From: an uncultured Propionivibrio sp.
GTDB taxonomy: Bacteria > Pseudomonadota > Gammaproteobacteria > Burkholderiales > Rhodocyclaceae
DNA: 64,000 nucleotides
Reading direction: 5' to 3'
NCBI RefSeq assembly: GCF_963666255.1
Contig: NZ_OY762655.1
Coordinates: 434,001 to 498,000, forward strand
This document shows, piece after piece, positions 1 through 64,000 of this stretch. The notes beneath the pieces are model-generated. The model was not told the origin of the DNA. It saw only the letters and a list, made by a program, of their open reading frames with translations, and did no database searches. The translations under genes and the position numbers were made by a program. Numbering within the stretch: position 1 is the stretch's first letter; the number at the start of each line of letters is the position of its first letter.

Positions 1-886
1 ATGGCCTCAATCGCGTTGCGCGCTTCGTCGACTATCTGCAGCGCGGATGGGTGGTCGCTGATGCCAAGCCCGAGCGGGTCAAGACCCTGGGTGCGATCGA
101 GATCTATGACGGCAAGCAGGGACCGGGCATCCTCAACGCGCTCTTTGCAACCGACCGCGCCATGGAACTGGCGGCGGAGCAGGGCGTCGGCATCGTGGCG
201 CTTCGCAACACGACGCACTGGATGCGCGGCGGGTCTTATGGCTGGCGCGCCGCGGACAAGGGCTTTGCGGCGATCAGCTGGACCAATACTGAATCCTGCA
301 TGCCGGCCTGGGGTGGGAAGAACCCGCGCCTGGGCAACAATCCGTTCGTGATGGCTGTGCCGCGCAAGAAGGGGCACATCGTGCTCGACATGGCGATGTC
401 GCAATACTCCTACGGAAAACTGCAGGTAACCCGCCTTAAGGGAGAGCAGTTGCCATATCCCGGCGGATTCGATGCCGAAGGAAACCTGACGACGGAGCGG
501 GCCCCATCGAAAAGACGATGCGGATATTGCCGATTGGCTACTGGAAGGGCTCTGCGTTCGCCATCGTTCTGGATGCTTTGGCCGCAGTGTTGTCAGAGGG
601 GCATCCGACGGGCGAAATCGACCAGATCCAGCGTGGAAGCTGCACCGGCTGTTCGCAAGTGTTCATGGTGTTCGATCCGCGCCAACTCGGCGGCGAAGAC
701 TTTTCAGATCGCGTTGCCGACAGCGTGGCTGACTATGTCAATGGTTCCGAACCGACAGAGAGCGACGGCAGGGTGACCTATCCGGGCGAGTCAACTTTGC
801 GTAAGCGCCGTGACCAACTGGCCAACGGCATTGTCGTCGATGATGGCGTCTGGGCGGAGGTGCTCAAGCTGGCAGGCCGGGCCTGA
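1..886 (+). pseudogene. yiaK: 2,3-diketo-L-gulonate reductase (YiaK/DlgD-like), 5' cut by window, internal frameshift
   Basis: The protein belongs to the Ldh_2 malate/L-lactate dehydrogenase family and closely follows E. coli YiaK, an NAD(P)H-dependent reductase of 2,3-diketo-L-gulonate. Reading from position 3, in frame with the ATG at 51, the translation already matches the family, so the true start lies before the window. Landmarks are LRNTTHWMRGGSYGW and the conserved MSQYSYGKL. Around positions 498-503, in a G-rich run (gcgggcccc), the frame shifts: the match continues in the frame of the ATG at 518 (RILPIGYWKGSAFAIVLD) to the stop at 886. One missing base would explain this, so it is either a real inactivating mutation or a homopolymer sequencing error. 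The convergent GntR regulator next to it may control it. Family identity is firm; functionality is not. Confidence 0.85.
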
Positions 887-907
887 CACCTGAACGGAAA
901 GAGCCAT

Positions 908-1612
908 TCATTGCTCGAACATGTCCGGGAATTTCGCGGCGATGGATGGCAGCGAGATCATGATCTGACGCAGGTGCGTTCGCAACGCGGCCGTTGCTGC
1001 GGTCGGATCTCCTGCTTCGATGCCGTCGACAATTCGACTGTGTTGCTCCACCAATAGTGGCGTTGGTGTCGCGTCATCGAGACTCAGGTAACGGATGCGG
1101 TCCATCTGGGCCTTGATGCCTTCGATGACACGCCAGGCATGCGCCCGGCCAACCGATAGTGCCAGGGTTCGGTGGAATTCCTCGTCCAGCGCCAGAAACT
1201 CGTCATTGTGGCCGTGTTGTGCGTCGCGTTGCTGATCGATGATCTTGCGCAAGCTGGCGACGGTATCCGGCCGGGCCTGGGTGGAGGCTTCCATGACCAC
1301 GGCGACCTCGATGGCTTCGCGAACGAAACGGGCGTCCAGCACGTCGGGAACCGAGATCTTGACGACGAAAGTCCCTCGTTGCGGTTGAATGACGACCAGG
1401 CGCTCCTCTGCGAGTTTGATGAATGCCTCGCGTACAGGCTGCCGGCTTGTCGAAAATTGTTTGGCGGTTTCAGCCTCGGAGAGCGCTTGCCCCGGCAAGA
1501 GCTCCCCCCGAATAATGGCACCCCTCAAGTGTCGATAAAGTTGCGTTCCGATCGAGACAGGCTCGACCTGCTGGAAACCGCGCAGATTGGAAAGGGGGTT
1601 TTTTAGTGCCAT
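908..1612 (-). CDS. GntR-family transcriptional regulator, FadR/FCD subfamily
   Basis: This 234-residue protein has an N-terminal winged helix-turn-helix (about residues 20-85; RGELLPGQALSEAETAKQF and SRQPVREAF are typical GntR signatures). The C-terminal all-helical FCD effector domain (about 100-225) has the expected metal/ligand-binding pattern: D at the end of DEEFHRTL and H in LVEQHSRIVDGIEAGD and LRTHL. Such proteins usually repress sugar-acid or carboxylate catabolic genes and sense the substrate. It lies convergent to the yiaK-like gene, whose product handles a sugar acid, so control of that locus is a reasonable inference. No good Shine-Dalgarno sequence precedes the ATG. Upstream (1613-1813) is A+T-rich. 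Confidence 0.88.
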   Translation of the reverse strand: MALKNPLSNLRGFQQVEPVSIGTQLYRHLRGAIIRGELLPGQALSEAETAKQFSTSRQPVREAFIKLAEERLVVIQPQRGTFVVKISVPDVLDARFVREAIEVAVVMEASTQARPDTVASLRKIIDQQRDAQHGHNDEFLALDEEFHRTLALSVGRAHAWRVIEGIKAQMDRIRYLSLDDATPTPLLVEQHSRIVDGIEAGDPTAATAALRTHLRQIMISLPSIAAKFPDMFEQ

Positions 1613-1750
1613 TGACCGTCAGCCAGGAAGTAAGCAGGAACGATGTCGTAGTCTACCATACTTTCCGCATGTCATTGAAATACAATGCTAATTTGTCATG
1701 CGTATTTGTCGTAATTGGATATGGCGTGATGGTTTGAGGCGCCCGCTTTG

Positions 1751-1766
1751 ATGTAATCAAATACAT
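1751..1766. promoter_or_regulatory. Small inverted repeat upstream of the GntR gene
   Basis: ATGTA-N6-TACAT lies in the A+T-rich interval between the GntR gene and the DUF423 gene, next to a TATAAT at 1778-1783. It has the size of a GntR half-site pair, but the arms are only 5 bp and it is about 140 bp from the regulator's start, so its role as an operator is only a suggestion. Confidence 0.25.
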
Positions 1767-1813
1767 TAACAATACTTTATAATATGCTGTATATACGACA
1801 CATATTAATCTCA

Positions 1814-2218
1814 TTAATTGGTTTTGCATCGGCGCGGGCTTCGCGCGACGCCGATGGGCAGCAGTACCCAGGCGAGGATAAACGCGAGCCCGCCGGCAGG
1901 AATTCCACCGGGGATGAGATGGATCATGGTCAGGCTCTGAAGGTAGAGTCCGCCGCAAAACAGAAGGATTCCGAAGCTCATTAGCAAGCCAGACCAGCGA
2001 AGGCACCGGGAGGCTGGAAATATCGTCAGGGTCAACGCGACCGCGATCAGGCCCAACGCGTGGAACTGATGATATTGGATCGCGGTGGCAAACAGTTCGG
2101 TTGCACGCGGTGACGCCAGTTGCGCCCGTAACGCATGCGCGCCGGCCGCGGATAATGTGACGGCCACGGCAGCGTTTAAACATCCAATAATGAAGAGAAG
2201 TTTCGAAGCTTTTCCCAT
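1814..2218 (-). CDS. DUF423 (YgdD/TMEM256-like) small membrane protein
   Basis: The protein is about 134 residues with four predicted membrane segments: near residues 5-25 (LLFIIGCLNAAVAVTLSAAG), 48-66, 74-92 and 96-118. The GAHALR motif after the first segment and the YHQFHALGL motif are the family hallmarks. Function is unknown; DUF423 proteins sit in the inner membrane. The frame is open upstream to 2365, but the ATG at 2218 is preferred: the family begins just before the first membrane segment, and AGGAAA stands upstream at a usable distance. It appears to be a single-gene unit. Confidence 0.85.
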   Translation of the reverse strand: MGKASKLLFIIGCLNAAVAVTLSAAGAHALRAQLASPRATELFATAIQYHQFHALGLIAVALTLTIFPASRCLRWSGLLMSFGILLFCGGLYLQSLTMIHLIPGGIPAGGLAFILAWVLLPIGVARSPRRCKTN

Positions 2219-2830
2219 GCCGATGATTTCCTGAAGGTTGGCAACACGATCCGGTATTTTTCGTAGTGAGGTGTCTGACTGGTAACGGTCGAAGTGGTTC
2301 TGGAAAGAGTCAGCGCTCCGCACTAATTGGCAAACGGTTAGTTTTCGAAAAACCGAGTAAGCCAAGGGGACCGATACTCAACATTGCAACTTTTAGTAAT
2401 CACTGATGCTGAAGCAACCCCGGATCTGCCGCGCGAAATCAGTGTTTCTTGCATGGTGGCGACAGAGAGAATATTCGTTCTCAGTATTTCTTGCTTTGTA
2501 TCGAGCGTAATAACGAGAAGGCCTTGTCTCAGTACTGACTTCTTGTGTTTAGCAGGGCCTCAAGCAGGACTCTTCTGCGCCCTTGGCTGGGCAAAAGAAA
2601 CTGCAGAATCCTAATCGAATCCTATTGCCAGACGTTTGGCCACAATTCCCAAATTGCATTATTAACACCGAATTGCCACTTGGGGATGAAAATATTAACA
2701 GCTAATTAACACCTTAAAAAACAATGTGTTGCAATATATTATAAGCTAATATAGGCTGTGATTATGTAGTATTAACTACCAGCATTGGGTACGGTTTCGA
2801 TGACTAGTCCAATAGGGGTTTTTACACGAG
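2219..2830. other. Intergenic region, no gene recognised
   Basis: The part from about 2640 to 2790 is strongly A+T-rich, with three copies of TTAACA(C/G)C and a candidate promoter (TTGCAA near 2731, then TA-rich sequence) pointing at the diguanylate cyclase gene. A small open frame at 2384-2614 has no recognisable protein features and was not accepted. Confidence 0.5.
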
Positions 2831-3568
2831 ATGTCCGCCGCGCGCATCCATCTTGAGGATGCCCAGCGCTATATCGACAAGGCCAAAACACAAAGCAAGG
2901 CTCTGAGTTCACAAATCATTACGATTGCTTTTCTGTCGATGCTACTGCTGTTTTTCTTGGGACTGATTATTCTGGCCGCTACCGGGAAATACTATATGCG
3001 CCGCACCAAAGCAGTTTTGCTTGAAGAGTCGAACAAAGACTCTCTGACCGGCATCTACAATCGTCGACTGGGCGATTTATATCTTGAGGAAGCGATCGGA
3101 CAGTTCAGAAATGAAGTTACCAGCCCGGCTTTGATTTTCCTCGATATTGATGATTTCAAGAAAATCAACGATACCTGGGGACACAATGTTGGTGACATGG
3201 TGCTCAAACAGGTTGTCGAAAGAGTGTCGCTGACGATCCGTTCCGGTGATAAGTTGTGCCGCTGGGGCGGCGAAGAATTTCTTATCATTGCTGAAGGCGT
3301 TACACCTGAAAATGCGGAAACAATAGCCGCCAAGTTGAATGCTGTCATTGCTCGGGACCCCGTCAGGATAAACCAGAGCTACCCTGCGGAAGACTTAGAA
3401 ATTTCTGTCAGTATCTCGATCGGAGTAGGTTGGTTTGAAGAAACCGATCGAACGCCTGAAGATGCCTTACAACGCGTTGATGCCGCGCTTTACTTGGCAA
3501 AAAAAAATGGTAAAAACCGCGCGCAACTGACAAACTCGTGCTCCTCGGCTTTTACGAACGTTGGTTGA
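2831..3568 (+). CDS. GGDEF diguanylate cyclase, N-terminally short
   Basis: The 245-residue protein has one membrane segment (about residues 30-52) followed by a complete GGDEF domain (about 70-235). The active site is GGEEF and the product-inhibition I-site RSGD lies five residues before it, so it should make cyclic di-GMP from two GTP. Other conserved features are DSLTGIYNRR and FLDIDDFKKINDTWGH. A stop codon at 2813 closes the frame just upstream. Only a short stretch precedes the membrane helix, so a periplasmic sensor domain and first helix are probably missing. The last ~12 residues run into the IS3 remnant and look non-native. It may be a truncated yet catalytically intact enzyme. Confidence 0.85.
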   Translation: MSAARIHLEDAQRYIDKAKTQSKALSSQIITIAFLSMLLLFFLGLIILAATGKYYMRRTKAVLLEESNKDSLTGIYNRRLGDLYLEEAIGQFRNEVTSPALIFLDIDDFKKINDTWGHNVGDMVLKQVVERVSLTIRSGDKLCRWGGEEFLIIAEGVTPENAETIAAKLNAVIARDPVRINQSYPAEDLEISVSISIGVGWFEETDRTPEDALQRVDAALYLAKKNGKNRAQLTNSCSSAFTNVG

Positions 3569-3574
3569 GTAAGA

Positions 3575-3805
3575 GCGTAGCCGGCATTCACATGGTTGAA
3601 CACCGAGGCGTCGCGGCCTATTCGCATCTCTGACCATACCTGTGCGGCCTCGTTTCAGGTTACCTGCAAGCCTGACAGCGCATACAGTCGCTCTACTCGT
3701 TTGTGATTGACGCACCAACCCGATTGCCGGAGCTTTAAGCTAATCATGCTGGCTCCGTAGCGCTTGTGCCGATACGCTAGGAGCAGCGCGCGAAGAGCGA
3801 ACAAT
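3575..3805 (-). pseudogene. IS3-family OrfB transposase remnant
   Basis: Read on the minus strand, this short stretch contains YRHKRYGASMISLKLR, then CVNHKRVERLYALSGLQVT. That is the HTH_21-like part of IS3-family OrfB (the ...VNHKRVxRLY... block preceding the DDE domain). A stop follows, and only a vague continuation (WSEMRIGRDASVFN) can be seen. No DDE catalytic residues, OrfA or terminal repeats are present. It separates the diguanylate cyclase from the TPS adhesin and probably trimmed the 3' end of the former. Confidence 0.6.
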
Positions 3806-3849
3806 CAGCGCCTAGAAAGACAATGGCCGCCCAGAAGGCGGATTTCCAA

Positions 3850-6800
3850 TCAATCCATTCCAGATGGCAGGAGCATACCTCCACCGAAGATGAGGACGGG
3901 CAGGCCGGGGAGTGGGGTTGGTGCACCGACATTGACTTGGGGCGCGCCGCCGCGTCCTGGCGATGAAGGCGGACTTGATGCACCAGAGGCGATCGATCCA
4001 CCTGCGCCCCCCGCACCGGTGCTCACGCCTGATGTGCCAGATATGAAGAACCCACCTGAGGGGCCACCGATGCCGAACGAAGCACCGCCGAAACTGCCGC
4101 CGAAAACGGCCCCGCCCGATACCGTACCAACCGGACTCAATCCTCCTCCCACCCCGGTGACGATAAAGTTGGCTGCACTTTGGGCAGAAATGATCGCCGC
4201 CCGGCTCGAATCATTGGTGGCCGCCGTAATCGTCAGGAGGCCATCGACGAAGGCCAGTGTGTAATTGCCGTTCGCCGTGAGTCCGCCCGGCCTGATCGTG
4301 TAGTTGCCCGCTGCAGTAGCTCCTTGTGATGTGCCGCCGTAGGTTAGCGTGCCGGAGAGCAGCGATGCGCTATCGCCCGAGCCGAAACCGCTGTAAGCGA
4401 CACCATTCCCGCTCGAGTAGGGCGCGCCGTTGTAAGTCTTTGTTACGCTGTTGGCCGTTACCGTGAGCGTCGCCGGGGCAATGCTGGCGGTGGTCGTACC
4501 GCTGCCGCCAGAAAGCACGTAGTTTCCCGCGTCCGTGCTGGCGAGGCTGCTGGTGTAACTCACGCTCTTGTTTGCACCCGCGTTCTTGTCGGAGAACGTT
4601 CCGGTCTGCGCAAGGCTCACGCTGTCACCGCCGATGAGCCCGGAAAAGCTCCCGCCGGAAACTATCGCCGTCGTCGTACCGTCGTACACCTTGTTGCTGG
4701 CTGCCGTGGCGCCGGCGCTGAAGGTCAATGTGGCTTTGTTGATGGTACTGTGGGTGTTGCTGGCGTAGCTGACGTTGTAGTTGCCGCCGCTATTGCCGTC
4801 GGAGACTGAGACGCCGGAGACGGTGACGGTCTTGTTGTTGGTGCCGGCGTTCTTGTCGGAGAAGGCGAAGCTGCCGCCGGAGAGCGAGTCGGACCCGAAG
4901 AGTGTGCCGCCGGTCACGGTCGCGGCACCCGTCGCGTTGGTGGTGCCGTCGTAGGTCTTGGTGACGTCGCTGGTGCTGACGGTCAGGTTGGCCTTATTGA
5001 TGGTGCTGTGGGTGTTGCTGGCGTAGCTGACGTTGTAGTTGCCGCCGCTATTGCCGTCGGAGACTGAGACGCCGGAGACGGTGACGGTCTTGTTGTTGGT
5101 GCCGGCGTTCTTGTCGGAGAAGGCGAAGCTGCCGCCGGAGAGTGAGTCGGACCCGAAGAGTGTGCCGCCGGTCACGGTCGCGGCACCCGTCGCGTTGGTG
5201 GTGCCGTCGTAGGTCTTGGTGACGTCGCTGGTGCTGACGGTCAGGTTGGCCTTATTGATGGTGCTGTGGGTGTTGCTGGCGTAGCTGACGTTGTAGTTGC
5301 CGCCGCTATTGCCGTCGGAGACTGAGACGCCGGAGACGGTGACGGTCTTGTTGTTGGTGCCGGCGTTCTTGTCGGAGAAGGCGAAGCTGCCGCCGGAGAG
5401 TGAGTCGGACCCGAAGAGTGTGCCGCCGGTCACGGTCGCGGCACCCGTCGCGTTGGTGGTGCCGTCGTAGGTCTTGGTGACGTCGCTGGTGCTGACGGTC
5501 AGGTTGGCCTTATTGATGGTGCTGTGGGTGTTGCTGGCGTAGCTGACGTTGTAGTTGCCGCCGCTATTGCCGTCGGAGACTGAGACGCCGGAGACGGTGA
5601 CGGTCTTGTTGTTGGTGCCGGCGTTCTTGTCGGAGAAGGCGAAGCTGCCACCGGAGAGTGAGTCGGACCCGAAGAGTGTGCCGCCGGTCACGGTCGCGGC
5701 ACCCGTCGCGTTGGTGGTGCCGTCGTAGGTCTTGGTGACGTCGCTGGTGCTGACGGTGATATTCGCGGGCGTGACGGTGAGCGTGCCGGCGACGTAGTAG
5801 ATGGCATAGCCTTGCTGGGTGGAATAGAGACCAGACGGTGTTACCGCATATGAGCCCGCGTTCTTACTCGCTGTGCTGGCGGCTAGCGTACCGAGCAACT
5901 GGCCCGAATCCACTGTTTCCAGCGAGTAGTTCATCGCGCCGCTGGCGTCCGTGGTGCCGTCGAAGGCCTTGGTGGTGCCGCTGGCGCTGATCGTCAACGC
6001 CTTGAGGAAATAGGCCAGGTAAGGACGGGTATAGCCGTTGACCATATACCAGGCCCCGTTGGCCGATGCACCTTCGCCGCTGGAAGCGAAGGACCAGCCC
6101 GCTCCCGTGTAGGTCGCCGAGGCTAATGCCGACGATCCGCTTGTCGAATAGAGCGCCGAGGCGCCGCCGCCGCAGGTGACGTCGGAGGCTCCGCAGCCGA
6201 CGGTGCCCTGGGCAGAGGTGTCGGCATCCCAGTAACTGTTTGATATTACGCCCGTATTGCTACCTGCGAGCCCACCTGCATTGCTGCTGCCGTTGACCCA
6301 GCCGGTGGCGTAGCTGCTCAGGATCGAACCGTAGTAGCCGAATCCGGTCCCATTCGTTCCGACCAGTCCGCCGACGGTATCGTTGCCGACCACCGAGCCA
6401 GTGGCGTAGGTGGCGCTGATAATGCCGATGTTATTGCCCACCAATCCGCCGACATAGGTCGTACCGGAGACATCGCCGGTGGCGTAGCTAGCCGACACCC
6501 GGCCGTTCCATTGGTTCATCCCCACCAGTCCGCCGGTCTGCGACTGCCCGTTGACGGCGCCGGTGGCGTAGCCGTACAGGATGAGGCCCTCGTTGTAGGC
6601 CGCCAGTCCGCCGGCCGCACCGCTGGATGCAACCGACCCGCTTGCGTAGCTGTCGCGGATGTTGCCGTAGTTCGCGCCGACCAGCCCCCCGGCATTGGTG
6701 CTGCCCGAGACCGATCCGGTCGCATGGCTGCCGACGACGTCGCCGGCATTGCTTCCCACCAGCGCGCCGACGCCGTTTCGTCCGGTTACGCTGCCACCGA

Positions 6801-8442
6801 TCAGCCCGAGATGGGCGATGCTTGCGGCGGCGCCCACGTAGCCGAACAGGCCGACGGAATCGGTCGTGGTGCGGTTAATGACGAGACCGCTGATGGCGTG
6901 CCCGAGACCATCGAAACTACCGGTGAACTTGGTACCGCTGTCGCCGATCGGCTTGAAGCCGGCCCCGGTATTCCATCCGCTTGTGCCGCCAGCGGCAATG
7001 TCGGCGCCGAGCACGTAGCGCCCGGCGAGATTGCCGTTGTAGGCGAGGCCTTGCAGTGTGTAGTTGCCGCTGCTACTTTCGTCCCCTGCGTTGCCAAGGT
7101 CGGTAATGACGGTCCAGGCCGATTCGCTGCCAGCCCCTTGTTTGGTATAGAAGTGGTTCCCGGCACTGAGGTTTACTTTCGCGCCGCTGCCCAGAGTGTA
7201 GCCGTTGCCGTAATAGAACTTGAGCGTGCCGTTCGTGGCCGTGATATCGGCATTGACGGCGATATTGTTGCCGGCGTCCAGGGTCAACGTGTTAGCCGAA
7301 GTCCAACTGACGGCGCTGGCGACGGTGACGTTGTTGGTGGCGGATTCGGTGACGTCCGTATTGTTGTTGAGGCTCGTGGCAATCGCGCTGGCCGTGGTGC
7401 TGTCGATAGTGAGGTCGACCGGGTCGATCAGCCACGACTTGGCGCGCACGGTGGCGCCGCCCATCACCTGCATCTTCTGACCGCTGGTCTCGACAAAACC
7501 ACCCTTGCCGCCCTCGGAGGAGGAAGCGTCCAGCGTACCGCCGACTTTGACCATCCCGTTATCCATGTCGGCCAGCAGTTTGATCGTTCCGGCAGACGTA
7601 TCGACCGTGCGCGCCTCGATCACGCCTTCATTGTTCACCACGGCCTGAATCAGCGTATCGGCGGCCTTGGCCGTCATCAGCACCGTGCCGCCATCGGCCT
7701 GAATGAGCTGCTTGTTCTCGACTAGCGCGTTGAACGTGCCGCGGTTCACCGTTACGCTCGTCAAACCGTCACCAGCGAAATCGAGGGAGATGTCCGAACC
7801 GGCCGCCAGCGCCGCCGTACCGAGCCGGGCGACGATAGTGCCGCAATTGGCAATCTGCCCTCCCAGAAGCGCAACATAATGCCCGGACAAGCTGCCTTCG
7901 TTGGTAATGCTGCCGGCAGCACCCGCAAAGCGATAGTTGCCGTTCATGAAGTCGGCATTGGAGAGATTCTGCGTGGCTACGACCAGGCCGCCGACATTGA
8001 CTTCAGCGCTCTTGCCGAAGAGAACGCCGTTGGGGTTGATCAGAAACACTTGGCCGTTGGCGACCAGATGGCCGAAGATCTGCGAGGAATCTGAACCGAG
8101 CACGCGGTTCAATGCGATGGCAGAACCGGAGGGCTGGATAAAGTTAACGGTGGCGTTGGCGCCGATATCGAAACGCGACCAGTCGATGGCGAGCTTCTGC
8201 GAACTTTGGTTGACGTTCATGACGTTGCCGCTGCTGACGATCGATGCTGCGCCGGTGGTGACGCTGCCTCCGGTCGGTAGCGCGCTGGGGTCCAGCGCCA
8301 GTGCCGGCGTTACCAGAGAGCAGGCAAACGTCGCGCAGACGATCCTTCGCCGGCCGTTCTTGCTTCTCGCCTTCGCCGTTTCCGGCGCCACGACATAGCG
8401 GCGCTCGCGTTCGTTCCACACCAAGCGATATGCACGGTTCAT
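3850..8442 (-). CDS. TpsA: filamentous-haemagglutinin-type secreted adhesin with GLUG and YDG repeats
   Basis: The exoprotein of a two-partner secretion system has about 1530 residues. It begins with an ESPR extended signal peptide (MNRAYRLVWNERERRYV), a hydrophobic stretch ending in ALA, then the TPS/haemagglutination domain (about residues 50-330) with NPNGVLFGK and VGGLVVAT. A GLUG-repeat region (about 520-730: repeated GGLVG.N.G.I..SYATG units) follows, then MBG/YDG-type repeats (KTYDGTTNATG), four of them nearly identical. The C-terminus is Gly/Ser-rich. ATG 8442 is chosen over upstream in-frame codons because it starts the ESPR and has GAGGAGG seven bases before it. It overlaps the upstream gene's stop by 4 bp (ATGA), so translation is probably coupled. 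It should be exported by the TpsB encoded two genes upstream and act at the cell surface. Confidence 0.93.
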   Translation of the reverse strand: MNRAYRLVWNERERRYVVAPETAKARSKNGRRRIVCATFACSLVTPALALDPSALPTGGSVTTGAASIVSSGNVMNVNQSSQKLAIDWSRFDIGANATVNFIQPSGSAIALNRVLGSDSSQIFGHLVANGQVFLINPNGVLFGKSAEVNVGGLVVATQNLSNADFMNGNYRFAGAAGSITNEGSLSGHYVALLGGQIANCGTIVARLGTAALAAGSDISLDFAGDGLTSVTVNRGTFNALVENKQLIQADGGTVLMTAKAADTLIQAVVNNEGVIEARTVDTSAGTIKLLADMDNGMVKVGGTLDASSSEGGKGGFVETSGQKMQVMGGATVRAKSWLIDPVDLTIDSTTASAIATSLNNNTDVTESATNNVTVASAVSWTSANTLTLDAGNNIAVNADITATNGTLKFYYGNGYTLGSGAKVNLSAGNHFYTKQGAGSESAWTVITDLGNAGDESSSGNYTLQGLAYNGNLAGRYVLGADIAAGGTSGWNTGAGFKPIGDSGTKFTGSFDGLGHAISGLVINRTTTDSVGLFGYVGAAASIAHLGLIGGSVTGRNGVGALVGSNAGDVVGSHATGSVSGSTNAGGLVGANYGNIRDSYASGSVASSGAAGGLAAYNEGLILYGYATGAVNGQSQTGGLVGMNQWNGRVSASYATGDVSGTTYVGGLVGNNIGIISATYATGSVVGNDTVGGLVGTNGTGFGYYGSILSSYATGWVNGSSNAGGLAGSNTGVISNSYWDADTSAQGTVGCGASDVTCGGGASALYSTSGSSALASATYTGAGWSFASSGEGASANGAWYMVNGYTRPYLAYFLKALTISASGTTKAFDGTTDASGAMNYSLETVDSGQLLGTLAASTASKNAGSYAVTPSGLYSTQQGYAIYYVAGTLTVTPANITVSTSDVTKTYDGTTNATGAATVTGGTLFGSDSLSGGSFAFSDKNAGTNNKTVTVSGVSVSDGNSGGNYNVSYASNTHSTINKANLTVSTSDVTKTYDGTTNATGAATVTGGTLFGSDSLSGGSFAFSDKNAGTNNKTVTVSGVSVSDGNSGGNYNVSYASNTHSTINKANLTVSTSDVTKTYDGTTNATGAATVTGGTLFGSDSLSGGSFAFSDKNAGTNNKTVTVSGVSVSDGNSGGNYNVSYASNTHSTINKANLTVSTSDVTKTYDGTTNATGAATVTGGTLFGSDSLSGGSFAFSDKNAGTNNKTVTVSGVSVSDGNSGGNYNVSYASNTHSTINKATLTFSAGATAASNKVYDGTTTAIVSGGSFSGLIGGDSVSLAQTGTFSDKNAGANKSVSYTSSLASTDAGNYVLSGGSGTTTASIAPATLTVTANSVTKTYNGAPYSSGNGVAYSGFGSGDSASLLSGTLTYGGTSQGATAAGNYTIRPGGLTANGNYTLAFVDGLLTITAATNDSSRAAIISAQSAANFIVTGVGGGLSPVGTVSGGAVFGGSFGGASFGIGGPSGGFFISGTSGVSTGAGGAGGSIASGASSPPSSPGRGGAPQVNVGAPTPLPGLPVLIFGGGMLLPSGMD
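4741..5772 (-). repeat. Four tandem 258-bp repeats inside tpsA
   Basis: Four copies, each 258 bp (86 residues), start at about 4741, 4999, 5257 and 5515. Copies are identical or differ by only one or a few bases (for example gagcgagtcgg in the first against gagtgagtcgg in the others, and one synonymous change near 5650). Each encodes a YDG domain starting around STSDVTKTYDGTTNA. Their near-identity implies recent duplication or ongoing gene conversion, and copy number may vary between strains. Confidence 0.95.
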
Positions 8443-10250
8443 GGCATAGCCTCCTCTCTTCGAGCGGAGAAATGCTTGCTGCATTGTTCAAATTCGGGAT
8501 GCGCCTGGTCGTTCGGCGACGGGATTGAGGCCGCGTCGGCAATAGTGCCAGTCGGAGGGGCGGTGCGCCTGATGGCAGCTTCGATGCGCGAAATGACCTC
8601 CGCCCAGTCGCCGGCGCGGACTTGTCGGAAAACCCGAACGCTGGGGTACCACGGAGTCCGTTCGACGGCGTCTTCCCAGCGCCAGTCCGGCGCGAACGGG
8701 AGCATCAGCCATACCGGTTTGCCCATGCTGGCAGCTAGGTGTGCGACCGCGGTGTCGACGGCAACAACGCCGTCCAACTGCGCGATGACGGCCGCGGTAT
8801 CCGCAAAGTCTTGCAACTCAGACCCCAGATCGACCGCGTCAGGTGCCATTTCGACGAATTCTCGTTGGCGCGGCCCGACCTGCAGCGAGACCCAGTCGAT
8901 ACCCGGAAGGGTCAGCAGGGCGGCCAGCGCATCCTTGGGCATGGATCGATTGATGTCGTTGCTGAATTCCGGCCGCCCGGCCCAGACGACGCCGAGACGC
9001 CGCTGCCGAGGTTGCCCGATCCGACTCGCCCAGCGGAGCACATCCTCAGGAATCGCCCGCAACAGCGGAGCCTGCAGTGGCAGCACCGAGTAGTCGAGCC
9101 CCAGGAAGTGGGGGAGGCTCAGCTGCGCCACGAAACCGTCGAGCGGCAAGTCGGTGCCTAGTTCGTCGGGATTGTTGGGCATGCACATCACCTGGATGTT
9201 CGTGCCCGCAAAGTTGTGCTCGAACAGGCGGACGAGAGGCTTATGGGCCTGAAATACAACATGAGCGGCCCGCTGGGCGAGCCGACGGACCAGGGGAGAG
9301 AACTGGATGGAATCGCCGTAGCCCTGCTCGGCGTACACCATCAGCCTCTGTCCCTCCGGTGCTTGGCCGCGCCAGCGCGGGATGGGCAGGAGGCGCCGCG
9401 CATCATGGGTCGGCTCACGCTGCCAGCGCCATTCGTATTCCGTCCAGCCTTCCTCAAATTCGCCGAGCGCCAGCAGGCTCAAGGCAAGATTCCAGTGACC
9501 CAGTTGGTAGGCTGGGCGGATCTCGACAGACATGCGATGACAGGGGACAGCTTCACGCGGGAAGCCGAGGTCGGTCATCGTCTTGCCCAAGCTGGTCAGC
9601 ACGTCGGCGAGCTTGTCAATCGCGCCAGTCGGAGTACCGGGAGGCAAGGGACGCTCGCCGACGAGATCGATCCCCTGCGGCACTAGCCGGGACTGGAATT
9701 GATCTGCGAAAGCAGCAAGGGCCGGGATGATGCGTCCGGCCAAGACGACGGCCTGAAATAGATACGGTATGCCGGCCCGGACGTCGCCCATCTTGCAGAG
9801 CGTTGTGCCCAGATTCGCTCTCGCCCCGTAGCGCAGTCCGTCAACGGCCAGCATCCGGCGACAGGTGTCGGCGGCTCGGGGCAGGTCGGGCAGTTCGTAG
9901 TAAACGCGGCTAAGATCGAGCATGACGTCCAGGGCCACCGGCAGCTTGCCCGCGCCTTCGAGGACAGCCGCCAAGGTTTGCAACAGCATCGGTTGGTCGG
10001 GCGCCAGCGCCACGGCCAGCCTGAGGCGGTCCTCGGCCTGGACGACGTCGTTACGCTGTGCCGCAATGATCGCCAGTTGGTGTTGGCAGAAGACCGTCAG
10101 GTGCGGGAAATCTGCCAACGCGAGGAAGGCGGCGGCGGCTTCGTCGAGGCGCCCCCGCGCGTGCAGATCGAGGGCACGTCCGAATTCGGGAACCGTCTTT
10201 CCCGCATCGGCGATCGATACAATGGCGAAAGGAGGGCTCTTGGTGTTCAT
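8439..10250 (-). CDS. TPR protein with C-terminal glycosyltransferase-like (GT9/HMW1C-like) domain
   Basis: This is a 603-residue protein between tpsB and tpsA. The N-terminal half holds TPR-like helices (ALDLHARGRLDEAAAAF, HWNLALSLLALGEFEEGW). The C-terminal half (about residues 270-560) resembles the GT-B fold of heptosyltransferase/SPINDLY-like enzymes, with VVAVDTAVAHLAASMGKPVW and MVYAEQGYGDSIQFSP. Proteins of this build often accompany TPS adhesins; in Haemophilus, HMW1C glycosylates the HMW1A adhesin. Glycosylation of the TpsA here is therefore likely but inferred. ATG 10250 is chosen because it lies five bases after the tpsB stop; upstream residues in the open frame overlap tpsB and look non-coding. 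Its end overlaps the tpsA start by 4 bp. Confidence 0.85.
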   Translation of the reverse strand: MNTKSPPFAIVSIADAGKTVPEFGRALDLHARGRLDEAAAAFLALADFPHLTVFCQHQLAIIAAQRNDVVQAEDRLRLAVALAPDQPMLLQTLAAVLEGAGKLPVALDVMLDLSRVYYELPDLPRAADTCRRMLAVDGLRYGARANLGTTLCKMGDVRAGIPYLFQAVVLAGRIIPALAAFADQFQSRLVPQGIDLVGERPLPPGTPTGAIDKLADVLTSLGKTMTDLGFPREAVPCHRMSVEIRPAYQLGHWNLALSLLALGEFEEGWTEYEWRWQREPTHDARRLLPIPRWRGQAPEGQRLMVYAEQGYGDSIQFSPLVRRLAQRAAHVVFQAHKPLVRLFEHNFAGTNIQVMCMPNNPDELGTDLPLDGFVAQLSLPHFLGLDYSVLPLQAPLLRAIPEDVLRWASRIGQPRQRRLGVVWAGRPEFSNDINRSMPKDALAALLTLPGIDWVSLQVGPRQREFVEMAPDAVDLGSELQDFADTAAVIAQLDGVVAVDTAVAHLAASMGKPVWLMLPFAPDWRWEDAVERTPWYPSVRVFRQVRAGDWAEVISRIEAAIRRTAPPTGTIADAASIPSPNDQAHPEFEQCSKHFSARREEAMP

Positions 10251-10255
10251 GTCGT

Positions 10256-11938
10256 CTAGAATCGTTTGACGGCCAGCAGCCAAGCGCGTGGCGCGCGGTC
10301 TACGTCCGAAGTGGGCTGCTTGCCGTCGCGCCAGGCGATGCTCAACTGAAGGCTGAGGGTCTGTGTGCTGCAAGCAAGTCCCACTCCATAACCTGCAAGG
10401 CGGCGCACGTTGTTGGTATCGGCAGCAATCGGGCTGTGGTTGCTCTTGCCTTGCGCGCCGTCGTAGAAGAGCGTTGCTTGCCAATCGCTATTGAGCGCAT
10501 AACGCAATTCGAGCTTGGCAAGCCATGCGTCGTCGCTCGAGGCCTCGCCCTGCGGATAGGCGCGCACCGCCTGTGCTCCGCCCAGAGCCATCTTCTCGGA
10601 GCTGTCCAGGTTCTTCCCGGCGGCCTGCGCCCGCAGGCTGGCGCTGAGACTGAAGTCGTCCGTCAGCCGCTGCAGGCGCGAGGCGTTCAGCGCGAGCTTG
10701 GCGTAATGGCCGGCGGTGCGATGGCCGGTTTGATCGAGCGCCAGATTCGTCTCGTCGAGTTTGAGCTTGCCCGTCACAAGCGCCAGACTGCCGCGATTCA
10801 GACCGCCGCCGCCGATGCCATCGACATGGTCCCCGGATAAGCCGAAAGTGAAGACGTCCAACTCCTTGCGGCTATAGGTGGACGTGCTGTCGATGTCGTC
10901 GTCGAGATGCTTCCGGTCGTAAGCAAGCTGTGCTTCAAGATTGGTTAGGCGCCCCCGTATAACGGGATGCAGCGCGTAGAGAGTGCCGATGGAGGCACGG
11001 CCGTGGGATTCGAGATTGACGAAATCCTTGCCGAGGCGGTAGCGCATCTCCGACCATGCCGCGCCTACCTGCGTGCCGCCAAGGCCGACGGGCAACTGCC
11101 AGGCGATCCGGCCGTAGTCCATGCCGGTGGCGGCGAGAGCGCGCACCACGAGCGAGTCGGACAAACCGGTGAGGTTACCGATCGCAAGACTCGCACCGGC
11201 GCGCCAGTCACCGATGTAGCGGTTGCCGTAATTGTCGAGTTCGACGCTGCCGCCGATGGCCGATTTGTTTGCAACTCTCACATCGAGATCGGTGGCACCG
11301 ACCGAGGCGCCCGGCTTTAGCGTCGATTGGACTTCGACGCCGGGGAGGTCGGAGAGCAGCAACAGGTTTCGTTCCAGCGCGTTGTCGGTGAGTGCATCGC
11401 CTTCCCTGAGTTCGGCCAGATAACCTGCGACGCGCGCATCGGCGAGCGTGCTGCGATTCTCGACACTCAGCTTGCCGAGTCGGCCTTCCAGTACGGCGAT
11501 TTCGACCACGCCATCCTTGATCTCTTGCGCGGGCAGATACGCGCGGGCGAGAAGAAAGCCGGCTGCCCGGTAATAACGGGTGATGCGCTGGGCGATCTCA
11601 TTGAGTTCCGTCAGCGTCAGCTCGTGGCCGAGGGAATCGGCGACCAGCGGTTGCAGTTTGTCGTCGCGAAAGGCCTTGGCGCCGGTGATACGGAGAGCCT
11701 TGACTGCTATCATCACCGTGGCGTCGAGTTTTAATGCCGATCTTGTGGGCGTGGTCGGTAGCGCCTCGCTGCCGCCGGGTGTCGCCGCAGGCCGAGGCTT
11801 GATTTCCTGAAGGATACTGCCAGCGTCCGGCGGCGCGGCAAGCGTTTGACCAGCGCTGCCGCCGGCTAGCCCAAGCAGCAGAACGCGAATGTAGTGCAAT
11901 GAACCGAAGCTTTGACGCATAGGCGAAACGGCTTTCAA
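10256..11938 (-). CDS. TpsB: ShlB/FhaC-family outer-membrane transporter
   Basis: The 560-residue Omp85-type two-partner secretion pore starts with a signal peptide (about residues 15-35, ending LAAPP). Two POTRA domains follow (about 75-230; LKLDATVMIAVKALRITG starts the first, GVVEIAVLEGRLGKL sits in the second). The 16-strand beta-barrel ends in a C-terminal phenylalanine (LLAVKRF). The LGGAQAVRAYPQGEA motif corresponds to the conserved VRGY loop. It secretes its TpsA partner through the outer membrane. First gene of the operon tpsB - TPR/GT - tpsA, with 5 bp to the next gene. ATG 11920 is an alternative start. Confidence 0.92.
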   Translation of the reverse strand: MKAVSPMRQSFGSLHYIRVLLLGLAGGSAGQTLAAPPDAGSILQEIKPRPAATPGGSEALPTTPTRSALKLDATVMIAVKALRITGAKAFRDDKLQPLVADSLGHELTLTELNEIAQRITRYYRAAGFLLARAYLPAQEIKDGVVEIAVLEGRLGKLSVENRSTLADARVAGYLAELREGDALTDNALERNLLLLSDLPGVEVQSTLKPGASVGATDLDVRVANKSAIGGSVELDNYGNRYIGDWRAGASLAIGNLTGLSDSLVVRALAATGMDYGRIAWQLPVGLGGTQVGAAWSEMRYRLGKDFVNLESHGRASIGTLYALHPVIRGRLTNLEAQLAYDRKHLDDDIDSTSTYSRKELDVFTFGLSGDHVDGIGGGGLNRGSLALVTGKLKLDETNLALDQTGHRTAGHYAKLALNASRLQRLTDDFSLSASLRAQAAGKNLDSSEKMALGGAQAVRAYPQGEASSDDAWLAKLELRYALNSDWQATLFYDGAQGKSNHSPIAADTNNVRRLAGYGVGLACSTQTLSLQLSIAWRDGKQPTSDVDRAPRAWLLAVKRF

Positions 11939-12015
11939 GACGTCTGTGTTCGTTACAATAGCTTGCCAACGTTATATGATCGTTAGGTCGTCGGCATAGT
12001 CAGGAGCCAGTCGCC
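11939..12015. promoter_or_regulatory. Divergent promoter region between tpsB and the BTAD regulator
   Basis: Only 77 bp separate the two divergent starts. The centre, around 11970-11986, contains AACG-N9-CGTT (AACGTTATATGATCGTT), a possible operator overlapping a -10-like TTATAT. CAGGAG precedes the regulator's ATG by nine bases. The compact layout suggests the regulator acts here, but no binding motif can be proved from one copy. Confidence 0.4.
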
Positions 12016-15000
12016 ATGCTCTCAATCTCCGCTTTCGGGCCGTTCGTCGTTACCTGGAATGGCAAGGCGCTTGTGCGGCCTCTGCGGGGCAGGATGGCGG
12101 CGCTGCTCGCCTACCTTGCGGCGGAGCAGGGTTCGCATCGGCGCGCGGCCCTGATCAGTCTGTTCTGGCCAGAAGCTGAGCTGTCCGCAGCACGCCTCAA
12201 TCTGCGCCAGACCCTTTTCCAGTTGCGCGCCCTGTTGAAGGAGGCAACCGGGGTCGATTTCATCGACGCCGGTCGCGACGTCGTCGGTTTTGCGCCCGCC
12301 TGTCCCGTTCGGATGACGGCGCTGGAGTTCGGCACGCCGTTGCCCGTCTGCTCCAAACACGACCCGATCCTATGTGCCGATTGCTTTGCCCGCCTGAGCG
12401 AATTGGCGCGCTATTACGTCGGGCCCTTTCTGGCCGACATGGTATTGCCAGAATGTCCGGATTTTGAGGAGTGGATGCTTTACAAGCGCGACTCACTGCA
12501 CCGCCGCGCCCTCGATTTGCTGATGCGCCTCTCCGATTGCCAAGAGCAGCGCGGCGACCGGCGCGCCGCGCTGGCCAGTGCCCTGCGCTACGTTGAACTG
12601 GAGCCCTGGAGCGAGGCGGGGCATCTGCGCGCGATGCGCCTGTATGCACAGGACGGCAGGTGCGAGGCGGCACTGGCGCAATATGAGACGTGCCGCCGTG
12701 AATTGGAGCGCGAACTCGGTGTGGCGCCCTGCGCGGAATTGCAGCGATTCGCTGAGGGCCTTTGCGTCGATGGCCTGGAGCGGACAGTCTCGACGGCAGA
12801 CCGGCGGCAAGTTACGGTGCTCTATTGCGAGATCAGCGCCGCCGAAGTCGAGGACCCAGAGGATGTGCTGGCTGTATCGAGCGGTCTGCAGGCGCGGTGC
12901 GCGGACATCATCCGCCGTCATGCCGGGCATATCGCGCAGGCATACAGCGGCGGTTTGCTGGCTTACTTCGGCTATCCACTGGCTCAGGAGAACGCCTCCG
13001 TTCTTGCAGTGCGCGTTGCGCGGATGCTGGCCGCCGAGGCCAGACCGGAACTGTCTGTGCGCGTCGGCGGGCACAGCGGCCTAGTCGTGACTGCGCCAGA
13101 ATCACAGAGGCCCGATGCGATCGGTGCCACGTCGGGGGTCGCCATTCGTCTGCGTGAACTGGCCGAAGCCGGTGACGTGGTCGTTAGCGCCGAGACACGA
13201 CGGCGGACGGCCGGATACTTCCTGTTCGCGAAGATCGGCAGGCGACGTCTGCGGGGTTCGCCGGAGCCGATGGAGGCCTTCAAGGTACTCGGCGAGACCG
13301 GGGCGCGACATCGACTTGCCGCTGCCGAGCGGCTTTCGCCCTTCACAGGGCGTACTTCGGAGTTGGCGACCTTGCTCGGAACCTGGTTGCAGGCGAGGCG
13401 CGGCAAGTGCAATGCGGCGCTCATTTCGGGCGAGGCGGGCATCGGCAAATCGCGTCTGGTCGATGCGTTGAAGCAGAGGCTCGGTGAAAGTTCGGGCATC
13501 GTGCGAGAACTGCGCTGTCTTGCCGAGACGAAGCGCTCCCCGCTACAGCCTGTTACGGCGCTTTTGGCCGAGCTTTGCGGTTTCCTTGAAGAAGACGATA
13601 TAGCGACACGCTTGGCGAAACTCGATATGTTCCTGACTGCATGTGTGCCGGGCTTGGCAGAGCGCAGTCGGTCATCAATCGCGCTGGTGATGGGGCTGGC
13701 AAACGAGGATGGCCCCGCGCCGGCAGCGGCATCCGATCGATCGTTGCAGGTTGCGCTCGAATTGCTGGCAGACGTCTTCTGCTCGTTGGCGACCCGACAG
13801 CCGATGCTGTTGGTGGTCGAGGACATGCATTGGGCGGACGAGTCAACGGTCGATCTGATACGCTCGCTCGTGGAGCGCCAAGCATCCGTGCCCATGTTTG
13901 TCTTGCTCACGGCGCGGCCGCAATGGCAGCCGGCTTGGCCGGGCCTCAACCTTATGCCGCTGGTACCGCTGGGTGACGCCGAGGTGCGTGCCCTGATCGA
14001 AACAATACGCGGCGATGTTGAGCCCGGGCAACTGGCGCGCATCGTCGCTTGCGCCGAAGGCGTGCCGCTGTTCGCGGAGGAACTCGCGGCGATAGAAATA
14101 GGCGCCGGTGAGTCATTCGAATTACCGGTGAATTTGCAGGATTTGCTCATGGCACGACTCGATTCGCTTGGCCCTGCTCGCAACCTGGCGCAACTGGCGG
14201 CCACGGCGGGCCGCGAGATCAAGATGGCGATGCTCGCCGATCTGTCCGGGCTGGCACCGCAGTCGTTGTCGGAGGACATCGATTGCCTTCGCCGTTCTGG
14301 GCTCGTGCAAGAGATGGCCGATGGTCGTCTGCGGTTCAAGCATGCGCTGGTAAGGGATGCCGCCTATCGATCGCAGACACGGGCGGTGCGCCAGGCAGCA
14401 CACCGGCGTGTGGCGGAAGTGCTGGAACGCAGGGGGAAATCCGCTTGGCAGAATGCGCCCGAGGTGTTGGCACAGCACTGGAGCGAGGCGGATGAGGCGA
14501 TCCGCGCGGTTCCTCTGTGGCTCGCCGCGGGCCGCCGTGCGGCGTCCTGCTTCGCTCACCGCGAAGCGATCGCACATTTCGAAGCGGGCACGACGCTGCT
14601 TGTGAAACTACCGGAGAGCACGGAAAGAAATCGCTGGGAACTCGGGCTGCTACTTGGGTTGGCACAGTCGGAACAAGTTGTCTGGGGTTATGGCCGAGGC
14701 CGCTCGGCCAAGCTGCAGGCCGATGCAGAAGCGTTGCTCGACCGTGGTGGCAGTGGAGCAGACTTGTTCAGCGCCGTATGGGGGATGTGGGAAGGGGCCG
14801 GATCGCGCGTCGATCACCGCGAGGCGGTGCGGCTGGCAAGGCGCCTTGTCGCCATTGCCGAAAGCGAGCGAGCGCCGGCTTTGTTTGCGCAGGGACACTA
14901 TGCGCTGGGTAACAGCCTATTCTGGTACGGTGATTTCACCGAGTCGCGCTGCCAGCTCGAGATCGCATTGGCGACATTGCCTGCCGCTGAAGGGGCGATG

Positions 15001-15660
15001 CTGTTGCGCGACAACTACGGGAGCATCGTCGCGGTCGGTATTCACGTCTATCTCTCCTGGGTGATTTGGCTGCAAGGCGATACAGAGCTTGGAGAAGTGC
15101 ACAGCGCCGAAGCGCTGGCGATTGCGCGCGCTTCCGGTGATGCCTACAGCCTAGCGTTTGCGCTGACGTTTGCGGCAACACTGCAACGCTGGCAAGGCAA
15201 TATCAAGGCAACTCTGCGACTGGCCGAAGAAGGTCGCACCGTGGCGTCGAACTGTGCGTCGGCTGTATTCGAGGCTGCCATGGGCATGACCTGTGGCTGG
15301 GCGGCAGCGATGCAGGGGGATGTTTCTGCGGTAACTGTGATAGAGCGGAGCGTCAATGCGATACACACGGCAATGAGCGCCGTGGTCGTGCCGCTCCTCG
15401 CACCTTTTGCCGAAGTACTACTGCACCGCGGCGAGTTCACCAAGGCGCTGCCGATTCTGGATGAGGCGCTGGTGCAAGTCGAGGCCAAGCAGGATCGTCA
15501 TTACCTCGCGGAGCTACACCGCATGAAGGGGGTGTGCCTGCTGGCACAAGAACAGCGGGAAGCGGCGCTCGTGAGTTTCGAGGCGGCGCTGGCGGTTGCG
15601 CGTGAGCAGAGGGCAGTCGCTTTCGAGCGACGGGCGTTGGCAATGATCGTGGCAGACTGA
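12016..15660 (+). CDS. BTAD / degenerate class III cyclase-like / AAA ATPase / TPR transcriptional regulator
   Basis: This 1214-residue signalling protein has a bacterial transcriptional activator (SARP-type DNA-binding plus BTAD TPR) region at about 1-250, a class III nucleotide-cyclase-like domain at about 265-430, a STAND/AAA ATPase at about 435-750 and TPR-like helices to the end. The ATPase has Walker A SGEAGIGKSRLV (near 470) and Walker B MLLVVEDMHWAD (near 596). In the cyclase-like domain the metal-binding aspartates are replaced: the usual LFCD is LYCE, and the usual LGDGxLAYFGYP is AYSGGLLAYFGYP. It therefore probably does not make cAMP. It is transcribed divergently from the TPS operon and is its obvious candidate regulator. 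Confidence 0.85.
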   Translation: MLSISAFGPFVVTWNGKALVRPLRGRMAALLAYLAAEQGSHRRAALISLFWPEAELSAARLNLRQTLFQLRALLKEATGVDFIDAGRDVVGFAPACPVRMTALEFGTPLPVCSKHDPILCADCFARLSELARYYVGPFLADMVLPECPDFEEWMLYKRDSLHRRALDLLMRLSDCQEQRGDRRAALASALRYVELEPWSEAGHLRAMRLYAQDGRCEAALAQYETCRRELERELGVAPCAELQRFAEGLCVDGLERTVSTADRRQVTVLYCEISAAEVEDPEDVLAVSSGLQARCADIIRRHAGHIAQAYSGGLLAYFGYPLAQENASVLAVRVARMLAAEARPELSVRVGGHSGLVVTAPESQRPDAIGATSGVAIRLRELAEAGDVVVSAETRRRTAGYFLFAKIGRRRLRGSPEPMEAFKVLGETGARHRLAAAERLSPFTGRTSELATLLGTWLQARRGKCNAALISGEAGIGKSRLVDALKQRLGESSGIVRELRCLAETKRSPLQPVTALLAELCGFLEEDDIATRLAKLDMFLTACVPGLAERSRSSIALVMGLANEDGPAPAAASDRSLQVALELLADVFCSLATRQPMLLVVEDMHWADESTVDLIRSLVERQASVPMFVLLTARPQWQPAWPGLNLMPLVPLGDAEVRALIETIRGDVEPGQLARIVACAEGVPLFAEELAAIEIGAGESFELPVNLQDLLMARLDSLGPARNLAQLAATAGREIKMAMLADLSGLAPQSLSEDIDCLRRSGLVQEMADGRLRFKHALVRDAAYRSQTRAVRQAAHRRVAEVLERRGKSAWQNAPEVLAQHWSEADEAIRAVPLWLAAGRRAASCFAHREAIAHFEAGTTLLVKLPESTERNRWELGLLLGLAQSEQVVWGYGRGRSAKLQADAEALLDRGGSGADLFSAVWGMWEGAGSRVDHREAVRLARRLVAIAESERAPALFAQGHYALGNSLFWYGDFTESRCQLEIALATLPAAEGAMLLRDNYGSIVAVGIHVYLSWVIWLQGDTELGEVHSAEALAIARASGDAYSLAFALTFAATLQRWQGNIKATLRLAEEGRTVASNCASAVFEAAMGMTCGWAAAMQGDVSAVTVIERSVNAIHTAMSAVVVPLLAPFAEVLLHRGEFTKALPILDEALVQVEAKQDRHYLAELHRMKGVCLLAQEQREAALVSFEAALAVAREQRAVAFERRALAMIVAD

Positions 15661-16110
15661 TCGCTTGGGTTGGCTGTAAGGATGATGGCGCTAGTTAGCC
15701 GTTGAGAAGCCCGGAGCAGCAGCGCCATTAGATTGGTGAGCCACAGTCGCTCGCGTCAAATCACCTCCCGCCACAACTGCCTCTGGATTGAGGATCGGCT
15801 CTTGGGTAAAGGGGCCGTACGCCCCCTGGAAGCGTGCTCCGAGTAGAGACGTCGGAATATTTCTTCAAAGCTGTACCGGCGCAAGAGGGTGAGGATTGTA
15901 GTTACAGGGCGGCGCCGATGGTTTCATGAGGATACTGAAAGCAGATGGTAAGAGATAATCTGGGTTCCTATCACATTGAGTTCGGCAGCAATCATTTGTT
16001 GTTAAAGTTTCTTTTGACTCCACACAAAAACCTACCGGTCGCCCAACGCGAGCAATGATGTCTTTCATCAACTCGAACCCTCTCGCTGGCGACAGTATTT
16101 GATGGGAATG
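15661..16110. other. Intergenic region, nothing recognised
   Basis: This 450-bp spacer lies between the BTAD regulator and the MarR-GNAT gene, which converge on it. A GGGGC-CGTAC-GCCCC hairpin near 15820 could help end the upstream transcript but has no T-tract. Small open frames here show no protein features. Confidence 0.4.
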
Positions 16111-17085
16111 TCAGCCGCGATGCGATTCCCGTACGAATCGTTGCTCAATCACTGTTGAACCCCATTGTTTTCCAGCGGCCTCTTCGGCAAGGACAAAGCC
16201 AACTGATTCATAAAGATGGCGGGCGGCATCCAGTCCGCCAAAAGTCCAAAGGAAAGTTTCATCGAACCGCCCGTCGATGTACTTCATCGCAGTATTGAGC
16301 AAGCGACGTCCAATGCCGGTTCCCCGCAAGCTCTCGTCAACAATGAACCAGCGTAGATGTGCGACGTTGGTTGTTGCATCGCCATCGACGACTACAGACG
16401 CCAGAGATCGCTCGTCTTCGACGTAGAGCCAGATTTCCTTATCACTGGCCGGCAACCTCTGCGCAAAATCAGCGAGTTCTGTTGCAACCTTGTTCTCGAA
16501 GAACACTCCGAATCCGGACGATTTTGCATAATATCGTGCGTGCAGGCTAGCAATGTCACCAATGCAACCCGCTATATATCCCTGGTGAATCCGATCATCT
16601 GTCGCTGGCGACGCTCGTTGTTCATTTGGGTTGTGCTCAGCAAGCGCATCCGCGTATAGCGACATGCAATGAATCAATGATTTCTGATCGTCGGGCGCTA
16701 GACGGCTAAGAGCATTTGAGACCTGGTTTGTCGCAAAGACGTCAATTCGGCTTAGTAGCTTCCTGGCGGTCTCTGTCAGAAACAAGTTTGACGAACGAGC
16801 ATCGCTGCTTGCAATTTCACGGAAGACCAATCCCTGTGATTCAAGTCTCGCAACCTGCCGACTTGTGTTTGATTTGTCCAGACGAAGAATCTTCGCCAAG
16901 TCGCGTGCCTGAATACCGGGGCAGTGCCCAATCTCAATAATTGCGTGCACCGCCGACGGAGAAAGATCGCTGTCTGCTATCGACGGCCGCATGAATCCTA
17001 GTTCACGAACCAGTTTGCGGGATTGCTCGCGCAGCTTGAGGATAGCATCGTTGCTAGACTGAAAATCAGGTGAGGACATAGCCAT
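16111..17085 (-). CDS. MarR-type regulator fused to a GNAT acetyltransferase
   Basis: The protein of about 324 residues joins two complete domains. Residues about 15-150 form a MarR winged helix (LSPSAVHAIIEIGHCPGIQARDLAKILRL, then DKSNTSRQVARLE as recognition helix). Residues about 165-315 form a GNAT fold with acetyl-CoA motif DESLRGTGIGRRLLN and the late AARHLYESVGFV helix. Fusions of this type are known and are usually annotated as bifunctional; the acetylated substrate is unknown. ATG 17085 is taken as start, with GGGA upstream; TTG 17091 and ATG 17079 are alternatives. Two palindromic boxes lie just upstream, indicating autoregulation. Confidence 0.9.
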   Translation of the reverse strand: MAMSSPDFQSSNDAILKLREQSRKLVRELGFMRPSIADSDLSPSAVHAIIEIGHCPGIQARDLAKILRLDKSNTSRQVARLESQGLVFREIASSDARSSNLFLTETARKLLSRIDVFATNQVSNALSRLAPDDQKSLIHCMSLYADALAEHNPNEQRASPATDDRIHQGYIAGCIGDIASLHARYYAKSSGFGVFFENKVATELADFAQRLPASDKEIWLYVEDERSLASVVVDGDATTNVAHLRWFIVDESLRGTGIGRRLLNTAMKYIDGRFDETFLWTFGGLDAARHLYESVGFVLAEEAAGKQWGSTVIEQRFVRESHRG

Positions 17086-17104
17086 CTGCAATCCCGAACA
17101 TTAG

Positions 17105-17139
17105 TTGCGATTGGCAACCAATGTAATTGCGAATCGCAA
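17105..17139. promoter_or_regulatory. Twin MarR-type operator boxes
   Basis: Two palindromes, TTGCGATTGGCAA (17105-17117) and TTGCGAATCGCAA (17127-17139), stand 20-50 bp before the MarR-GNAT start. The second is perfect (TTGCGA-A-TCGCAA); the first has one mismatch. Their centres are 22 bp apart, about two helical turns, so two dimers would bind the same face. The TTGC..GCAA form is typical of MarR sites. Confidence 0.75.
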
Positions 17140-17661
17140 CTTTTTCAAGTAGTGACGATGACAGCCGATGGACTGTCTGCACAGAGAACTCTTTAATGAC
17201 CGCTTTATAGCCCGACTTCCACGGGCAGAACGGCTGTCCGTGAGTTCTCGCGCCGGGTGGTCGCTCCACTCTGATACCTGTCGTTAAACGACTAATGTAA
17301 TGGATGGCGGCTTTGGGCCGATTCCGGCAGTAGCCTGAAGTGGCAAGCGGTTATTGACCACCATCAGCACCTTGTATGGTAGATAATCGTCGCATTGCCG
17401 CCCGACGCAGACCGCAGGCTCACGGCCGGCAGCCGGAATTGACCATTTGGCAAGTTTATGAGTAGAGCACTCTTTCATGCGTCTGCTCTGAAGAAAGGAC
17501 GACCGACTGGACGCGGCCGACGGCTCGTATTCATCGCACGTGACTGTAAGCTACCGTTTGAAGAGCAGCTCCGAACAGAAAATCCTTGCAGAGCAGGACT
17601 AGGGAGGAGCTGGGCTGGCCAGGTGCTATCATGTGCCGTGTCCTCAACTCTCCCTTGCAAA
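17140..17661. other. Intergenic region with degenerate repeat-like sequence
   Basis: No gene is recognised here. The sequence includes several hyphenated G+C-rich inverted stretches (for example ggctttgggccgattccgg near 17308) resembling dispersed intergenic repeats of beta- and gammaproteobacteria. An open frame runs through 17458-17661 in phase with the next gene, but its translation looks non-coding. Confidence 0.35.
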
Positions 17662-17922
17662 ATGATGTACGACGAAAATGACCTGATCTATTCGCCTTTG
17701 CAGCAAAAATACACCGCTGAAGGCAAGACTGTTGAAGTGTGCATTTATCGCATGCCTGATACTGGATGGACTCTGGAAGTCGTAGATCAGTACAACAACT
17801 CTACTGTCTGGGACAGTGAGTTCGATACCGATCAAGAGGCCTTCGATCTATTCCTTGAAGAAGTAGACGCGGAAGGTATCGAGGCAATGATTGGCCCCGA
17901 GCCCGGATCGTCAGTGCATTGA
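17662..17922 (+). CDS. Conserved small hypothetical protein
   Basis: An 86-residue acidic protein starting MMYDENDLIYSPLQQKY, with a central WTLEVVDQYNNSTVWDSEFDTD and a C-terminal acidic helix (FDLFLEEVDAEGIEAM). The layout is that of a family of short proteobacterial proteins usually annotated as hypothetical; I know of no function. The frame is open further upstream to 17458, but those residues are Arg/Pro-rich and unlike the rest, so the ATG pair at 17662/17665 is chosen. Soluble, no signal peptide. It stands alone at the left edge of the A+T-rich island. Confidence 0.6.
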   Translation: MMYDENDLIYSPLQQKYTAEGKTVEVCIYRMPDTGWTLEVVDQYNNSTVWDSEFDTDQEAFDLFLEEVDAEGIEAMIGPEPGSSVH

Positions 17923-18039
17923 TGTAGAGAAAAACAAGAGGCAGTTATCGAAGAGTTTGAGCGTCCGAATTTTTCTTAAAGCAGCTGTCATTCAAACCCG
18001 CTGACAGGCTGCAAAGGCCGAATTCAAGACTGAAGGGGG

Positions 18040-18054
18040 ATAATGTCAAACAGA
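18040..18054 (+). repeat. Direct repeat box, copy 1
   Basis: GATAATGTCAAACAG, identical to 19588-19602. The pair brackets the A+T-rich two-gene cassette. An inverted GACATTATC lies at 18109-18117, just before the first gene of the cassette. Confidence 0.6.
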
Positions 18055-18148
18055 GCTCACTATCGAGTAACCGATGTATTGATTCAACAAAAATAGTGCT
18101 GTACGTCAGACATTATCTATTAGACAAGGTGTAAATGAGGGAGAAAGT

Positions 18149-18778
18149 GTGAATATCAAAGACCATATATTGGAATTCGAAGGCTTCGCTAGAAGTATTC
18201 GTTCATATTGCCATATTCGCTTAGCTTACAACTCAGAAAGATCTGATTCAAAGTTCGTCGTTGTATGTTCTCAGCTCCCTAATTACCATGGAACCTCTGT
18301 CACAAACGCATTCGAAAGCGTGGCAAAAACCTTGCTAGAGGACAAGTTGCTTGGATCGAAAATCTTCGATGCTGACGTAGAAAATTGGTCAAATTGGTTG
18401 ATGCAACTTGCTGTTCAAGCTCTTCCGCTACAAGCTCGTAATGAAAAATCTATTATTAGCGAATTTGTAAAGTTCCTCAAAGATCGATCTTTAAAGTCGC
18501 AACTTATTCCTTGGACAGAATTTTTCGAATACCCAAATTTTATTTGGATAGAGCGCTATCCGCCGGGCGTCGGTCTCAGAGGAGGAGTTGAAGATTTATC
18601 TAGAGTAGAGTTGACGGATGGCTCAGGAACACCCTCATGGAATCATTTCGGACCTGACGACTTGAATCAGGTTACTGGTTACAACGCCCAGGATTTGTTG
18701 TGCCCTGTCGAAGAACTTCTTCTGGCACATGAATCGTTCCTTCGTGCAGGAGCACAAAGTGATATTCCAAATCACTAG
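18149..18778 (+). CDS. Unknown protein, first gene of an A+T-rich two-gene cassette
   Basis: A 209-residue protein I do not recognise. It is soluble, with no signal peptide or membrane segment. Visible features are a hydrophobic/aromatic block NWSNWLMQLAVQALPLQA in the middle and EYPNFIWIERYPPGVGLRGG in the second half, then a helical acidic C-terminus (CPVEELLLAHESF). Base composition is much richer in A+T than its neighbours, indicating recent acquisition. Its start follows GGGAGAAAGT at a usable spacing; the start codon is GTG (18149). It overlaps the following nuclease-like gene, so the two are almost surely co-expressed and may work as a pair, such as specificity/immunity plus effector. 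That last step is inference from layout alone. Confidence 0.7.
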   Translation: MNIKDHILEFEGFARSIRSYCHIRLAYNSERSDSKFVVVCSQLPNYHGTSVTNAFESVAKTLLEDKLLGSKIFDADVENWSNWLMQLAVQALPLQARNEKSIISEFVKFLKDRSLKSQLIPWTEFFEYPNFIWIERYPPGVGLRGGVEDLSRVELTDGSGTPSWNHFGPDDLNQVTGYNAQDLLCPVEELLLAHESFLRAGAQSDIPNH

Positions 18779-19538
18779 TCGTGATCCGATTGCCGAAATT
18801 GCAAAGCAGTTACCTGCTGAATATTTGGTCCATGCAAACGAAATTGCGCACTATGGACAAGACGCAACAATTCCAGAGAGAGATGTAAGTATTCTGGTTT
18901 TAAGATTGCTCTTGAGGCAATTTCCGCATCATCATTGCGTACGACGTGAGGTAAATCTAAGCGATCAAGCTTGGGGGAAGGCCAATGAAAGTCCTAAAGT
19001 TTTCTGTGACATAGCGATCTTTTGGCCGTGGGTCGAACCTAATGCTCCGATCGAAAAACGCATCGCTGCGCCACTTGAAATAAAGCTTGCCACATCGACA
19101 TTCCGTGAGGTGATAGTTGATATTATGCGGCTTACAGCTCTAAGCGAGCGTCTTCAGTTACCCTCATATTTTCTGTTAATTGGTTCGGATAAAGACTTTG
19201 AATCACTTCTTGGAAATCAATTGGGTAGAGTGGTTCGAAATGCAAAAAGACCTACTAATGTCAAACGAAAGGATCTTCTCGATCTCCTCTCTGTCCAAGG
19301 AAACAATGAGGCTGAATGCAATGAAGAGAGTACGTCAAGAAAATATACTCGGTACGCCAATGTTGTGAAGTCTTTGAATGAATCAGCCTCATTCAAGATT
19401 ACACGGGTGCATAACGAAATATTTAGAGGAATCCGCTTAGGAATCTGGGAAGTTGTGCACTCTGCCTTACAAACACCAGATCGTGGTCGATTTAGCTTCA
19501 GTATTTCCCCGGTTAAGGGAGAGACATCGGACAAATGA
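18759..19538 (+). CDS. Unknown protein with PD-(D/E)XK nuclease-like motif, second gene of cassette
   Basis: The 259-residue protein contains KVFCDIAIFWPW followed by APLEIKLATSTFREVIVDI. An aspartate and then E-x-K at the end of adjacent strands, with a helix after it, is the signature of PD-(D/E)XK nucleases. The reading frame is open from ATG 18729, but GTG 18759 is preferred because AGGAG stands seven bases before it and the overlap with the first gene is then only 20 bp. Gene is A+T-rich like its partner. The pair resembles small restriction or abortive-infection modules, but no known family was recognised and the nuclease call rests on the motif alone. Confidence 0.65.
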   Translation: MIFQITSRDPIAEIAKQLPAEYLVHANEIAHYGQDATIPERDVSILVLRLLLRQFPHHHCVRREVNLSDQAWGKANESPKVFCDIAIFWPWVEPNAPIEKRIAAPLEIKLATSTFREVIVDIMRLTALSERLQLPSYFLLIGSDKDFESLLGNQLGRVVRNAKRPTNVKRKDLLDLLSVQGNNEAECNEESTSRKYTRYANVVKSLNESASFKITRVHNEIFRGIRLGIWEVVHSALQTPDRGRFSFSISPVKGETSDK

Positions 19539-19587
19539 ACTAGCGTTCTGGTTAAATTGGTTTGAATGAAAACGGAAAGTTCGAAGC

Positions 19588-19650
19588 GATAATGTCAAAC
19601 AGGGAAGGGGAGGCGAGTCACGCACTTCCGCTCATCGGCCAAGGCGGCCG
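19588..19650 (+). repeat. Direct repeat box, copy 2, with longer flank
   Basis: The block starts with GATAATGTCAAACAG (same as 18040-18054) and continues GGGAAGGGGAGG, then CTTCCGCT and TCGGCCAA. A diverged copy with the same order of elements lies at 21817-21885. It marks the right end of the two-gene cassette. Confidence 0.55.
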
Positions 19651-19771
19651 GTCGCTACAGAAACCAAATGCGTCCGCTAATGGCTAAGAGCTAAAACCTC
19701 GTTATGATCTGTCTATGACATCGGCAACCGACAATTATTAGCGTAGAAAACACAAACTTAAGGGACGGGGA

Positions 19772-21535
19772 TTGGATACCGAGAAAGAAGTGAGTCAGTG
19801 TGGCCGCCCCGTTTGCAAGCAGCAGCAGGAATTGAAGTCCCAAGAATCTGACGTGACTGCAATGATTCTAGCCGCGTATACGAAGCTCCCACAGGAGGAA
19901 CTCAAACGCAGGCCGCCAGATCTTCCAACCAATCTGCATCCGCAAGCCGCTGAGATGTTTATATGGATGGCGGCACACGCAGTCGACAAGATTGGCGATC
20001 AGGCCATGAATTATCTCGACTACAGCGTGCCGGTCACGGGACTCGCGCTCACCTATTGTTTGGTCGCGGTCGAGCGGTCAACAACAAAACCCGATTTCTC
20101 GAGGCCGTCGCGTCCGGATCCCTCGGTCCATGTAGCATTCGGCCGTCAGCTCATGGAAGAATTGAATCGGGAGCAACACGCACGTGTGCAACAGGGCATC
20201 TGGCAATCCTTCTTCAGCATAAAGGCAGATATCGCTCAGCTCCGGCTCACTCGGCGCCGCCGTGGTTCCGCGTTGATGATGCTGGATGCTATGGCGAAAG
20301 CGGCGTTGCTTGAGATGCTTATCGGAAGGCCGCTCTCCGAACTCTCGCTGGACGAGTTGAATTATGCGCTTGCGTCCAGCTCGGAGATGCTCCACTTTCT
20401 CACGCAATCTGATCCGCCTGGTTGGCTGAAGTTCGAGCAGGCTATGGGCGTAGATGCGGAGCGACTTGCCGCTTTGTCTGGCTTCCTCGTATTCATGGAG
20501 TTCGCCGCCGTCCAGGTAAAGCACTCCTACTGGTACGACGAGGCTAAACTGATAGAGCTGTGGGCGTTGTATATCCTTGCTTATCCGCAGTATGGCGCGA
20601 TCACGGGTCAATCGATCGTGGATGCAATCACCCGCTTCAGCATGGCACCGTCAGAAGCAGCTACAACCTTGATTCACCCGCCGTTCTATCTGTTGCATGG
20701 GAAATTTCTGCGCAACCCGTGCTTTATTAGTGCGCAAGGCATGATGGCTAGCCTGTTGACCATTGCAATACGACGTCATGAGCGCGACTGGAATAACACT
20801 CTAGGATCGACGCTCGCGCGTGCCGCAGACACGCTCAGATCGCTACTACCGGTATTGGGCCGTTTGAAAGTCGCTGTCAGACGCAAGTTTCAAGGGGGCG
20901 ATGTCGATCTGGCGCTGTATGACACGCAGAGCAATGAGTTGTTGATTTGCGAAGTGAAGACAGTCTACGACAAGCACAACGTGGATAGTCTGATGCATCG
21001 CTTCGAGGAAGCCAAAGTGAACGTGGACAAAGCCGCTTCACAGCTTGAGGAGACAGCGCTCGCCATCTCAGATGGCAGGCTGTCGATGGCGACCATCTTT
21101 GGCGAAAAACTTGCGGCTCCCAAGGCGGTGCACAAGGTTTTGCTTACGTGGCTTGATCCGGTGGACCTTACGATCGGCACTGAGTACGAGGAAGTCATGT
21201 GCATGAACTTTTCAATCTTTATCTGCCTCATTCATGCCAGCCACGGCAATGTGCAGGCAGTGGCCACTGCCGTGCGTGAGCTTCGCAATGTTTGGCCCGT
21301 AGCGCGGAGCAGACCATTGGATCTCGATCAGTCTGAACTAACAGCAGAACTGGAAGTTCAGACAAACCTGCTTGACCGGCGTAGCGATCTTGAGCTTCTT
21401 GACCTTTCGCCGCTGAGCAGAGAGATTATTGCCCACATGGATAGCGTCGACGAAGTCGCAGCTTCAGCGCAACCCGCATCATGGATCTCGTACTTGAATG
21501 ACTCCATGCGAGTGCTACGCCCATCCACACTTTGA
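19772..21535 (+). CDS. Unknown 587-residue protein with a PD-(D/E)XK-like motif
   Basis: The N-terminal two thirds are helical and unrecognised (YWYDEAKLIELWALYILAYP is the most regular block). At about residues 365-400 comes RRKFQGGDVDLALYD, then NELLICEVKTVYDKHNVD. An aspartate and E-x-K (about D377, E394, K396) fit the PD-(D/E)XK nuclease fold, as in the Mrr-like or VRR-type nucleases of phage defence. No membrane segments. The annotated start is TTG at 19772 with AGGGA upstream; ATG 19862 is an alternative. It stands between two copies of the dispersed repeat block, consistent with a separately acquired unit. Enzyme class is inferred from the motif only. Confidence 0.6.
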   Translation: MDTEKEVSQCGRPVCKQQQELKSQESDVTAMILAAYTKLPQEELKRRPPDLPTNLHPQAAEMFIWMAAHAVDKIGDQAMNYLDYSVPVTGLALTYCLVAVERSTTKPDFSRPSRPDPSVHVAFGRQLMEELNREQHARVQQGIWQSFFSIKADIAQLRLTRRRRGSALMMLDAMAKAALLEMLIGRPLSELSLDELNYALASSSEMLHFLTQSDPPGWLKFEQAMGVDAERLAALSGFLVFMEFAAVQVKHSYWYDEAKLIELWALYILAYPQYGAITGQSIVDAITRFSMAPSEAATTLIHPPFYLLHGKFLRNPCFISAQGMMASLLTIAIRRHERDWNNTLGSTLARAADTLRSLLPVLGRLKVAVRRKFQGGDVDLALYDTQSNELLICEVKTVYDKHNVDSLMHRFEEAKVNVDKAASQLEETALAISDGRLSMATIFGEKLAAPKAVHKVLLTWLDPVDLTIGTEYEEVMCMNFSIFICLIHASHGNVQAVATAVRELRNVWPVARSRPLDLDQSELTAELEVQTNLLDRRSDLELLDLSPLSREIIAHMDSVDEVAASAQPASWISYLNDSMRVLRPSTL

Positions 21536-22014
21536 CGCTTTATAGCTGGAGGACGGCATGCCTCAATACGCGCTACTTGAAGCTCCGTCTGTCCGTAGAG
21601 TTCGCCACCCGTTCCAAAACCGGCGTTAGGTTTTCAATGTACCCGGTGATTAGATTTCGCCCCCTCGCTCGCCTTGCTAGTGCCCTAACCACCAACAGCC
21701 GCGAGCAAGTTGGATAGACGAGGGGCGGCGGACGAGGAGTCAAAGAGGTGGGGGCATTCTCCCCCTTTTGGGCACTTGCCTTACGGCTGGATTGGCCGAA
21801 TCCTCGACATACTGGCGATAATGTTAAGAAAACAGGGTAGGGGAGGAACCTGCTTCCGCTGTCGGCCAAAAGCCGACCATTGGCCTGCGGCCTGTATCAG
21901 TAAGCGATGAGTTGCTTACATGCTCAACCGAGAGCCGTTTTTGGTTGAAAAAGGGCAGCGCCCAATTTGCCCAACGATTAAGGCATGATTCGCCCCATGT
22001 TTTGCCCCCGGTCC
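21536..22014. other. Intergenic region with a repeat block
   Basis: This 480-bp region holds the third repeat block (from 21817: GATAATGTTAAGAAAACAGG, then AGGGGAGG, CTTCCGCT, TCGGCCAA) and otherwise no gene. The two flanking genes converge on it. A minus-strand open frame at 21573-21869 is Pro/Arg-rich and not credible. Confidence 0.4.
21817..21885 (+). repeat. Diverged copy of the island repeat block
   Basis: Shares GATAATGT(C/T)AA, ACAGGG, AGGGGAGG, CTTCCGCT and TCGGCCAA in the same order with the block at 19588-19650. The copies flank the 587-residue gene. Confidence 0.45.
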
Positions 22015-23808
22015 TCACCCCATACAGAGACGATTGGAGAACGCGTTCAGATTGTCCTTCTCGGATAAGCTAAGTGCCGTGCCCCATCTGGGACGGTTTT
22101 GCGTGAGGCCAACTTTAAGCGCCTCGCAGATTAATTCAGCGCCCACCATACGTCCCACCTCAAGTGTCACAGTGTCGGATGCCTCAGATCTCGCCAGATA
22201 CCAAAGGCGTGCGTGCTCCGCGGTCGGTTCAAGCTGATCTGCCATAAACAGAGCAAAGTCGCTGACTGGCACTATGCCACGTTCGCAAAGCGCCGCGCCC
22301 AATTGAACCGTTACATGAGTAATTGGCAACATCGTGCCATTGGGTAGGGTTGCGTTGGGGTCAATGCGCTGGGTTTCAAACACCGCATCCCTAATAGTCC
22401 TCCACAACGCCGTTGTGTCGACGGGCGCTAGCTGCGAAGAGTTAAGCCCTATCAGGCCCCAAGCCAAGGCGGGGTAAGCAGGGTTATCAAGGTCGCTGTG
22501 TGCCGCGTAGCTTAGATGCTCTCGCAAGTCGTAAGTGTCATACCACAGCGTCTCGAACCACTGTTTCATGTTGGGAAGTTGAGAAAGGACACGTGCGATG
22601 ATAGTTGCCTCCGGCGAACTTGAAACGAGTCCGGCAGATCGTCCCGTGGCACTCACTAACCCTTCTCGTATAGCTTTCGCAAGAACTTCCGCCGCGTCGA
22701 TGATGTTCTTATGGGCTTCTAAAATAGAGGATTCGCACAAAACACGATCAACTCTCCAGAGCGGTTCCTCTTGACGCACCCAGTCAAACACCGCGTTACC
22801 AAGGGGTGCAATGCGAGCGGACAACTGAACAATTAGCCTATCGCGAAGATTACGTTGTGCGGTCACGTCTACTTCGTCGCGGCCAGCTCGGCGCCGGGTA
22901 TCTCTCCAGATGATTTGCTGTAGCCAAGCTCGGCCGATCCAGTTCCCATCGCAGCGTGAAAACACACTATCTAGAACACTTTCGAGCCCAATTTCTGTGG
23001 CCGACAATTCTTGGGCGTCGATCACTGCAAAGTGGGTTTCAATCGCGTCGAGCAGCATGAAAACCCCGGCGGGGCCGAGGGGTACTCCGTCGTCTGAAAA
23101 GACTCGTGGTGAAACGCGTATAAGGGACGCGATTAACTCTAGGCCAACCGGCGATAACACCTCACCGAATCCCAACTGAAACTGTGCTGGAAACCTTGCT
23201 AGCATCTCCATGTAGCGATCAGGGCAAAGGCGTGCAACAACTTGATGGGCCCAGCCGTCGCCAACAGGCATCCCGTCTCGTCTAGGCCAAATATCACGAG
23301 TTGTCAGGGGCGATGTGGCAGTCGTTTCGGCATAGCGTCGCGTCCGTTCATTAAATGGTGCGTTCCAAAGCATCTGCAGGCGCGTCCGGAGGTGTTCCAG
23401 CAGAGGGTGAGCCGCAGACGCGCCCACGAAGCGATTGCAGACGGCGGATGCCAACTCCGCATCGCTCATCTCAGCTAGCATCTGCAATTTCTCAATCGCA
23501 AAGAAAGTGCCCGGCTGGTAGATGCCAACAGCAAGCTCCAAGGCGGCTTGGCCCATGAGCCAACTTAGGTGAGAACCCAAATGCGACTGTCCCGAGCTTG
23601 TGGCGATGATCGCATTGCGCCAATCTGTTAGGTTCGCTGCTGCTAGCCGTTCCGCTAAAGTGCCGGGAGCGCCCGAGACATCCAGGGGCTCCAGCACGAA
23701 CTCCCGATAGTTATCGGTCCAATTTAGCGTGCTGAGCCAAATGAGTGTGACCGCAAGAGCGTTCTCGCCATCGGGGGGAGGCTGGATAACTATGCCGCTG
23801 TTACTCAT
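22015..23808 (-). CDS. Unknown 597-residue protein coupled to a VPA1262-like gene
   Basis: A soluble, mostly helical protein with many Trp and Leu residues. Examples are WFETLWYDTYDLREHLSY, YPALAWGLIGL and HARLWYLARS. No catalytic motif, membrane helix or signal peptide could be identified and I do not recognise the family. ATG 23808 is chosen: AGGAAG precedes it, and it overlaps the stop of the upstream gene by eight bases, so translation is coupled. The obligate-looking pairing with a PLD-like protein suggests a two-component system, in which this protein may be a sensor, scaffold or partner subunit. That role is an inference. Confidence 0.7.
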   Translation of the reverse strand: MSNSGIVIQPPPDGENALAVTLIWLSTLNWTDNYREFVLEPLDVSGAPGTLAERLAAANLTDWRNAIIATSSGQSHLGSHLSWLMGQAALELAVGIYQPGTFFAIEKLQMLAEMSDAELASAVCNRFVGASAAHPLLEHLRTRLQMLWNAPFNERTRRYAETTATSPLTTRDIWPRRDGMPVGDGWAHQVVARLCPDRYMEMLARFPAQFQLGFGEVLSPVGLELIASLIRVSPRVFSDDGVPLGPAGVFMLLDAIETHFAVIDAQELSATEIGLESVLDSVFSRCDGNWIGRAWLQQIIWRDTRRRAGRDEVDVTAQRNLRDRLIVQLSARIAPLGNAVFDWVRQEEPLWRVDRVLCESSILEAHKNIIDAAEVLAKAIREGLVSATGRSAGLVSSSPEATIIARVLSQLPNMKQWFETLWYDTYDLREHLSYAAHSDLDNPAYPALAWGLIGLNSSQLAPVDTTALWRTIRDAVFETQRIDPNATLPNGTMLPITHVTVQLGAALCERGIVPVSDFALFMADQLEPTAEHARLWYLARSEASDTVTLEVGRMVGAELICEALKVGLTQNRPRWGTALSLSEKDNLNAFSNRLCMG

Positions 23809-25471
23809 CGCCGGCTTCCTGTGGTTCGCTACCATTTGGTCGCTCGATCCATTTAGCTAGACGACGTAACTGGCGGCCTAAGGTCTGCCGTAGCGAACAT
23901 GACGGCATCGGACGATTGGCCCAATAACTTTCGAAGGGTTCCGCATCGGCAAAAGCTTTGGCTAGCACTTCGCGCGTTTCGGCGGGTTCTGCAACCAATG
24001 TCATCAGGCTGATTTCTCCTTTGCCCATCTGGTTGAACGAGTGGCCTGAGTGCCAAACGACGTCGTCGATTTGCAGAAAGCGATCGTGCAAGCGGCGCTT
24101 TCTCGATACTCGAATGTCGATTTCTCCAAACTCCTGAGCCGGGTTCCGAAGCATCTGGATCTTTTCCAGCATCTGGTCACCGAACTTATCGCCGTTCGCG
24201 TCGACCTGACGGTTGAGCCCCGGGCGTGGGTTGATCAGACCACGGATAGCAACTCCTTGATAGGCTGCAGCCGTTGCAAACTCTTGTAGGTCGTCGGCGT
24301 CGAGATATGGATCTACCAATAATATTTGAGTTCGGGCTGAACCGATGAGCTTCTGGATCCACTTAACTGTCTCATCGCGATCGTGTTCGAGAAGACGCAC
24401 ATTGCGCCGAGCATGGGGTGCCTCTGCAGGCCGCAAAGTCCCTACACGCTCGTCGCGCGACCGCTGTAGCTCCTCAAGCTGACGGAGTGCCGTCGGATGT
24501 GGTGCCGCGGTCGGCGCAGGCTGTGGGCGTACGTGGACCGTTCGTGGTTGAGCGGATGGCGTACGCTGAGGTGGTGTAACCTCTCGTGGGCGTCCTGGAT
24601 CAGCGTAGCTCACGTTGACATTACGGAAGAAGAATCCAGGCTCTTCGTGGTCGAGTAGACCGCGTCGTTCGCAAAATAGATCATGGCGAACAGCTGCAAC
24701 TTGTGCCCGGGCTTCGGCCCGAAATCGACCGAAAGCATTGGGGTTCCCTACGGCGCGCCAAGCGGGGGCACCCGCACGCACCTCTTGGACAGTGAATCTT
24801 AATGCGGAGACATCAGCGCCGCGCCTTGGAGTTCCACCGACCTCAACGATTTCCCCTACCCCCGATTGCTCGGCGAGGCGAGTATGACAATAGCGGAGAA
24901 GTGGGTTTGGTGCTATCAGAACCCCTGAACCTAACCAGTCGTCATAGGCGAGCAAGTCGAAGTGAATATGCTGACGTAACCATTCCCGGGCACGAATGAA
25001 GACCTCGACCTGTGTCGAACCATCTCGCATTGCCCTAACTGGATAGGCTAGAGGCTCCATGGGTATTAGTCGATGTAATCGGGGCCTTCCGTGCCAGGCG
25101 GGTGAAAAAGGCGGATGATCTGTTAAGACGGTGAACCCGTTGTAATCAGGTTCAGGTGCCAAGCGGGGTGACGTTATTGCGAAGTTGCGACCGGGGATGA
25201 CCCCGTATCCCTTCGCAAGTTGCTCATACCATGCGAGAGCATCCTTAAACGGCATAACTGTCCGACCGACGCAGATTCGATCTGAACCGAAATTGTTAGA
25301 CCACCCCCCATTCACCGGCGGCGGTGGAACTGGCATCTCAGCTGGCAGAAGTTCAATAGACGAGAATAAAAGGTGATTAACTCGATCTCGAACGAGGGTA
25401 ACTAGGCGGATTACTCCTACGTTGTAATCTCCCGCAACAAGTGAAGGCCATTGTCCAGTTACGTGCGTCAT
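23801..25471 (-). CDS. VPA1262-like protein with C-terminal PLD-like domain
   Basis: The N-terminal ~230 residues resemble what is annotated as the VPA1262 N-terminal domain (FSSIELLPAEMPVPPPP, PFSPAWHGRPRLHRLIP, GVLIAPNPLLRY); this is from memory of the family, not a search. A Pro/Arg-rich linker follows, then a phospholipase-D-like module (about 390-520) with QILLVDPYLDADDLQEF and RLHDRFLQIDDVVWHSGHSF. PLD-like folds serve as nucleases in several restriction and defence systems. ATG 25471 is taken as start; the frame also opens at TTG 25504, and neither has a clear ribosome binding site. The stop overlaps the next gene's start by 8 bp. Location in an island with other nuclease-like genes fits a defence role. 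Confidence 0.65.
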   Translation of the reverse strand: MTHVTGQWPSLVAGDYNVGVIRLVTLVRDRVNHLLFSSIELLPAEMPVPPPPVNGGWSNNFGSDRICVGRTVMPFKDALAWYEQLAKGYGVIPGRNFAITSPRLAPEPDYNGFTVLTDHPPFSPAWHGRPRLHRLIPMEPLAYPVRAMRDGSTQVEVFIRAREWLRQHIHFDLLAYDDWLGSGVLIAPNPLLRYCHTRLAEQSGVGEIVEVGGTPRRGADVSALRFTVQEVRAGAPAWRAVGNPNAFGRFRAEARAQVAAVRHDLFCERRGLLDHEEPGFFFRNVNVSYADPGRPREVTPPQRTPSAQPRTVHVRPQPAPTAAPHPTALRQLEELQRSRDERVGTLRPAEAPHARRNVRLLEHDRDETVKWIQKLIGSARTQILLVDPYLDADDLQEFATAAAYQGVAIRGLINPRPGLNRQVDANGDKFGDQMLEKIQMLRNPAQEFGEIDIRVSRKRRLHDRFLQIDDVVWHSGHSFNQMGKGEISLMTLVAEPAETREVLAKAFADAEPFESYWANRPMPSCSLRQTLGRQLRRLAKWIERPNGSEPQEAGDE

Positions 25472-25704
25472 AACAGAAGGGTGGTTTTCTGAGTGAGTAA
25501 GCAATGGCCTAGAAGTGCGCGGGACTCGATTCGTCGTTGTCGTTCATTGTCGCGCAATCGCCGGAAGAAAGGCGATCCGACCATCACCATGGGTAACAAC
25601 ATACAGGCTTTTTTATATTCTTGGTCTGCGGGAAGACATAATGACCGTCGCCGCGGATGACATATTATGTCGCAAATTGACTCTCCATCCCCGCTTGAAG
25701 GAGG

Positions 25705-27827
25705 CTACCTGAGTTGATCGTCGTGGTTCTGTTGGCGAAAGAGTTTTTCGAGAGCCAAGTGGTCAACCGCGATTGGCATATCAATTCGGAGTTGGCCTTC
25801 TGCGGTTTCCCAAGGGATCGCCCCAAGCTGCCACATGAGCCGCTCCACATGGCGGGATAGGGCAACAAATTCCCCGACGGATACCCACAGTCCTTGGCGG
25901 TCGTACATTGCATTCAGGTCTCGCTGATAAACGTCAAGCCAAGCACGAAGGCCGTACTGCTGCAGTACTATCGAGAGGCCATCATTTTCCAATAGCTCCC
26001 TATCCAGGCCATCGATGTGACCAAGAACCGCCGATGCGCGATTCAATAGCCTTGAAATGGCCGGCATCATGATAGAGAGAAATTTATCTAGATCGCCATC
26101 AGTTCGGTAAGCAAGGCGCGCCTTGGGGATCTCCGTGAACAGACGTTCGAGTGCCGACCGCAGCAGCTCATGCAACGCGGTTTCTGCTTCTGGATAAATC
26201 CCCGCCGAGACGCGGCATGCAAAATAGGTCGAGCTAATGTCGTCAATGTACGGATACAGAAACCTATCGAGATTGTTTTGTGCTGGATAGGGTTTTAGTA
26301 GCACACCAGGTAATGATGAGTCGAACAGGTCGTTAAAGGCAACTCGGCCAAGCATGTTTGCTACCGTGTAGAGGCTAGATAGAAACGCGGCTTCGTCTTC
26401 TTGTTGATTTAATGCAGTGACCAGCCAACCCCGGCAAACCACACATGACCGAATCTGCCCTTGGCGAATGATGATCGGAGCCATTGCAACCCCGATCTCC
26501 TGAGCGCTCTCCGTCGGAGCCAACGACCGAAGATTAGGGTCACCCCGGTCCAAGTCCCGCAAAGCGCTTGCGTAATCTTCCGCGAAAATTATTCCGTCCA
26601 AGCGTTGCAACGGCATGTTACGCCCAAGAGCGCTAACCAGAACGTTAACGGTCTTTGGAACTTCCTCGGCGGTCTTCTGATTAGCGCAGGAGAAAAAGGA
26701 CACTGGATAGTTTGCAGGGGCTCCAGACTTCGGTTTGGCCTCAGCGTTTTGCGTTTTGTCGTGAGGAGTGTGCAGGCTTTCCAGCGTCGTACGCACCTCA
26801 GATAACGCATGCGCTTTGGGATAGGTGCCAATGGAAGGAGCAAGTTGCTGGATGTCTTCTGTATTGCGTGAACTAACGAAGAAGGAAAAGCTGCAGGAGG
26901 CGGCAGCGAGATTGAATCCATCAATATCGAGGTTGGCTGATTGATTTGTCGTGCCAACAAGCATCCGGCTGGCTGAAAGGGGAAGGAACACTTGTTCAGG
27001 CCAGTTTTCGCCAATGAATATGGCGGGCTGGAACGAAGATGCATTGCCTGTGGTTGTCAAGATTGCAACACAGTCGGGCAGAATCAACCTATTTTCGGGA
27101 GCGTGAAGTACTTGCCAACGCAAATGCCTCAATTGTGCGACTCGGTGTTTCGGGACGAGCTCTTGCTGGAGTACTCTCGCGTGGCCGTTCTTGATGGCGG
27201 GAGCGATCAGATCTTTGTATTCGCTCAACGCGGTAGTAATGCCCTGATTCGCTACGAATAGGGAGTCGAAATTTGCACGCAAGAAGAAGTGAATGATCTT
27301 CCGAAATGATTCGTAAGGAATGGGCGCCTCTATCGCAGATTGGAATCGTTTTGTATCAGGAGATTGATTTCTTCCGTGAAAGCAGGATGAGGGTCGTTTC
27401 CATCGATCCCAATATCGTGTCTCACCTGCTCAAGGTCATCAACCCCCCCGGAAATCTCATCAAAAATTTCGTGCGCAGCATATTCAATAACGTCTCTGGT
27501 GAAAGATCCTCTTACCGCTAGGTGGACGACCAACTCGATTGCTTCGTCAGTGCTGACCGTTTCCCCATGTGCCTTTTCTCGCAACTTTTGTAGCAGGCCG
27601 GTCAGTTGTTTATTTTCGTACTCGGTAATGTGGTCATCTAGCGTCTTTTGCCCGTCGTCAGATGGCGAAGAGTAGAAGTCTCGCGCAGCTGCGACGCCTT
27701 CAGTTGAAGACAGGAAAGGAACTCGGCCGGCTCTAAAGACGTAGACTTGAATATACTTTGGCCCGTGCTCGGCTTCGAAGCCTCTCAGCAGCGATTGAGG
27801 GATGTGGTGTTGTTTTCGGCCAGACAT
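25705..27827 (-). pseudogene. DUF4238 protein, interrupted by a frameshift
   Basis: The first frame (27827 to 27330) starts SGRKQHHIPQSLLRGF, the DUF4238 signature, and ends prematurely. The second frame, read from about 27352 down to 25705, continues RFQSAIEAPIPYESFR, then LRANFDSLFVANQG and the usual HLRWQVLHAP...LPDCVAI and PLSASRMLVG blocks. A 300-residue helical C-terminus of unknown function follows. Adding one A to the AAAA run at 27349-27352 (TTTT on the plus strand) restores a single protein of about 707 residues. It is either a real inactivating mutation, a phase-variable tract or a sequencing error. DUF4238 proteins are widespread in islands; biochemical role unknown. Confidence 0.7.
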
Positions 27828-27863
27828 ATTAGTACCCCGTAAAGGGTTATATCTTGATCACGC

Positions 27864-28391
27864 TTATGGTACGCGCTTCCGTTTGTAACAATATGGCCTG
27901 ATGACCGGTGGGCGTGGGTCGGGAGCACGAATCGCTGGATGAGAAAGCTTTCTCCGGTATCCAGCCTCAAATGCGTACGGGAGTGGATTAAACATTCCGG
28001 CCCCTTCGGCAAAGAAGTTGGTCCACCACTGTAGTGCTTGAGCATTTGCGGGAACTTTACCCTCGCGAATCTTTCGCATCGAGATGACAACGTTGCGATC
28101 CACTAGGAACCGTGCTGGTATGGCAAACGGTAAAGGTAACCAACCGTCACGAACTAACGCAAAAATTGTGGTCGGATTATTGAACGCCACCTTCGCCTTT
28201 AAGCTAGTCCGGCCCGGCGACGCAACTCCATCAACAATTGCATTTTCACCTTCAAGTATCAGATCAAAAGCTGCGGTGTCATCTTTTTCCAGCTGACGGA
28301 TTTCTTCTGCTCCAAGCGGGTGAACGAATGTCGGAACGACCTCGATGCTCCGGCTTTTTTCGAATTCAGCGCGAAATGTAAATGGAGCCAT
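27864..28391 (-). CDS. Possible PIN-like protein (DRNV motif), probably C-terminally truncated
   Basis: A 175-residue protein. The middle contains ARFLVDRNVVISMRKI, a hydrophobic strand ending in D-R-N-V like the first acidic residue of PIN-type nucleases. Then comes WWTNFFAEGAGMFNPLPYAFEAGYRRK, which resembles a motif of uncharacterised island proteins (NPxPYAxEGxxRRxP). After that the sequence turns Pro/Arg-rich (PDPRPPVIRPY) and stops, and the later acidic residues expected of a PIN domain are missing. The gene is therefore probably truncated. Its start overlaps the end of the integrase fragment by 26 bp; the junction of unrelated DNA lies just upstream. Confidence 0.5.
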   Translation of the reverse strand: MAPFTFRAEFEKSRSIEVVPTFVHPLGAEEIRQLEKDDTAAFDLILEGENAIVDGVASPGRTSLKAKVAFNNPTTIFALVRDGWLPLPFAIPARFLVDRNVVISMRKIREGKVPANAQALQWWTNFFAEGAGMFNPLPYAFEAGYRRKLSHPAIRAPDPRPPVIRPYCYKRKRVP

Positions 28392-29013
28392 AAGTTAGAT
28401 ACCCTGACAGTGTTTCCACGGATTGCCGATCCGTTTCTCGAGGCATGCTATCAATAAAAGATTTCAACTCTTGCCAGAGATCAGGATCTAGGTATCGAGT
28501 TATTCGCGGTTTGGCACGACGTGCCCGGTGCCGAGACAGGGACAAGGGGTTGCCGGCCAGGTAGCCAGCATCAACCAGCCAGGAAAACATTACATTCAGA
28601 ATGATCATCGCCTGACGCTGACTTGCTGTCGAGAGCGGACCATAGAACGGGCGCCAGCGCGGATCGTCCCGCGGGTGCTTTCTGCCACCACCAGCCACCC
28701 AGCGCTCGCGCGGTTGTGGGTCAAGCAGGAATTGCTGATAGACCAGAAAATCCTCGTGGGTCAGGGAAGAGAGCGGTTTTCGCAATTGCAGTGTCGACCA
28801 CAGCAGCAGCCGTTCGGCTTCCTTGCGGTAGTTATCAAAGGTGGTCTTGGTCTCGATAAAACGCGCCAACCAAGCGTGAATGGCCTGGAGATCGTTGTTG
28901 GCGGCAATCTGCGAAATACGACCGACCGCACGATTCCGACCCCGGCTACCGTCAAGATCGGCAGGAAGGACGATTTGCTCAACGGGCATCGGTGCGAGCG
29001 GCGAACCGTTCAT
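28366..29013 (-). pseudogene. Tyrosine recombinase, catalytic domain missing
   Basis: Residues 1-190 match a betaproteobacterial tyrosine integrase: core-binding SAM-like domain with FIETKTTFDNYRKEAERLL, LSSLTHEDFLVYQQFL, QAMIILNVMFSWLVDAGYL and KPRITRYLDPDLW. Just after PRETDR, where the catalytic domain (R...H-x-x-R...Y) should begin, the sequence switches to unrelated residues and stops. The join lies near 28425-28435. All catalytic residues are lost, so it cannot recombine DNA. It is divergent from the KfrA-like gene, an arrangement often seen for this integrase type. The truncation probably records insertion or deletion at the right border of the island. Confidence 0.85.
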
Positions 29014-29080
29014 TGTTTTGGCCTGAAAACGTGAATGGGGCTCTCAGTATTCCTGCAACTCAGATGCTACGCAATAATTC

Positions 29081-29100
29081 GACATTATAGTCGTAATGTC
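29081..29100. promoter_or_regulatory. Inverted repeat between integrase fragment and KfrA-like gene
   Basis: GACATTA-TAGTCG-TAATGTC, with perfect 7-bp arms and a 6-bp centre, followed by AAATA. The arm TAATGTCAAA recurs in the island repeat boxes at 18040 and 19588. It could be a KfrA operator or a recombinase core site, since a 6-bp spacer between inverted arms is typical of tyrosine recombinases. Confidence 0.55.
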
Positions 29101-29178
29101 AAATATTAATCTTGAGTCGTTATATTTTCAACGGTTTACGTAGTAGTATTAATTAATCATTCCGTAACCGAGCTCAGT

Positions 29179-30249
29179 ATGAATACCGAAACCGTTACCA
29201 CGCCTGAAATGGCGGTAGAAATTGACCGGCTGCGATTAAATTTTCCCGATACACAGGATCTTTATCACGAGGTGTGTGTTCTGCTGTTCTTCAGGCATGG
29301 CATTACCCCGACCGCGAATAAGCTTTACCAACTGGTGCGCAAGGGCAGTATGTCGGCTCCCACAGAAGCCTTGCGCGCTTTCTGGGCAGAATTGCGGGAA
29401 AAAAGCCGGGTAAGGATTGAACAACCGGATCTTCCCGAAGCATTGAAGATCGCCGCCGGCGAGATGGTGTCCGCTCTATGGAACGAAGCTCGCGCGGCGG
29501 CCGAACAGCAACTAGAGTCTTTGCATCAGGACGCGGCCGAATCGATCCGTATCGCGAAAGATGCACAGCAGAATGCTGAACGGCAAACGCAATCGGTTGA
29601 GCAAGAACTCGATCAAGAGCGTCAAAACCTCCAAACATCCGAAACAAGGGTACTGCAACTCGAAAAGGCGCTATCAGGCCAACAGGCCAGCAACGACGCA
29701 CTAAAGCATCAGCTCGCCAGCGCCGAGCAACAACGCCGTGCGCTCGAAATCTCGCTAGATGATGCGCGCCAGCAATTCGCATCCGAACTGGAAAAGCAGC
29801 GTGACGCGCTCAAACGTTCCGAAGAGCGCCTGGAAGGCACCGAAAAACGAGCACTCCTGGAAATTGATCGGGAGCGGCAATTGGCCTGTCGGGTACAGCA
29901 GGAACTACGACAGCTCCGGCAAACATTTCAGGAGACGCTCGAACGCCACACTGTCGAAACGGCCGGTCAGCAGAAAACGACCGCTGAACTCAGGGAACGG
30001 CTGGGAGTCGCCGACGGATTACTTCAGGCCCAAAAGGAACGCCAGGCAGAGATCGTGGCGCAACTCAACGCATTGCGAGAGCAATTGGGCACATGTAGCA
30101 GTCAAGTTGCGCTGCTCGAACAGGAACTCGCGCTTCGAAACCAGCGAATCAACGCGCTGGAAGCCGAAATTGCCGCTAAGACAGAACAATCCATTCAAGT
30201 AAAGCTGCGTTCCCAGCGAAAAAGAACTCCAACATTTAAACCTGGATAA
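29179..30249 (+). CDS. KfrA-like DNA-binding coiled-coil protein
   Basis: The 356-residue protein has an N-terminal KfrA_N-type helix-turn-helix (about residues 25-130; VCVLLFFRHGITPTANKLYQLVRKGS, LRAFWAEL). A long continuous coiled coil follows (about 110-330, dense in Glu/Gln/Arg/Leu, e.g. QHARQ-like heptads such as RALEISLDDARQQFASEL) and a basic tail (KLRSQRKRTPTFKPG). Plasmid KfrA proteins bind their own promoter and form filaments that help segregation. Chromosomal copies next to integrases, as here, are common in betaproteobacteria. It probably autoregulates through the inverted repeat about 80 bp upstream. Confidence 0.85.
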   Translation: MNTETVTTPEMAVEIDRLRLNFPDTQDLYHEVCVLLFFRHGITPTANKLYQLVRKGSMSAPTEALRAFWAELREKSRVRIEQPDLPEALKIAAGEMVSALWNEARAAAEQQLESLHQDAAESIRIAKDAQQNAERQTQSVEQELDQERQNLQTSETRVLQLEKALSGQQASNDALKHQLASAEQQRRALEISLDDARQQFASELEKQRDALKRSEERLEGTEKRALLEIDRERQLACRVQQELRQLRQTFQETLERHTVETAGQQKTTAELRERLGVADGLLQAQKERQAEIVAQLNALREQLGTCSSQVALLEQELALRNQRINALEAEIAAKTEQSIQVKLRSQRKRTPTFKPG

Positions 30250-30773
30250 TTGTGAATCTACGTCGCCAGCGAGGTTTCTGCGCGGATACACTAAATATTG
30301 TACGATCGCAGGCAAGGTATTTTGAGTTGCCACTAAAACACGAACGACGGTAGTCAGGAGGCTGAAAATGAGGTTTTTTATCGAAGCGTCAGGAAATGCG
30401 TTCAACAATTAGTGAGGCGGACTGAGTCGTCCGCCCAAAACCTCCGATCTAATATGCGCATAATTTGTATTATGTTAAATCAAGACGCGAATCAAAAGAG
30501 CGAAAACTGAATCGGCCCTGCTATCAATTCCTCAAAACGCTGGCGGCGTTTTTCACACTCCGGACGCTTGAGACTCAGGCAATATGGACGACCAACTTCC
30601 CGATCATACCCAAGGGCCGAAATTTGCCCGGAGTTGCAGCTATACATTTGGTTACCAAACCCTAGCTAACGTCACACAGACGTGTTTCACGGCGAGTCGT
30701 AGACTGCGTTCGTTGCTTCAGCATCCCCTGCTGACAATGTTTGACCCTCCCTGACTCATCGCAATGATGAGAT
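30250..30773. other. Intergenic region, nothing coding recognised
   Basis: A perfect stem GGCGGAC-TGAGTC-GTCCGCC at 30416-30435 is the only clear structure. It has no following T-run, so its use as a terminator is doubtful. Small open frames here are not credible. Confidence 0.35.
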
Positions 30774-31040
30774 TTATGTCCCGTGCCATATCGGCGCGGG
30801 ATTTTTTTGTCCGAGGTTCGACCAAGCGTCTTCCTTGATGACTTCGGGCGCGGGCAAAACATCGATCTGCTCCCGCATTTCCTTCCCCGCCTTGAAATGT
30901 GGAGACCATTTTGCCGACACCTGCACATCGATGCCGGTTTTGGGGTTCCTCCGCGTCCGTGGCCGAAAATGGTCAAGACTGAAGCGTCCGAATCCACGGA
31001 TTTCCGCACGCACCCCTGAACCGATTCTCGAACGCCGACC
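30774..31040 (-). pseudogene. IHF/HU-family gene remnant
   Basis: The minus strand encodes [18 protein letters not shown], then [14 protein letters not shown] and [16 protein letters not shown]. This is the DNA-binding beta-arm (R-N-P-x-T-G with the intercalating proline) and C-terminus of an IHF-beta-like protein. The dimerisation helices of the N-terminal ~40 residues are absent: upstream residues are unrelated, and the divergent parB gene starts about 85 bp further on. There is also a 30-residue tail not found in IHF. It is therefore a truncated, probably non-functional copy left by the element that brought kfrA and parB. Confidence 0.65.
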
Positions 31041-31126
31041 CACTGCGTGCTCTGCTCTGATTCCGTGGTTGAAAAAGCCATGATTTAAAGGCAACATGCC
31101 GCCCCTTTTCGCCCCCATAATCGTTC

Positions 31127-32047
31127 ATGATGGCTTTCAAAGACAGCACTGCCCAATTTCAGATCATCAACATCTCATTACTCGACCCGGACCCCGAGCA
31201 CGCACGACGCAATGTCGCAGAGGAGAGTCTCAAAGGGCTCGTCAACTCGATCCAGAAGCTTGGGCTTATTCACCCGATCGTGGTTCGCCCCGCTGCGACA
31301 GAAGGACGTTACACGGTCATCGTCGGCGAACGCCGTCGCCAAGCAGCGATTCGTGCTGGTGAACACGTCGTACCGGTAGTGATCCGCGCATGTGCGGCGG
31401 ATACAGCCCTGGAAGTCCAAGTGTTCGAGAATATCGGTTTAGGGGTCCGCGCTGCCTTGGAACCGCGCGATATGGCGAATGCCATTCAAACGATTGCCGA
31501 GCGATTTGAGACCCCGGAAGCCGCTGCCCAGCATTTTGGCCGTGCCCCGACGTGGCTCGGCCAAGCGACCGCCGCGGCCAATCTGTCCGAGAAAGTCACC
31601 GCCCTGCTCGATTCCGGGAAAATCTCCAGTACCGGAGCTGCCGTGCAACTGGAGCGGCTCACCAAGAAGAACGAAGCTCGCGCGGAAGCGCTAATTGATC
31701 AGATCGAACAACTGCCGGAAGGGGAAAAAGCTTCCAAAAAGGTGGTCGATGACGCCCTGCTGGAGGCAAGCGGACGCAGCAAAAAGGAACAAGAGACACC
31801 AGCGGAGGCTCCTGTTGTAACGACAGCCCCCATCGCGGATTCGCTTCCCGAAGCAAGCGATGTGCGGCCGCCATGGGAAGAAGCCCCGGCGCCCCAGGGC
31901 GTTTCCCCATCCGGCAGCCCTCGCACCAAGGTAAACCCGAGCAAGGTGAAACGAGTCGCCGAACTCCTCGGGCTCAGCGAGGAAAACGAAGAAGACCTTC
32001 TGGTACGGCTCATCGATGAATTTCTGGCACCCAAAGACGCTGCCTGA
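31127..32047 (+). CDS. ParB/RepB/Spo0J-family partition protein
   Basis: The 306-residue protein has the ParB N-terminal CTPase/nuclease-like domain (about 12-105) with GLIHPIVVRP and the GERRRQAA signature, then a helix-turn-helix region (ETPEAAAQHFGRAPTWLGQA). An acidic/Pro-rich linker follows, and a C-terminal helical segment (about 265-306; KVKRVAELLGLSEENEEDLL). No parA gene is present in this stretch, which fits an orphan ParB of the type found on plasmids, ICEs and islands. The start ATG 31127 is directly followed by a second ATG at 31130. Function in segregation or in regulation of the former element is inferred. Confidence 0.85.
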   Translation: MMAFKDSTAQFQIINISLLDPDPEHARRNVAEESLKGLVNSIQKLGLIHPIVVRPAATEGRYTVIVGERRRQAAIRAGEHVVPVVIRACAADTALEVQVFENIGLGVRAALEPRDMANAIQTIAERFETPEAAAQHFGRAPTWLGQATAAANLSEKVTALLDSGKISSTGAAVQLERLTKKNEARAEALIDQIEQLPEGEKASKKVVDDALLEASGRSKKEQETPAEAPVVTTAPIADSLPEASDVRPPWEEAPAPQGVSPSGSPRTKVNPSKVKRVAELLGLSEENEEDLLVRLIDEFLAPKDAA

Positions 32048-32414
32048 ACCAAAAGCGCGGCGACCGCAAAATTGCGGAGGCTCCGCCGCGCACTCTTTGT
32101 CGCATGCTTTTGGGAAACGGACTCGTAACATCCGGGTCGGCCGACGAGCGAAGCTCGGCCATGGCCGACGTTTCCGGACGTATTCGGCCGTGTCAAGGTG
32201 GAACACCCTGTGGGCATTTGCAAGCTGACCGAACGACAGCACCGCAGCCATGTCCAAGCTCCTCGGCATTGACACATGTACCGGTCTTCGAACGTCAATT
32301 TGGCGCGTGCTTCCGCTTACGTCGTTGGCGAATTCAGCTAAACTTGTCGGTTGCTTGGTCTGGGAGATGAACAAGCTGACTCCGGCCAACGAATCGTGGC
32401 GCTTAGGCGATTTC
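32048..32414. other. Intergenic region upstream of btuF
   Basis: A GCGGAG/CTCCGC palindrome near 32074 and an inverted GGCCGA/TCGGCC arrangement near 32138-32165 are visible. I searched this interval by eye for a cobalamin riboswitch (B12 box, GGTG/GCCACTG elements) and found none. An in-frame extension of btuF runs back to 32250 but lacks signal-peptide character. Confidence 0.4.
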
Positions 32415-33308
32415 ATGCATAAATTTTTTGCAGTGCTCTTCTTGGGATTTTTGCCCTCTCTGGCAAACGCCGACGTTTCCGTGCGGGACGACTCCGGCTC
32501 ACAGGTCCGCCTTGCGCGACCTGCCCAGCGAATCATCACACTGGCTCCCCACCTCGTTGAAACAGTATTTGCGGCGGGCGCCGGGGCACAGCTGGTCGGC
32601 ACAGTCGAATACAGCTCATTCCCGGAAGATGCCAAGAAAATTCCCCGGGTCGGAGGCTATTCACGGCTCGATCTCGAAGCGGTGGTTGCACTGAAACCTG
32701 ATTTGGTGGTTGCCTGGCAGAGTGGCAATTCGCCAGCGCATGTTGAAAAGCTGCGTCAATTAGGTCTGCCGATCTATATCTCGCAACCCAACCGGATCGA
32801 AGATATTGCCAGTGAAATCGAGCGTATCGGCGTATTGGCTGGAACGACCACGACGGCCAATGCGAACGCAAAATCCTTTCTCGATCGACTCGCCGGACTA
32901 CGGACTCGCTATGGCGGCCGTCCGACGGTCCGTACGTTCTATCAAGTCTGGCACCGCCCACTCAAGACGATCGGACGGACACAGATCATTTCTAATGTTA
33001 TTCGCATGTGCGGTGGAGAAAACGTCTTCGGCACGCTCGATGTCCTGGCGCCGGAAGTGACCGTGGAAGCCATTCTGGCGGCCAATCCCGAGGCGATCAT
33101 CGCCAGTGGTATGGGCGAGGCTCGCCCCGAGTGGCTCGATGAATGGAAGTCGCGCGCCGGCTTGATGGCCGCACAGCGTCAGAATCTCTTCTTTATTCCA
33201 CCCGATCTCATTCAGCGACATACCCCACGTATTCTGGAAGGTGCTGAGCTGCTGTGTCGGCACCTCGAGACTGTAAGGTCGAGGCGTGTGCCCGGAACAA
33301 CTCGCTGA
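32415..33308 (+). CDS. btuF: BtuF-like periplasmic corrinoid-binding protein of the ABC importer
   Basis: The 297-residue protein starts with a clear signal peptide (MHKFFAVLFLGFLPSLANA) and is a class III periplasmic binding protein. VRLARPAQRIITLAPHLVE opens the first lobe and EAVVALKPDLVVAW is the usual strand-helix block. It should bind cobalamin or cobinamide in the periplasm and deliver it to BtuCD. ATG 32415 is chosen because it begins the signal peptide; ATG 32367 is in frame upstream but would bury it. First gene of btuF-btuC-btuD, with 21 bp to btuC. Siderophore-type binding proteins look similar, but the nearby BtuB-like receptor and two CbiZ proteins favour corrinoids. Confidence 0.85.
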   Translation: MHKFFAVLFLGFLPSLANADVSVRDDSGSQVRLARPAQRIITLAPHLVETVFAAGAGAQLVGTVEYSSFPEDAKKIPRVGGYSRLDLEAVVALKPDLVVAWQSGNSPAHVEKLRQLGLPIYISQPNRIEDIASEIERIGVLAGTTTTANANAKSFLDRLAGLRTRYGGRPTVRTFYQVWHRPLKTIGRTQIISNVIRMCGGENVFGTLDVLAPEVTVEAILAANPEAIIASGMGEARPEWLDEWKSRAGLMAAQRQNLFFIPPDLIQRHTPRILEGAELLCRHLETVRSRRVPGTTR

Positions 33309-33329
33309 CACCGACAACCGAACCTGATC

Positions 33330-34322
33330 ATGCAAACCCGTCGCCGAGCGCTACTAATCCTTGCCACATTGACAGTCCTGGCATTAGCCAGCCTTACCCT
33401 TGCATTGATGCTGGGCAACATCCCGATTTCCCCACGTAACTTGCTGGCGGTTCTGTTGGGTGACGGCAATGATCTGGCAAGAGAGGTTGTGCTTAATCTC
33501 AGGTTGCCGCGTGCGCTTGCAGGACTGGGATGCGGTGGTCTGCTGGCGGTTTCGGGGGCTTTGTTGCAAGTGCTGCTGCGCAATCCATTGGCAGATCCTT
33601 ACGTGCTTGGAATTTCAGGCGGTGCCAGCGTTGGCGCCCTGCTTGTCATGCTCTTCGGCGTCGCCGGCGGCATTGGCGTGAGTTCGGCGGCGTTTCTCGG
33701 CGCGTTTTGTACCATGCTCATCGTTTTCGGTCTTGCTCGCGGCGACGGGAGCTGGACGCAGGCCCGACTATTGTTGACGGGTGTCATCGTCGCTGCCGGA
33801 TGTGGTGCTGCGGTTGCTTTGATGCTTTCAATTGCGCCTGACCACAAGCTGCATGGAATGCTCTTCTGGTTGATGGGCGACCTCTCACAATCCGGAGACT
33901 CCGCATTGATTCTCGGTGCTTTGGTGCTTGTCGTCCTGATTGCTTTGCCGTTCGCCCGAGAACTCAACCTGTTGGCGCGCGGGTCAGATCTCGCGCAGTC
34001 ACTCGGTGTCGAAATCAGGCGTGTGCGTTTCGTCATTTATGTCCTTGCCTCCCTCGCCACGGCTGCCGCAGTCACGCAAGCAGGATCAATCGGATTTGTC
34101 GGTCTGATTATTCCCCACCTCGTCCGATTGGCCATTGGTAACGATCAGCGAGTGCTCTTGCCAGCATCGGCGCTCGCCGGGGGGAGTCTGTTGGTTGTTG
34201 CGGACACGTTGGCACGCACCGTCATCGCACCGCAACAACTGCCGGTCGGCGTTTTGACCGCGCTGATCGGCGTGCCGGTTTTCCTCTTTCTGCTCGCGCG
34301 CGACTCGCAGACGGGAAAGTAA
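33330..34322 (+). CDS. btuC: BtuC-like permease (FecCD family)
   Basis: A 330-residue inner-membrane protein with about ten membrane segments, starting with a helix at 9-30 (LLILATLTVLALASLTLALML). LNLRLPRALAGLGCGGLLAVSG, LADPYVLGISGGASVGAL and GFVGLIIPHLVRL are diagnostic FecCD/BtuC blocks; the last contains the coupling region that contacts the ATPase. It forms the translocation channel for the substrate handed over by BtuF. Only one base separates its stop from the btuD start, so the genes are co-translated. Confidence 0.9.
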   Translation: MQTRRRALLILATLTVLALASLTLALMLGNIPISPRNLLAVLLGDGNDLAREVVLNLRLPRALAGLGCGGLLAVSGALLQVLLRNPLADPYVLGISGGASVGALLVMLFGVAGGIGVSSAAFLGAFCTMLIVFGLARGDGSWTQARLLLTGVIVAAGCGAAVALMLSIAPDHKLHGMLFWLMGDLSQSGDSALILGALVLVVLIALPFARELNLLARGSDLAQSLGVEIRRVRFVIYVLASLATAAAVTQAGSIGFVGLIIPHLVRLAIGNDQRVLLPASALAGGSLLVVADTLARTVIAPQQLPVGVLTALIGVPVFLFLLARDSQTGK

Positions 34323-34323
34323 T

Positions 34324-35103
34324 ATGAGCGCGAATGTACCGCTGTTGGAGCTTAACCACCTCGAAGTGGGGATCGGGGATCGTTGCTTTTGTCGCGATCT
34401 GAATCTCGTCCTGAAACCCGGTGAATGTCTCGCAGTTCTCGGACGCAATGGCGCTGGAAAGTCGACGTTGCTGTCGGTATTGGCCGGTCTGCGTGCGCAG
34501 AATTCCGGCGAGGTGCGAATTGCCGGGAAAACCTACGCCGAACAGGGGAGCCGCCAGGCAGCACTTGTTCGCGGATGGTTGCCACAAGCGCGTCAGGATG
34601 CTTTTGCTGCCACCGTGATGGAGACAGCCATGGCAGGGCGCCATCCGCACCTTGATCGATGGGATTGGGAATCGGAGAAGGATGTCAGCATCGTCCGCGC
34701 ATCGCTGGCCGCCGTCGGCATGGCGCCTATGGAGCAACGCAATATTCTCACGTTGTCCGGAGGGGAAAGGCAGCGTGTGGCTATCGCCGCGCTGCTGGCG
34801 CAGCAGCCTCAATTACTCTTGCTCGATGAGCCAATCGCCCATCTTGACCTGAAACATCAAGTGGCCATGTTGAAACTGTTTGCCAGGGAATCACGCGAGC
34901 GCAATGCAGCAGTCGTGATGGTTCTGCACGAACCGGCATTGGCTCGACGTTTCTGCGATCGTGCATTGCTGGTCCACGGCGACGGAGATGTAGAAGAAGG
35001 AGACATCGCGAGCATGCTGACAGCTGAAAAGCTCTCCGCGTTATTTCAGTATCCACTGGCAACAACCGAATACGGCGGCTATGTCGGTTTCATCCCGCAA
35101 TAG
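34324..35103 (+). CDS. btuD: BtuD-like ABC transporter ATPase
   Basis: The 259-residue ATPase carries Walker A GRNGAGKST (near 40), the signature LSGGERQRVAIAALL (near 143) and Walker B PQLLLLDEPIAHLD (near 160), with the switch histidine in VVMVLHEPALARRF. It powers corrinoid import through BtuC. It is the third gene of the btuFCD operon. The start lies two bases after the btuC stop. A 176-bp gap follows before cbiZ, so cbiZ may or may not share the transcript. Confidence 0.9.
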   Translation: MSANVPLLELNHLEVGIGDRCFCRDLNLVLKPGECLAVLGRNGAGKSTLLSVLAGLRAQNSGEVRIAGKTYAEQGSRQAALVRGWLPQARQDAFAATVMETAMAGRHPHLDRWDWESEKDVSIVRASLAAVGMAPMEQRNILTLSGGERQRVAIAALLAQQPQLLLLDEPIAHLDLKHQVAMLKLFARESRERNAAVVMVLHEPALARRFCDRALLVHGDGDVEEGDIASMLTAEKLSALFQYPLATTEYGGYVGFIPQ

Positions 35104-35279
35104 CGCGACCTCTTCCGTTCGAATGACGATGTTGCGCAAATGGGGCCAAGCGAAGTGACTCACAAAGCGATTGCCCCGCAGACACGATCGCGATCAACAC
35201 CCATGCAGTTGCCAGCGATTGAAATGCGCATGGCACATGCATTCGCCTTTCTCAACAATGACAAAACCATAATCCGGCC

Positions 35280-36110
35280 ATGAATTCTCCTTCAGCCAGT
35301 ATTCCTAAGATGAAGTTCCCCGACCCGGAAATATCGATCCCGGACAATATCCAGGCGACTGTTTCCTTGGTGATTGGCGAGCGTGACAGGTACTGGGAAA
35401 AATCCCTGGTTGTGACGTTTCCAGAGCGTCGCCAGACGCTTTCCACCTATGATGGCTTGGTCGACGCGTTAGCTGTCGTCAATCATTCGGCACATCCATG
35501 CCTATGGAAAACTGTCGGACGGGAATTCATGAATGAGGATGGACGCGGCGGGAAGTCATACGTCGAGCACATCCGTAGAAAATTGGCCGATGACTTTGGC
35601 CTCGACCACGCTTCCATCACAAAAATTGCCACCGCAGTCGACATCGAAAATGTAGCGGTCGTAACCAGAATTTTTGAGCCGATTACTGTCACCGCATTGG
35701 TCACCGCGGGGGTCGAGACGAACGCCGTCAGAGCGGGCACGGACGTGGGTACCTTCATCGAGGGGCAAGAGCCCGCAGGTACGATCAACATCATCTTGCT
35801 GACTAATGCCGTGTTAAGCGTTGGCGCAATGGCGCGCGCAATGGTGACCGCAACGGAGGCAAAGACGGCGGCACTACAGGACCTGGCGATCCCGAGTTGC
35901 TACACCCCAGACGCCCAGGCAACAGGAACGGGTACCGACAGCGTGATTGTCGTATCAGGCGTCGACGGCCCTGCTATCAGTTATACCGGAGGGCATAGCC
36001 GGATCGGAGGAATGATCGGCCAGGCAGTGCGCGAAGGCGTAATCGCAGCACTCGCCAAACACGAGGCATCCGAAAGGGCAAGGACGCTCAGCATCCCGGA
36101 AATCGCGTGA
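35280..36110 (+). CDS. cbiZ: CbiZ adenosylcobinamide amidohydrolase, cytoplasmic
   Basis: The 276-residue protein is a single CbiZ domain. KSLVVTFPERRQTLSTYDG, AVVNHSAHP, the TATEAKTAALQDL block and DSVIVVSG...GGHSRIGGMIGQA are conserved. CbiZ cuts the amide bond joining the aminopropanol (nucleotide-loop) arm to the corrin ring and yields adenosylcobyric acid, allowing salvage and remodelling of foreign corrinoids. No signal peptide, so it acts in the cytoplasm, fitting its place after btuFCD. The ATG at 35280 has a poor ribosome binding site; ATG 35310 is an alternative. It is clearly homologous to the N-terminal part of the exported protein at 45092-46972. Confidence 0.9.
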   Translation: MNSPSASIPKMKFPDPEISIPDNIQATVSLVIGERDRYWEKSLVVTFPERRQTLSTYDGLVDALAVVNHSAHPCLWKTVGREFMNEDGRGGKSYVEHIRRKLADDFGLDHASITKIATAVDIENVAVVTRIFEPITVTALVTAGVETNAVRAGTDVGTFIEGQEPAGTINIILLTNAVLSVGAMARAMVTATEAKTAALQDLAIPSCYTPDAQATGTGTDSVIVVSGVDGPAISYTGGHSRIGGMIGQAVREGVIAALAKHEASERARTLSIPEIA

Positions 36111-36140
36111 TTCTCGATCGCAGTCGCCTCTCGAACATCC

Positions 36141-36560
36141 TCATTTAGCAGTCGGCTGCGTCACAAAGCCGATTCGTGTCAATCCGGCACGCCGTGCGGC
36201 GCTCATCGTCTCGGCAACCGCCTCATAGCGGGTATTCCGGTCGGCCTGCAAATGCATTTCAGCCTTGGCATCCTGGGCGACTGCCATCCGGAATCGCCCT
36301 TCCAGCTGATCGCCGGCAACACGCTCCGCACCCACATAGACCATGCCTTTGGCATCAATAGCCACCTGCAGGTTAAGAGGCTTTTCCGGCATTGGCGTGC
36401 TCGCGGCTCTCGGCAGTTCCACCGGCACGGAATGCGTCATCAGCGGTGCCGTAATAATGAAAATGATCAGTAACACCAGCATCACGTCTACCAGCGGCGT
36501 CATGTTGATTTCTGCCGTTGGCATTTGCGTGCCCGCTGTATTGAATGAGCCGATTGCCAT
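36141..36560 (-). CDS. exbD: ExbD biopolymer transport protein
   Basis: The 139-residue protein has a short cytoplasmic start (PTAEINMTPLVDVMLVLLIIF), one membrane helix at about 22-42 that contains the essential aspartate (LVDVML), and a periplasmic domain. It works with ExbB to energise TonB by the proton motive force. It is the last gene of the riboswitch-controlled operon; the exbB stop directly abuts its ATG. It converges with cbiZ, 30 bp away. Confidence 0.92.
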   Translation of the reverse strand: MAIGSFNTAGTQMPTAEINMTPLVDVMLVLLIIFIITAPLMTHSVPVELPRAASTPMPEKPLNLQVAIDAKGMVYVGAERVAGDQLEGRFRMAVAQDAKAEMHLQADRNTRYEAVAETMSAARRAGLTRIGFVTQPTAK

Positions 36561-37307
36561 TTACGCCGCCTCCGAGTGTTTTCCATCCCGCAGCGGATGT
36601 ACCCGCGCAGTATTGGCAACGAACGGTTTGCCCATCGTAAAGAACGCGTGCAGGTCGTGGGCAAACGCATCGAGATCGGTCAAGATGACGCGATTGACGC
36701 GAGTAAAGGCGTTGTAGGCAAAAACGGCAGGCAGCGCCACGGCCAGGCCGGCAGCGGTCATGATCAGCGCCTCGCCGACAGGCCCGGCGACACGTTCCAG
36801 CGCAGCCTGTCCGGAGATACCGATTGCAACAAGCGCATGGTAGATTCCCCAGACAGTGCCAAAGAGGCCGACGAACGGCGCCGTTGCCCCCGTCGTCGCC
36901 AACAGCGTCAATCCACTCTCCATCCCGGCCTGAGTGCACGAAAGCTGCTGCCGGAGTGTCCGTTCCATCTGTTCGGCGGGGTTGAAGCGTGAAGCGAGAT
37001 GTCCGCGGGCGGCTTCGCAGTCGCTGTTACAGCTGGCGGCTTGTGCGGCCAATTGGGCGTAAGGACTGTCGCCGCCGACATCACGCAACTTCTGTATGCC
37101 TTCGGCCAAAGTCGTCGCCGACCAGAACAGGCCCACGGCGCGGGACGCCTTGTGCAGCTTCCGGTTATCCAGCACTTTCGCCAGAATCAGATACCAGCTC
37201 GCGACCGACATAAGTGCCAGCAGTATGGCGACAGAGTGGGAAATTAGATCACCGTTTTCCCACAGATGGGCGAATCCAAATACATTTTGCATCGCAGTCT
37301 CTTGCAT
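36561..37307 (-). CDS. exbB: ExbB proton-channel protein of the TonB system
   Basis: The 248-residue MotA/TolQ/ExbB protein has three membrane segments: about 18-40 (ISHSVAILLALMSVASWYLIL), 138-160 (LLATTGATAPFVGLFGTVWGIYHAL) and 180-202 (MTAAGLAVALPAVFAYN). The APFVGLFGTVWGI motif is diagnostic. ATG 37307 is chosen: GGAG stands eight bases before it and only one base separates it from the tonB stop. The longer open frame overlaps tonB and is not supported. It is the canonical ExbB partner of the adjacent ExbD and TonB, distinct from the divergent ExbB-like protein at 42353-42967. Confidence 0.92.
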   Translation of the reverse strand: MQETAMQNVFGFAHLWENGDLISHSVAILLALMSVASWYLILAKVLDNRKLHKASRAVGLFWSATTLAEGIQKLRDVGGDSPYAQLAAQAASCNSDCEAARGHLASRFNPAEQMERTLRQQLSCTQAGMESGLTLLATTGATAPFVGLFGTVWGIYHALVAIGISGQAALERVAGPVGEALIMTAAGLAVALPAVFAYNAFTRVNRVILTDLDAFAHDLHAFFTMGKPFVANTARVHPLRDGKHSEAA

Positions 37308-37308
37308 G

Positions 37309-37974
37309 TCATTGCTCCAATCGGAAAGTAATGGGAACCAGCACCCAGCTTTCAACCGGTGTGCCGCCCCGCTTGGCGGGGACGAATTTCCAGGTACCCA
37401 CGGTACGCTGCGCGGATTCATCGAGCCGGAGACTTCCCGACGAGGTTTTGATATCAACCTGGTCGGCAGATCCGTCCGACAAGACATGGACCCGGAGAAT
37501 GGTCTTGCCCTCTTCCCCCAGTCGCCGCGACATCGACGGATAGGCAGGCGCAGGATTTCTCAGATAGTCGGCATCAAACCGCGCCTGAACCAGCGGCGAG
37601 TCGCCTGTCATACCGTTGCCAACACCGCTGCCTGCCGCCGATGGCTTCGCCTCTGCCGCAACCATGGAGGCATGGTTTGCTGCCGGCTCCGCACTGGCGG
37701 TCGTCTCAAGCACCGGTTGCGGTGCCTTTTGCGGCGTCGTCGATTCCTTCTTCTGCGGGACAGGCGGGGTGACAAGCGGCGATGGTTTTGCCCGCGAAGC
37801 CTGGGATAGCGGCATCGCCTCGATCAAGTCGACGATCAACGGTGTCTCGACAAGTTGCGGCAATGCCGTCTTGGTCAGTATCAGCACGGCGAACAGACCA
37901 ATGTGCAGTCCCGCTACGACGCCAATCAACCCGGTCCGGCGCTTCGCAGAAGGACTCGACAGAACGTAGCTCAT
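37309..37974 (-). CDS. tonB: TonB energy transducer
   Basis: The 221-residue protein has one N-terminal membrane anchor (about 13-37; GLIGVVAGLHIGLFAVLIL), a Pro/Lys/Ala-rich periplasmic spacer (PLVTPPVPQKKESTTPQKAP) and a C-terminal TonB domain (about 135-221; NPAPAYPSMSRRLGEEG through VPITFRLEQ). It transmits energy to the outer-membrane receptor. ATG 37974 is chosen because GGGAGG precedes it and it begins just before the anchor. The gene follows the CobN-like gene by 62 bp. Confidence 0.92.
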   Translation of the reverse strand: MSYVLSSPSAKRRTGLIGVVAGLHIGLFAVLILTKTALPQLVETPLIVDLIEAMPLSQASRAKPSPLVTPPVPQKKESTTPQKAPQPVLETTASAEPAANHASMVAAEAKPSAAGSGVGNGMTGDSPLVQARFDADYLRNPAPAYPSMSRRLGEEGKTILRVHVLSDGSADQVDIKTSSGSLRLDESAQRTVGTWKFVPAKRGGTPVESWVLVPITFRLEQ

Positions 37975-38036
37975 GGAAACCTCCCAATTCCTCTGGTGAC
38001 TGTCACGATGGTCATCGCTCTCATCTCCTGAATGCC

Positions 38037-41000
38037 TCAATTAGCAGCGCTCAAGCGCAGTTTTCTGCGCCGGGCATTGAATCCAACCCCGCTTAAGACC
38101 AGCACTGCGAAGCCCGTCAGCGCCCAGTTACGTACTTCTGGCGTCATGTTGCCGAGTCGCCGGGTTTGTTCCTCAACCTCAAACCCTTCAACCTTCGATA
38201 CGCTTTTCCCCTTTGTGTTGGCAGCCGGTTCGTTCGCAGGAGGAGCCTCCTGACTTGCAGGCGTCGTCGCGGTGTCTGTTGCTCCCGACACCATTGCGGA
38301 ATTGGTTGCCGAAAGCGCAGATTGACGACCAAGGTTGGGAGCCGGCGTCGATTCGGCATCCGACATTGCCCTTCGATCCTGCGCCTCTGCGAGCGCCGTG
38401 ATTTCCGGACTGCTGCATGTGTTGGCATCACAGGCAACCCCGGCCTCCGCGATCACTTCACGATTTACCTTGTCCAGATGGGCTTTGACCTCGGGATCGG
38501 CCTTCCAGTACCCCTTGTTGATCGCAACCAGCATCTTGTCGACCAATGCCTGATACGCCAGCAGGTTCCTGGCCTCGCGGAATTTCTCCTTGATGCCCAG
38601 GTTGTTCCGGTCGGTCACGTAGGTTTCGTACAGTTCCTGCCACTTCGCACCATCGACTGCCTCCGGCACGGTGACCTGCCACCCCCACAGGTTGTCGGCC
38701 ACCGTTTTGATATAGCGGGCACCGCCATAGCCTTCCTGCAGCATCGATTTGACCCACTCCGGATTGGTGTAACGAGTCCGCATCTCGCGGCCCATGTACT
38801 TGTCCAGAGTTTCGTGCTTTCCGGCGGCAGGATTCGCGAGGTTCAGGACATGGGTTTCAGGCGTCTGTCCATTGACCTGTCGAATCGCCATTGCCGAACC
38901 GCCCATGTAGTCATAGAGATCGTCGTTATCAAGCGTTGCGAAGAGGTTGCTCGACCGGGCGATGACGGTTGCTTTGGCACCCTTGAGCGCCATTTTGAAG
39001 ATGTTCACCGCCAGGTCCTTGCCTCCAGGGCGATCCCCCCAATAACCCTGGCCAAACAGATGACCTAGGCGATTGAAATACACGTCGGCAATTTCGCCTT
39101 CGTTCTTCCAGGTATTGCTGGCGTCAACCACACGGGAGACACCTGTGCCATAGGCGCCAGGCGGTTCCGTAAAGATGCGCACGGCCGCCATTCTCGCTGC
39201 GTCGGTAACGTTCACGCCCTTCTCTTCGAGCGCCTTTTGCGTCGCCCTCACATTTTCCCGAATCGGGTTATCATCCTCTTCCAGATCCTTGACCTTGCTT
39301 ACCGCATCGTCCAGCAGCAGCATGATGTTCGGCAACGTGTCGCGATAAAGTCCGGACGGGGTCATCGTGATGTCGACACGAGGCCTTCCGAGTTCCTTGC
39401 GAGGAATCACTTCAAGCCCCGACACGCGACCGCGCTCGTTCCAGACGGGCCTGACGCCCATAAGTGCGAGGATTTCGGCTTCGGTGACGCCCTCGTGGTT
39501 CATCGTCTCGGTGCTCCACAAAGTGAATGCCAGACGATCTGGGTATTGTCCGTGGCGCTTGCGATAATCGGAGACGAATTGCTCAGCGAGTTTTTTCCCC
39601 TGCAACCAGATGCCCGGCGAAGGGAGCCGGGTCGGGTCGAAGCCATAGAGATTGCGCCCGGTCGGCAACGAGTCCGGATTACGAATCGGATCCCCTCCCG
39701 GCCCCGCCGCAATATATCGACCGCCCAAGCCAGCGGTCAGCGCATTGAGTTCTTCAGCCGCACTTCTCTCCATGAGCACCGACAACTCCTCCTTGCGACG
39801 CTCAAGCACGTCAGGCGGTAATTCTCCGGCCATCGACAACATTGCCTCGGCCGTTGTTAGCCGGAGGGCCTTTTCCGGCGCGACACCGAACGTGTGCAGA
39901 CCGTACGGGGCCTGGCTGTTGCTGACCTCCTCGAAATACTCGTCGAGCTTCTCGACATCCTCCTCGTCCTTCACCGCCTTGATCCCGATATCCTTGAGCA
40001 CGCCGGTCTTGCGCGCTTGCTGGTCGATTTCGACAAGTTTGGCTGCCGCCGTTGATTTGCTCTTTTGCGCCGCAACCTCGTAATCACCGATCAATGCCTT
40101 GAGCAGCTTGAGTTCCTGATTCAAGCTGGCCTTGTCAAATGGCGGCGTCATATAGGAGATGGTGGCTGCCAGTCCGCGACGCTTGGCTTGCAGCCCCTCT
40201 CCGATGTCATCGACGACATACGGATAGAACTGCGGGACATCGCCCATCAATGCCTCGCCCGGATCGGCGGGCGTATAGCCGATTTCCTTGCCCGAGAGCC
40301 ATTCATGCGTACCATGCGTCCCCACGTGCACCAACGCATGCGCCTTGAATCCCTTTTGCAGCCAGAGATAGAAGGCCAAGTATTGATGATGCGGCGGCAA
40401 GACGACATCGTGGAACATCTTGTCCGGATCGCCTTCCCACCCCCGCGTCGGTTGTGGCGCAAAGACGAGATTACCGAAACGCTGCGCCGGAAAGACAAAA
40501 TAAGGAGTCCCCTTTGGGTCTTTCCAGACCATCACTTTCGATTTCTCCGGCTCGCCCCATGCCTTGATCATTGCCGTACGCAGTTTCACCGGCTGGCCTT
40601 CCAGCCAACGGCGATACTCGGAAATGGGCAGCAACATCGCGTTGCCGCTCCGCACCAGTTTCTCCAGGGCGCCGCGTGACCAGTTGCCGACGTTGGTGCC
40701 ATGATTGCGCAACAATTCCAGCATCGCATCTTCGCTGGCCGGACGTCCCTGCGTGCTGTAGCCATCACGCTCCAAACGCGTGAGAATCTGCCAGAGCGAA
40801 CGTGGCATCACGTTGAGATACGCGGCTCCGACATTCTCCTTGCCCGCTGGATAGTTGTAGTAAATGATCGCGACGCGCTTGTTCGGGTTCAGTTCGTAGC
40901 GTAATGCCGTGAACTTTTTGATCCGATCAGCGAGTCGCTCGATACGCTCGGCAATCGGTACCTCTGCGATATATTCCAGACCGCTGTCCCGATCCCGACG

Positions 41001-42050
41001 TCGCTCCTTGGCCGCCACAACCGTTGGCGCCACGGCCCCTGCGAACTCTGGAAGCGCAACCTGCCACGACCGTTCCGTGTGCGACAGCCCGATGGGGGAG
41101 TCTTCCCATTCTTTCTGGCTCAGGCTCTGCAACGAGATCGCGTTAACCATCGGCACATCCAGTTGCTTCATCACCGGGATGCTGCGTTCCGGCGTGTTCC
41201 CCAGCTTTGCAGCCAGTCCGACCAGCGCTGCGACGCGCGATTTCCCGTTGCGATCGATGAAATACTTCTGCGCCGGAATCTCCGACGGATAGCCGAATGC
41301 CGCGACGACGTTGAACCCGCGAGCTTCCAAAGCGGCAAACATGCTCATCAGGAGTTCGGAACGCCCGGACTGTGCAACAGGCCGATGAAACAAGATGCCA
41401 ACCCAGGGATGGTCGCCCACCTCCGGCCGACGCTTCACGTAATCGGCCGCATAGTCCTCAAAATTCGAAAATGTCTTGCCATTGACCGGATTCCATAAGC
41501 CGCTCATGGGAAACGCAACGACTTCTCCGTACTGTACTGGCAGCCCGAAATCACGCGACAGAACCCGCTTGATCATCGAGGACAGGTTATCGATCCCGCC
41601 AGCCTGCGCGTAAGCCCTTAGCGCGTCGTCCTGGACGAATCCGGCTTTTCTCTCGACTTCTTCGAACGATGAGCCGATGGCATAAGCTTTTGCCCCGCGT
41701 GCGCTCATTTTCCTGATTGCCGGGGTCACGGCTTCGGCGATCTCTCTTCCCATGTTGTAAATCAACGCAACGTCGGCGCCGGCGAGCGTTTTCAGATCGC
41801 GATCTTGAAGTTGTGTGAAGGGAAGGATGTGAAATTTGACCTCTTTCAACGCCGCTTCCTGGCGTAACTGTTTGATTGCTTCCAAGGCCGCCGGCGTCGA
41901 CGGGTCGCCAGGAATGATCGCCATCGAAAGCGGTTTCGCGCAGGCAAAGCCGGACAGCGCACAGCCAAGGAAACCCAGGAGCACTCGGCAGAATACGGCG
42001 ATCAGGCTGTCGCGCCACGCCGTCTCCCGCCTCCGATCATTCGGGGACAT
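38037..42050 (-). CDS. Exported, membrane-anchored CobN-family chelatase (HmuS-like)
   Basis: A 1337-residue member of the CobN/magnesium-chelatase subunit H family (VAIIYYNYPAGKENVGAAYLN; VHVGTHGTHEWLSGKEIGY; YGTGVSRVVDASNTW; WGDRPGGKDLAVNIFKMAL). Unlike the cytoplasmic CobN of B12 synthesis it has an N-terminal signal peptide (LIAVFCRVLLGFLGCALSGF, ending CAK) and a C-terminal membrane helix (NWALTGFAVLVLSGVGF) followed by RRRKLR. It should therefore face the periplasm. No CobS/CobT or ChlI/D partners occur nearby. Its neighbours (receptor, ExbB-like, DUF2149) recall the Bacteroidetes hmu haem genes, whose HmuS is CobN-like. ATG 42050 with GAAGGG is chosen over 42065; it overlaps the DUF2149 gene by 14 bp. 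Substrate (corrinoid, haem or other tetrapyrrole) and direction of metal transfer are unknown. Confidence 0.85.
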   Translation of the reverse strand: MSPNDRRRETAWRDSLIAVFCRVLLGFLGCALSGFACAKPLSMAIIPGDPSTPAALEAIKQLRQEAALKEVKFHILPFTQLQDRDLKTLAGADVALIYNMGREIAEAVTPAIRKMSARGAKAYAIGSSFEEVERKAGFVQDDALRAYAQAGGIDNLSSMIKRVLSRDFGLPVQYGEVVAFPMSGLWNPVNGKTFSNFEDYAADYVKRRPEVGDHPWVGILFHRPVAQSGRSELLMSMFAALEARGFNVVAAFGYPSEIPAQKYFIDRNGKSRVAALVGLAAKLGNTPERSIPVMKQLDVPMVNAISLQSLSQKEWEDSPIGLSHTERSWQVALPEFAGAVAPTVVAAKERRRDRDSGLEYIAEVPIAERIERLADRIKKFTALRYELNPNKRVAIIYYNYPAGKENVGAAYLNVMPRSLWQILTRLERDGYSTQGRPASEDAMLELLRNHGTNVGNWSRGALEKLVRSGNAMLLPISEYRRWLEGQPVKLRTAMIKAWGEPEKSKVMVWKDPKGTPYFVFPAQRFGNLVFAPQPTRGWEGDPDKMFHDVVLPPHHQYLAFYLWLQKGFKAHALVHVGTHGTHEWLSGKEIGYTPADPGEALMGDVPQFYPYVVDDIGEGLQAKRRGLAATISYMTPPFDKASLNQELKLLKALIGDYEVAAQKSKSTAAAKLVEIDQQARKTGVLKDIGIKAVKDEEDVEKLDEYFEEVSNSQAPYGLHTFGVAPEKALRLTTAEAMLSMAGELPPDVLERRKEELSVLMERSAAEELNALTAGLGGRYIAAGPGGDPIRNPDSLPTGRNLYGFDPTRLPSPGIWLQGKKLAEQFVSDYRKRHGQYPDRLAFTLWSTETMNHEGVTEAEILALMGVRPVWNERGRVSGLEVIPRKELGRPRVDITMTPSGLYRDTLPNIMLLLDDAVSKVKDLEEDDNPIRENVRATQKALEEKGVNVTDAARMAAVRIFTEPPGAYGTGVSRVVDASNTWKNEGEIADVYFNRLGHLFGQGYWGDRPGGKDLAVNIFKMALKGAKATVIARSSNLFATLDNDDLYDYMGGSAMAIRQVNGQTPETHVLNLANPAAGKHETLDKYMGREMRTRYTNPEWVKSMLQEGYGGARYIKTVADNLWGWQVTVPEAVDGAKWQELYETYVTDRNNLGIKEKFREARNLLAYQALVDKMLVAINKGYWKADPEVKAHLDKVNREVIAEAGVACDANTCSSPEITALAEAQDRRAMSDAESTPAPNLGRQSALSATNSAMVSGATDTATTPASQEAPPANEPAANTKGKSVSKVEGFEVEEQTRRLGNMTPEVRNWALTGFAVLVLSGVGFNARRRKLRLSAAN

Positions 42051-42375
42051 AGACGACCCTTCCATCGGGAAGTTTGTAGGCGGTGCCCAGACGCTGACCC
42101 TTGCCGGACAGCTTCTGGTCAGTCACTTTCGATACTTTGATTTCCTTGCCCTTCTTGGTGATGATCTCCATATCGCCACTGGCATTCTTTTTCATCATCG
42201 TGACCTCGGACGTTGGATCAAGGAGGTCCATCATGTTGTAAGCCATGAACAGAGCGATCATCATCGACACGATGAAAACAATGCTGGCGTCGAACAGGTT
42301 AGCCACCCCCGCAATCGGGTCTTCAAGCGGCTCCCCTCCGAAAGGGGCGTGCCTACGCTGTGACAGCAAGCGCAT
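42037..42375 (-). CDS. DUF2149 membrane protein (HmuV-like)
   Basis: The 112-residue protein has one membrane segment (about 28-48; ASIVFIVSMMIALFMAYNMM) preceded by EDPIAGVANLFDASIV, the DUF2149 signature. A polar periplasmic tail follows with KVSKVTDQKLSGKGQRLGTAYKLPDGRVVYVPE. The architecture is that of ExbD/TolR (N-terminal helix with an aspartate, periplasmic domain). Paired with the adjacent ExbB-like protein it probably forms a proton-driven motor complex. ATG 42375 with AGGAAGAGGGG upstream is chosen; the longer open frame upstream overlaps the ExbB-like gene. Overlaps of 23 bp upstream and 14 bp downstream indicate translational coupling. Confidence 0.85.
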   Translation of the reverse strand: MRLLSQRRHAPFGGEPLEDPIAGVANLFDASIVFIVSMMIALFMAYNMMDLLDPTSEVTMMKKNASGDMEIITKKGKEIKVSKVTDQKLSGKGQRLGTAYKLPDGRVVYVPE

Positions 42376-42967
42376 CGCCCGTCCCCTCTTCCTGGTGATG
42401 TGACTCGTGTTGGCGTGGCTTGATACGGGCAATCGCCAGTTCTGCCGCATGCGCCATTTCGCGCACGTCCTCGCGAGCCCATCGTTCGCGGACGAGGGCA
42501 ACCAGGTAGGCAAGCACCCCAGCCCCAAGACCGGCGACGGTTGCGGTGAAGGCGGTCACCATGCTGCCGGCCATCTTGGGGATATTCCCTTCAGCGAGAG
42601 CTGCCAGGGAAATCCCCATCGGTATTAGCGTCCCCATCAGACCGAGTGCCGGGCCGACCTTGATGACGAAACGTACCCGGTCGAGACTACGGGAGAGGCC
42701 CAATTCGGTTGCCTGCAACAGACGTTCGACCTCAATTTCCAGTCGCTGCGGCGACATCTTGCACTCATAGCGAAGGCGATCGAGCGCCAAGCCAAACATC
42801 TCACGATCGTCAAAACGATGCCGCCATCTTTGCCATCCCTCGAATAGCGTCATCCCGAGTTGAAGCGGGGTGTAACACACAAGGAATGCGCAGCCCGCGA
42901 TAACGGGAAAGTAAAGAGCGGTCGCGACTTCGTACAACAACTGTTCGATCAGATGAACACTATCCAT
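42353..42967 (-). CDS. Divergent MotA/TolQ/ExbB-family protein (HmuU-like)
   Basis: The 204-residue protein has three membrane segments: about 13-38 (LYFPVIAGCAFLVCYTPLQL), 103-125 (FVIKVGPALGLMGTLIPMGISL) and 136-162 (AFTATVAGLGAGVLAYLVALV). The GPALGLMGTLIPMG block corresponds to the ExbB/TolQ channel helix. It differs clearly from the canonical ExbB downstream and is paired with DUF2149, as in the Bacteroidetes hmuU-hmuV genes and in archaeal/bacterial CobN neighbourhoods. It probably forms a separate proton channel that drives the CobN-like protein or the receptor. ATG 42967 with GAGGTG is preferred over TTG 42982. Confidence 0.85.
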   Translation of the reverse strand: MDSVHLIEQLLYEVATALYFPVIAGCAFLVCYTPLQLGMTLFEGWQRWRHRFDDREMFGLALDRLRYECKMSPQRLEIEVERLLQATELGLSRSLDRVRFVIKVGPALGLMGTLIPMGISLAALAEGNIPKMAGSMVTAFTATVAGLGAGVLAYLVALVRERWAREDVREMAHAAELAIARIKPRQHESHHQEEGTGDALAVTA

Positions 42968-43061
42968 AGTCACCTCTTTCAAGAGAGGGAGGCACCGAGA
43001 CGACTCCCGGCGCCTTCTCTGTACGTTTCCATCGAACGGTCACCCGTTCGACAACCAGGCC

Positions 43062-45035
43062 TTACTTGTAGTCGTAACGAATACCGGCGTAGAAATTCCG
43101 TCCCTGACCCGGATAGTTCCAGTACATCTCGTTCTTGCCATCGAACAGGTTGTTGATCTCTGCACGCAAGGTCAGCGTTCCGTTGCTATTGCGGAGTTCG
43201 ACCAGTTCCTTTTCGAGGCTCAGGTTAGCCACGGTGCCGGAGGGACGCTGGATGTACGGACTGCCTGTCCGGCTGTAGTCCTTGGTCAGGACCGTGCCAT
43301 AGGTGTTGGCACTCAGGCGGCTCTTCAGTTTGTATCCCGGATTGGCATAATCCACCCCGTAACTGAACATCCATTCCGGCGTGTTGGCCAGGATGTCGGT
43401 CGTGCTGCCGTTGTACTGATAGAACTGGCTCGAATCGGTCGTCTTGCGCGTGCCCAACCAGGTAAAGCTGCCGTACGGTGTCAGACTCCAACGCTTCCCG
43501 AATGCTTTCCCCAGGTCATAACGCAAACTGCCTTCCATGCCCGCCAATGTCGCTGCCTTGATGTTCTGCCATTGGTAGGACAGTGGCATTCCTGTCACTG
43601 CCATGCCAACGATCTTGTTTTCATAGCTGGAGTGGAAATACGTCAAACTGGCCGCCAGGGATTTCCAATCAAAATCGGCGCCTATTTCCCAGGTCTTGCC
43701 CTTTTCCGGTTGCAGATTCGGATTCGCGTTGTAATAGGGAGAACTGCCGCCGACCTGACGCGGGGACGGCATCTTGAAGCCTTCGGCGTAGTTGGTACGC
43801 AGCTTCAGTCCTTCGACCGGCAACCAGGCCACGCCGTAAGATCCGCCGAAGTGGCTATCCGTGTAGTCAGACCCGCTTACCGACGTATTCGTGTATTTGT
43901 CATAGCGGCCACCAACGGAGAAGATCAATCGCTCATCGAGCAAACGGAGTTTGCTGGAGAAATACGCACCGTGATCTGCCATCGTCGGCTTCGCCGGCGC
44001 ATTGCTCGCATAGTTGTGATACTCCAGCGAATCGATACCGACCGAGAGCGACCACAAGGAGCCGTTGTAGCCGGCCTGGCCGTTCAACATCTGCGTTTCG
44101 ATAAAATTCGTATACGGCGGGGTTGAGGTCTTGTATTGATTGTCTTCACGTCCTGTGGTGTAACTCGCTGACCAGTCATAGACTTTGTCATCGGTGCTTC
44201 CGGTGTAGCTCAGCGTGGTGTTTTCGGACGTCTTCCGATACGAATTGTAGGTTGAGGACGGGGTGTTGCTGCCGGCGGAACGGATATAGCCCGTCGGCAA
44301 ATTCGACGCTACGTCTCCTTGGTAGTGGCTGAGTCCGACACGGTGATTTTTTGCGATGGCATAGCCCAAATCGAAGGTTCCCATCGTGTTGTGGTCTGTG
44401 TCGGTGTGATACCACTTCCCGAATTCAGACGTTGAAATATCGTTGCGCGTGAAATTGGTAAGTCCAAGGGCGAAGTCGAGGTTGCCGACGGCGCCACCCG
44501 CAGCCATCTTCTCCCGGACCAGGCCGTTGCTTCCGGCACCGAGTTCGATGGATGCGTAGGGCTTGTTTGCCGTCCCCTTTTTGGTGATGACGTTAATGAC
44601 GCCACCCAGTGCAGACGAGCCATATTGCACAGCAGACGGTCCGCGAATGATCTCGACCCGCTCAACGTTGGCCAAGCCCATGAAGCCAAGGTTGGCGCTG
44701 CCAACGCGACGTCCGTTAATGAGCATGAGCACCGTATTCTCCGGCTCATTCATCATCGTGAGGGTGCCATAACCGCGCATTTGCACCCCGCTGGAATCCC
44801 CTGTCGTCACAACCATCAACCCTTGCTGAGTCATCAGATCGGCAAGCGTCGATGCCGTAGATGCTTTGATGTCCGCCTCGTTGATGATCGTCACGTTGCT
44901 GCTCAATTCCCGCTTCGCTTCTTGCGTACGATTGGCGGTAACGACCATCTCGCGCATGCCGGCATCCTCGGCAACGACGGCTCCGGAAAACGTCAATGCA
45001 ACGGGAATGGCTGCAAAAATAAATCTCTTGCTCAT
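43062..45035 (-). CDS. btuB: BtuB-like TonB-dependent outer-membrane receptor
   Basis: The 657-residue receptor has a signal peptide (FIFAAIPVALTFSGAVVAE), a TonB box (MREMVVTANR), a plug domain (about 35-150; GVQMRGYGTLTMMNEP, VQYGSSALGGVINVITKKG) and a 22-strand barrel ending in an aromatic-containing strand (NFYAGIRYDYK). The cobalamin riboswitch two genes upstream and the corrinoid genes around it favour cobalamin or another corrinoid as substrate. The hmu-like neighbours leave haem possible. ATG 45035 is chosen as the start of the signal peptide with AGGAG upstream. It lies 56 bp after the CbiZ-nitrilase gene. Confidence 0.88.
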   Translation of the reverse strand: MSKRFIFAAIPVALTFSGAVVAEDAGMREMVVTANRTQEAKRELSSNVTIINEADIKASTASTLADLMTQQGLMVVTTGDSSGVQMRGYGTLTMMNEPENTVLMLINGRRVGSANLGFMGLANVERVEIIRGPSAVQYGSSALGGVINVITKKGTANKPYASIELGAGSNGLVREKMAAGGAVGNLDFALGLTNFTRNDISTSEFGKWYHTDTDHNTMGTFDLGYAIAKNHRVGLSHYQGDVASNLPTGYIRSAGSNTPSSTYNSYRKTSENTTLSYTGSTDDKVYDWSASYTTGREDNQYKTSTPPYTNFIETQMLNGQAGYNGSLWSLSVGIDSLEYHNYASNAPAKPTMADHGAYFSSKLRLLDERLIFSVGGRYDKYTNTSVSGSDYTDSHFGGSYGVAWLPVEGLKLRTNYAEGFKMPSPRQVGGSSPYYNANPNLQPEKGKTWEIGADFDWKSLAASLTYFHSSYENKIVGMAVTGMPLSYQWQNIKAATLAGMEGSLRYDLGKAFGKRWSLTPYGSFTWLGTRKTTDSSQFYQYNGSTTDILANTPEWMFSYGVDYANPGYKLKSRLSANTYGTVLTKDYSRTGSPYIQRPSGTVANLSLEKELVELRNSNGTLTLRAEINNLFDGKNEMYWNYPGQGRNFYAGIRYDYK

Positions 45036-45091
45036 GCTTTTGTTGGCTCCTGTGTTGAATTCGAGAAAACTGCTTTTCAGATACGTGACCT

Positions 45092-46972
45092 TCAGTCCCT
45101 TACCTCTGAGAAACCTTGCTCGCCGTCCCAATCGACATAGAACAGACGTGATTGGGGAGCGCTGAAGGAGAAGAGACGTTTGCCCTCAACAGAGACAGCA
45201 CTCTGTCCCTGGGAAAAATCAAGTTCAGGTTCTTTCCCGGTACGATTGACGGCAATAAATGGCAGGCCGGTTTCACGCGAGCGCGTTTCCCAATAATTCT
45301 TGGGGCCGAGTTCTCCCGCAGGAGGCCAGTTCGCCGGCGACAGCAGGATGGCTGCGCCTTGCTCGCGATATTGCGCAGCAAGACCCGGTTTGTACGCATC
45401 AGCGCAAATCAACACGCCGACGGGAATTCCATCGACGGACATACGCTTGTTCTGGGCGCCCGGGGTAGACCAGGCTTCCGCCGAACCATGAACGGCCTGT
45501 TTGCGATACGTCCCCTGAATCGTGCCTTGGCGATCAATGACGACGACGCTGTTGTACAACCTGGCGGTTTTTGGATCTCTCTCGGCGAAGCCGACGAATA
45601 ATGCGATTCGATTGTCACGGGCAATTGCTGCCAACGTCGAAACCCAAGTACCGGGGAATGGTTCGATCCAGTCGGTACCAATCCGTTTGGCAAAGTAATA
45701 GCCCGTCTCTGCCAGTTCCGGGGTGATAACCCAATCGGCACCGTGGGCGACGGCGTCCTGAATCCCCTCTTCAATTCGCCTGCGATTCCCGGCGACATCT
45801 CCAGGAACAGCCTCCATGTGCAACAACCCCAGGCGAATCGTATTCGGCGTTTTGGCAATCGCCGCTGCTTTCCCCGCAAACCGTTTTGTGCCGGGCAGGA
45901 AAAATCCATTTTGCTTACCCAGGGACTCAACCACAGCCTCGTAGGTTGCTTTGCCGACAAGTTCGCCGAGTCGGCTATGCCCCCCAGCATAGGTCGCTTT
46001 CGGCCCGGTCGAACCGGAAACGATGATCACGCTGTCTGTGCCGGTTCCGGTGGCTTGCACTGCGGGGCTATAAGTACTCGGTACTCTGAGGTCTTCGAGC
46101 GCCGCCGTCTTGCCTTCAGTCACCGTCACGATCGCACGGGCCATCGCACCGTCGGTCAGGCGTGCGTTCGTCAGCACCATGATGTTGATGGTGCCATGCG
46201 GCTTTGAATCGGCCTCCTGCCCTTCGATGTAAGAACTCTCGTCTACACCCGTCCGTATGGCATTGCTTTTTGCCCCGGCCGTTGCCAGGACGGTGACCGT
46301 CAGCGGGCCGTATTCCTTGGTTACCACCGCGAGGTTGTCCATGTCGGCGGCCGTCGCCATCCTGGCGATCTCTGACTTGTCGAATTTCAACGAATCCGCC
46401 AGTTTCTGGTGAATGTGATCGAGATAAACCTTGCCGCCGCGTCCGTCCTGGTTCAGGAACGCCTTGCTCACCTTGATCCAGAGCAACGGATGCGCCGAGT
46501 GATTTACAGCAGCGCGCGCTTCGACAATCCCGTCGGATGTCGATAATGAACGGCGGCGTTCGGGAAACGAAACGACGAGCGATTTTTCCCAGTAACCATC
46601 TCGTTCTGCGCGGATCACTTGCGCTTGCGCCTGGAGATTGGCGGGTATTGCGATATCCGACGCGGATGCCGGAGTGGTCATCGCCAACGACAACTGAACG
46701 AGCACGAAACCGAGTATTGAAACCGCCCTCCTCGGCAAAGGGAAAAGGGTGTCGCCTCGACCACGTTGGCTGTCATGTCGAGTGAAAGGGCTCCGCTGGT
46801 TCCGGCGACATTGATCGGCGATACGGAACGGACGGTTATCCGCGTCCTGTCCCGTGTCGGAAGAAACCGTATCGTCTGTGGTGTGGCGTAAGTGGCCAGC
46901 GAGCAACTCCACGAGCCGTGAAATCACCCAAGAACGCAAGCACTTATCGATACCAACCTGTCGATGATGCAT
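45092..46972 (-). CDS. Exported CbiZ amidohydrolase fused to a nitrilase-family hydrolase
   Basis: The protein of about 626 residues has a hydrophobic export or anchor segment at about 81-105 (AVSILGFVLVQLSLAMTTPASA). A CbiZ domain follows (about 115-350; KSLVVSFPERRRSLSTSDG, AAVNHSAHP, DSVIIVSG, AGGHSRLGELVG), then a carbon-nitrogen hydrolase domain (about 375-620). The hydrolase domain keeps the whole catalytic triad: Glu in TPELAETGYY (~418), Lys in GTYRKQAVHG (~491) and Cys in VLICADAYKPG (~522). CbiZ removes the nucleotide loop of cobinamides; nitrilases hydrolyse amides or nitriles. Outside the cytoplasm the fusion could trim corrinoid side chains before import, but that is inference. 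ATG 46972 with AGGAG is preferred; the open frame up to 47119 runs into the riboswitch. The 80 residues before the hydrophobic segment are unusual, so a later start is possible. Confidence 0.85.
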   Translation of the reverse strand: MHHRQVGIDKCLRSWVISRLVELLAGHLRHTTDDTVSSDTGQDADNRPFRIADQCRRNQRSPFTRHDSQRGRGDTLFPLPRRAVSILGFVLVQLSLAMTTPASASDIAIPANLQAQAQVIRAERDGYWEKSLVVSFPERRRSLSTSDGIVEARAAVNHSAHPLLWIKVSKAFLNQDGRGGKVYLDHIHQKLADSLKFDKSEIARMATAADMDNLAVVTKEYGPLTVTVLATAGAKSNAIRTGVDESSYIEGQEADSKPHGTINIMVLTNARLTDGAMARAIVTVTEGKTAALEDLRVPSTYSPAVQATGTGTDSVIIVSGSTGPKATYAGGHSRLGELVGKATYEAVVESLGKQNGFFLPGTKRFAGKAAAIAKTPNTIRLGLLHMEAVPGDVAGNRRRIEEGIQDAVAHGADWVITPELAETGYYFAKRIGTDWIEPFPGTWVSTLAAIARDNRIALFVGFAERDPKTARLYNSVVVIDRQGTIQGTYRKQAVHGSAEAWSTPGAQNKRMSVDGIPVGVLICADAYKPGLAAQYREQGAAILLSPANWPPAGELGPKNYWETRSRETGLPFIAVNRTGKEPELDFSQGQSAVSVEGKRLFSFSAPQSRLFYVDWDGEQGFSEVRD

Positions 46973-47092
46973 GATCAAACACTCCTGTTTGACCTGCCGA
47001 GAGGCTGGCGGAAAGGAGAATGGGAAGGCGCGAAACCTCTGTTCCCGAATTCTCCGACCGCCCTCCGCACCCCACAGAAGGTCAATCAATCT

Positions 47093-47111
47093 GTCACCCT
47101 GGGCGGGTGAC
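47093..47111 (-). promoter_or_regulatory. Hairpin between riboswitch and coding region (expression platform)
   Basis: On the minus strand GTCACCC-GCCCA-GGGTGAC forms a perfect 7-bp stem just after the B12 box and about 120 bp before the first start codon. It has no strong T-run, so it may act as a weak or Rho-assisted terminator, or as an anti-sequester element, rather than a classical terminator. Confidence 0.5.
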
Positions 47112-47117
47112 ACCAAC

Positions 47118-47353
47118 AACAGGCCGGTTTACGGGCTCGCAAGTCGCTCTTTCGAACGGATGTTTCGCCTTCCCAGGAGGCCCGCAGCGACGTTTCCGAC
47201 ACCACGTAACGTACCCAGTGACTGATTGCTCATCGAGCAATCCTGAAACACCTACACTCACTTACCGTTGCGGGGGCAGCCGAGGCTTGGCGGTCGATAA
47301 CCACGCACCTCGTTCCCGTTTAACGCTCCACCTTCACAGCAGAGACGCACCTG
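47118..47353 (-). promoter_or_regulatory. Cobalamin riboswitch upstream of the CbiZ-nitrilase/btuB/cobN-like/tonB operon
   Basis: Read on the minus strand: GGTGCG at the 5' end, then AACGGGAACGAGGTG, GGCTGCCCCCGCAACGGTAA, CAGTCACTGG, GGGAAGGCG and the B12 box GCGAGCCCGTAAACCGGCC (47120-47140). These conserved elements in this order are diagnostic of the cobalamin (AdoCbl) riboswitch. It should turn off the downstream operon when cobalamin is plentiful. The previous gene, cbiN, ends 72 bp before it. Confidence 0.93.
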
Positions 47354-47424
47354 TTGCAACGAATTAGCTTTATTGCCGGGACGACTCGAAACGATCGAAC
47401 AGTCCCTTACAACTCACACTCCTC

Positions 47425-47769
47425 TTACTGTTTCTCTCCCGCTGACTTGGCTTGCCTTTCCTTGAACAGCTTTTCTCGGGCCACGCCCACACCAATGAAA
47501 TAGCCGATAAAGCCGGCGCCTATCGCAGCCTGCAAGGCAAACAACAATGAGGCGATCTCTTCGCTGGCGGGTTCGAGCAACGGCTCAAACCATGGTTCAT
47601 AGTCGGGAGCGATCTCGCCGATCATGTCCTTGGCCTTGTCGTCGGCTCCGCCAAACAGCTTGATTTCCGGCGCTCCATCGATGGCTTCGGGCTTTTGCAC
47701 CATCCAGAAAGGGATGATCGCCAACACGACCACCATCAACAGCATCATCAGGTTCTTGCTCTTGCTCAT
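47425..47769 (-). CDS. cbiN: CbiN cobalt transport protein
   Basis: The 114-residue protein has membrane segments at about 8-24 ([16 protein letters not shown]) and 80-98 ([19 protein letters not shown]), with a periplasmic loop [20 protein letters not shown] between them, the CbiN signature. CbiN helps CbiM capture and load Co2+ in energy-coupling-factor cobalt importers. Its ATG overlaps the cbiM stop (ATGA). No cbiQ or cbiO follows: the next element is a riboswitch of another operon. Confidence 0.9.
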
Positions 47770-48443
47770 GACTGCGCTCCCAATTCACGCGCGAAGCCCA
47801 TATCGCTGAGCTCTCTTGGATTGAATCGTGCCAAGGCGTTGAAGATCAGCACCGTCAGCAAGCCTTCGCTGATGGCCAGCGGGATTTGCGTAATGGCGAA
47901 GATTCCGGCGAACTTGGCCAGCGATGCGACAAAACCACCGACGGGATCGGGAAAGGCGAGCGCCAGTTGCACCGATGTCGTGACGTAAGTCATCAAATCA
48001 CCAAGACAGGCCGCGAAGAAAACACCGACGGCCAGCGAGGCTCCCAGCATCCGGGCGAGCTTGTAAATTGCCCAGGCCACAAAAGGTCCGACGATAGCCA
48101 TGGAAAAAACATTGGCTCCCAGCGTTGTCAAACCACCATGCGCGAGCAGCAGTGCTTGAAATAGCAGGACAACGAGGCCGACAGGCGCCATCGCGGCTGG
48201 ACCGAACAGCAGTGCGCCGAGTCCCGTCCCCGTCGGATGGGAGCAACTGCCGGTCACAGAAGGCAGTTTGAGGGCTGAAAGCACGAAAGCGAAAGCAGTG
48301 CCAACGCCGAGCAACATGCGTTGCTCAGGGTTGTTGGCGATCTGCTTCTTGATCGACGAAATGCCCCAGGCAACAAATGGCAGGGAGACGACACTCCAGC
48401 CAATGGCATGCTCGACGGGTAGAAAACCTTCCATAATATGCAC
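47766..48443 (-). CDS. cbiM: CbiM cobalt transporter substrate-binding subunit
   Basis: The 225-residue membrane protein begins (M)[15 protein letters not shown]; the N-terminal Met-His-Ile-Met that binds cobalt directly is intact. [21 protein letters not shown] and [18 protein letters not shown] are the conserved CbiM loops. It takes up Co2+ for cobalamin synthesis or repair. The start codon is GTG (48443), with AGAGGTG as ribosome binding site. A cobalamin riboswitch lies 145 bp upstream, so cobalt import is repressed by B12. Confidence 0.93.
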
Positions 48444-48587
48444 GATTCACCTCTTTTCTCGAATACTGCTCGGGAAAAAGGGAATCAGATCGGAAGATGG
48501 GCTATCAATAGCGTCGACAACAAAAACACTACCGGCAGCGAATCGTCAGAACCTCACCCATCACCCCGAGGATTGGCACCACATTCG

Positions 48588-48783
48588 TTCCAGGCCGGTC
48601 TTCTGGCTCGCCTTCATCCTCCTCCGGCGCCTTCCCATGCGAAAACGTCGCACAGTGGCATATTGCCGGACTCGTCAGGCTTACAGCAGCGGGGGGCTGC
48701 ACCGGAATTGTCATCGAGCTAATCGAAGACGCCACCGGTTTCCCGTTTAACCCCGATCCGCGGCTGCGGAGCAGGGGCACCTA
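48588..48783 (-). promoter_or_regulatory. Cobalamin riboswitch upstream of cbiMN
   Basis: Read on the minus strand: AGGTGCCCCTGCTCCGC, AACGGGAAACCGGTG, GGTGCAGCCCCCCGCTGCTG, TAAGC, GCCACTGTGC, GGGAAGGCGCCGG and the B12 box GAGCCAGAAGACCGGCC (48593-48609). This is a textbook cobalamin riboswitch, with the family's most conserved GCCACTG and B12 box exact. Confidence 0.95.
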
Positions 48784-48795
48784 AAACTGAAAAAG

Positions 48796-48824
48796 AGTTT
48801 AATGAGAAATATTCCCACTGACAA
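48796..48824 (-). promoter_or_regulatory. Sigma-70-type promoter of the cbiMN leader
   Basis: On the minus strand TTGTCA (48819-48824), a 17-bp spacer and TAAACT (48796-48801). Transcription would start about 10 bases before the riboswitch's first paired bases. Confidence 0.6.
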
Positions 48825-49067
48825 TGTGGTTAACCACAATCATGATTCGTTCCGTGCATCTCCTCTCTCCGACGCGCACCACGAGTCCATTCGACTTCAG
48901 TCACCTGAAATAACCGTAATCGATGCCATTGAAGCCAGCGAGGGAGGCATCCCGGTGCCAGACGGACAGGCTACCTGGACTGTCAGAAGTAGCCAGGCAA
49001 GCGCTTGATCCTTGTCCGGACTCCGGTGGCGCGACAATGCTGAATTACTTCCCGGGATTTTCCGGGA

Positions 49068-49424
49068 TCACATCAGGATGCTGGCGCCGTCTTTGGTCGA
49101 ATGGAGTTCCGGAATCGGGCCGAATATTGCCAGGAGCGTCAGATCGCTTTCAATGTCAAAAAACGAGTGTTCGGCGGTTGCTTTGACATACAGGATCGTA
49201 CCCGGCCCTACTTCTTGCTCATTCGATTCAACGCGAACTCTGGCTTTGCCTTCAACCACCAGATACACCTCGTCTTCCAGATGAGGGGCTTGCATGTCTT
49301 TGGAGCCCGCAGGTAATCGATAGATCGCGCAGGACATTTGATCCGCTCGCAAAAACTCGAAAAATCTCGGTTCGCTTCCTGCCACCTTGGCTTGGAGCGC
49401 TTCGAGACTAAATGTCTTCCACAT
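49068..49424 (-). CDS. Small cupin-domain protein
   Basis: A 118-residue single cupin fold. Motif 1 is degenerate (HLEDEVYLVVEGKARVRV with H-x-E-D-E) and motif 2 is PGTILYVKATAEHSF. The residues H, E and H could bind one metal. Such small cupins can be sugar isomerases, dioxygenases or sensors, and nothing here decides. It stands alone between the cbiMN leader and a Fur-controlled operon. Confidence 0.8.
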   Translation of the reverse strand: MWKTFSLEALQAKVAGSEPRFFEFLRADQMSCAIYRLPAGSKDMQAPHLEDEVYLVVEGKARVRVESNEQEVGPGTILYVKATAEHSFFDIESDLTLLAIFGPIPELHSTKDGASILM

Positions 49425-49613
49425 GGCCCTTCACTCCCAAATAGATGTTTTCCGGAAAAAACTTGCCAAGCACTCGGTCAGCGGTGCTCAGGACGAAACA
49501 CGCTACCGTTCTTCTTGATTCTTGTCACCACAATCGTGATCTGTCATGAGACATGAATGGGTTGCAGACCTCGACAGCGCAGAACGCAAAAGGCCGGAAT
49601 TCCCGCCTGCCAG

Positions 49614-49904
49614 TCACTGCAACCGCCGCGCTTGCGTCGCTACAGCACTCCAATTGACCGCAATCGATTCGGGATGGCATTCGATCGTCAACCATTCTGC
49701 CAGGGTGTCTTCAAGCGTCTGGCGCAACGAGGCGCTGATGGCATCGGTATCGGAGAGCACAAGCGCCTCAAGATGGGCGAGCAAGGCAGAGGCCTTGCCG
49801 GTCGTCACGCCGCAGATGGAAAAAGATGAAAGCAAGGCGATGATTGCCGCCAGTCTCAACTCGATTGGCATGGACTCGGCATGTATTTCGTTGCGCATGC
49901 GCAC
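49614..49904 (-). CDS. Unknown 96-residue protein, third gene of the DUF2325 operon
   Basis: A small helical protein with a hydrophobic N-terminal part (PIELRLAAIIALLSSFSICGV) and a helical second half (LRQTLEDTLAEWLTIECHPE). No known family recognised. Its second half is reminiscent in size and composition of the first gene of the same operon (both small, helical, with SALLAHLEALVLSDT-type and VLAGALAHLSRYLEHR-type stretches). It begins six bases after the DUF2325 stop and is surely co-transcribed. Confidence 0.7.
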   Translation of the reverse strand: MRMRNEIHAESMPIELRLAAIIALLSSFSICGVTTGKASALLAHLEALVLSDTDAISASLRQTLEDTLAEWLTIECHPESIAVNWSAVATQARRLQ

Positions 49905-49910
49905 CCTCCT

Positions 49911-51230
49911 TTATTCGACGTCGATCGACGCATCATTCAGCGAGGTCTGTCCGGACGACAAACGAGCGAGCGCAATGGCGAATCCGGACACCCCTGCCCC
50001 CTTGAAGAGCAGACACGGCTTGCTTTTGCGCTTGCACTGCCGCTTCACCTGGTAGTAGGCCGAATGACTGACGCAATCGGTTGGACACAGTACCGCATCG
50101 GCGCTGTCGATCATGTCCGGCAACCGGGAAATCGACTCCTCAACTCCACCGTCATGATGGATCAGGCGGACACCGAGGCGTTTCGCCAGCGCCCGATATT
50201 GGGAAAGCAGCGAGAGACGGCCACCGACATAGAGCACGCATTGATGGCTGCCGAACAGTTCACACGAGGAGCACTGCTTGTCACACGCTTCCTCGCCGCC
50301 GGCGTCGGCGGCATCGAGCATATGCTGCAAGGCGTTGCGTTCGATCGAGAGAAGATCGCGTTCGCGCGCCAGCGAGGCGGATTCAAGTCGAGCCTCCTTC
50401 AGGCTTTTCTCAAAGCCCCAGGCGCGCTGTGCTTGCGTCACCAAGGCTTCGTTGGCTTGCCGCAGGGAGATCATTTTCTGCGTGAGTTCGATCATCACCA
50501 GGCCAGACTCGAAGGCGTCCAGACGCTGGCGCAGGCGGGATATCTCGCTCTGGCTGGCCAGCAGATTGCTCTGCTCATCCGCCAGCGCCTGCGATCGTTC
50601 GCGAAGTTGGGCCTCCCGGATGGCCTCTCGGGTCTTCAGCGCTTCCAACCGGGCGTTCAGGTCGGCGTTCTCCTTTTCGAGTCGTGACAGTCTGCGACTG
50701 TCGGCGGCCAGGCCGGCCCCGCATTGATGCGAAAGCATGTGGATATCGGAAAATACCCGCTGCTCCGATTCGATGCCGAGCGCCGGATGCGTCACGGTTG
50801 CCCACAATGCGCCGGCCACTTCGCCGCGCAGACGGTATTCCCGCCAAAGCGCCATGACCTCGCTATCTGTGCGTGCCTTTTCAAAGGCCAGGCATTGAAC
50901 CCGGTATTTCTTGTCGAGATGCCGGTGGATTGCCTCCGAGATCGGAGCCCGCTCCCTCACCCGATTGACAGCGGCAACATGCATCTCATACGCGTTGCGC
51001 GTATCGATCGAAGCGATGAATCGCGACAGATACTTCTTCAGTTCATCGATCGACAGGCAGGTACCGACGACTGGGCAGTGATGCTTCTCGTCCAGTTCCC
51101 AGATTTTCCGTCGACGGCGCGATACCGTCGCGGCAACGACCGGGCTGGAAATCGTCGGCTCCGCGTCATCGACGGCGTTGAAAAGCGAAAAGGGCGAAGC
51201 CGGGCGCGGCGGAATGGGCGGCAGCTTCAT
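49911..51230 (-). CDS. DUF2325 protein with coiled coil
   Basis: The 439-residue protein has an N-terminal region of unknown function (about 1-190), a long coiled coil (about 195-300, LEKENADLNARLEALKTREA), a cysteine cluster (CDKQCSSCELFGSHQC, near 320-335) and the DUF2325 domain at the end (about 335-430: VLYVGGRLSLLSQYRALA, HHDGGVEESISRLPDMI, CLLFKGAGVSGFAIAL). The cysteines could hold iron or an iron-sulfur cluster. ATG 51230 is used: it overlaps the stop of the first operon gene by 4 bp and has GAGG upstream. The Fur box before the operon indicates iron control. Function is unknown. Confidence 0.82.
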   Translation of the reverse strand: MKLPPIPPRPASPFSLFNAVDDAEPTISSPVVAATVSRRRRKIWELDEKHHCPVVGTCLSIDELKKYLSRFIASIDTRNAYEMHVAAVNRVRERAPISEAIHRHLDKKYRVQCLAFEKARTDSEVMALWREYRLRGEVAGALWATVTHPALGIESEQRVFSDIHMLSHQCGAGLAADSRRLSRLEKENADLNARLEALKTREAIREAQLRERSQALADEQSNLLASQSEISRLRQRLDAFESGLVMIELTQKMISLRQANEALVTQAQRAWGFEKSLKEARLESASLARERDLLSIERNALQHMLDAADAGGEEACDKQCSSCELFGSHQCVLYVGGRLSLLSQYRALAKRLGVRLIHHDGGVEESISRLPDMIDSADAVLCPTDCVSHSAYYQVKRQCKRKSKPCLLFKGAGVSGFAIALARLSSGQTSLNDASIDVE

Positions 51231-51520
51231 TTCAAGCCTCGCCGTATCGACGCCTCCACCTTCTCTGCCCAATCGACGACCGCGCCCGCATGAACAGGCG
51301 TCGGCCGGGCGTCGAGATCATCGAGCAATTCGACCCATTGCGAAGCCTGCGTGCGCAGATGCTCTTCCGTGCCGGTATCCGATGCCAACTGTTCAAACAA
51401 CATGGCAGCAAGGGATGCGGAACGACGGCATCGATGCTCCAGATAACGCGACAAATGCGCCAGCGCCCCGGCAAGGACGAGCGACGTATGCGACGCGCTG
51501 ATATGGCTTCTGCTTCCCAT
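51227..51520 (-). CDS. Unknown 97-residue protein, first gene of the Fur-box operon
   Basis: A small helical protein (MGSRSHISASHTSLVLAG, then LAHLSRYLEHRCRRSASLAAM and WVELLDDLDARPTP). I recognise no family. ATG 51520 is chosen since upstream residues in the open frame are Trp/Arg-rich and lie inside the leader. It overlaps the DUF2325 gene by 4 bp. The Fur box lies 108-126 bp before the start, so the promoter is immediately downstream of or around it. Confidence 0.65.
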   Translation of the reverse strand: MGSRSHISASHTSLVLAGALAHLSRYLEHRCRRSASLAAMLFEQLASDTGTEEHLRTQASQWVELLDDLDARPTPVHAGAVVDWAEKVEASIRRGLK

Positions 51521-51627
51521 GGATTTCTCCCGCGAAAATGAGACGGAACACCTGCGGCTGCATATGCCGCGAAACGGCCATGGAAAACCACTCCAGGCCT
51601 CGGGCAAATGCAACTTCGCCTCATTCT

Positions 51628-51646
51628 ATTGAGAATCATTCTCAAT
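51628..51646. promoter_or_regulatory. Fur box
   Basis: ATTGAGAATCATTCTCAAT is a perfect 9-1-9 palindrome, matching the GAGAAT/ATTCTC form of the ferric-uptake-regulator site. It stands upstream of the minus-strand DUF2325 operon and is far from the next gene to the right, which converges on it. Confidence 0.85.
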
Positions 51647-52014
51647 ATCAAGCGAGAGATTTTGTACGAACAATCCGCACTGGCAGTCCGTGGCTCGCTA
51701 ACTGCCGGACGAATCGGATAAAGCCTCCTTCTTGGCGCCATCGGGTATCGTTAGAGGTGCGCCTCCGGTGCTATTCCCGGCGGTGCCTTCACGGATATGC
51801 TCAAGCTATTGAGTATTCTCATCATAAACGGTGATTTCACTGACCTTTTGACAGAAGCTTAGAGCTAGCGGCAAGTCAAGCTTCAGCTCTTCGGCCAGAA
51901 CGGACGATAATCTACCTGACAGGCAAAGGCGGCAATACAGCGGATTACTGCCGCAAAGAGCGGGGATCGAGCCTGCGATAACAAACTCATGGTGCCGAGG
52001 AGAATGCAACGGCT
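51647..52014. other. Intergenic region, nothing recognised
   Basis: Spacer between the Fur box and the end of the MFS gene. Open frames continue from the MFS region on the same strand but are Cys/Arg-rich and in a different frame; no gene is supported. Confidence 0.4.
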
Positions 52015-53244
52015 TCACCGTAAATTCTTGTCTTCTGGCGCCGGCCAGAAGCGTACGGCAAGTGCGGCCAGGGCGGAGATCGCCGCCATACTTGTCACGG
52101 CACTCCACCCCCATTGAGCCAGCAGGGTACTGCCAAGTGCTGAACCTGCGGCCATGCCGATGAACATGCTCACAAACAGAACGGCATTCAGACGACTGCG
52201 AGCGCCGGGGTCGATACCATAAACGATCGATTGGTGCGCAATCAGTGTGGTTTGGATTCCGAGGTCGAAACCGATGGTGCCGATGCCGAGAAGCCAAAGT
52301 TGAGCAGTCGCAGACAGGAACGGGGAAAGGCAGAGTATCGCGAAGGAAAGCGCAGTCACCCCGGCGCCTAGGCGAGTCACAAGTTCTGGCCCGCGGCGGT
52401 CGGCCAGATGGCCAGCCACGGGGGCTGCCAAGGCACCGACAGCGCCGGCAAGGCCAAACGCACCGGCCACTGCACTTCCCATGTGGAATGGTTCGGCATG
52501 CAGCATAACGGCTAGCGTGGACCAAAATGCACTGAAGCCTACGGACAACAAGCCCTGGGACAAGGCCGCCCGGCGCAGGGTGGCATGGCGACGCAGGAGA
52601 CTGAGCAGCGATCCCAGCAATGCTGGATAAGTCATGGTGGCGGTCGGTGAAAAGTGCGGTAAGCCACGCCACACCGCAACGCCGATAATGGCCACGCCAA
52701 CAGCCGCAAGGACAAACATTGAGCGCCAGCCGAAATGCTCGGCAACAAAACCGCTGACAACCCGGGAAAGCAGAATGCCAAGGAGCAGACCTGTCATCAC
52801 TGTACCGACAACTTTTCCGCGTCGAGATGCATGTGCCAGGGTTGCTGCTGCAGGAACAATGTCTTGAGCAACGGTGGCACTCAATCCAATTGCCAGACTG
52901 GCCGCTAGCAATATGCCAAGGGATGGCGCCACGGCAGCCGCTAGCAGGGATACCACCAGCAGGGCCGCTTTAATGAGAATGATCGTGCGGCGATCGTGAC
53001 GGTCACCCAATGGAGCAAGCAGCAGAATACCCGCGGCGTAGCCTAGCTGGGTCAGCGTTGGCACGAGGCCGATATCCAGTGCGCTGACGCCAATGTCCGC
53101 CGCCAGAATGCCGAGCATCGGTTGGCTGTAGTAAAGAGAGGCTACGGATAATCCGGCTCCAGTGGCCAACAAGCTGACCAAAGAAGCTGCCATTGGTTTA
53201 TCGGCACTTGATGAGGCCGAGGTATTCAGAGAAGAAGACGACAT
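52015..53244 (-). CDS. MFS transporter (12-TM drug/metabolite exporter type)
   Basis: The 409-residue protein has twelve membrane segments and the MFS motif A GDRHDRRTIILIK between helices 2 and 3; LYYSQPMLGILAADIG is typical of the small YdhP/YbcL-like subgroup annotated as MFS exporters. It probably exports a drug or metabolite. ATG 53244 has GGAG upstream (minus strand) and an 11-base C tract just before that. It is divergent from a LysR regulator, a classic regulator/exporter pair. Substrate unknown. Confidence 0.88.
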   Translation of the reverse strand: MSSSSLNTSASSSADKPMAASLVSLLATGAGLSVASLYYSQPMLGILAADIGVSALDIGLVPTLTQLGYAAGILLLAPLGDRHDRRTIILIKAALLVVSLLAAAVAPSLGILLAASLAIGLSATVAQDIVPAAATLAHASRRGKVVGTVMTGLLLGILLSRVVSGFVAEHFGWRSMFVLAAVGVAIIGVAVWRGLPHFSPTATMTYPALLGSLLSLLRRHATLRRAALSQGLLSVGFSAFWSTLAVMLHAEPFHMGSAVAGAFGLAGAVGALAAPVAGHLADRRGPELVTRLGAGVTALSFAILCLSPFLSATAQLWLLGIGTIGFDLGIQTTLIAHQSIVYGIDPGARSRLNAVLFVSMFIGMAAGSALGSTLLAQWGWSAVTSMAAISALAALAVRFWPAPEDKNLR

Positions 53245-53258
53245 GACAGGACTCCAAA

Positions 53259-53269
53259 GGGGGGGGGGG
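53259..53269. repeat. 11-base G/C homopolymer tract before the MFS gene
   Basis: Eleven G on the plus strand (C on the coding strand), ending only a few bases before the ribosome binding site of the MFS gene. Such tracts mutate easily by slippage and can switch translation or transcription levels. Confidence 0.9.
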
Positions 53270-53350
53270 AGTGTGGGACACCTCCTATTCTCCTGATACA
53301 TGAATTTTGTTGTAGTAGCCTAATATAAAGAACTGTTATACGCTTAGTGT

Positions 53351-54331
53351 ATGGAAAAATTGTCGATTGGCTCTGATCGCCTAGACCTGCTGGAAACATT
53401 TGTCCGAATCGTTGAGGCGGGCAGCCTCTCTGCAGCCGCCCAGCAACAAGGTACTACCCAGCCGACTGTCAGCCGGCGCTTGCAGCAACTTGAACGAATC
53501 ATGGGGCTACGATTGTTGCAACGTTCTACGCATGCCATGAAGCTCACAGAGGATGGCGAGCGTTGTTATGGACATGCCAAGGAGTTGCTGGAGCGCTGGC
53601 ATGCCATTGAATCGGACTTGCGAGGAATCCAGGATTTGCCTCGCGGCAACCTACGGGTCTTGGTGCCATCGGTGTTCGGCCAGCAACAACTGATTCCCCC
53701 ATTGGTCGAATTTCTAACCAATCATCCCGATGTGTCTGTGGAGTGGCTATTGCACGATCGTATGCCAGATTTCATCGCAGAGAGCATCGATTGCGCTATT
53801 CGAATCGGTGCCGTTGATACGCCAGGATTGGTCGCCATCCGCTTGGCTGAATTACCCAGAATTGTCGTAGCAGCACCTAGCATCTTGGGAGGCCGGCCGC
53901 CCCCTTCGGACCCGGTAGCGTTGGCTCAATTGCCATGGATTGCGCTTAATACGTTTTACCGCGAGGAGGTGGTGTTACGCCATGTACAGCTTGGAGAAAC
54001 TCAACGATTTGCGATCCATCCCCGTTTATCAACCGATCATCTTCATGCGCTCTGTAATGCTGCACTGGCCGGTTTGGGGGTCGGTATCGCTTCTGCCTGG
54101 GCGGTTGCCGATGCACTGGGCGACGGACGATTGATCCAACTTGCTCCTGAGTGGTCTGCGCCGCCCTTACCGATTTCGCTGGTGTATCCCCCCGCTCGTT
54201 TTCGCCCGGCTCGTTTGAGGGCGTTCATTCAGGTGATGCGGGATTACCTTCCTCAAGTGCCTGGAGTCCGATTGCCGGGTTCTCCTCACGATCTACTCAA
54301 CCGGAACCGTGATCGAGCAGAACAAGGTTGA
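53351..54331 (+). CDS. LysR-family transcriptional regulator
   Basis: The 326-residue protein has an N-terminal winged helix (about 10-68; FVRIVEAGSLSAAAQQQG, TVSRRLQQLERIMGLRLLQRS) and a LysR substrate-binding domain (about 95-300; GNLRVLVPSVFGQQQLIP). CrgA/PecT-like proteins of this type often act on the divergent neighbour, here the MFS exporter. The two start codons are 106 bp apart; the shared intergenic region holds both promoters. Confidence 0.9.
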   Translation: MEKLSIGSDRLDLLETFVRIVEAGSLSAAAQQQGTTQPTVSRRLQQLERIMGLRLLQRSTHAMKLTEDGERCYGHAKELLERWHAIESDLRGIQDLPRGNLRVLVPSVFGQQQLIPPLVEFLTNHPDVSVEWLLHDRMPDFIAESIDCAIRIGAVDTPGLVAIRLAELPRIVVAAPSILGGRPPPSDPVALAQLPWIALNTFYREEVVLRHVQLGETQRFAIHPRLSTDHLHALCNAALAGLGVGIASAWAVADALGDGRLIQLAPEWSAPPLPISLVYPPARFRPARLRAFIQVMRDYLPQVPGVRLPGSPHDLLNRNRDRAEQG

Positions 54332-54436
54332 AAAAAGTTTCGCATGCGAAGCCAAGGTCGAACGATAACGAGCAATCGCGCGACCTGGCACCGCAACCTG
54401 CGTCTTCAAGTAAAGATCCGAACACGCTTCTGAGGA

Positions 54437-56062
54437 CTAAAGTCGATAGGCTCGAACGATCTTCTGCATTTCCGTCGAAAGATTATCGAGATCCTTGGCG
54501 ACTTTGGCACTGTTGTCAGCCGCCGCACTGCTCTCCTCGGACATCTGCGCAATACGCTCGACTTGTTGCGCGATCGTTGTCATTGCCGAAGCTTGTTCGC
54601 GAATGGCTGATGAAATTTCCTGGACCATTTCCACCGCATTTCGACTTCCAACGCCGATCTGGTTAATCGCGTCGTTCGCCTTGTTGGCTGAATCGACGCC
54701 CTTGCCGACTTCCGTGACGACGTTTTCCATCCGAACGGCCACTTCATCGGCACCGACCCTCATGGATTCGATCGTTTGAGATATCTCCTGCGTCGAAATT
54801 GAGGTTCGCTCGGCCAGCTTGCGCACTTCGTCGGCAACAACCGCAAATCCGCGCCCTTGCTCTCCTGCGCGGGCCGCTTCAATCGCAGCATTGAGCGCCA
54901 GCAAGTTGGTTTGGTCAGCCACTTCCTTGATGACCGCGACAACACTGGAAATTCTCTGGCTGTTTTCGACCAATTCACGAATCCGGTCAGCGGCCTCGTG
55001 GACGGTCGTCGAAATCTTGTTGATGTCGCTTACCGTCTTACCAATGACGGCCTCACCGGATGCAGCAAGATCTCCAGATTCACTTGAAATACGATCTGCT
55101 TCATGCGCGCGATCACCAACGTGGTTGATGCTAACCGTCATTTGTTCAACCGTCGCCGCCATGGCCGAAGCCGATTCACTTTGCTGATGCGATGCAATAG
55201 CGACCTGCCCCGATGTCGTTGCCATTTCATTGGCAGAATGGGCCACAGACGCCGAACGATCCAGGATAGTTTTGAGATTCCCCTGCAATTTGTCGAGCAG
55301 CCGATTCAATGCCTGTGCCGTAAGACCGATTTCGTCCTCGCGCAGTACTTTTACGCGTTGGGTAAAGTCAAGGTTCGCTTCCACCTGAGATACGCTGTCC
55401 CGGATCAGGTTCAGCGAACCACGGATATTGGTAAGCATGGAGTAACCCAACGCTGCTACGACCAGAAATGCCAGCACGGTGACAACGATAGACAGTTTGA
55501 TGGCAGAGGATACGGAGGCAACGACCTCGGTGGCGTAAGCATTCGCCATATTTTCATTAAAGGCGACGTGCTTATCCATGGCTTCCGTCGCCGCCAAAGC
55601 AACTGAACGCATTTCGCCGCGCACGAGTGCCATGGCCGCCGCCGTTTCGTTCTTTCTTGAAATAGGAAGCAAGCGCTGCTGGAGCATGTTTATATAGTTT
55701 GAAAGCGTTTGCTTATCGGATTCGAGCAGTTTTTTGTCTTCGTCGTTCGACAGCATTCCCTCATATTTCTTGAGTTCGTCATTCATCACACCAACGGCTT
55801 TCTCAAGAATTCTCTCGACCTCTGCCATGCCCGCATCATCGGTTGTAAGTACGTGAGCATAGGCATTGATACGAACTTGTTGGAATGCGCTTCGAGCATT
55901 TCCTAACGTCTTGATACTCGCCAAACTGTCGTCACGAACCTGGGTGACGCCCCTTTGTGCGTTCATTGCGGTTGCAAGCCCGATGACGCCAACGACGGTC
56001 AGCGCGATCAGCGAAATAGTGATCAAGAGAATAAGTCGTTTGGCGATAGTGATATTTTTCAT
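54437..56062 (-). CDS. Methyl-accepting chemotaxis protein
   Basis: The 541-residue receptor has membrane helices at about 10-32 and 190-212 around a four-helix-bundle (4HB_MCP) periplasmic sensor, a HAMP domain (about 213-265) and the signalling hairpin whose tip, [20 protein letters not shown], is conserved. AAGGA precedes ATG 56062. No C-terminal CheR pentapeptide: it ends KIVRAYRL. The ligand is unknown. It stands alone, unlinked to other chemotaxis genes. Confidence 0.93.
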
Positions 56063-56532
56063 TTGTCAGATTCCTTCGCTTAAAAATAAACGTCATCGGC
56101 GAATCTTTAGAGTCCCTGCAAAACTGGCGTGCAATATTCCTGATGATGCATCTTGCAAGAACTCGTACCTATAAACCGCTAGATGGAAGCGGTTTTACAC
56201 AACATCGTGCCCATCTTGTCATGTAAACATGACGTAACGGAATTGTAATTCATTTTGAATATTTTCCACACAAATCAGCTTTCTCTATCCTGTTTGCATC
56301 CAGGAGGCCTTGGACGCTGACCAATAAGGCCGTGCGTTATAAGTTAGAGTGACAATGTGCCGCTCAATAGCCTGATTGTGCGAACAGTCAGGTGGCATAA
56401 AGGGTCGATTGCATCGGGCGCGCCAAATGGTCCGGGAATACATGCTCGGACCACCATCAATAAGCTGTCTCGGCGTGCGGCGACAGAGTTCGGAACCAGA
56501 ATCAACACGTATTTGCTTCCTGAGGAGACACC
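56063..56532. other. Intergenic region with a stem-loop
   Basis: Contains the perfect hairpin AAACCGCT-N7-AGCGGTTT at 56173-56195, followed by TTACAC. It could be a terminator-like or leader structure, but no gene ends beside it. The rest holds the divergent promoters of the chemotaxis receptor and the GST, with no coding sequence recognised. Confidence 0.4.
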
Positions 56533-57156
56533 ATGCTGAAAGTTCTCGGTCGGTCCAATTCGATCAACGTCAAGAAAGTTCTCTGGCTTTGTCATGAACT
56601 CGGCTTGGCATACGAGCATGTCGAATGGGGCAAGGAAGGACTGCCGCTCAAATCCGACGATTTCCTCGCACTCAATCCCAATGCCAAGGTGCCTGTGATC
56701 GTGGATGATGGCTTCGTCCTTTGGGAGTCGAACACGATTTGTCGTTACCTGGCCGGGTGCCAGCAGCGAATCGACCTCTTGCCGAGCGACATTCGCCAAC
56801 GCGCTCGGGTCGAGCAATGGATGGACTGGCAGGCTACCGAACTCAACAATGCCTGGCGTTACGCTTTCATGGGCCTTGTGCGCAAGAGCCCTGAGTATCG
56901 GGATGCGCAGGAAATCGCAAAGAGTATCGAGAGTTGGAACCACCACATTCGAATCCTGGACCAGGCCGTGGCACAGACTGGCGCGTTCGTCACTGGAGAG
57001 GCATTTACCTTGGCCGATATCGTGCTGGGCGTTGCTGTACACCGCTGGTTCATGTCGCCCATCGAACGCTTCGACCTGCCGCATGTGGCGGCCTATTACG
57101 AACGACTAGCGCAGCGACCGGGTTATCTCCTCCACGGCCGTAACAGCGTGCCGTAG
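56533..57156 (+). CDS. Glutathione S-transferase
   Basis: The 207-residue protein has a thioredoxin-like N-terminal domain (about 1-78) with NSINVKKVLWLCHELGL and the glutathione-binding NPNAKVPVIVDDGFVLWES (cis-Pro V-P, then E-S), and a helical C-terminal domain with FTLADIVLGVAVHRW. The ATG has GAGGAG five bases upstream. It probably serves detoxification. A LysR fragment lies convergent to it and was perhaps once its regulator. Confidence 0.92.
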   Translation: MLKVLGRSNSINVKKVLWLCHELGLAYEHVEWGKEGLPLKSDDFLALNPNAKVPVIVDDGFVLWESNTICRYLAGCQQRIDLLPSDIRQRARVEQWMDWQATELNNAWRYAFMGLVRKSPEYRDAQEIAKSIESWNHHIRILDQAVAQTGAFVTGEAFTLADIVLGVAVHRWFMSPIERFDLPHVAAYYERLAQRPGYLLHGRNSVP

Positions 57157-57234
57157 CAGTTACGCTCACAAATATAGCGGGAGACAGAACGATGCTTGAT
57201 CTTTATTAATGGACGACGCCAAATGGCCACAAGA

Positions 57235-57609
57235 TCACGATCTTGACGGAGGAAGCTCAGCTTCTCTATGCAAACCACCTCGTGAAATTTCTGGCAGCAA
57301 ATCGTTGTGTTCCTTGCAAAATCTAACAAATTCTTCGGTGGTCGCACTCATTCCCTTTGAAAGATACATCGTTCCAAATTCTTCAAACAGTCTGGGGCCC
57401 GGGATATTGAGAGGTACAAGGGTTCCGTCTTGCAACTCCCTTTGAATCCCCCAGTCCGGCAGAAAAGCAACGCCAAATCCCACAGCGGTCATTGCGCTGA
57501 TCAGATGAGTGTCGTTAGATTGAAGAACTACCGGCGGAGAGACGCCAAGATTGCTGAAATAGTAATCGGTACCGTCGCCATCAACGTGCTCGAAGGCAAG
57601 GTGGACCAC
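57235..57609 (-). pseudogene. LysR regulator fragment (substrate-binding domain end)
   Basis: The translation VLQSNDTHLISAMTAVGFGVAFLPDW, then LVPLNIPGPRLFEEFGTMYLSKG and TEEFVRFCKEHND is the last ~110 residues of a LysR substrate-binding domain. The helix-turn-helix and the first subdomain are missing. The break is at about 57580-57600, where second-locus tpsB sequence begins in the opposite direction. No promoter or start belongs to it. Confidence 0.75.
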
Positions 57610-58890
57610 GGCCGGATCGGTGAATCAGCCGGTTATGCTCCTGACGTCTTGCAGCGCTTCCTCGATCAAAGCCTGTGCGGGCGCGCGACGCCCGATTGTG
57701 CCGGCGTGCCCATGCAACGCGCGCCGATCGATCGTGCGATCGGGATCATTGCCGATCTGCCGGGCGTCAATAGTGTCGGTGGAACACTGTCGCCGGGCGG
57801 TCCGATCGGCACCAGCGACCTGACCCTCGATGCCACCGCCGATCCGGATCGCGTCTGGACCATCGGCGTCGACAATTTCGGCAACCGCTACATCGGTCGC
57901 GACCGCGTCAGTACGGGCGTGCGGATGAACAACCCGACGGGGATCGGCGACCGTCTGATCGCCGACCTGATCACTTCAGGTCGAGGCATGAGCAACGGCT
58001 ACCTCGAATACAGCCTGCCGATCGGTTACGCCGGCTGGCGGACCGGCTTGAGCGCCACCCACTCCGTCTACAAACTTGGGGCGCCCTTCGACCTCACCGA
58101 TTCGCACGGCAAGGCCGACATCCTCTCGCCCTACCTCGCCTACCCGCTCATCCGCAGCCAGGATAAAAATCTCTATTTTCGCGGCAGCTACAGCGCCAAA
58201 TGGTTGGAAGACGATGTGCTCGACAGCGCTTTCAAGAAGCGCGAGCATGCATTCTCGCTCGGACTCAATGGCGACACGGTCGACGGCCTCTTAGGTGGCG
58301 GCGCCAACGGTTATGCCCTCAGCTACGGTCGCGGCCGCATCACGCTTGCCGGCACCGCTTCTCCTGCCGGCGTTCCCAACAACTCGGGCGATTTCGACAA
58401 GATCAACTACAGCCTTTGGCGTGACCAGACCCTGGGCTATTTCAACAGTTCCACGACCCGTTTGAGCCTGTACGGGGCGTTGCGCGGGCAAAGCGCCAAC
58501 CGCAATCTGGACTCCGTCGAGAAGTTCACCTTGGGCGGACCCGGTGGCGTGCGGGCCTATCCGGTCGGAGAAGCGATCGGCGACGAAGGCAAACTGGCCA
58601 CGCTGGAACTGCGTTACTCGACCAGCGTCACGGCCTTCGGCGGCAGCAACCTGACCCTGGCGCTGTTCCGCGACCAGGGCTGGCTGACGGTGAACCATCG
58701 CCCGTGGGCAGGCTACACCGGCCCTGCAACCCGCCAGCTGCACGGCAATGGCGTCGGCATCGAGTTTTCGCGACGCAACGCCTTCGCCTGGAAGCTGGTA
58801 TGGGCGGTTCGCGATCGTGGCGGCGAGCTGCCCACCTCGGACGACACCAACCGCAACCGCTTCTGGCTGCAAGGAAGCCTCATCTTCTGA
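57505..58890 (+). pseudogene. TpsB of a second TPS locus, 5' truncated
   Basis: From about 57575 onward the reading frame encodes a ShlB/FhaC-type protein. It starts inside a POTRA domain (GTVAINVLEGKVDHGRIGES), goes through the second POTRA (PGVNSVGGTLSPGGPIGTSD) and the complete barrel (TLGGPGGVRAYPVGEA; C-terminal LQGSLIF). Signal peptide and the first POTRA part are missing: upstream codons are antisense to the LysR fragment. Without a signal peptide it cannot reach the outer membrane, so it is probably inactive. If a start at 57505 is used, the N-terminal 20-odd residues are non-native. tpsA2 follows after 48 bp. Confidence 0.7.
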
Positions 58891-58938
58891 TTTCCCCCGA
58901 AGATCTGGCGATCTCCCACGTATCGAGGGAGTACGCTC

Positions 58939-61900
58939 ATGAGCGCCAATCGTTATCGGTTCGTCTTCATTCGGCACGTCGGTAGTCCTGTTCGTGCTTC
59001 CGTAATGTCGTCATCGCGGGGGCATGGCAATGCGGCCCTGATCGTGGCCAGGCCGGGTTTTTGCCGCGTATCCCTGCGTCCTCTGGCAGTGGCGCTGGCT
59101 CTCGCTTTCGCCGGCGGCGGGCTGGCGGCACCGCCCCTGCCGGTCGGCGGACAGGTTGTCGGCGGATCAGGCAGCATCAGCCAGAGTGGCACGACACTGA
59201 CGGTGCAACAGAACAGCGCCCGCCTGTCGGCCAACTGGCAGAGTTTCGACATTGCTGCGGGGCACAGCGTCGTCTTTATCCAGCCCTCGGCGAATGCGGT
59301 GGCGCTGAACCGGGTGCTGGGCGGCAGTCGTTCGGAAATTTACGGCAATCTCAGCGCCAACGGGCAGGTCTTCCTGATCAATCCCAATGGCGTGCTGTTC
59401 CGCAAGACGGCGGAAGTCAATGTCGGTAGCTTGCTGGCGACGACGCGAGACATCTCGGACACCGACTTCATGGCCGGCCGGTATCGCTTCACCGATACCG
59501 GCGGCAAGGGAGACGTGGTCAACCAGGGCAATCTCAAGGCGGTCGACGGCGGCTTTGTCGTGTTGGCTGGAACGCGGGTATCGAACGAGGGAACGATCAG
59601 CGCGACGGGAGGGACGGTGGCGCTGGCGGCGGGCGAGACGATCGCGCTGGATCTGGACAGTGGCGGCCAGCTCAAGGTCAGGGTGGACGGTGCGGTGCTT
59701 CAGGCACTGACCGAAAACCGCGGGCTGATCGAAGCCGACGGCGGCCAGGTATTCCTGACCGCACGCGGCAAGGATATGCTGCAAAGCAGCGCGATCAACC
59801 TCACGGGCGTCATCCGTGCGCGCGGCATTCGCGAGAAGAACGGCGTGGTGGTGCTCGATGGCGGGGACGACGGCGCCGTGTTGGTCGACGGCGGCCGCAT
59901 CGATGTCTCGAGCGACACCGGGCATGGCGGCACGGCGGTGGTGTCCGGTCGCCTCATCGGCGTCGTCGATGGCGCGCTGATTGATGCCGCCGGGCGCGAC
60001 GGCGGCGGCCGCGTCATCATCGGCGGCGATCTGCTCGGCAAGGTATCGGAGATTCTGTCGGTACGATTGGCCGATCGCACGGTGGTCGATGGCAGCGCCC
60101 GCATCCGGATCGGCGCAGCGCTTGGCGACGGCGGCTTCGTCGAAACCTCCGGCCGCTGCGTCGCCATCGACGGCACGATTGACGGGGCTTCCGCGGGCAC
60201 CGCCGGTCGCTGGCTGATCGATCCGCTGAACGTCACCATTGGCGCGGCCGATGCCAACGGGTCCTGGTCGGGCGGTGCGCCGAACATATTTACGCCGAGC
60301 GCGACCGGCTCGACGGTCTCGGCCGCGTCGATCCAGACCGCCTTGAATGCCGGCACGGCGGTGGAAGTCACCACCGGCAGCACCGGTTCGGAAGCCGGCG
60401 ACATCACGCTTTTGAGCAGCATTACCAAGACGGCCGGCGGTGACACCTCGCTGACGCTGACTGCTGCCGGCAGCATCAATACCAACGGAGGCATCAACGT
60501 GACGAGCGGCCAGCTCGCGACGACCTTCAACGCCAATGGCGGCACTATTTCGGGGAGCGGCGGCATCAACACCAACGGGGGCCTGCTCACCTTGAATGCT
60601 GCGTCGGGCTTCGGCATTCTGAACAGCGTCATTTCCGGCACCGGCGGCTTGAGGAAAACCGGTGCCGGCACGCAAGTCATCATGGTTGGTTTCTATACCG
60701 GCGCGACGACGGTCAATGCCGGGACCTTGCAGGTGGGGTTCGGCGCCTCGGGCAATTCGATTTCGGCGGCGTCAGCGGTGACGGTCGATGCCGGTGCGAC
60801 GATGGCATGGAACAGTGCTAACAATTCAACTCCCGTCACCATCGGCAACGCCTTGAGCGGTGCCGGCACAGTGCTGTTGAAAGGGTCAAACAATTCGTCA
60901 CACACGGGATACAGCACTTATTCACTCACCGGCAACAACGCCGGTTTTAGCGGCACACTGGTACTCAACAGCGCCATGCTGGCGGGCGTCACGGCGCAAA
61001 GCCAGTTGGGGACGGCCGCGATCGATGTGCAGACGAATTCGACGCTTGGACTGACCGGCGCGACGATCGCCAACGCGATTACCGTCGAGAATGGCGCCGG
61101 TTGGTATGCATCCAATGGATACGTCTATGGCGCCCTTCGGCTTGAAGGCAACAATACGCTCAATGGCAACATCATCACCCGGCAGACCGGGCCGACGTTG
61201 GGTGATGTTAGTGGCGCCAACACCACGGTCGGCAGTTATGGCGGCGGCAACAGCACGATCAATGGCGTGATTTCGGGGCCGGGCGGCTTTTCAATGAGCC
61301 ATGCGACAGGCGGCGACGACACGACGAAGGCAACGACAAACATCACGCTGGCCGGCAACCAGTCGAACACCTATGGCGGCAAGACAGTGGTGGATGGGCA
61401 AGGCGGTGTTATCAGCCTGATCCTTGCCAAGACCGGCGGCGCCGTCGCCATTCCTGGCGGCACCACCGTGCAGATGGGCAATCGATCCGACACCGCTGGA
61501 GGGGCCAATCTGCGCATGGGGGCCGACAATCAGTTCGGCCCGGGTGTCGTGTTGAATATGGTGGGATCCGCCTGGGGCGTCAACGTCGATCTTCTCGGCA
61601 CTTCGCAGACTCTGGCGGGCATTACCGGCGGCACGGCAAGCGCGCTCGCCCCAGGCTTTATCGAGAACCAGGGCGTCGACAATGTCGTGCCGGCGGGCAA
61701 GGTCTACGACGGTCTGCTGGCGGCAAGCGGATCAACGCTCTCAGCCAGCGTGACGGGCGGACTGGTCAACGACGACACGGCAAGTTTGAATACCGCCGGT
61801 CAGTCGCTGGCTTTCGACAGCGCGCACGCCGGCGAACGGACCATTAACGTCACCGGCGTATCGACGGTATCGGTCATCGGTGGCGGGGCCGGACTCAAGG

Positions 61901-63258
61901 ACGGTACGGCAGGCAATGCGACGGCCGGTCAAACCGCCGACTACAGCTTCATATCGCCATCGGTGGCTTCGGCAACGGCGACGATCTCGCCAAAGCCCCT
62001 GGCGGCGACAACGACGATCTCTGCAGTGGATAAGGTTTATGACGGCACCACGCTGGCGACGGGATCCAGCTTCACAAGCAGCGTGACAAGCGGACTGATC
62101 AACGGCGATACGGCGGTGCTGAACACCACCGGTCAGTCGCTGGCTTTCGACAGTGCGCACGCCGGCAGCAGGACCGTTGGCGCCACCGGTACCGCAGTAC
62201 TGGGACCGGTGACAGGCATGGGATCCGGAGCCAGGGACGGTAGTTCACCGGGCAATGAGGTGGCCGGCCAAAACAGCGACTACAACCTGATGCCCTTCGT
62301 GTGCACACCGGCAACGGCAAGCATCACGCCCAAGACCCTGACGCTCACTGGCGCATCGATCAGCGGCGCCGACAAGACGTATGACGGACTCGTCGCCGCA
62401 ACCGGGTCGACGCTTGTAACGGGAACGGTGACGGGGTTTGTCGGAGCCGACACCGGCGCTGCCGATCCAGGCGCCCTGTCGCTGGTCTTCAATAGCGAGC
62501 ACGTTACGGCGGCGACCACCATTTCAGCAACAGGTAACGTTGATTACACGCTCAACGGTGCTGCCCGCGGGACCGGTAGTGGCACATCCGTGGGTAACGA
62601 GGTGGCCGGCTTGCGCAGCGACTATAGCTTTACACCACCGCCCATAGCCCCCGTGGCCGGCAATATCACGCCAAGAGGAATTGCCGCGGTAACTGGCATT
62701 ACGGCCGAGGACAAGCGTTTCGACGCGAGTACTGCGGCGATCTTGAACACGTCCGGCGCCAGTTTCTCCGGCATGGTAGCGGGCGACGCCCTGACCGTCT
62801 CCACAGCAACCGGAGACTTTGACACCGCCTCGCCGGGAACGAACAAGACCGTCTCCATTGTCGGCATCGCGCTGGGCGGCGCCAGTGCCAGCGATTACCG
62901 TTTGCTCGATACGACGGCGACAACGTTTGCCGATATTCTGCCAACCCCCGTTGCCAGCGTCGAAACGATCACTTCGTCCATCACACCCACCAGTGCGGTC
63001 ATCGGCCTGGCATTAGGCCAGAATGTCGCAGCACCGGTCGACACCGCGCTGGTCGTGGTTCCGGCAATCAAAGAAGGGCCTGCGGCGAGCGGAACACAAT
63101 ACCGGATCACGGTGACCGAAAGTGCGGAATCGAAACCTTTGCTGTTAGCGAACGATGCAATCGGGCAATCCGGCCATCTGCGTTGTGTCGGCGGTGCTTT
63201 GCGGGTCCCGAATAATGTTCGTCAGACGGTCGCGCCGTGTACATCGGGCGGAGAATGA
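58939..63258 (+). CDS. TpsA2: second filamentous-haemagglutinin-type exoprotein
   Basis: The 1439-residue protein has an N-terminal ESPR-like and signal region (about 1-55; PLAVALALAFAGGGLAAPP) and a TPS domain (about 60-330) with INPNGVLFRKTAEVNVG. Autotransporter-associated beta repeats follow (about 560-800; GGLRKTGAGTQVIM with TTVNAGTLQVG), then three diverged YDG domains (about 920-1290; KVYDGLLAA, KVYDGTTLA, KTYDGLVAA). It ends in a Cys-containing tail (RCVGGALRVPNN, VAPCTSGGE). GAGGGAG precedes ATG 58939. Its own TpsB is truncated, so export may depend on TpsB of the first locus, or may not occur. Confidence 0.9.
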   Translation: MSANRYRFVFIRHVGSPVRASVMSSSRGHGNAALIVARPGFCRVSLRPLAVALALAFAGGGLAAPPLPVGGQVVGGSGSISQSGTTLTVQQNSARLSANWQSFDIAAGHSVVFIQPSANAVALNRVLGGSRSEIYGNLSANGQVFLINPNGVLFRKTAEVNVGSLLATTRDISDTDFMAGRYRFTDTGGKGDVVNQGNLKAVDGGFVVLAGTRVSNEGTISATGGTVALAAGETIALDLDSGGQLKVRVDGAVLQALTENRGLIEADGGQVFLTARGKDMLQSSAINLTGVIRARGIREKNGVVVLDGGDDGAVLVDGGRIDVSSDTGHGGTAVVSGRLIGVVDGALIDAAGRDGGGRVIIGGDLLGKVSEILSVRLADRTVVDGSARIRIGAALGDGGFVETSGRCVAIDGTIDGASAGTAGRWLIDPLNVTIGAADANGSWSGGAPNIFTPSATGSTVSAASIQTALNAGTAVEVTTGSTGSEAGDITLLSSITKTAGGDTSLTLTAAGSINTNGGINVTSGQLATTFNANGGTISGSGGINTNGGLLTLNAASGFGILNSVISGTGGLRKTGAGTQVIMVGFYTGATTVNAGTLQVGFGASGNSISAASAVTVDAGATMAWNSANNSTPVTIGNALSGAGTVLLKGSNNSSHTGYSTYSLTGNNAGFSGTLVLNSAMLAGVTAQSQLGTAAIDVQTNSTLGLTGATIANAITVENGAGWYASNGYVYGALRLEGNNTLNGNIITRQTGPTLGDVSGANTTVGSYGGGNSTINGVISGPGGFSMSHATGGDDTTKATTNITLAGNQSNTYGGKTVVDGQGGVISLILAKTGGAVAIPGGTTVQMGNRSDTAGGANLRMGADNQFGPGVVLNMVGSAWGVNVDLLGTSQTLAGITGGTASALAPGFIENQGVDNVVPAGKVYDGLLAASGSTLSASVTGGLVNDDTASLNTAGQSLAFDSAHAGERTINVTGVSTVSVIGGGAGLKDGTAGNATAGQTADYSFISPSVASATATISPKPLAATTTISAVDKVYDGTTLATGSSFTSSVTSGLINGDTAVLNTTGQSLAFDSAHAGSRTVGATGTAVLGPVTGMGSGARDGSSPGNEVAGQNSDYNLMPFVCTPATASITPKTLTLTGASISGADKTYDGLVAATGSTLVTGTVTGFVGADTGAADPGALSLVFNSEHVTAATTISATGNVDYTLNGAARGTGSGTSVGNEVAGLRSDYSFTPPPIAPVAGNITPRGIAAVTGITAEDKRFDASTAAILNTSGASFSGMVAGDALTVSTATGDFDTASPGTNKTVSIVGIALGGASASDYRLLDTTATTFADILPTPVASVETITSSITPTSAVIGLALGQNVAAPVDTALVVVPAIKEGPAASGTQYRITVTESAESKPLLLANDAIGQSGHLRCVGGALRVPNNVRQTVAPCTSGGE

Positions 63259-63324
63259 TAGGAGCAGCCCGGAAAATCTGGCACCTGAATAAGTGACATT
63301 TTTTCACCACCATCGTCAACGCTA

Positions 63325-63350
63325 AGAAGCCCGGAAAACCGGGCTTCTTT
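63325..63350 (+). terminator. Rho-independent terminator after tpsA2
   Basis: AGAAGCCCGG-AAAA-CCGGGCTTCT, a perfect 10-bp stem with a 4-base loop and TT after it, 67 bp after the tpsA2 stop. The stem also ends in AAGAAG on the other side, so it could serve the convergent DUF1178 gene as well. Confidence 0.88.
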
Positions 63351-63472
63351 AATTCAGCTATTTCGACGATCTCTCCAAACAAGCATGCGAAGACCTGCCC
63401 CATAATACGTATCGGATTGAATTATTCCGATAACTCCACAATTAAAACGCGTTGCGGGGAAAAATAAGGATG

Positions 63473-63904
63473 TTAGTGAATTTCTTCTTTTCTTAAGGAC
63501 GGAAGCATTAAAACATCAATGCCTTCGTCGCGAAGATTCTCGAATTCCTCAAACGTTGCCTCGCCGCGAATAGCCCGCACCGGCGACTCGCTGTAGTGAA
63601 TACGCCTGGCTTCCTCGGAAAAATGGCTGCCGACATCCTCTGTATTCGCGATTACCGCCGAAATGACTTTCGAGAGCAATGCAAGCATGTCTTCCTGGCT
63701 TGCCTTTTCGCCATGCTCGACGCCAGGTGCTGATGCTGATTTGCGAGAAACATGTACGGCCGAAGGAATACGCCGTATATCGCTGGATCCGCAATGCGGG
63801 CAGGAAATCAGCCCTTTTTCGAGCTGATCTTCGTAGTTCTCCTGGGATTGAAACCAACCTTCAAAGGTATGCCCAAGATCACAGGTTAAATCAAAAATAA
63901 TCAT
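63473..63904 (-). CDS. DUF1178 family protein
   Basis: The 143-residue protein begins MIIFDLTCDLGHTFEGWF, followed by a CPHCGS zinc-ribbon-like knuckle and a helical acidic C-terminus (EEARRIHYSESPVRAIRGEA). This is the DUF1178 layout; function unknown. ATG 63904 is chosen; the longer open frame would run into the tRNA-Leu gene. Confidence 0.92.
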   Translation of the reverse strand: MIIFDLTCDLGHTFEGWFQSQENYEDQLEKGLISCPHCGSSDIRRIPSAVHVSRKSASAPGVEHGEKASQEDMLALLSKVISAVIANTEDVGSHFSEEARRIHYSESPVRAIRGEATFEEFENLRDEGIDVLMLPSLRKEEIH

Positions 63905-63929
63905 CGAGTGTATTTCAAGTGTTCGGTAT

Positions 63930-64000
63930 TGGTGCCCGGAACCGGGATCGAACCGGTACAGCCGCAAGGCCGAGAGATTTTAAGTCTCTTGTGTCTACCA
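63930..64000 (-). tRNA. tRNA-Leu (UAA), 5' end outside the window
   Basis: On the minus strand the 3' end reads GGTTCGATCCCGGTTCCGGG then CACCA, with encoded CCA at 63930-63932. A long variable arm (CGGCCTTGCGGCTG) marks a class II tRNA. The anticodon stem-loop AGAGA-CTTAAAA-TCTCT gives anticodon UAA. The D arm and acceptor 5' strand lie partly beyond the window. Confidence 0.93.

What the first reader, a model, noticed from the sequence alone, without database searches (positions are those of the whole stretch)
36141..47353. One B12-riboswitch operon joins an exported CbiZ-nitrilase, a receptor, two proton-channel pairs and an exported CobN-family chelatase
Seen: a cobalamin riboswitch followed by eight tightly spaced minus-strand genes: CbiZ-nitrilase, BtuB-like receptor, divergent ExbB, DUF2149, CobN-like, TonB, ExbB, ExbD. 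Known: receptor/CobN-like/ExbB-like/DUF2149 sets occur as hmuR-S-U-V haem-uptake genes in Bacteroidetes; CbiZ salvages corrinoids. Inference: this is a periplasmic corrinoid-processing and uptake machine, in which the chelatase removes or inserts metal, or holds the ring, and the second channel pair powers it. I do not know a described system of this composition.
Basis: partly seen in the sequence, partly recalled or inferred. Interest (0 to 1): 0.87.

Follow-up and report, generated by a model that had tools for sequence, protein, structure and literature searches.

The report
Exported vitamin B12 processing operon
A bacterium has one vitamin-B12-controlled gene set that seems to cut up B12-like molecules outside the cell's inner membrane, using a metal-handling enzyme that may be driven by its own proton-powered motor instead of by ATP.

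Summary
A cobalamin riboswitch is followed by eight close-set minus-strand genes: exported CbiZ-amidase fusion, TonB-dependent receptor, ExbB-like, DUF2149, exported CobN-like, TonB, ExbB, ExbD. The core belongs to the BtuS kind; a heme-specific cousin is HmuS. New here: (1) the CbiZ-nitrilase part recurs in relatives, fused or as neighbouring genes, twice beside a chelatase of another clade; (2) the ExbB-like/DUF2149 pair accompanies CobN-like proteins in archaea in which no TonB-dependent receptor was found (0 of 44 genomes), so it is probably the chelatase's own motor, not TonB's, against the published reading of HmuU/HmuV; (3) the host's only CobN-family protein is this exported one, no CobT and no strong TIGR02442 match was found, and a cobalt-early cbi operon with CbiX lies elsewhere, so it is not biosynthetic. 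Best reading: periplasmic corrinoid trimming followed by proton-powered metal chemistry, most likely cobalt extraction that feeds CbiM/CbiN. Corrinoid processing outside the cytoplasm is well supported, the motor role fairly, the direction of the metal chemistry is open. It is not an HmuS by sequence.

The parts
47105..47369 (-). Cobalamin riboswitch aptamer heading the operon
   Evidence: RF00174, 81.8 bits
45092..46738 (-). Exported CbiZ-carbon-nitrogen hydrolase fusion (TTG start; alternative ATG at 46972)
   Evidence: PF01955 and PF00795; signal-like segment; Glu, Lys and Cys conserved with relatives
43062..45035 (-). TonB-dependent outer-membrane receptor
   Evidence: PF07715, PF00593; sub-type unclear
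42353..42967 (-). ExbB-like proton-channel subunit, proposed chelatase motor
   Evidence: PF01618 47 bits; profile match to ExbB
42037..42375 (-). DUF2149, ExbD-like one-TM protein with invariant TM Asp, proposed chelatase motor
   Evidence: PF09919; Asp in 92 of 92; hhalign to ExbD
38037..42050 (-). Exported CobN-like (BtuS-type) chelatase with N-terminal signal and a weaker C-terminal hydrophobic segment
   Evidence: PF02514; motifs; ends
37309..37974 (-). TonB
   Evidence: PF03544
36561..37307 (-). ExbB of the TonB system
   Evidence: PF01618
36141..36560 (-). ExbD of the TonB system
   Evidence: PF02472
48576..48799 (-). Second cobalamin riboswitch, upstream of cbiM-cbiN
   Evidence: RF00174 120.2 bits
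47766..48443 (-). CbiM, cobalt ECF transporter S component
   Evidence: PF01891
47425..47769 (-). CbiN
   Evidence: PF02553
35280..36110 (+). Second CbiZ without a signal segment before the domain, 59% identical to the exported one
   Evidence: PF01955; identity; alignment
34324..35103 (+). BtuD-type ATPase
   Evidence: PF00005
33330..34322 (+). BtuC-type permease
   Evidence: PF01032
32250..33308 (+). BtuF-type binding protein
   Evidence: PF01497

Best explanation
A B12-repressed, extracytoplasmic corrinoid-processing operon of the BtuS kind. Shown by sequence: riboswitch, receptor with its own TonB-ExbB-ExbD, exported CbiZ joined to an amidase-type hydrolase, exported CobN-like protein, and an ExbB-like/DUF2149 pair. 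Inferred: when B12 is low the receptor brings corrinoids into the periplasm; CbiZ opens the amide that carries the nucleotide loop; the joined amidase hydrolyses a further amide (a ring side chain or the released piece); the CobN-like protein, anchored on the outer face of the inner membrane, takes the trimmed ring; and ExbB-like/DUF2149 uses the proton gradient to drive its conformational cycle, in the place that CobS/CobT or ChlI/ChlD (ATPases) take in the cytoplasm. The most likely outcome is removal of cobalt, taken up through the neighbouring CbiM/CbiN for the host's own cobalt-early B12 pathway. I give corrinoid processing outside the cytoplasm about 0.85, the motor role about 0.6, and cobalt removal (against insertion or mere hand-off) about 0.4.
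For: Riboswitch and gene order. In 48 bacterial family loci the CobN clades of types A and C have a cobalamin riboswitch on or within 3 kb of the stretch in 8 of 8, the others in 0 of 40, some of these cut by contig ends (loci are related, so the P of 2.7e-9 is not strict); types A, B and C each form a group with support 1.0. The host has one PF02514 protein, the exported one, no CobT match (3 of 57 genomes hit) and only a weak TIGR02442 match, E 2.4e-4. It has CbiX and a cobalt-early cbi operon elsewhere. In archaea 43 of 44 loci keep ExbB-like within 600 bp of DUF2149 and 30 of 44 have CobN on the stretch, 25 of them in the window's order ExbB-like>DUF2149>CobN; no plug domain was found in 44 of 44 archaeal genomes (completeness not told), against 3 and 31 matches in the two bacteria. 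DUF2149 Asn and TM Asp invariant in 92 of 92 sequences of 40 bits or more; DUF2149 vs ExbD local hhalign probability 53%, E 1.4e-4, Asp on Asp, four control pairs 0.15-0.51%. 29 of 31 long archaeal CobN-like frames have an N-terminal hydrophobic segment and 67 of 72 CobN-like frames a C-terminal one. Archaeal L213 and L227: chelatase followed by CbiM, CbiN and an ABC-type ATPase. In 6 of 7 non-own loci with a nitrilase match at E<=1e-25, CbiZ is fused or on the same stretch.
Against: ExbB-like/DUF2149 pairs occur without CobN on the stretch in 10 of 48 bacterial loci (1 at a contig end) and 14 of 44 archaeal loci (5 at contig ends), so the motor may serve other clients too. CbiZ-nitrilase occurs without CobN in L242 and L244, so the two halves are separable; L244 and L099 have no riboswitch on the stretch. 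The receptor scores higher with a hemin model than with the B12 model, both below cut-off. DUF2149 does not reach the ExbD family in Pfam at E 0.001; in global mode hhalign gives it 0.1% with ExbD; its model is poor (pLDDT 69) and matches no solved fold at E 0.001. The window's C-terminal hydrophobic segment (1.36) is under the 1.6 cut. 24 of 37 archaeal genomes do have a TIGR02442 match of 100 bits or more. CobS and separate ChlI/ChlD models were not searched. Gentle removal of cobalt from an intact corrin is not known chemically (recalled).
Confidence: 0.6

Rival explanations
1. Hand-off without metal chemistry: the CobN-like protein is a proton-powered holder that takes corrinoids from the receptor to CbiZ-amidase and then to BtuF; the metal is untouched.
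For: In L075 and L243 the chelatase sits in one riboswitch operon with a receptor and BtuC, BtuD, and in L075 with the adenosyltransferase BtuR, i.e. uptake of whole corrinoids. Head/neck domains of class I chelatases resemble binding proteins (PMC12583661, passage).
Against: The superfamily histidine motif HxGTHG is kept in the window (HVGTHG), and HmuS with that histidine mutated loses metal removal (PMC12583661, Discussion part 1).
Confidence: 0.3
2. Cobalt insertion or metal exchange: the exported CobN-like protein puts cobalt into metal-free or wrong-metal corrinoids before import, as cytoplasmic CobN does.
For: The second active-site position is Asp as in CobN (LDNDDLYDYMGG against LDSDDYYQFEGG), not His as in HmuS.
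Against: Chelatase genes lie beside importers of cobalt (window CbiMN; archaeal L213, L227), which would withdraw the metal from an outside insertase; the host makes its own cobalt-corrins with CbiX.
Confidence: 0.2
3. Heme iron harvest as in hmu: the operon is an HmuS-type heme de-chelatase system and the B12 riboswitch is incidental.
For: HmuS is the best PDB sequence match (504 bits); the receptor's top model is a hemin receptor; Met-79/Gly-80 of HmuS are matched.
Against: HmuS His-254 is aligned to Ala, the second axial His to Asp, the Met-rich insertion is missing (27 residues between the aligned blocks against 235), hmuY and hmuT are absent from the operon, CbiZ is in it and a riboswitch in front.
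Confidence: 0.07
4. The ExbB-like/DUF2149 pair energises TonB and the receptor, as proposed for HmuU/HmuV in Bacteroides (PMC10100974; also a figure legend of PMC12583661).
For: Sequence similarity to ExbB/ExbD; a receptor, TonB, ExbB or ExbD homologue lies on 24 of 48 bacterial stretches.
Against: This operon already holds a complete TonB-ExbB-ExbD; the same pair sits with CobN-like proteins in archaeal genomes with no plug domain found.
Confidence: 0.2

Closest known systems
BtuS family (third CobN-related type, Rodionov et al. 2003; seen only as cited in PMC6460266)
   Same: CobN-family protein, exported, B12-linked, predicted to act in tetrapyrrole salvage
   Different: Here with exported CbiZ-amidase and its own TonB-ExbB-ExbD; B. 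fragilis BtuS1/2 are implicated in heme-iron use
Hmu system, HmuYRSTUV (PMC12583661, PMC10434189, PMC13227078)
   Same: Receptor, CobN-like protein with membrane segments at its ends, ExbB-like, DUF2149
   Different: No HmuY or HmuT; most HmuS-specific features absent; B12 riboswitch and CbiZ-nitrilase present
Aerobic cobaltochelatase CobN-CobS-CobT
   Same: CobN family; Asp at the second active-site position
   Different: Exported; no CobT and no strong TIGR02442 match in the host; host uses CbiX and the cobalt-early pathway
CbiZ corrinoid salvage (cytoplasmic amidohydrolase; recalled)
   Same: CbiZ domain
   Different: Signal peptide and fused carbon-nitrogen hydrolase; the host keeps a separate CbiZ without a signal beside btuFCD
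ExbB-ExbD / TolQ-TolR motors
   Same: ExbB-family channel; partner with one TM and an invariant Asp
   Different: DUF2149 has a short outer part with no detected ExbD similarity; its neighbour is a chelatase, also in archaea

Membership tests
HmuS heme de-chelatase | Met-79/Gly-80 in head domain | tested here: met
   Met-Gly of YNMG aligned with Met-79/Gly-80
HmuS heme de-chelatase | His-254 in His-Gly-Arg motif | tested here: not met
   His-254 aligned with Ala
HmuS heme de-chelatase | His-1209 in LSLDHxxEFMGG | tested here: not met
   LDNDDLYDYMGG: Asp
HmuS heme de-chelatase | Methionine-rich insertion | tested here: not met
   27 residues between the two aligned blocks against 235 in HmuS
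HmuS heme de-chelatase | Transmembrane segment at both ends | tested here: inconclusive
   N-terminal segment 2.34; C-terminal segment 1.36, under the 1.6 cut
BtuS | CobN-family protein under B12 regulation, exported | tested here: met
   definition taken from PMC6460266, original paper not read
BtuS | Activity on corrinoids or metalloporphyrins | not testable with these tools
   Needs biochemistry
Biosynthetic CobN | Cytoplasmic, with CobS/CobT or ChlID-type motor | tested here: not met
   Signal-like start; no CobT, only weak TIGR02442 in the genome; CobS itself not searched
CbiZ | PF01955 domain | tested here: met
   180.9 bits, cut-off 27
Carbon-nitrogen hydrolase | Glu-Lys-Cys residues (triad recalled) | tested here: met
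   PEL, YRK and LICAD in the window protein; Glu, Lys and Cys kept in the 7 relatives aligned
ExbD/TolR | Membership by Pfam | tested here: not met
   DUF2149 matches only PF09919 at E 0.001
ExbD/TolR | TM helix with proton-carrying Asp | tested here: met
   Asp invariant in 92 of 92; aligned on ExbD Asp. Proton carrying itself not tested
ExbD/TolR | Periplasmic domain fold | tested here: inconclusive
   Low-confidence single-sequence model, no fold match
BtuB receptor | NCBIfam TIGR01779 over cut-off | tested here: not met
   119.9 bits against 599.7

The most novel reading that the evidence does not exclude
A class I tetrapyrrole chelatase run by the proton gradient: ExbB-like/DUF2149 replaces the AAA+ ATPase of CobN and ChlH, in bacteria and archaea, and here drives a periplasmic 'reverse biosynthesis' of B12, in which exported CbiZ, an exported amidase and exported CobN undo late biosynthetic steps in turn, so that cobalt is taken out of foreign corrinoids and re-used.
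Probability: 0.25. Interest if true: 0.9.

Novelty: new variant of a known kind. Interest (0 to 1): 0.72.

Why it matters
HmuS has been shown to remove iron from heme (PMC12583661), but what HmuU and HmuV do is unsettled: one paper assigns them to TonB-driven import (PMC10100974), another calls HmuV a protein with no known family and leaves open an effect on HmuS (PMC13227078). The comparison here points to one testable answer for the whole superfamily, including the archaeal members whose use PMC12583661 calls unclear: the pair is the chelatase's proton motor. It also adds an exported CbiZ and a CbiZ-linked amidase to corrinoid salvage, which I did not see described in what I read.

Tried and rejected
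Heme de-chelatase membership: rejected on residues and insertion. Biosynthetic CobN: rejected because the host has no CobT match, no strong TIGR02442 match, and has CbiX. Structure route: DUF2149 predicted from one sequence, pLDDT 69, no PDB fold match at E 0.001; it neither helps nor harms the ExbD link. Global-mode hhalign gave DUF2149 against ExbD only 0.1%. Plasmid search with the fusion: no record where one place covers 80% of it. My first adjacency rule (same strand, within 1 kb; 24 of 48 bacterial and 24 of 45 archaeal loci) misses CobN where stop-to-stop frames or an intervening gene spoil distances, so I report 'on the fetched stretch'. L220 was dropped from the archaeal count because my profile did not re-find DUF2149 there; it does carry CobN on the other strand. 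My first test for N-terminal segments looked only at the 60 residues before the body and found 44 of 72; the later one looked at the first 130 residues of archaeal frames over 1200 aa. CobN-like frames under 900 aa were left out of the motif survey and those of 1200 aa or less out of the tree; DUF2149 hits under 40 bits were left out of the profile. The Fisher test ignores relatedness.

Literature: 10 searches; their listings are capped, so absence from print is not shown. One search, the one with CbiZ and nitrilase together, listed 25 of 5,722 papers. Five papers hold the word DUF2149; I saw passages of one of them. Read: sections 12 and 14, section 21 part 1 of 2, and passages, of PMC12583661; section 17 and passages of PMC6460266; passages only of PMC10100974, PMC10434189, PMC10846266 and PMC13227078. 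Others were seen only in search listings. Rodionov et al. 2003 was not looked up.
Full report
What is there. The minus strand from 47369 to 36141 holds a cobalamin riboswitch (81.8 bits) and eight close-set genes whose families Pfam confirms. Just upstream lie a second, stronger cobalamin riboswitch (120.2 bits) with cbiM and cbiN, and convergent to the operon's end lie btuF, btuC, btuD and a second cbiZ on the plus strand. The window is therefore a B12 and cobalt acquisition block. Terminator-like sites in the region are no more frequent than chance (14 against 13.7).

Where the proteins sit. The CbiZ-nitrilase frame has a hydrophobic segment directly before the CbiZ domain, in the form of a Sec signal; the second CbiZ, 59% identical, has none there. 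In relatives the fusion again has a signal-like stretch before CbiZ (L242, L243, L244; in L243 the frame opens earlier), and in L099 CbiZ and nitrilase are separate genes that each begin with one. The CobN-like protein has a signal-like start and a weaker C-terminal hydrophobic segment followed by RRRK (1.36 against a cut of 1.6); 67 of 72 frames with a C-terminus pass that cut.

The host does not need it for making B12. The genome has one PF02514 protein, this one. CobT is not found and TIGR02442 gives only E 2.4e-4; CobS, ChlI and ChlD models were not searched. Another locus, behind a riboswitch, has CbiM, CbiQ, CbiO, CbiF, CbiX, CbiC, CbiD, CbiL, CbiG, a corrin methylase, CobO and CbiA, a cobalt-early pathway with its own chelatase.

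Which branch. PF09919 (DUF2149) is in 39 of 150 genomes of the family. I read the surroundings of all 48 matches. A tree of 71 CobN-like proteins (frames over 1200 aa) splits into type A (window, L031, L032), type C (L073-L077, L243, and L099 from another family of the class), type B and the archaea; A, B and C have support 1.0, the archaeal group 0.54, the A-C sister relation 0.48. Cobalamin riboswitches accompany A and C in 8 of 8 family loci and none of the other 40, some of which are cut by contig ends. L099 (type C) has none on its stretch, L243 (type C) has one.

Not HmuS. The HmuS structure is the best PDB match (504 bits), but in the window protein the HmuS His-254 is aligned to Ala, the second axial histidine to Asp, and the Met-rich insertion is missing (27 residues between the two aligned blocks against 235). 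The cavity histidine of the HxGTHG motif, essential in HmuS (PMC12583661), is kept, and so is the Met-Gly of the head. His at the second position was seen only in L058-L060 among the bacteria and in L191, L218 and L220 among the archaea.

The second proton pair. This operon has a full TonB-ExbB-ExbD set in addition to ExbB-like/DUF2149. To ask what the pair is for, I looked where TonB cannot act. DUF2149 was found in 62 of 196 genomes of the phylum of Methanomicrobium and in 4 of 20 methanogens reached by locus. I read 45 loci: one match from each of 40 of the 62 genomes, and all five matches of the 4. In the 44 where the profile re-found DUF2149, ExbB-like is within 600 bp in 43 and CobN is on the stretch in 30: 25 in the window's order, 3 with CobN first, 2 on the other strand. 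No homologue of the window's TonB, receptor, ExbB or ExbD was found on these stretches, and no plug domain in the 44 genomes, whose completeness is not told, while the two bacteria in the same search gave 3 and 31. 29 of 31 long archaeal CobN-like frames start with a hydrophobic segment. DUF2149 keeps Asn and a membrane Asp in 92 of 92 sequences, and its profile aligns that Asp on the ExbD Asp (local hhalign 53%, E 1.4e-4; four control pairs 0.15-0.51%; global mode only 0.1%). The pair is thus best read as an ExbBD-type motor whose client is the exported chelatase. Against this, 10 of 48 bacterial and 14 of 44 archaeal pairs have no CobN on the stretch (1 and 5 of these at contig ends); some sit beside a DUF2162 transporter (L186, L207) or an exported Sel1-repeat protein (L068), so the motor may have other clients. 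And 24 of 37 archaeal genomes, though only 2 of 20 bacterial ones, also hold a TIGR02442 match of at least 100 bits. Of the 13 archaeal genomes without one, 10 have CobN on the stretch with the pair; in two of these (L202, L224) that CobN lacks the histidine motif.

The CbiZ-nitrilase part. Nitrilase-domain matches at E<=1e-25 were found in 4 of 399 genomes of the order and 3 of 398 of the phylum, own genome included in both; an earlier class search with the whole fusion (369 genomes) gave G292 besides. Of the 7 non-own loci, 6 have CbiZ fused or on the same stretch; L247 (33% identity) does not. L243 has one riboswitch, receptor, BtuC, BtuD, a weak BtuF match (23 bits), exported CbiZ-nitrilase, CobN, ExbB-like, DUF2149 and CbiA in a row; L242 the same order without the chelatase; L244 the fusion alone; L245 and L246 a riboswitch, receptor, CbiZ and an unsignalled nitrilase. 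The catalytic Glu, Lys and Cys are kept. The recurrence beside chelatases of two clades (A in the window, C in L099 and L243) argues for a working link between trimming and chelatase.

How it most likely works. Under B12 shortage the cell imports corrinoids, trims them outside the inner membrane and passes them to a proton-powered CobN-like protein. I commit to cobalt removal as the most likely act, because chelatase genes lie beside cobalt importers (window CbiMN; archaeal L213 and L227, where CbiM and CbiN follow CobN directly) and because the host has a cytoplasmic CbiX pathway to use that cobalt. The reading is weakened by the CobN-like Asp, by operons that join the chelatase to whole-corrinoid uptake and adenosylation (L075), and by the difficulty of taking cobalt out of a corrin (recalled). 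Hand-off and insertion remain live.

Known or new. B12-regulated exported CobN-like proteins are the BtuS kind (PMC6460266, citing Rodionov 2003), and PMC10100974 already notes hmu-like operons with a cobalamin riboswitch; that paper also reads HmuU/HmuV as the TonB motor and HmuV as diagnostic of heme transport, which the present data contradict. In the listings and passages that I saw no paper joins CbiZ with a nitrilase or gives DUF2149 to the chelatase; the listings are capped, so this is not proof of absence.

Noticed in passing
window 35280-36110: Second CbiZ, without a signal segment, at the end of a btuFCD cluster; with the exported copy the host has CbiZ for two compartments.
   Followed up: partly
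window 47425-48799: cbiM-cbiN under its own cobalamin riboswitch, without cbiQ or cbiO beside it; CbiM, CbiQ and CbiO lie in the de novo operon (L233).
   Followed up: partly
L213:548-10210: Archaeal operon DUF2162 > ExbB-like > DUF2149 > exported CobN > CbiM > CbiN, followed by genes that look like CbiQ, CbiO and corrin methylases.
   Followed up: partly
L186, L207, L192: DUF2162 'predicted transporter' directly before ExbB-like/DUF2149; in L186 and L207 there is no CobN on the stretch.
   Followed up: partly
L068:9865-11684: ExbB-like/DUF2149 next to a Sel1-repeat protein with a signal-like start, without CobN: a possible other client of the same motor.
   Followed up: no
L193, L202, L224: Archaeal CobN-like proteins beside the pair that lack the HxGTHG histidine motif; possibly non-catalytic paralogues.
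   Followed up: no
L245, L246: Two similar copies in one genome of nitrilase, cobalamin riboswitch, receptor and CbiZ; in L245 also DUF7676 between receptor and CbiZ and a phage-type integrase beside it, which suggests a mobile island.
   Followed up: no
window 49068-51272: A small cupin (49068-49424) and a DUF2325 protein (49911-51272) upstream of the cobalt block; relation unknown.
   Followed up: no
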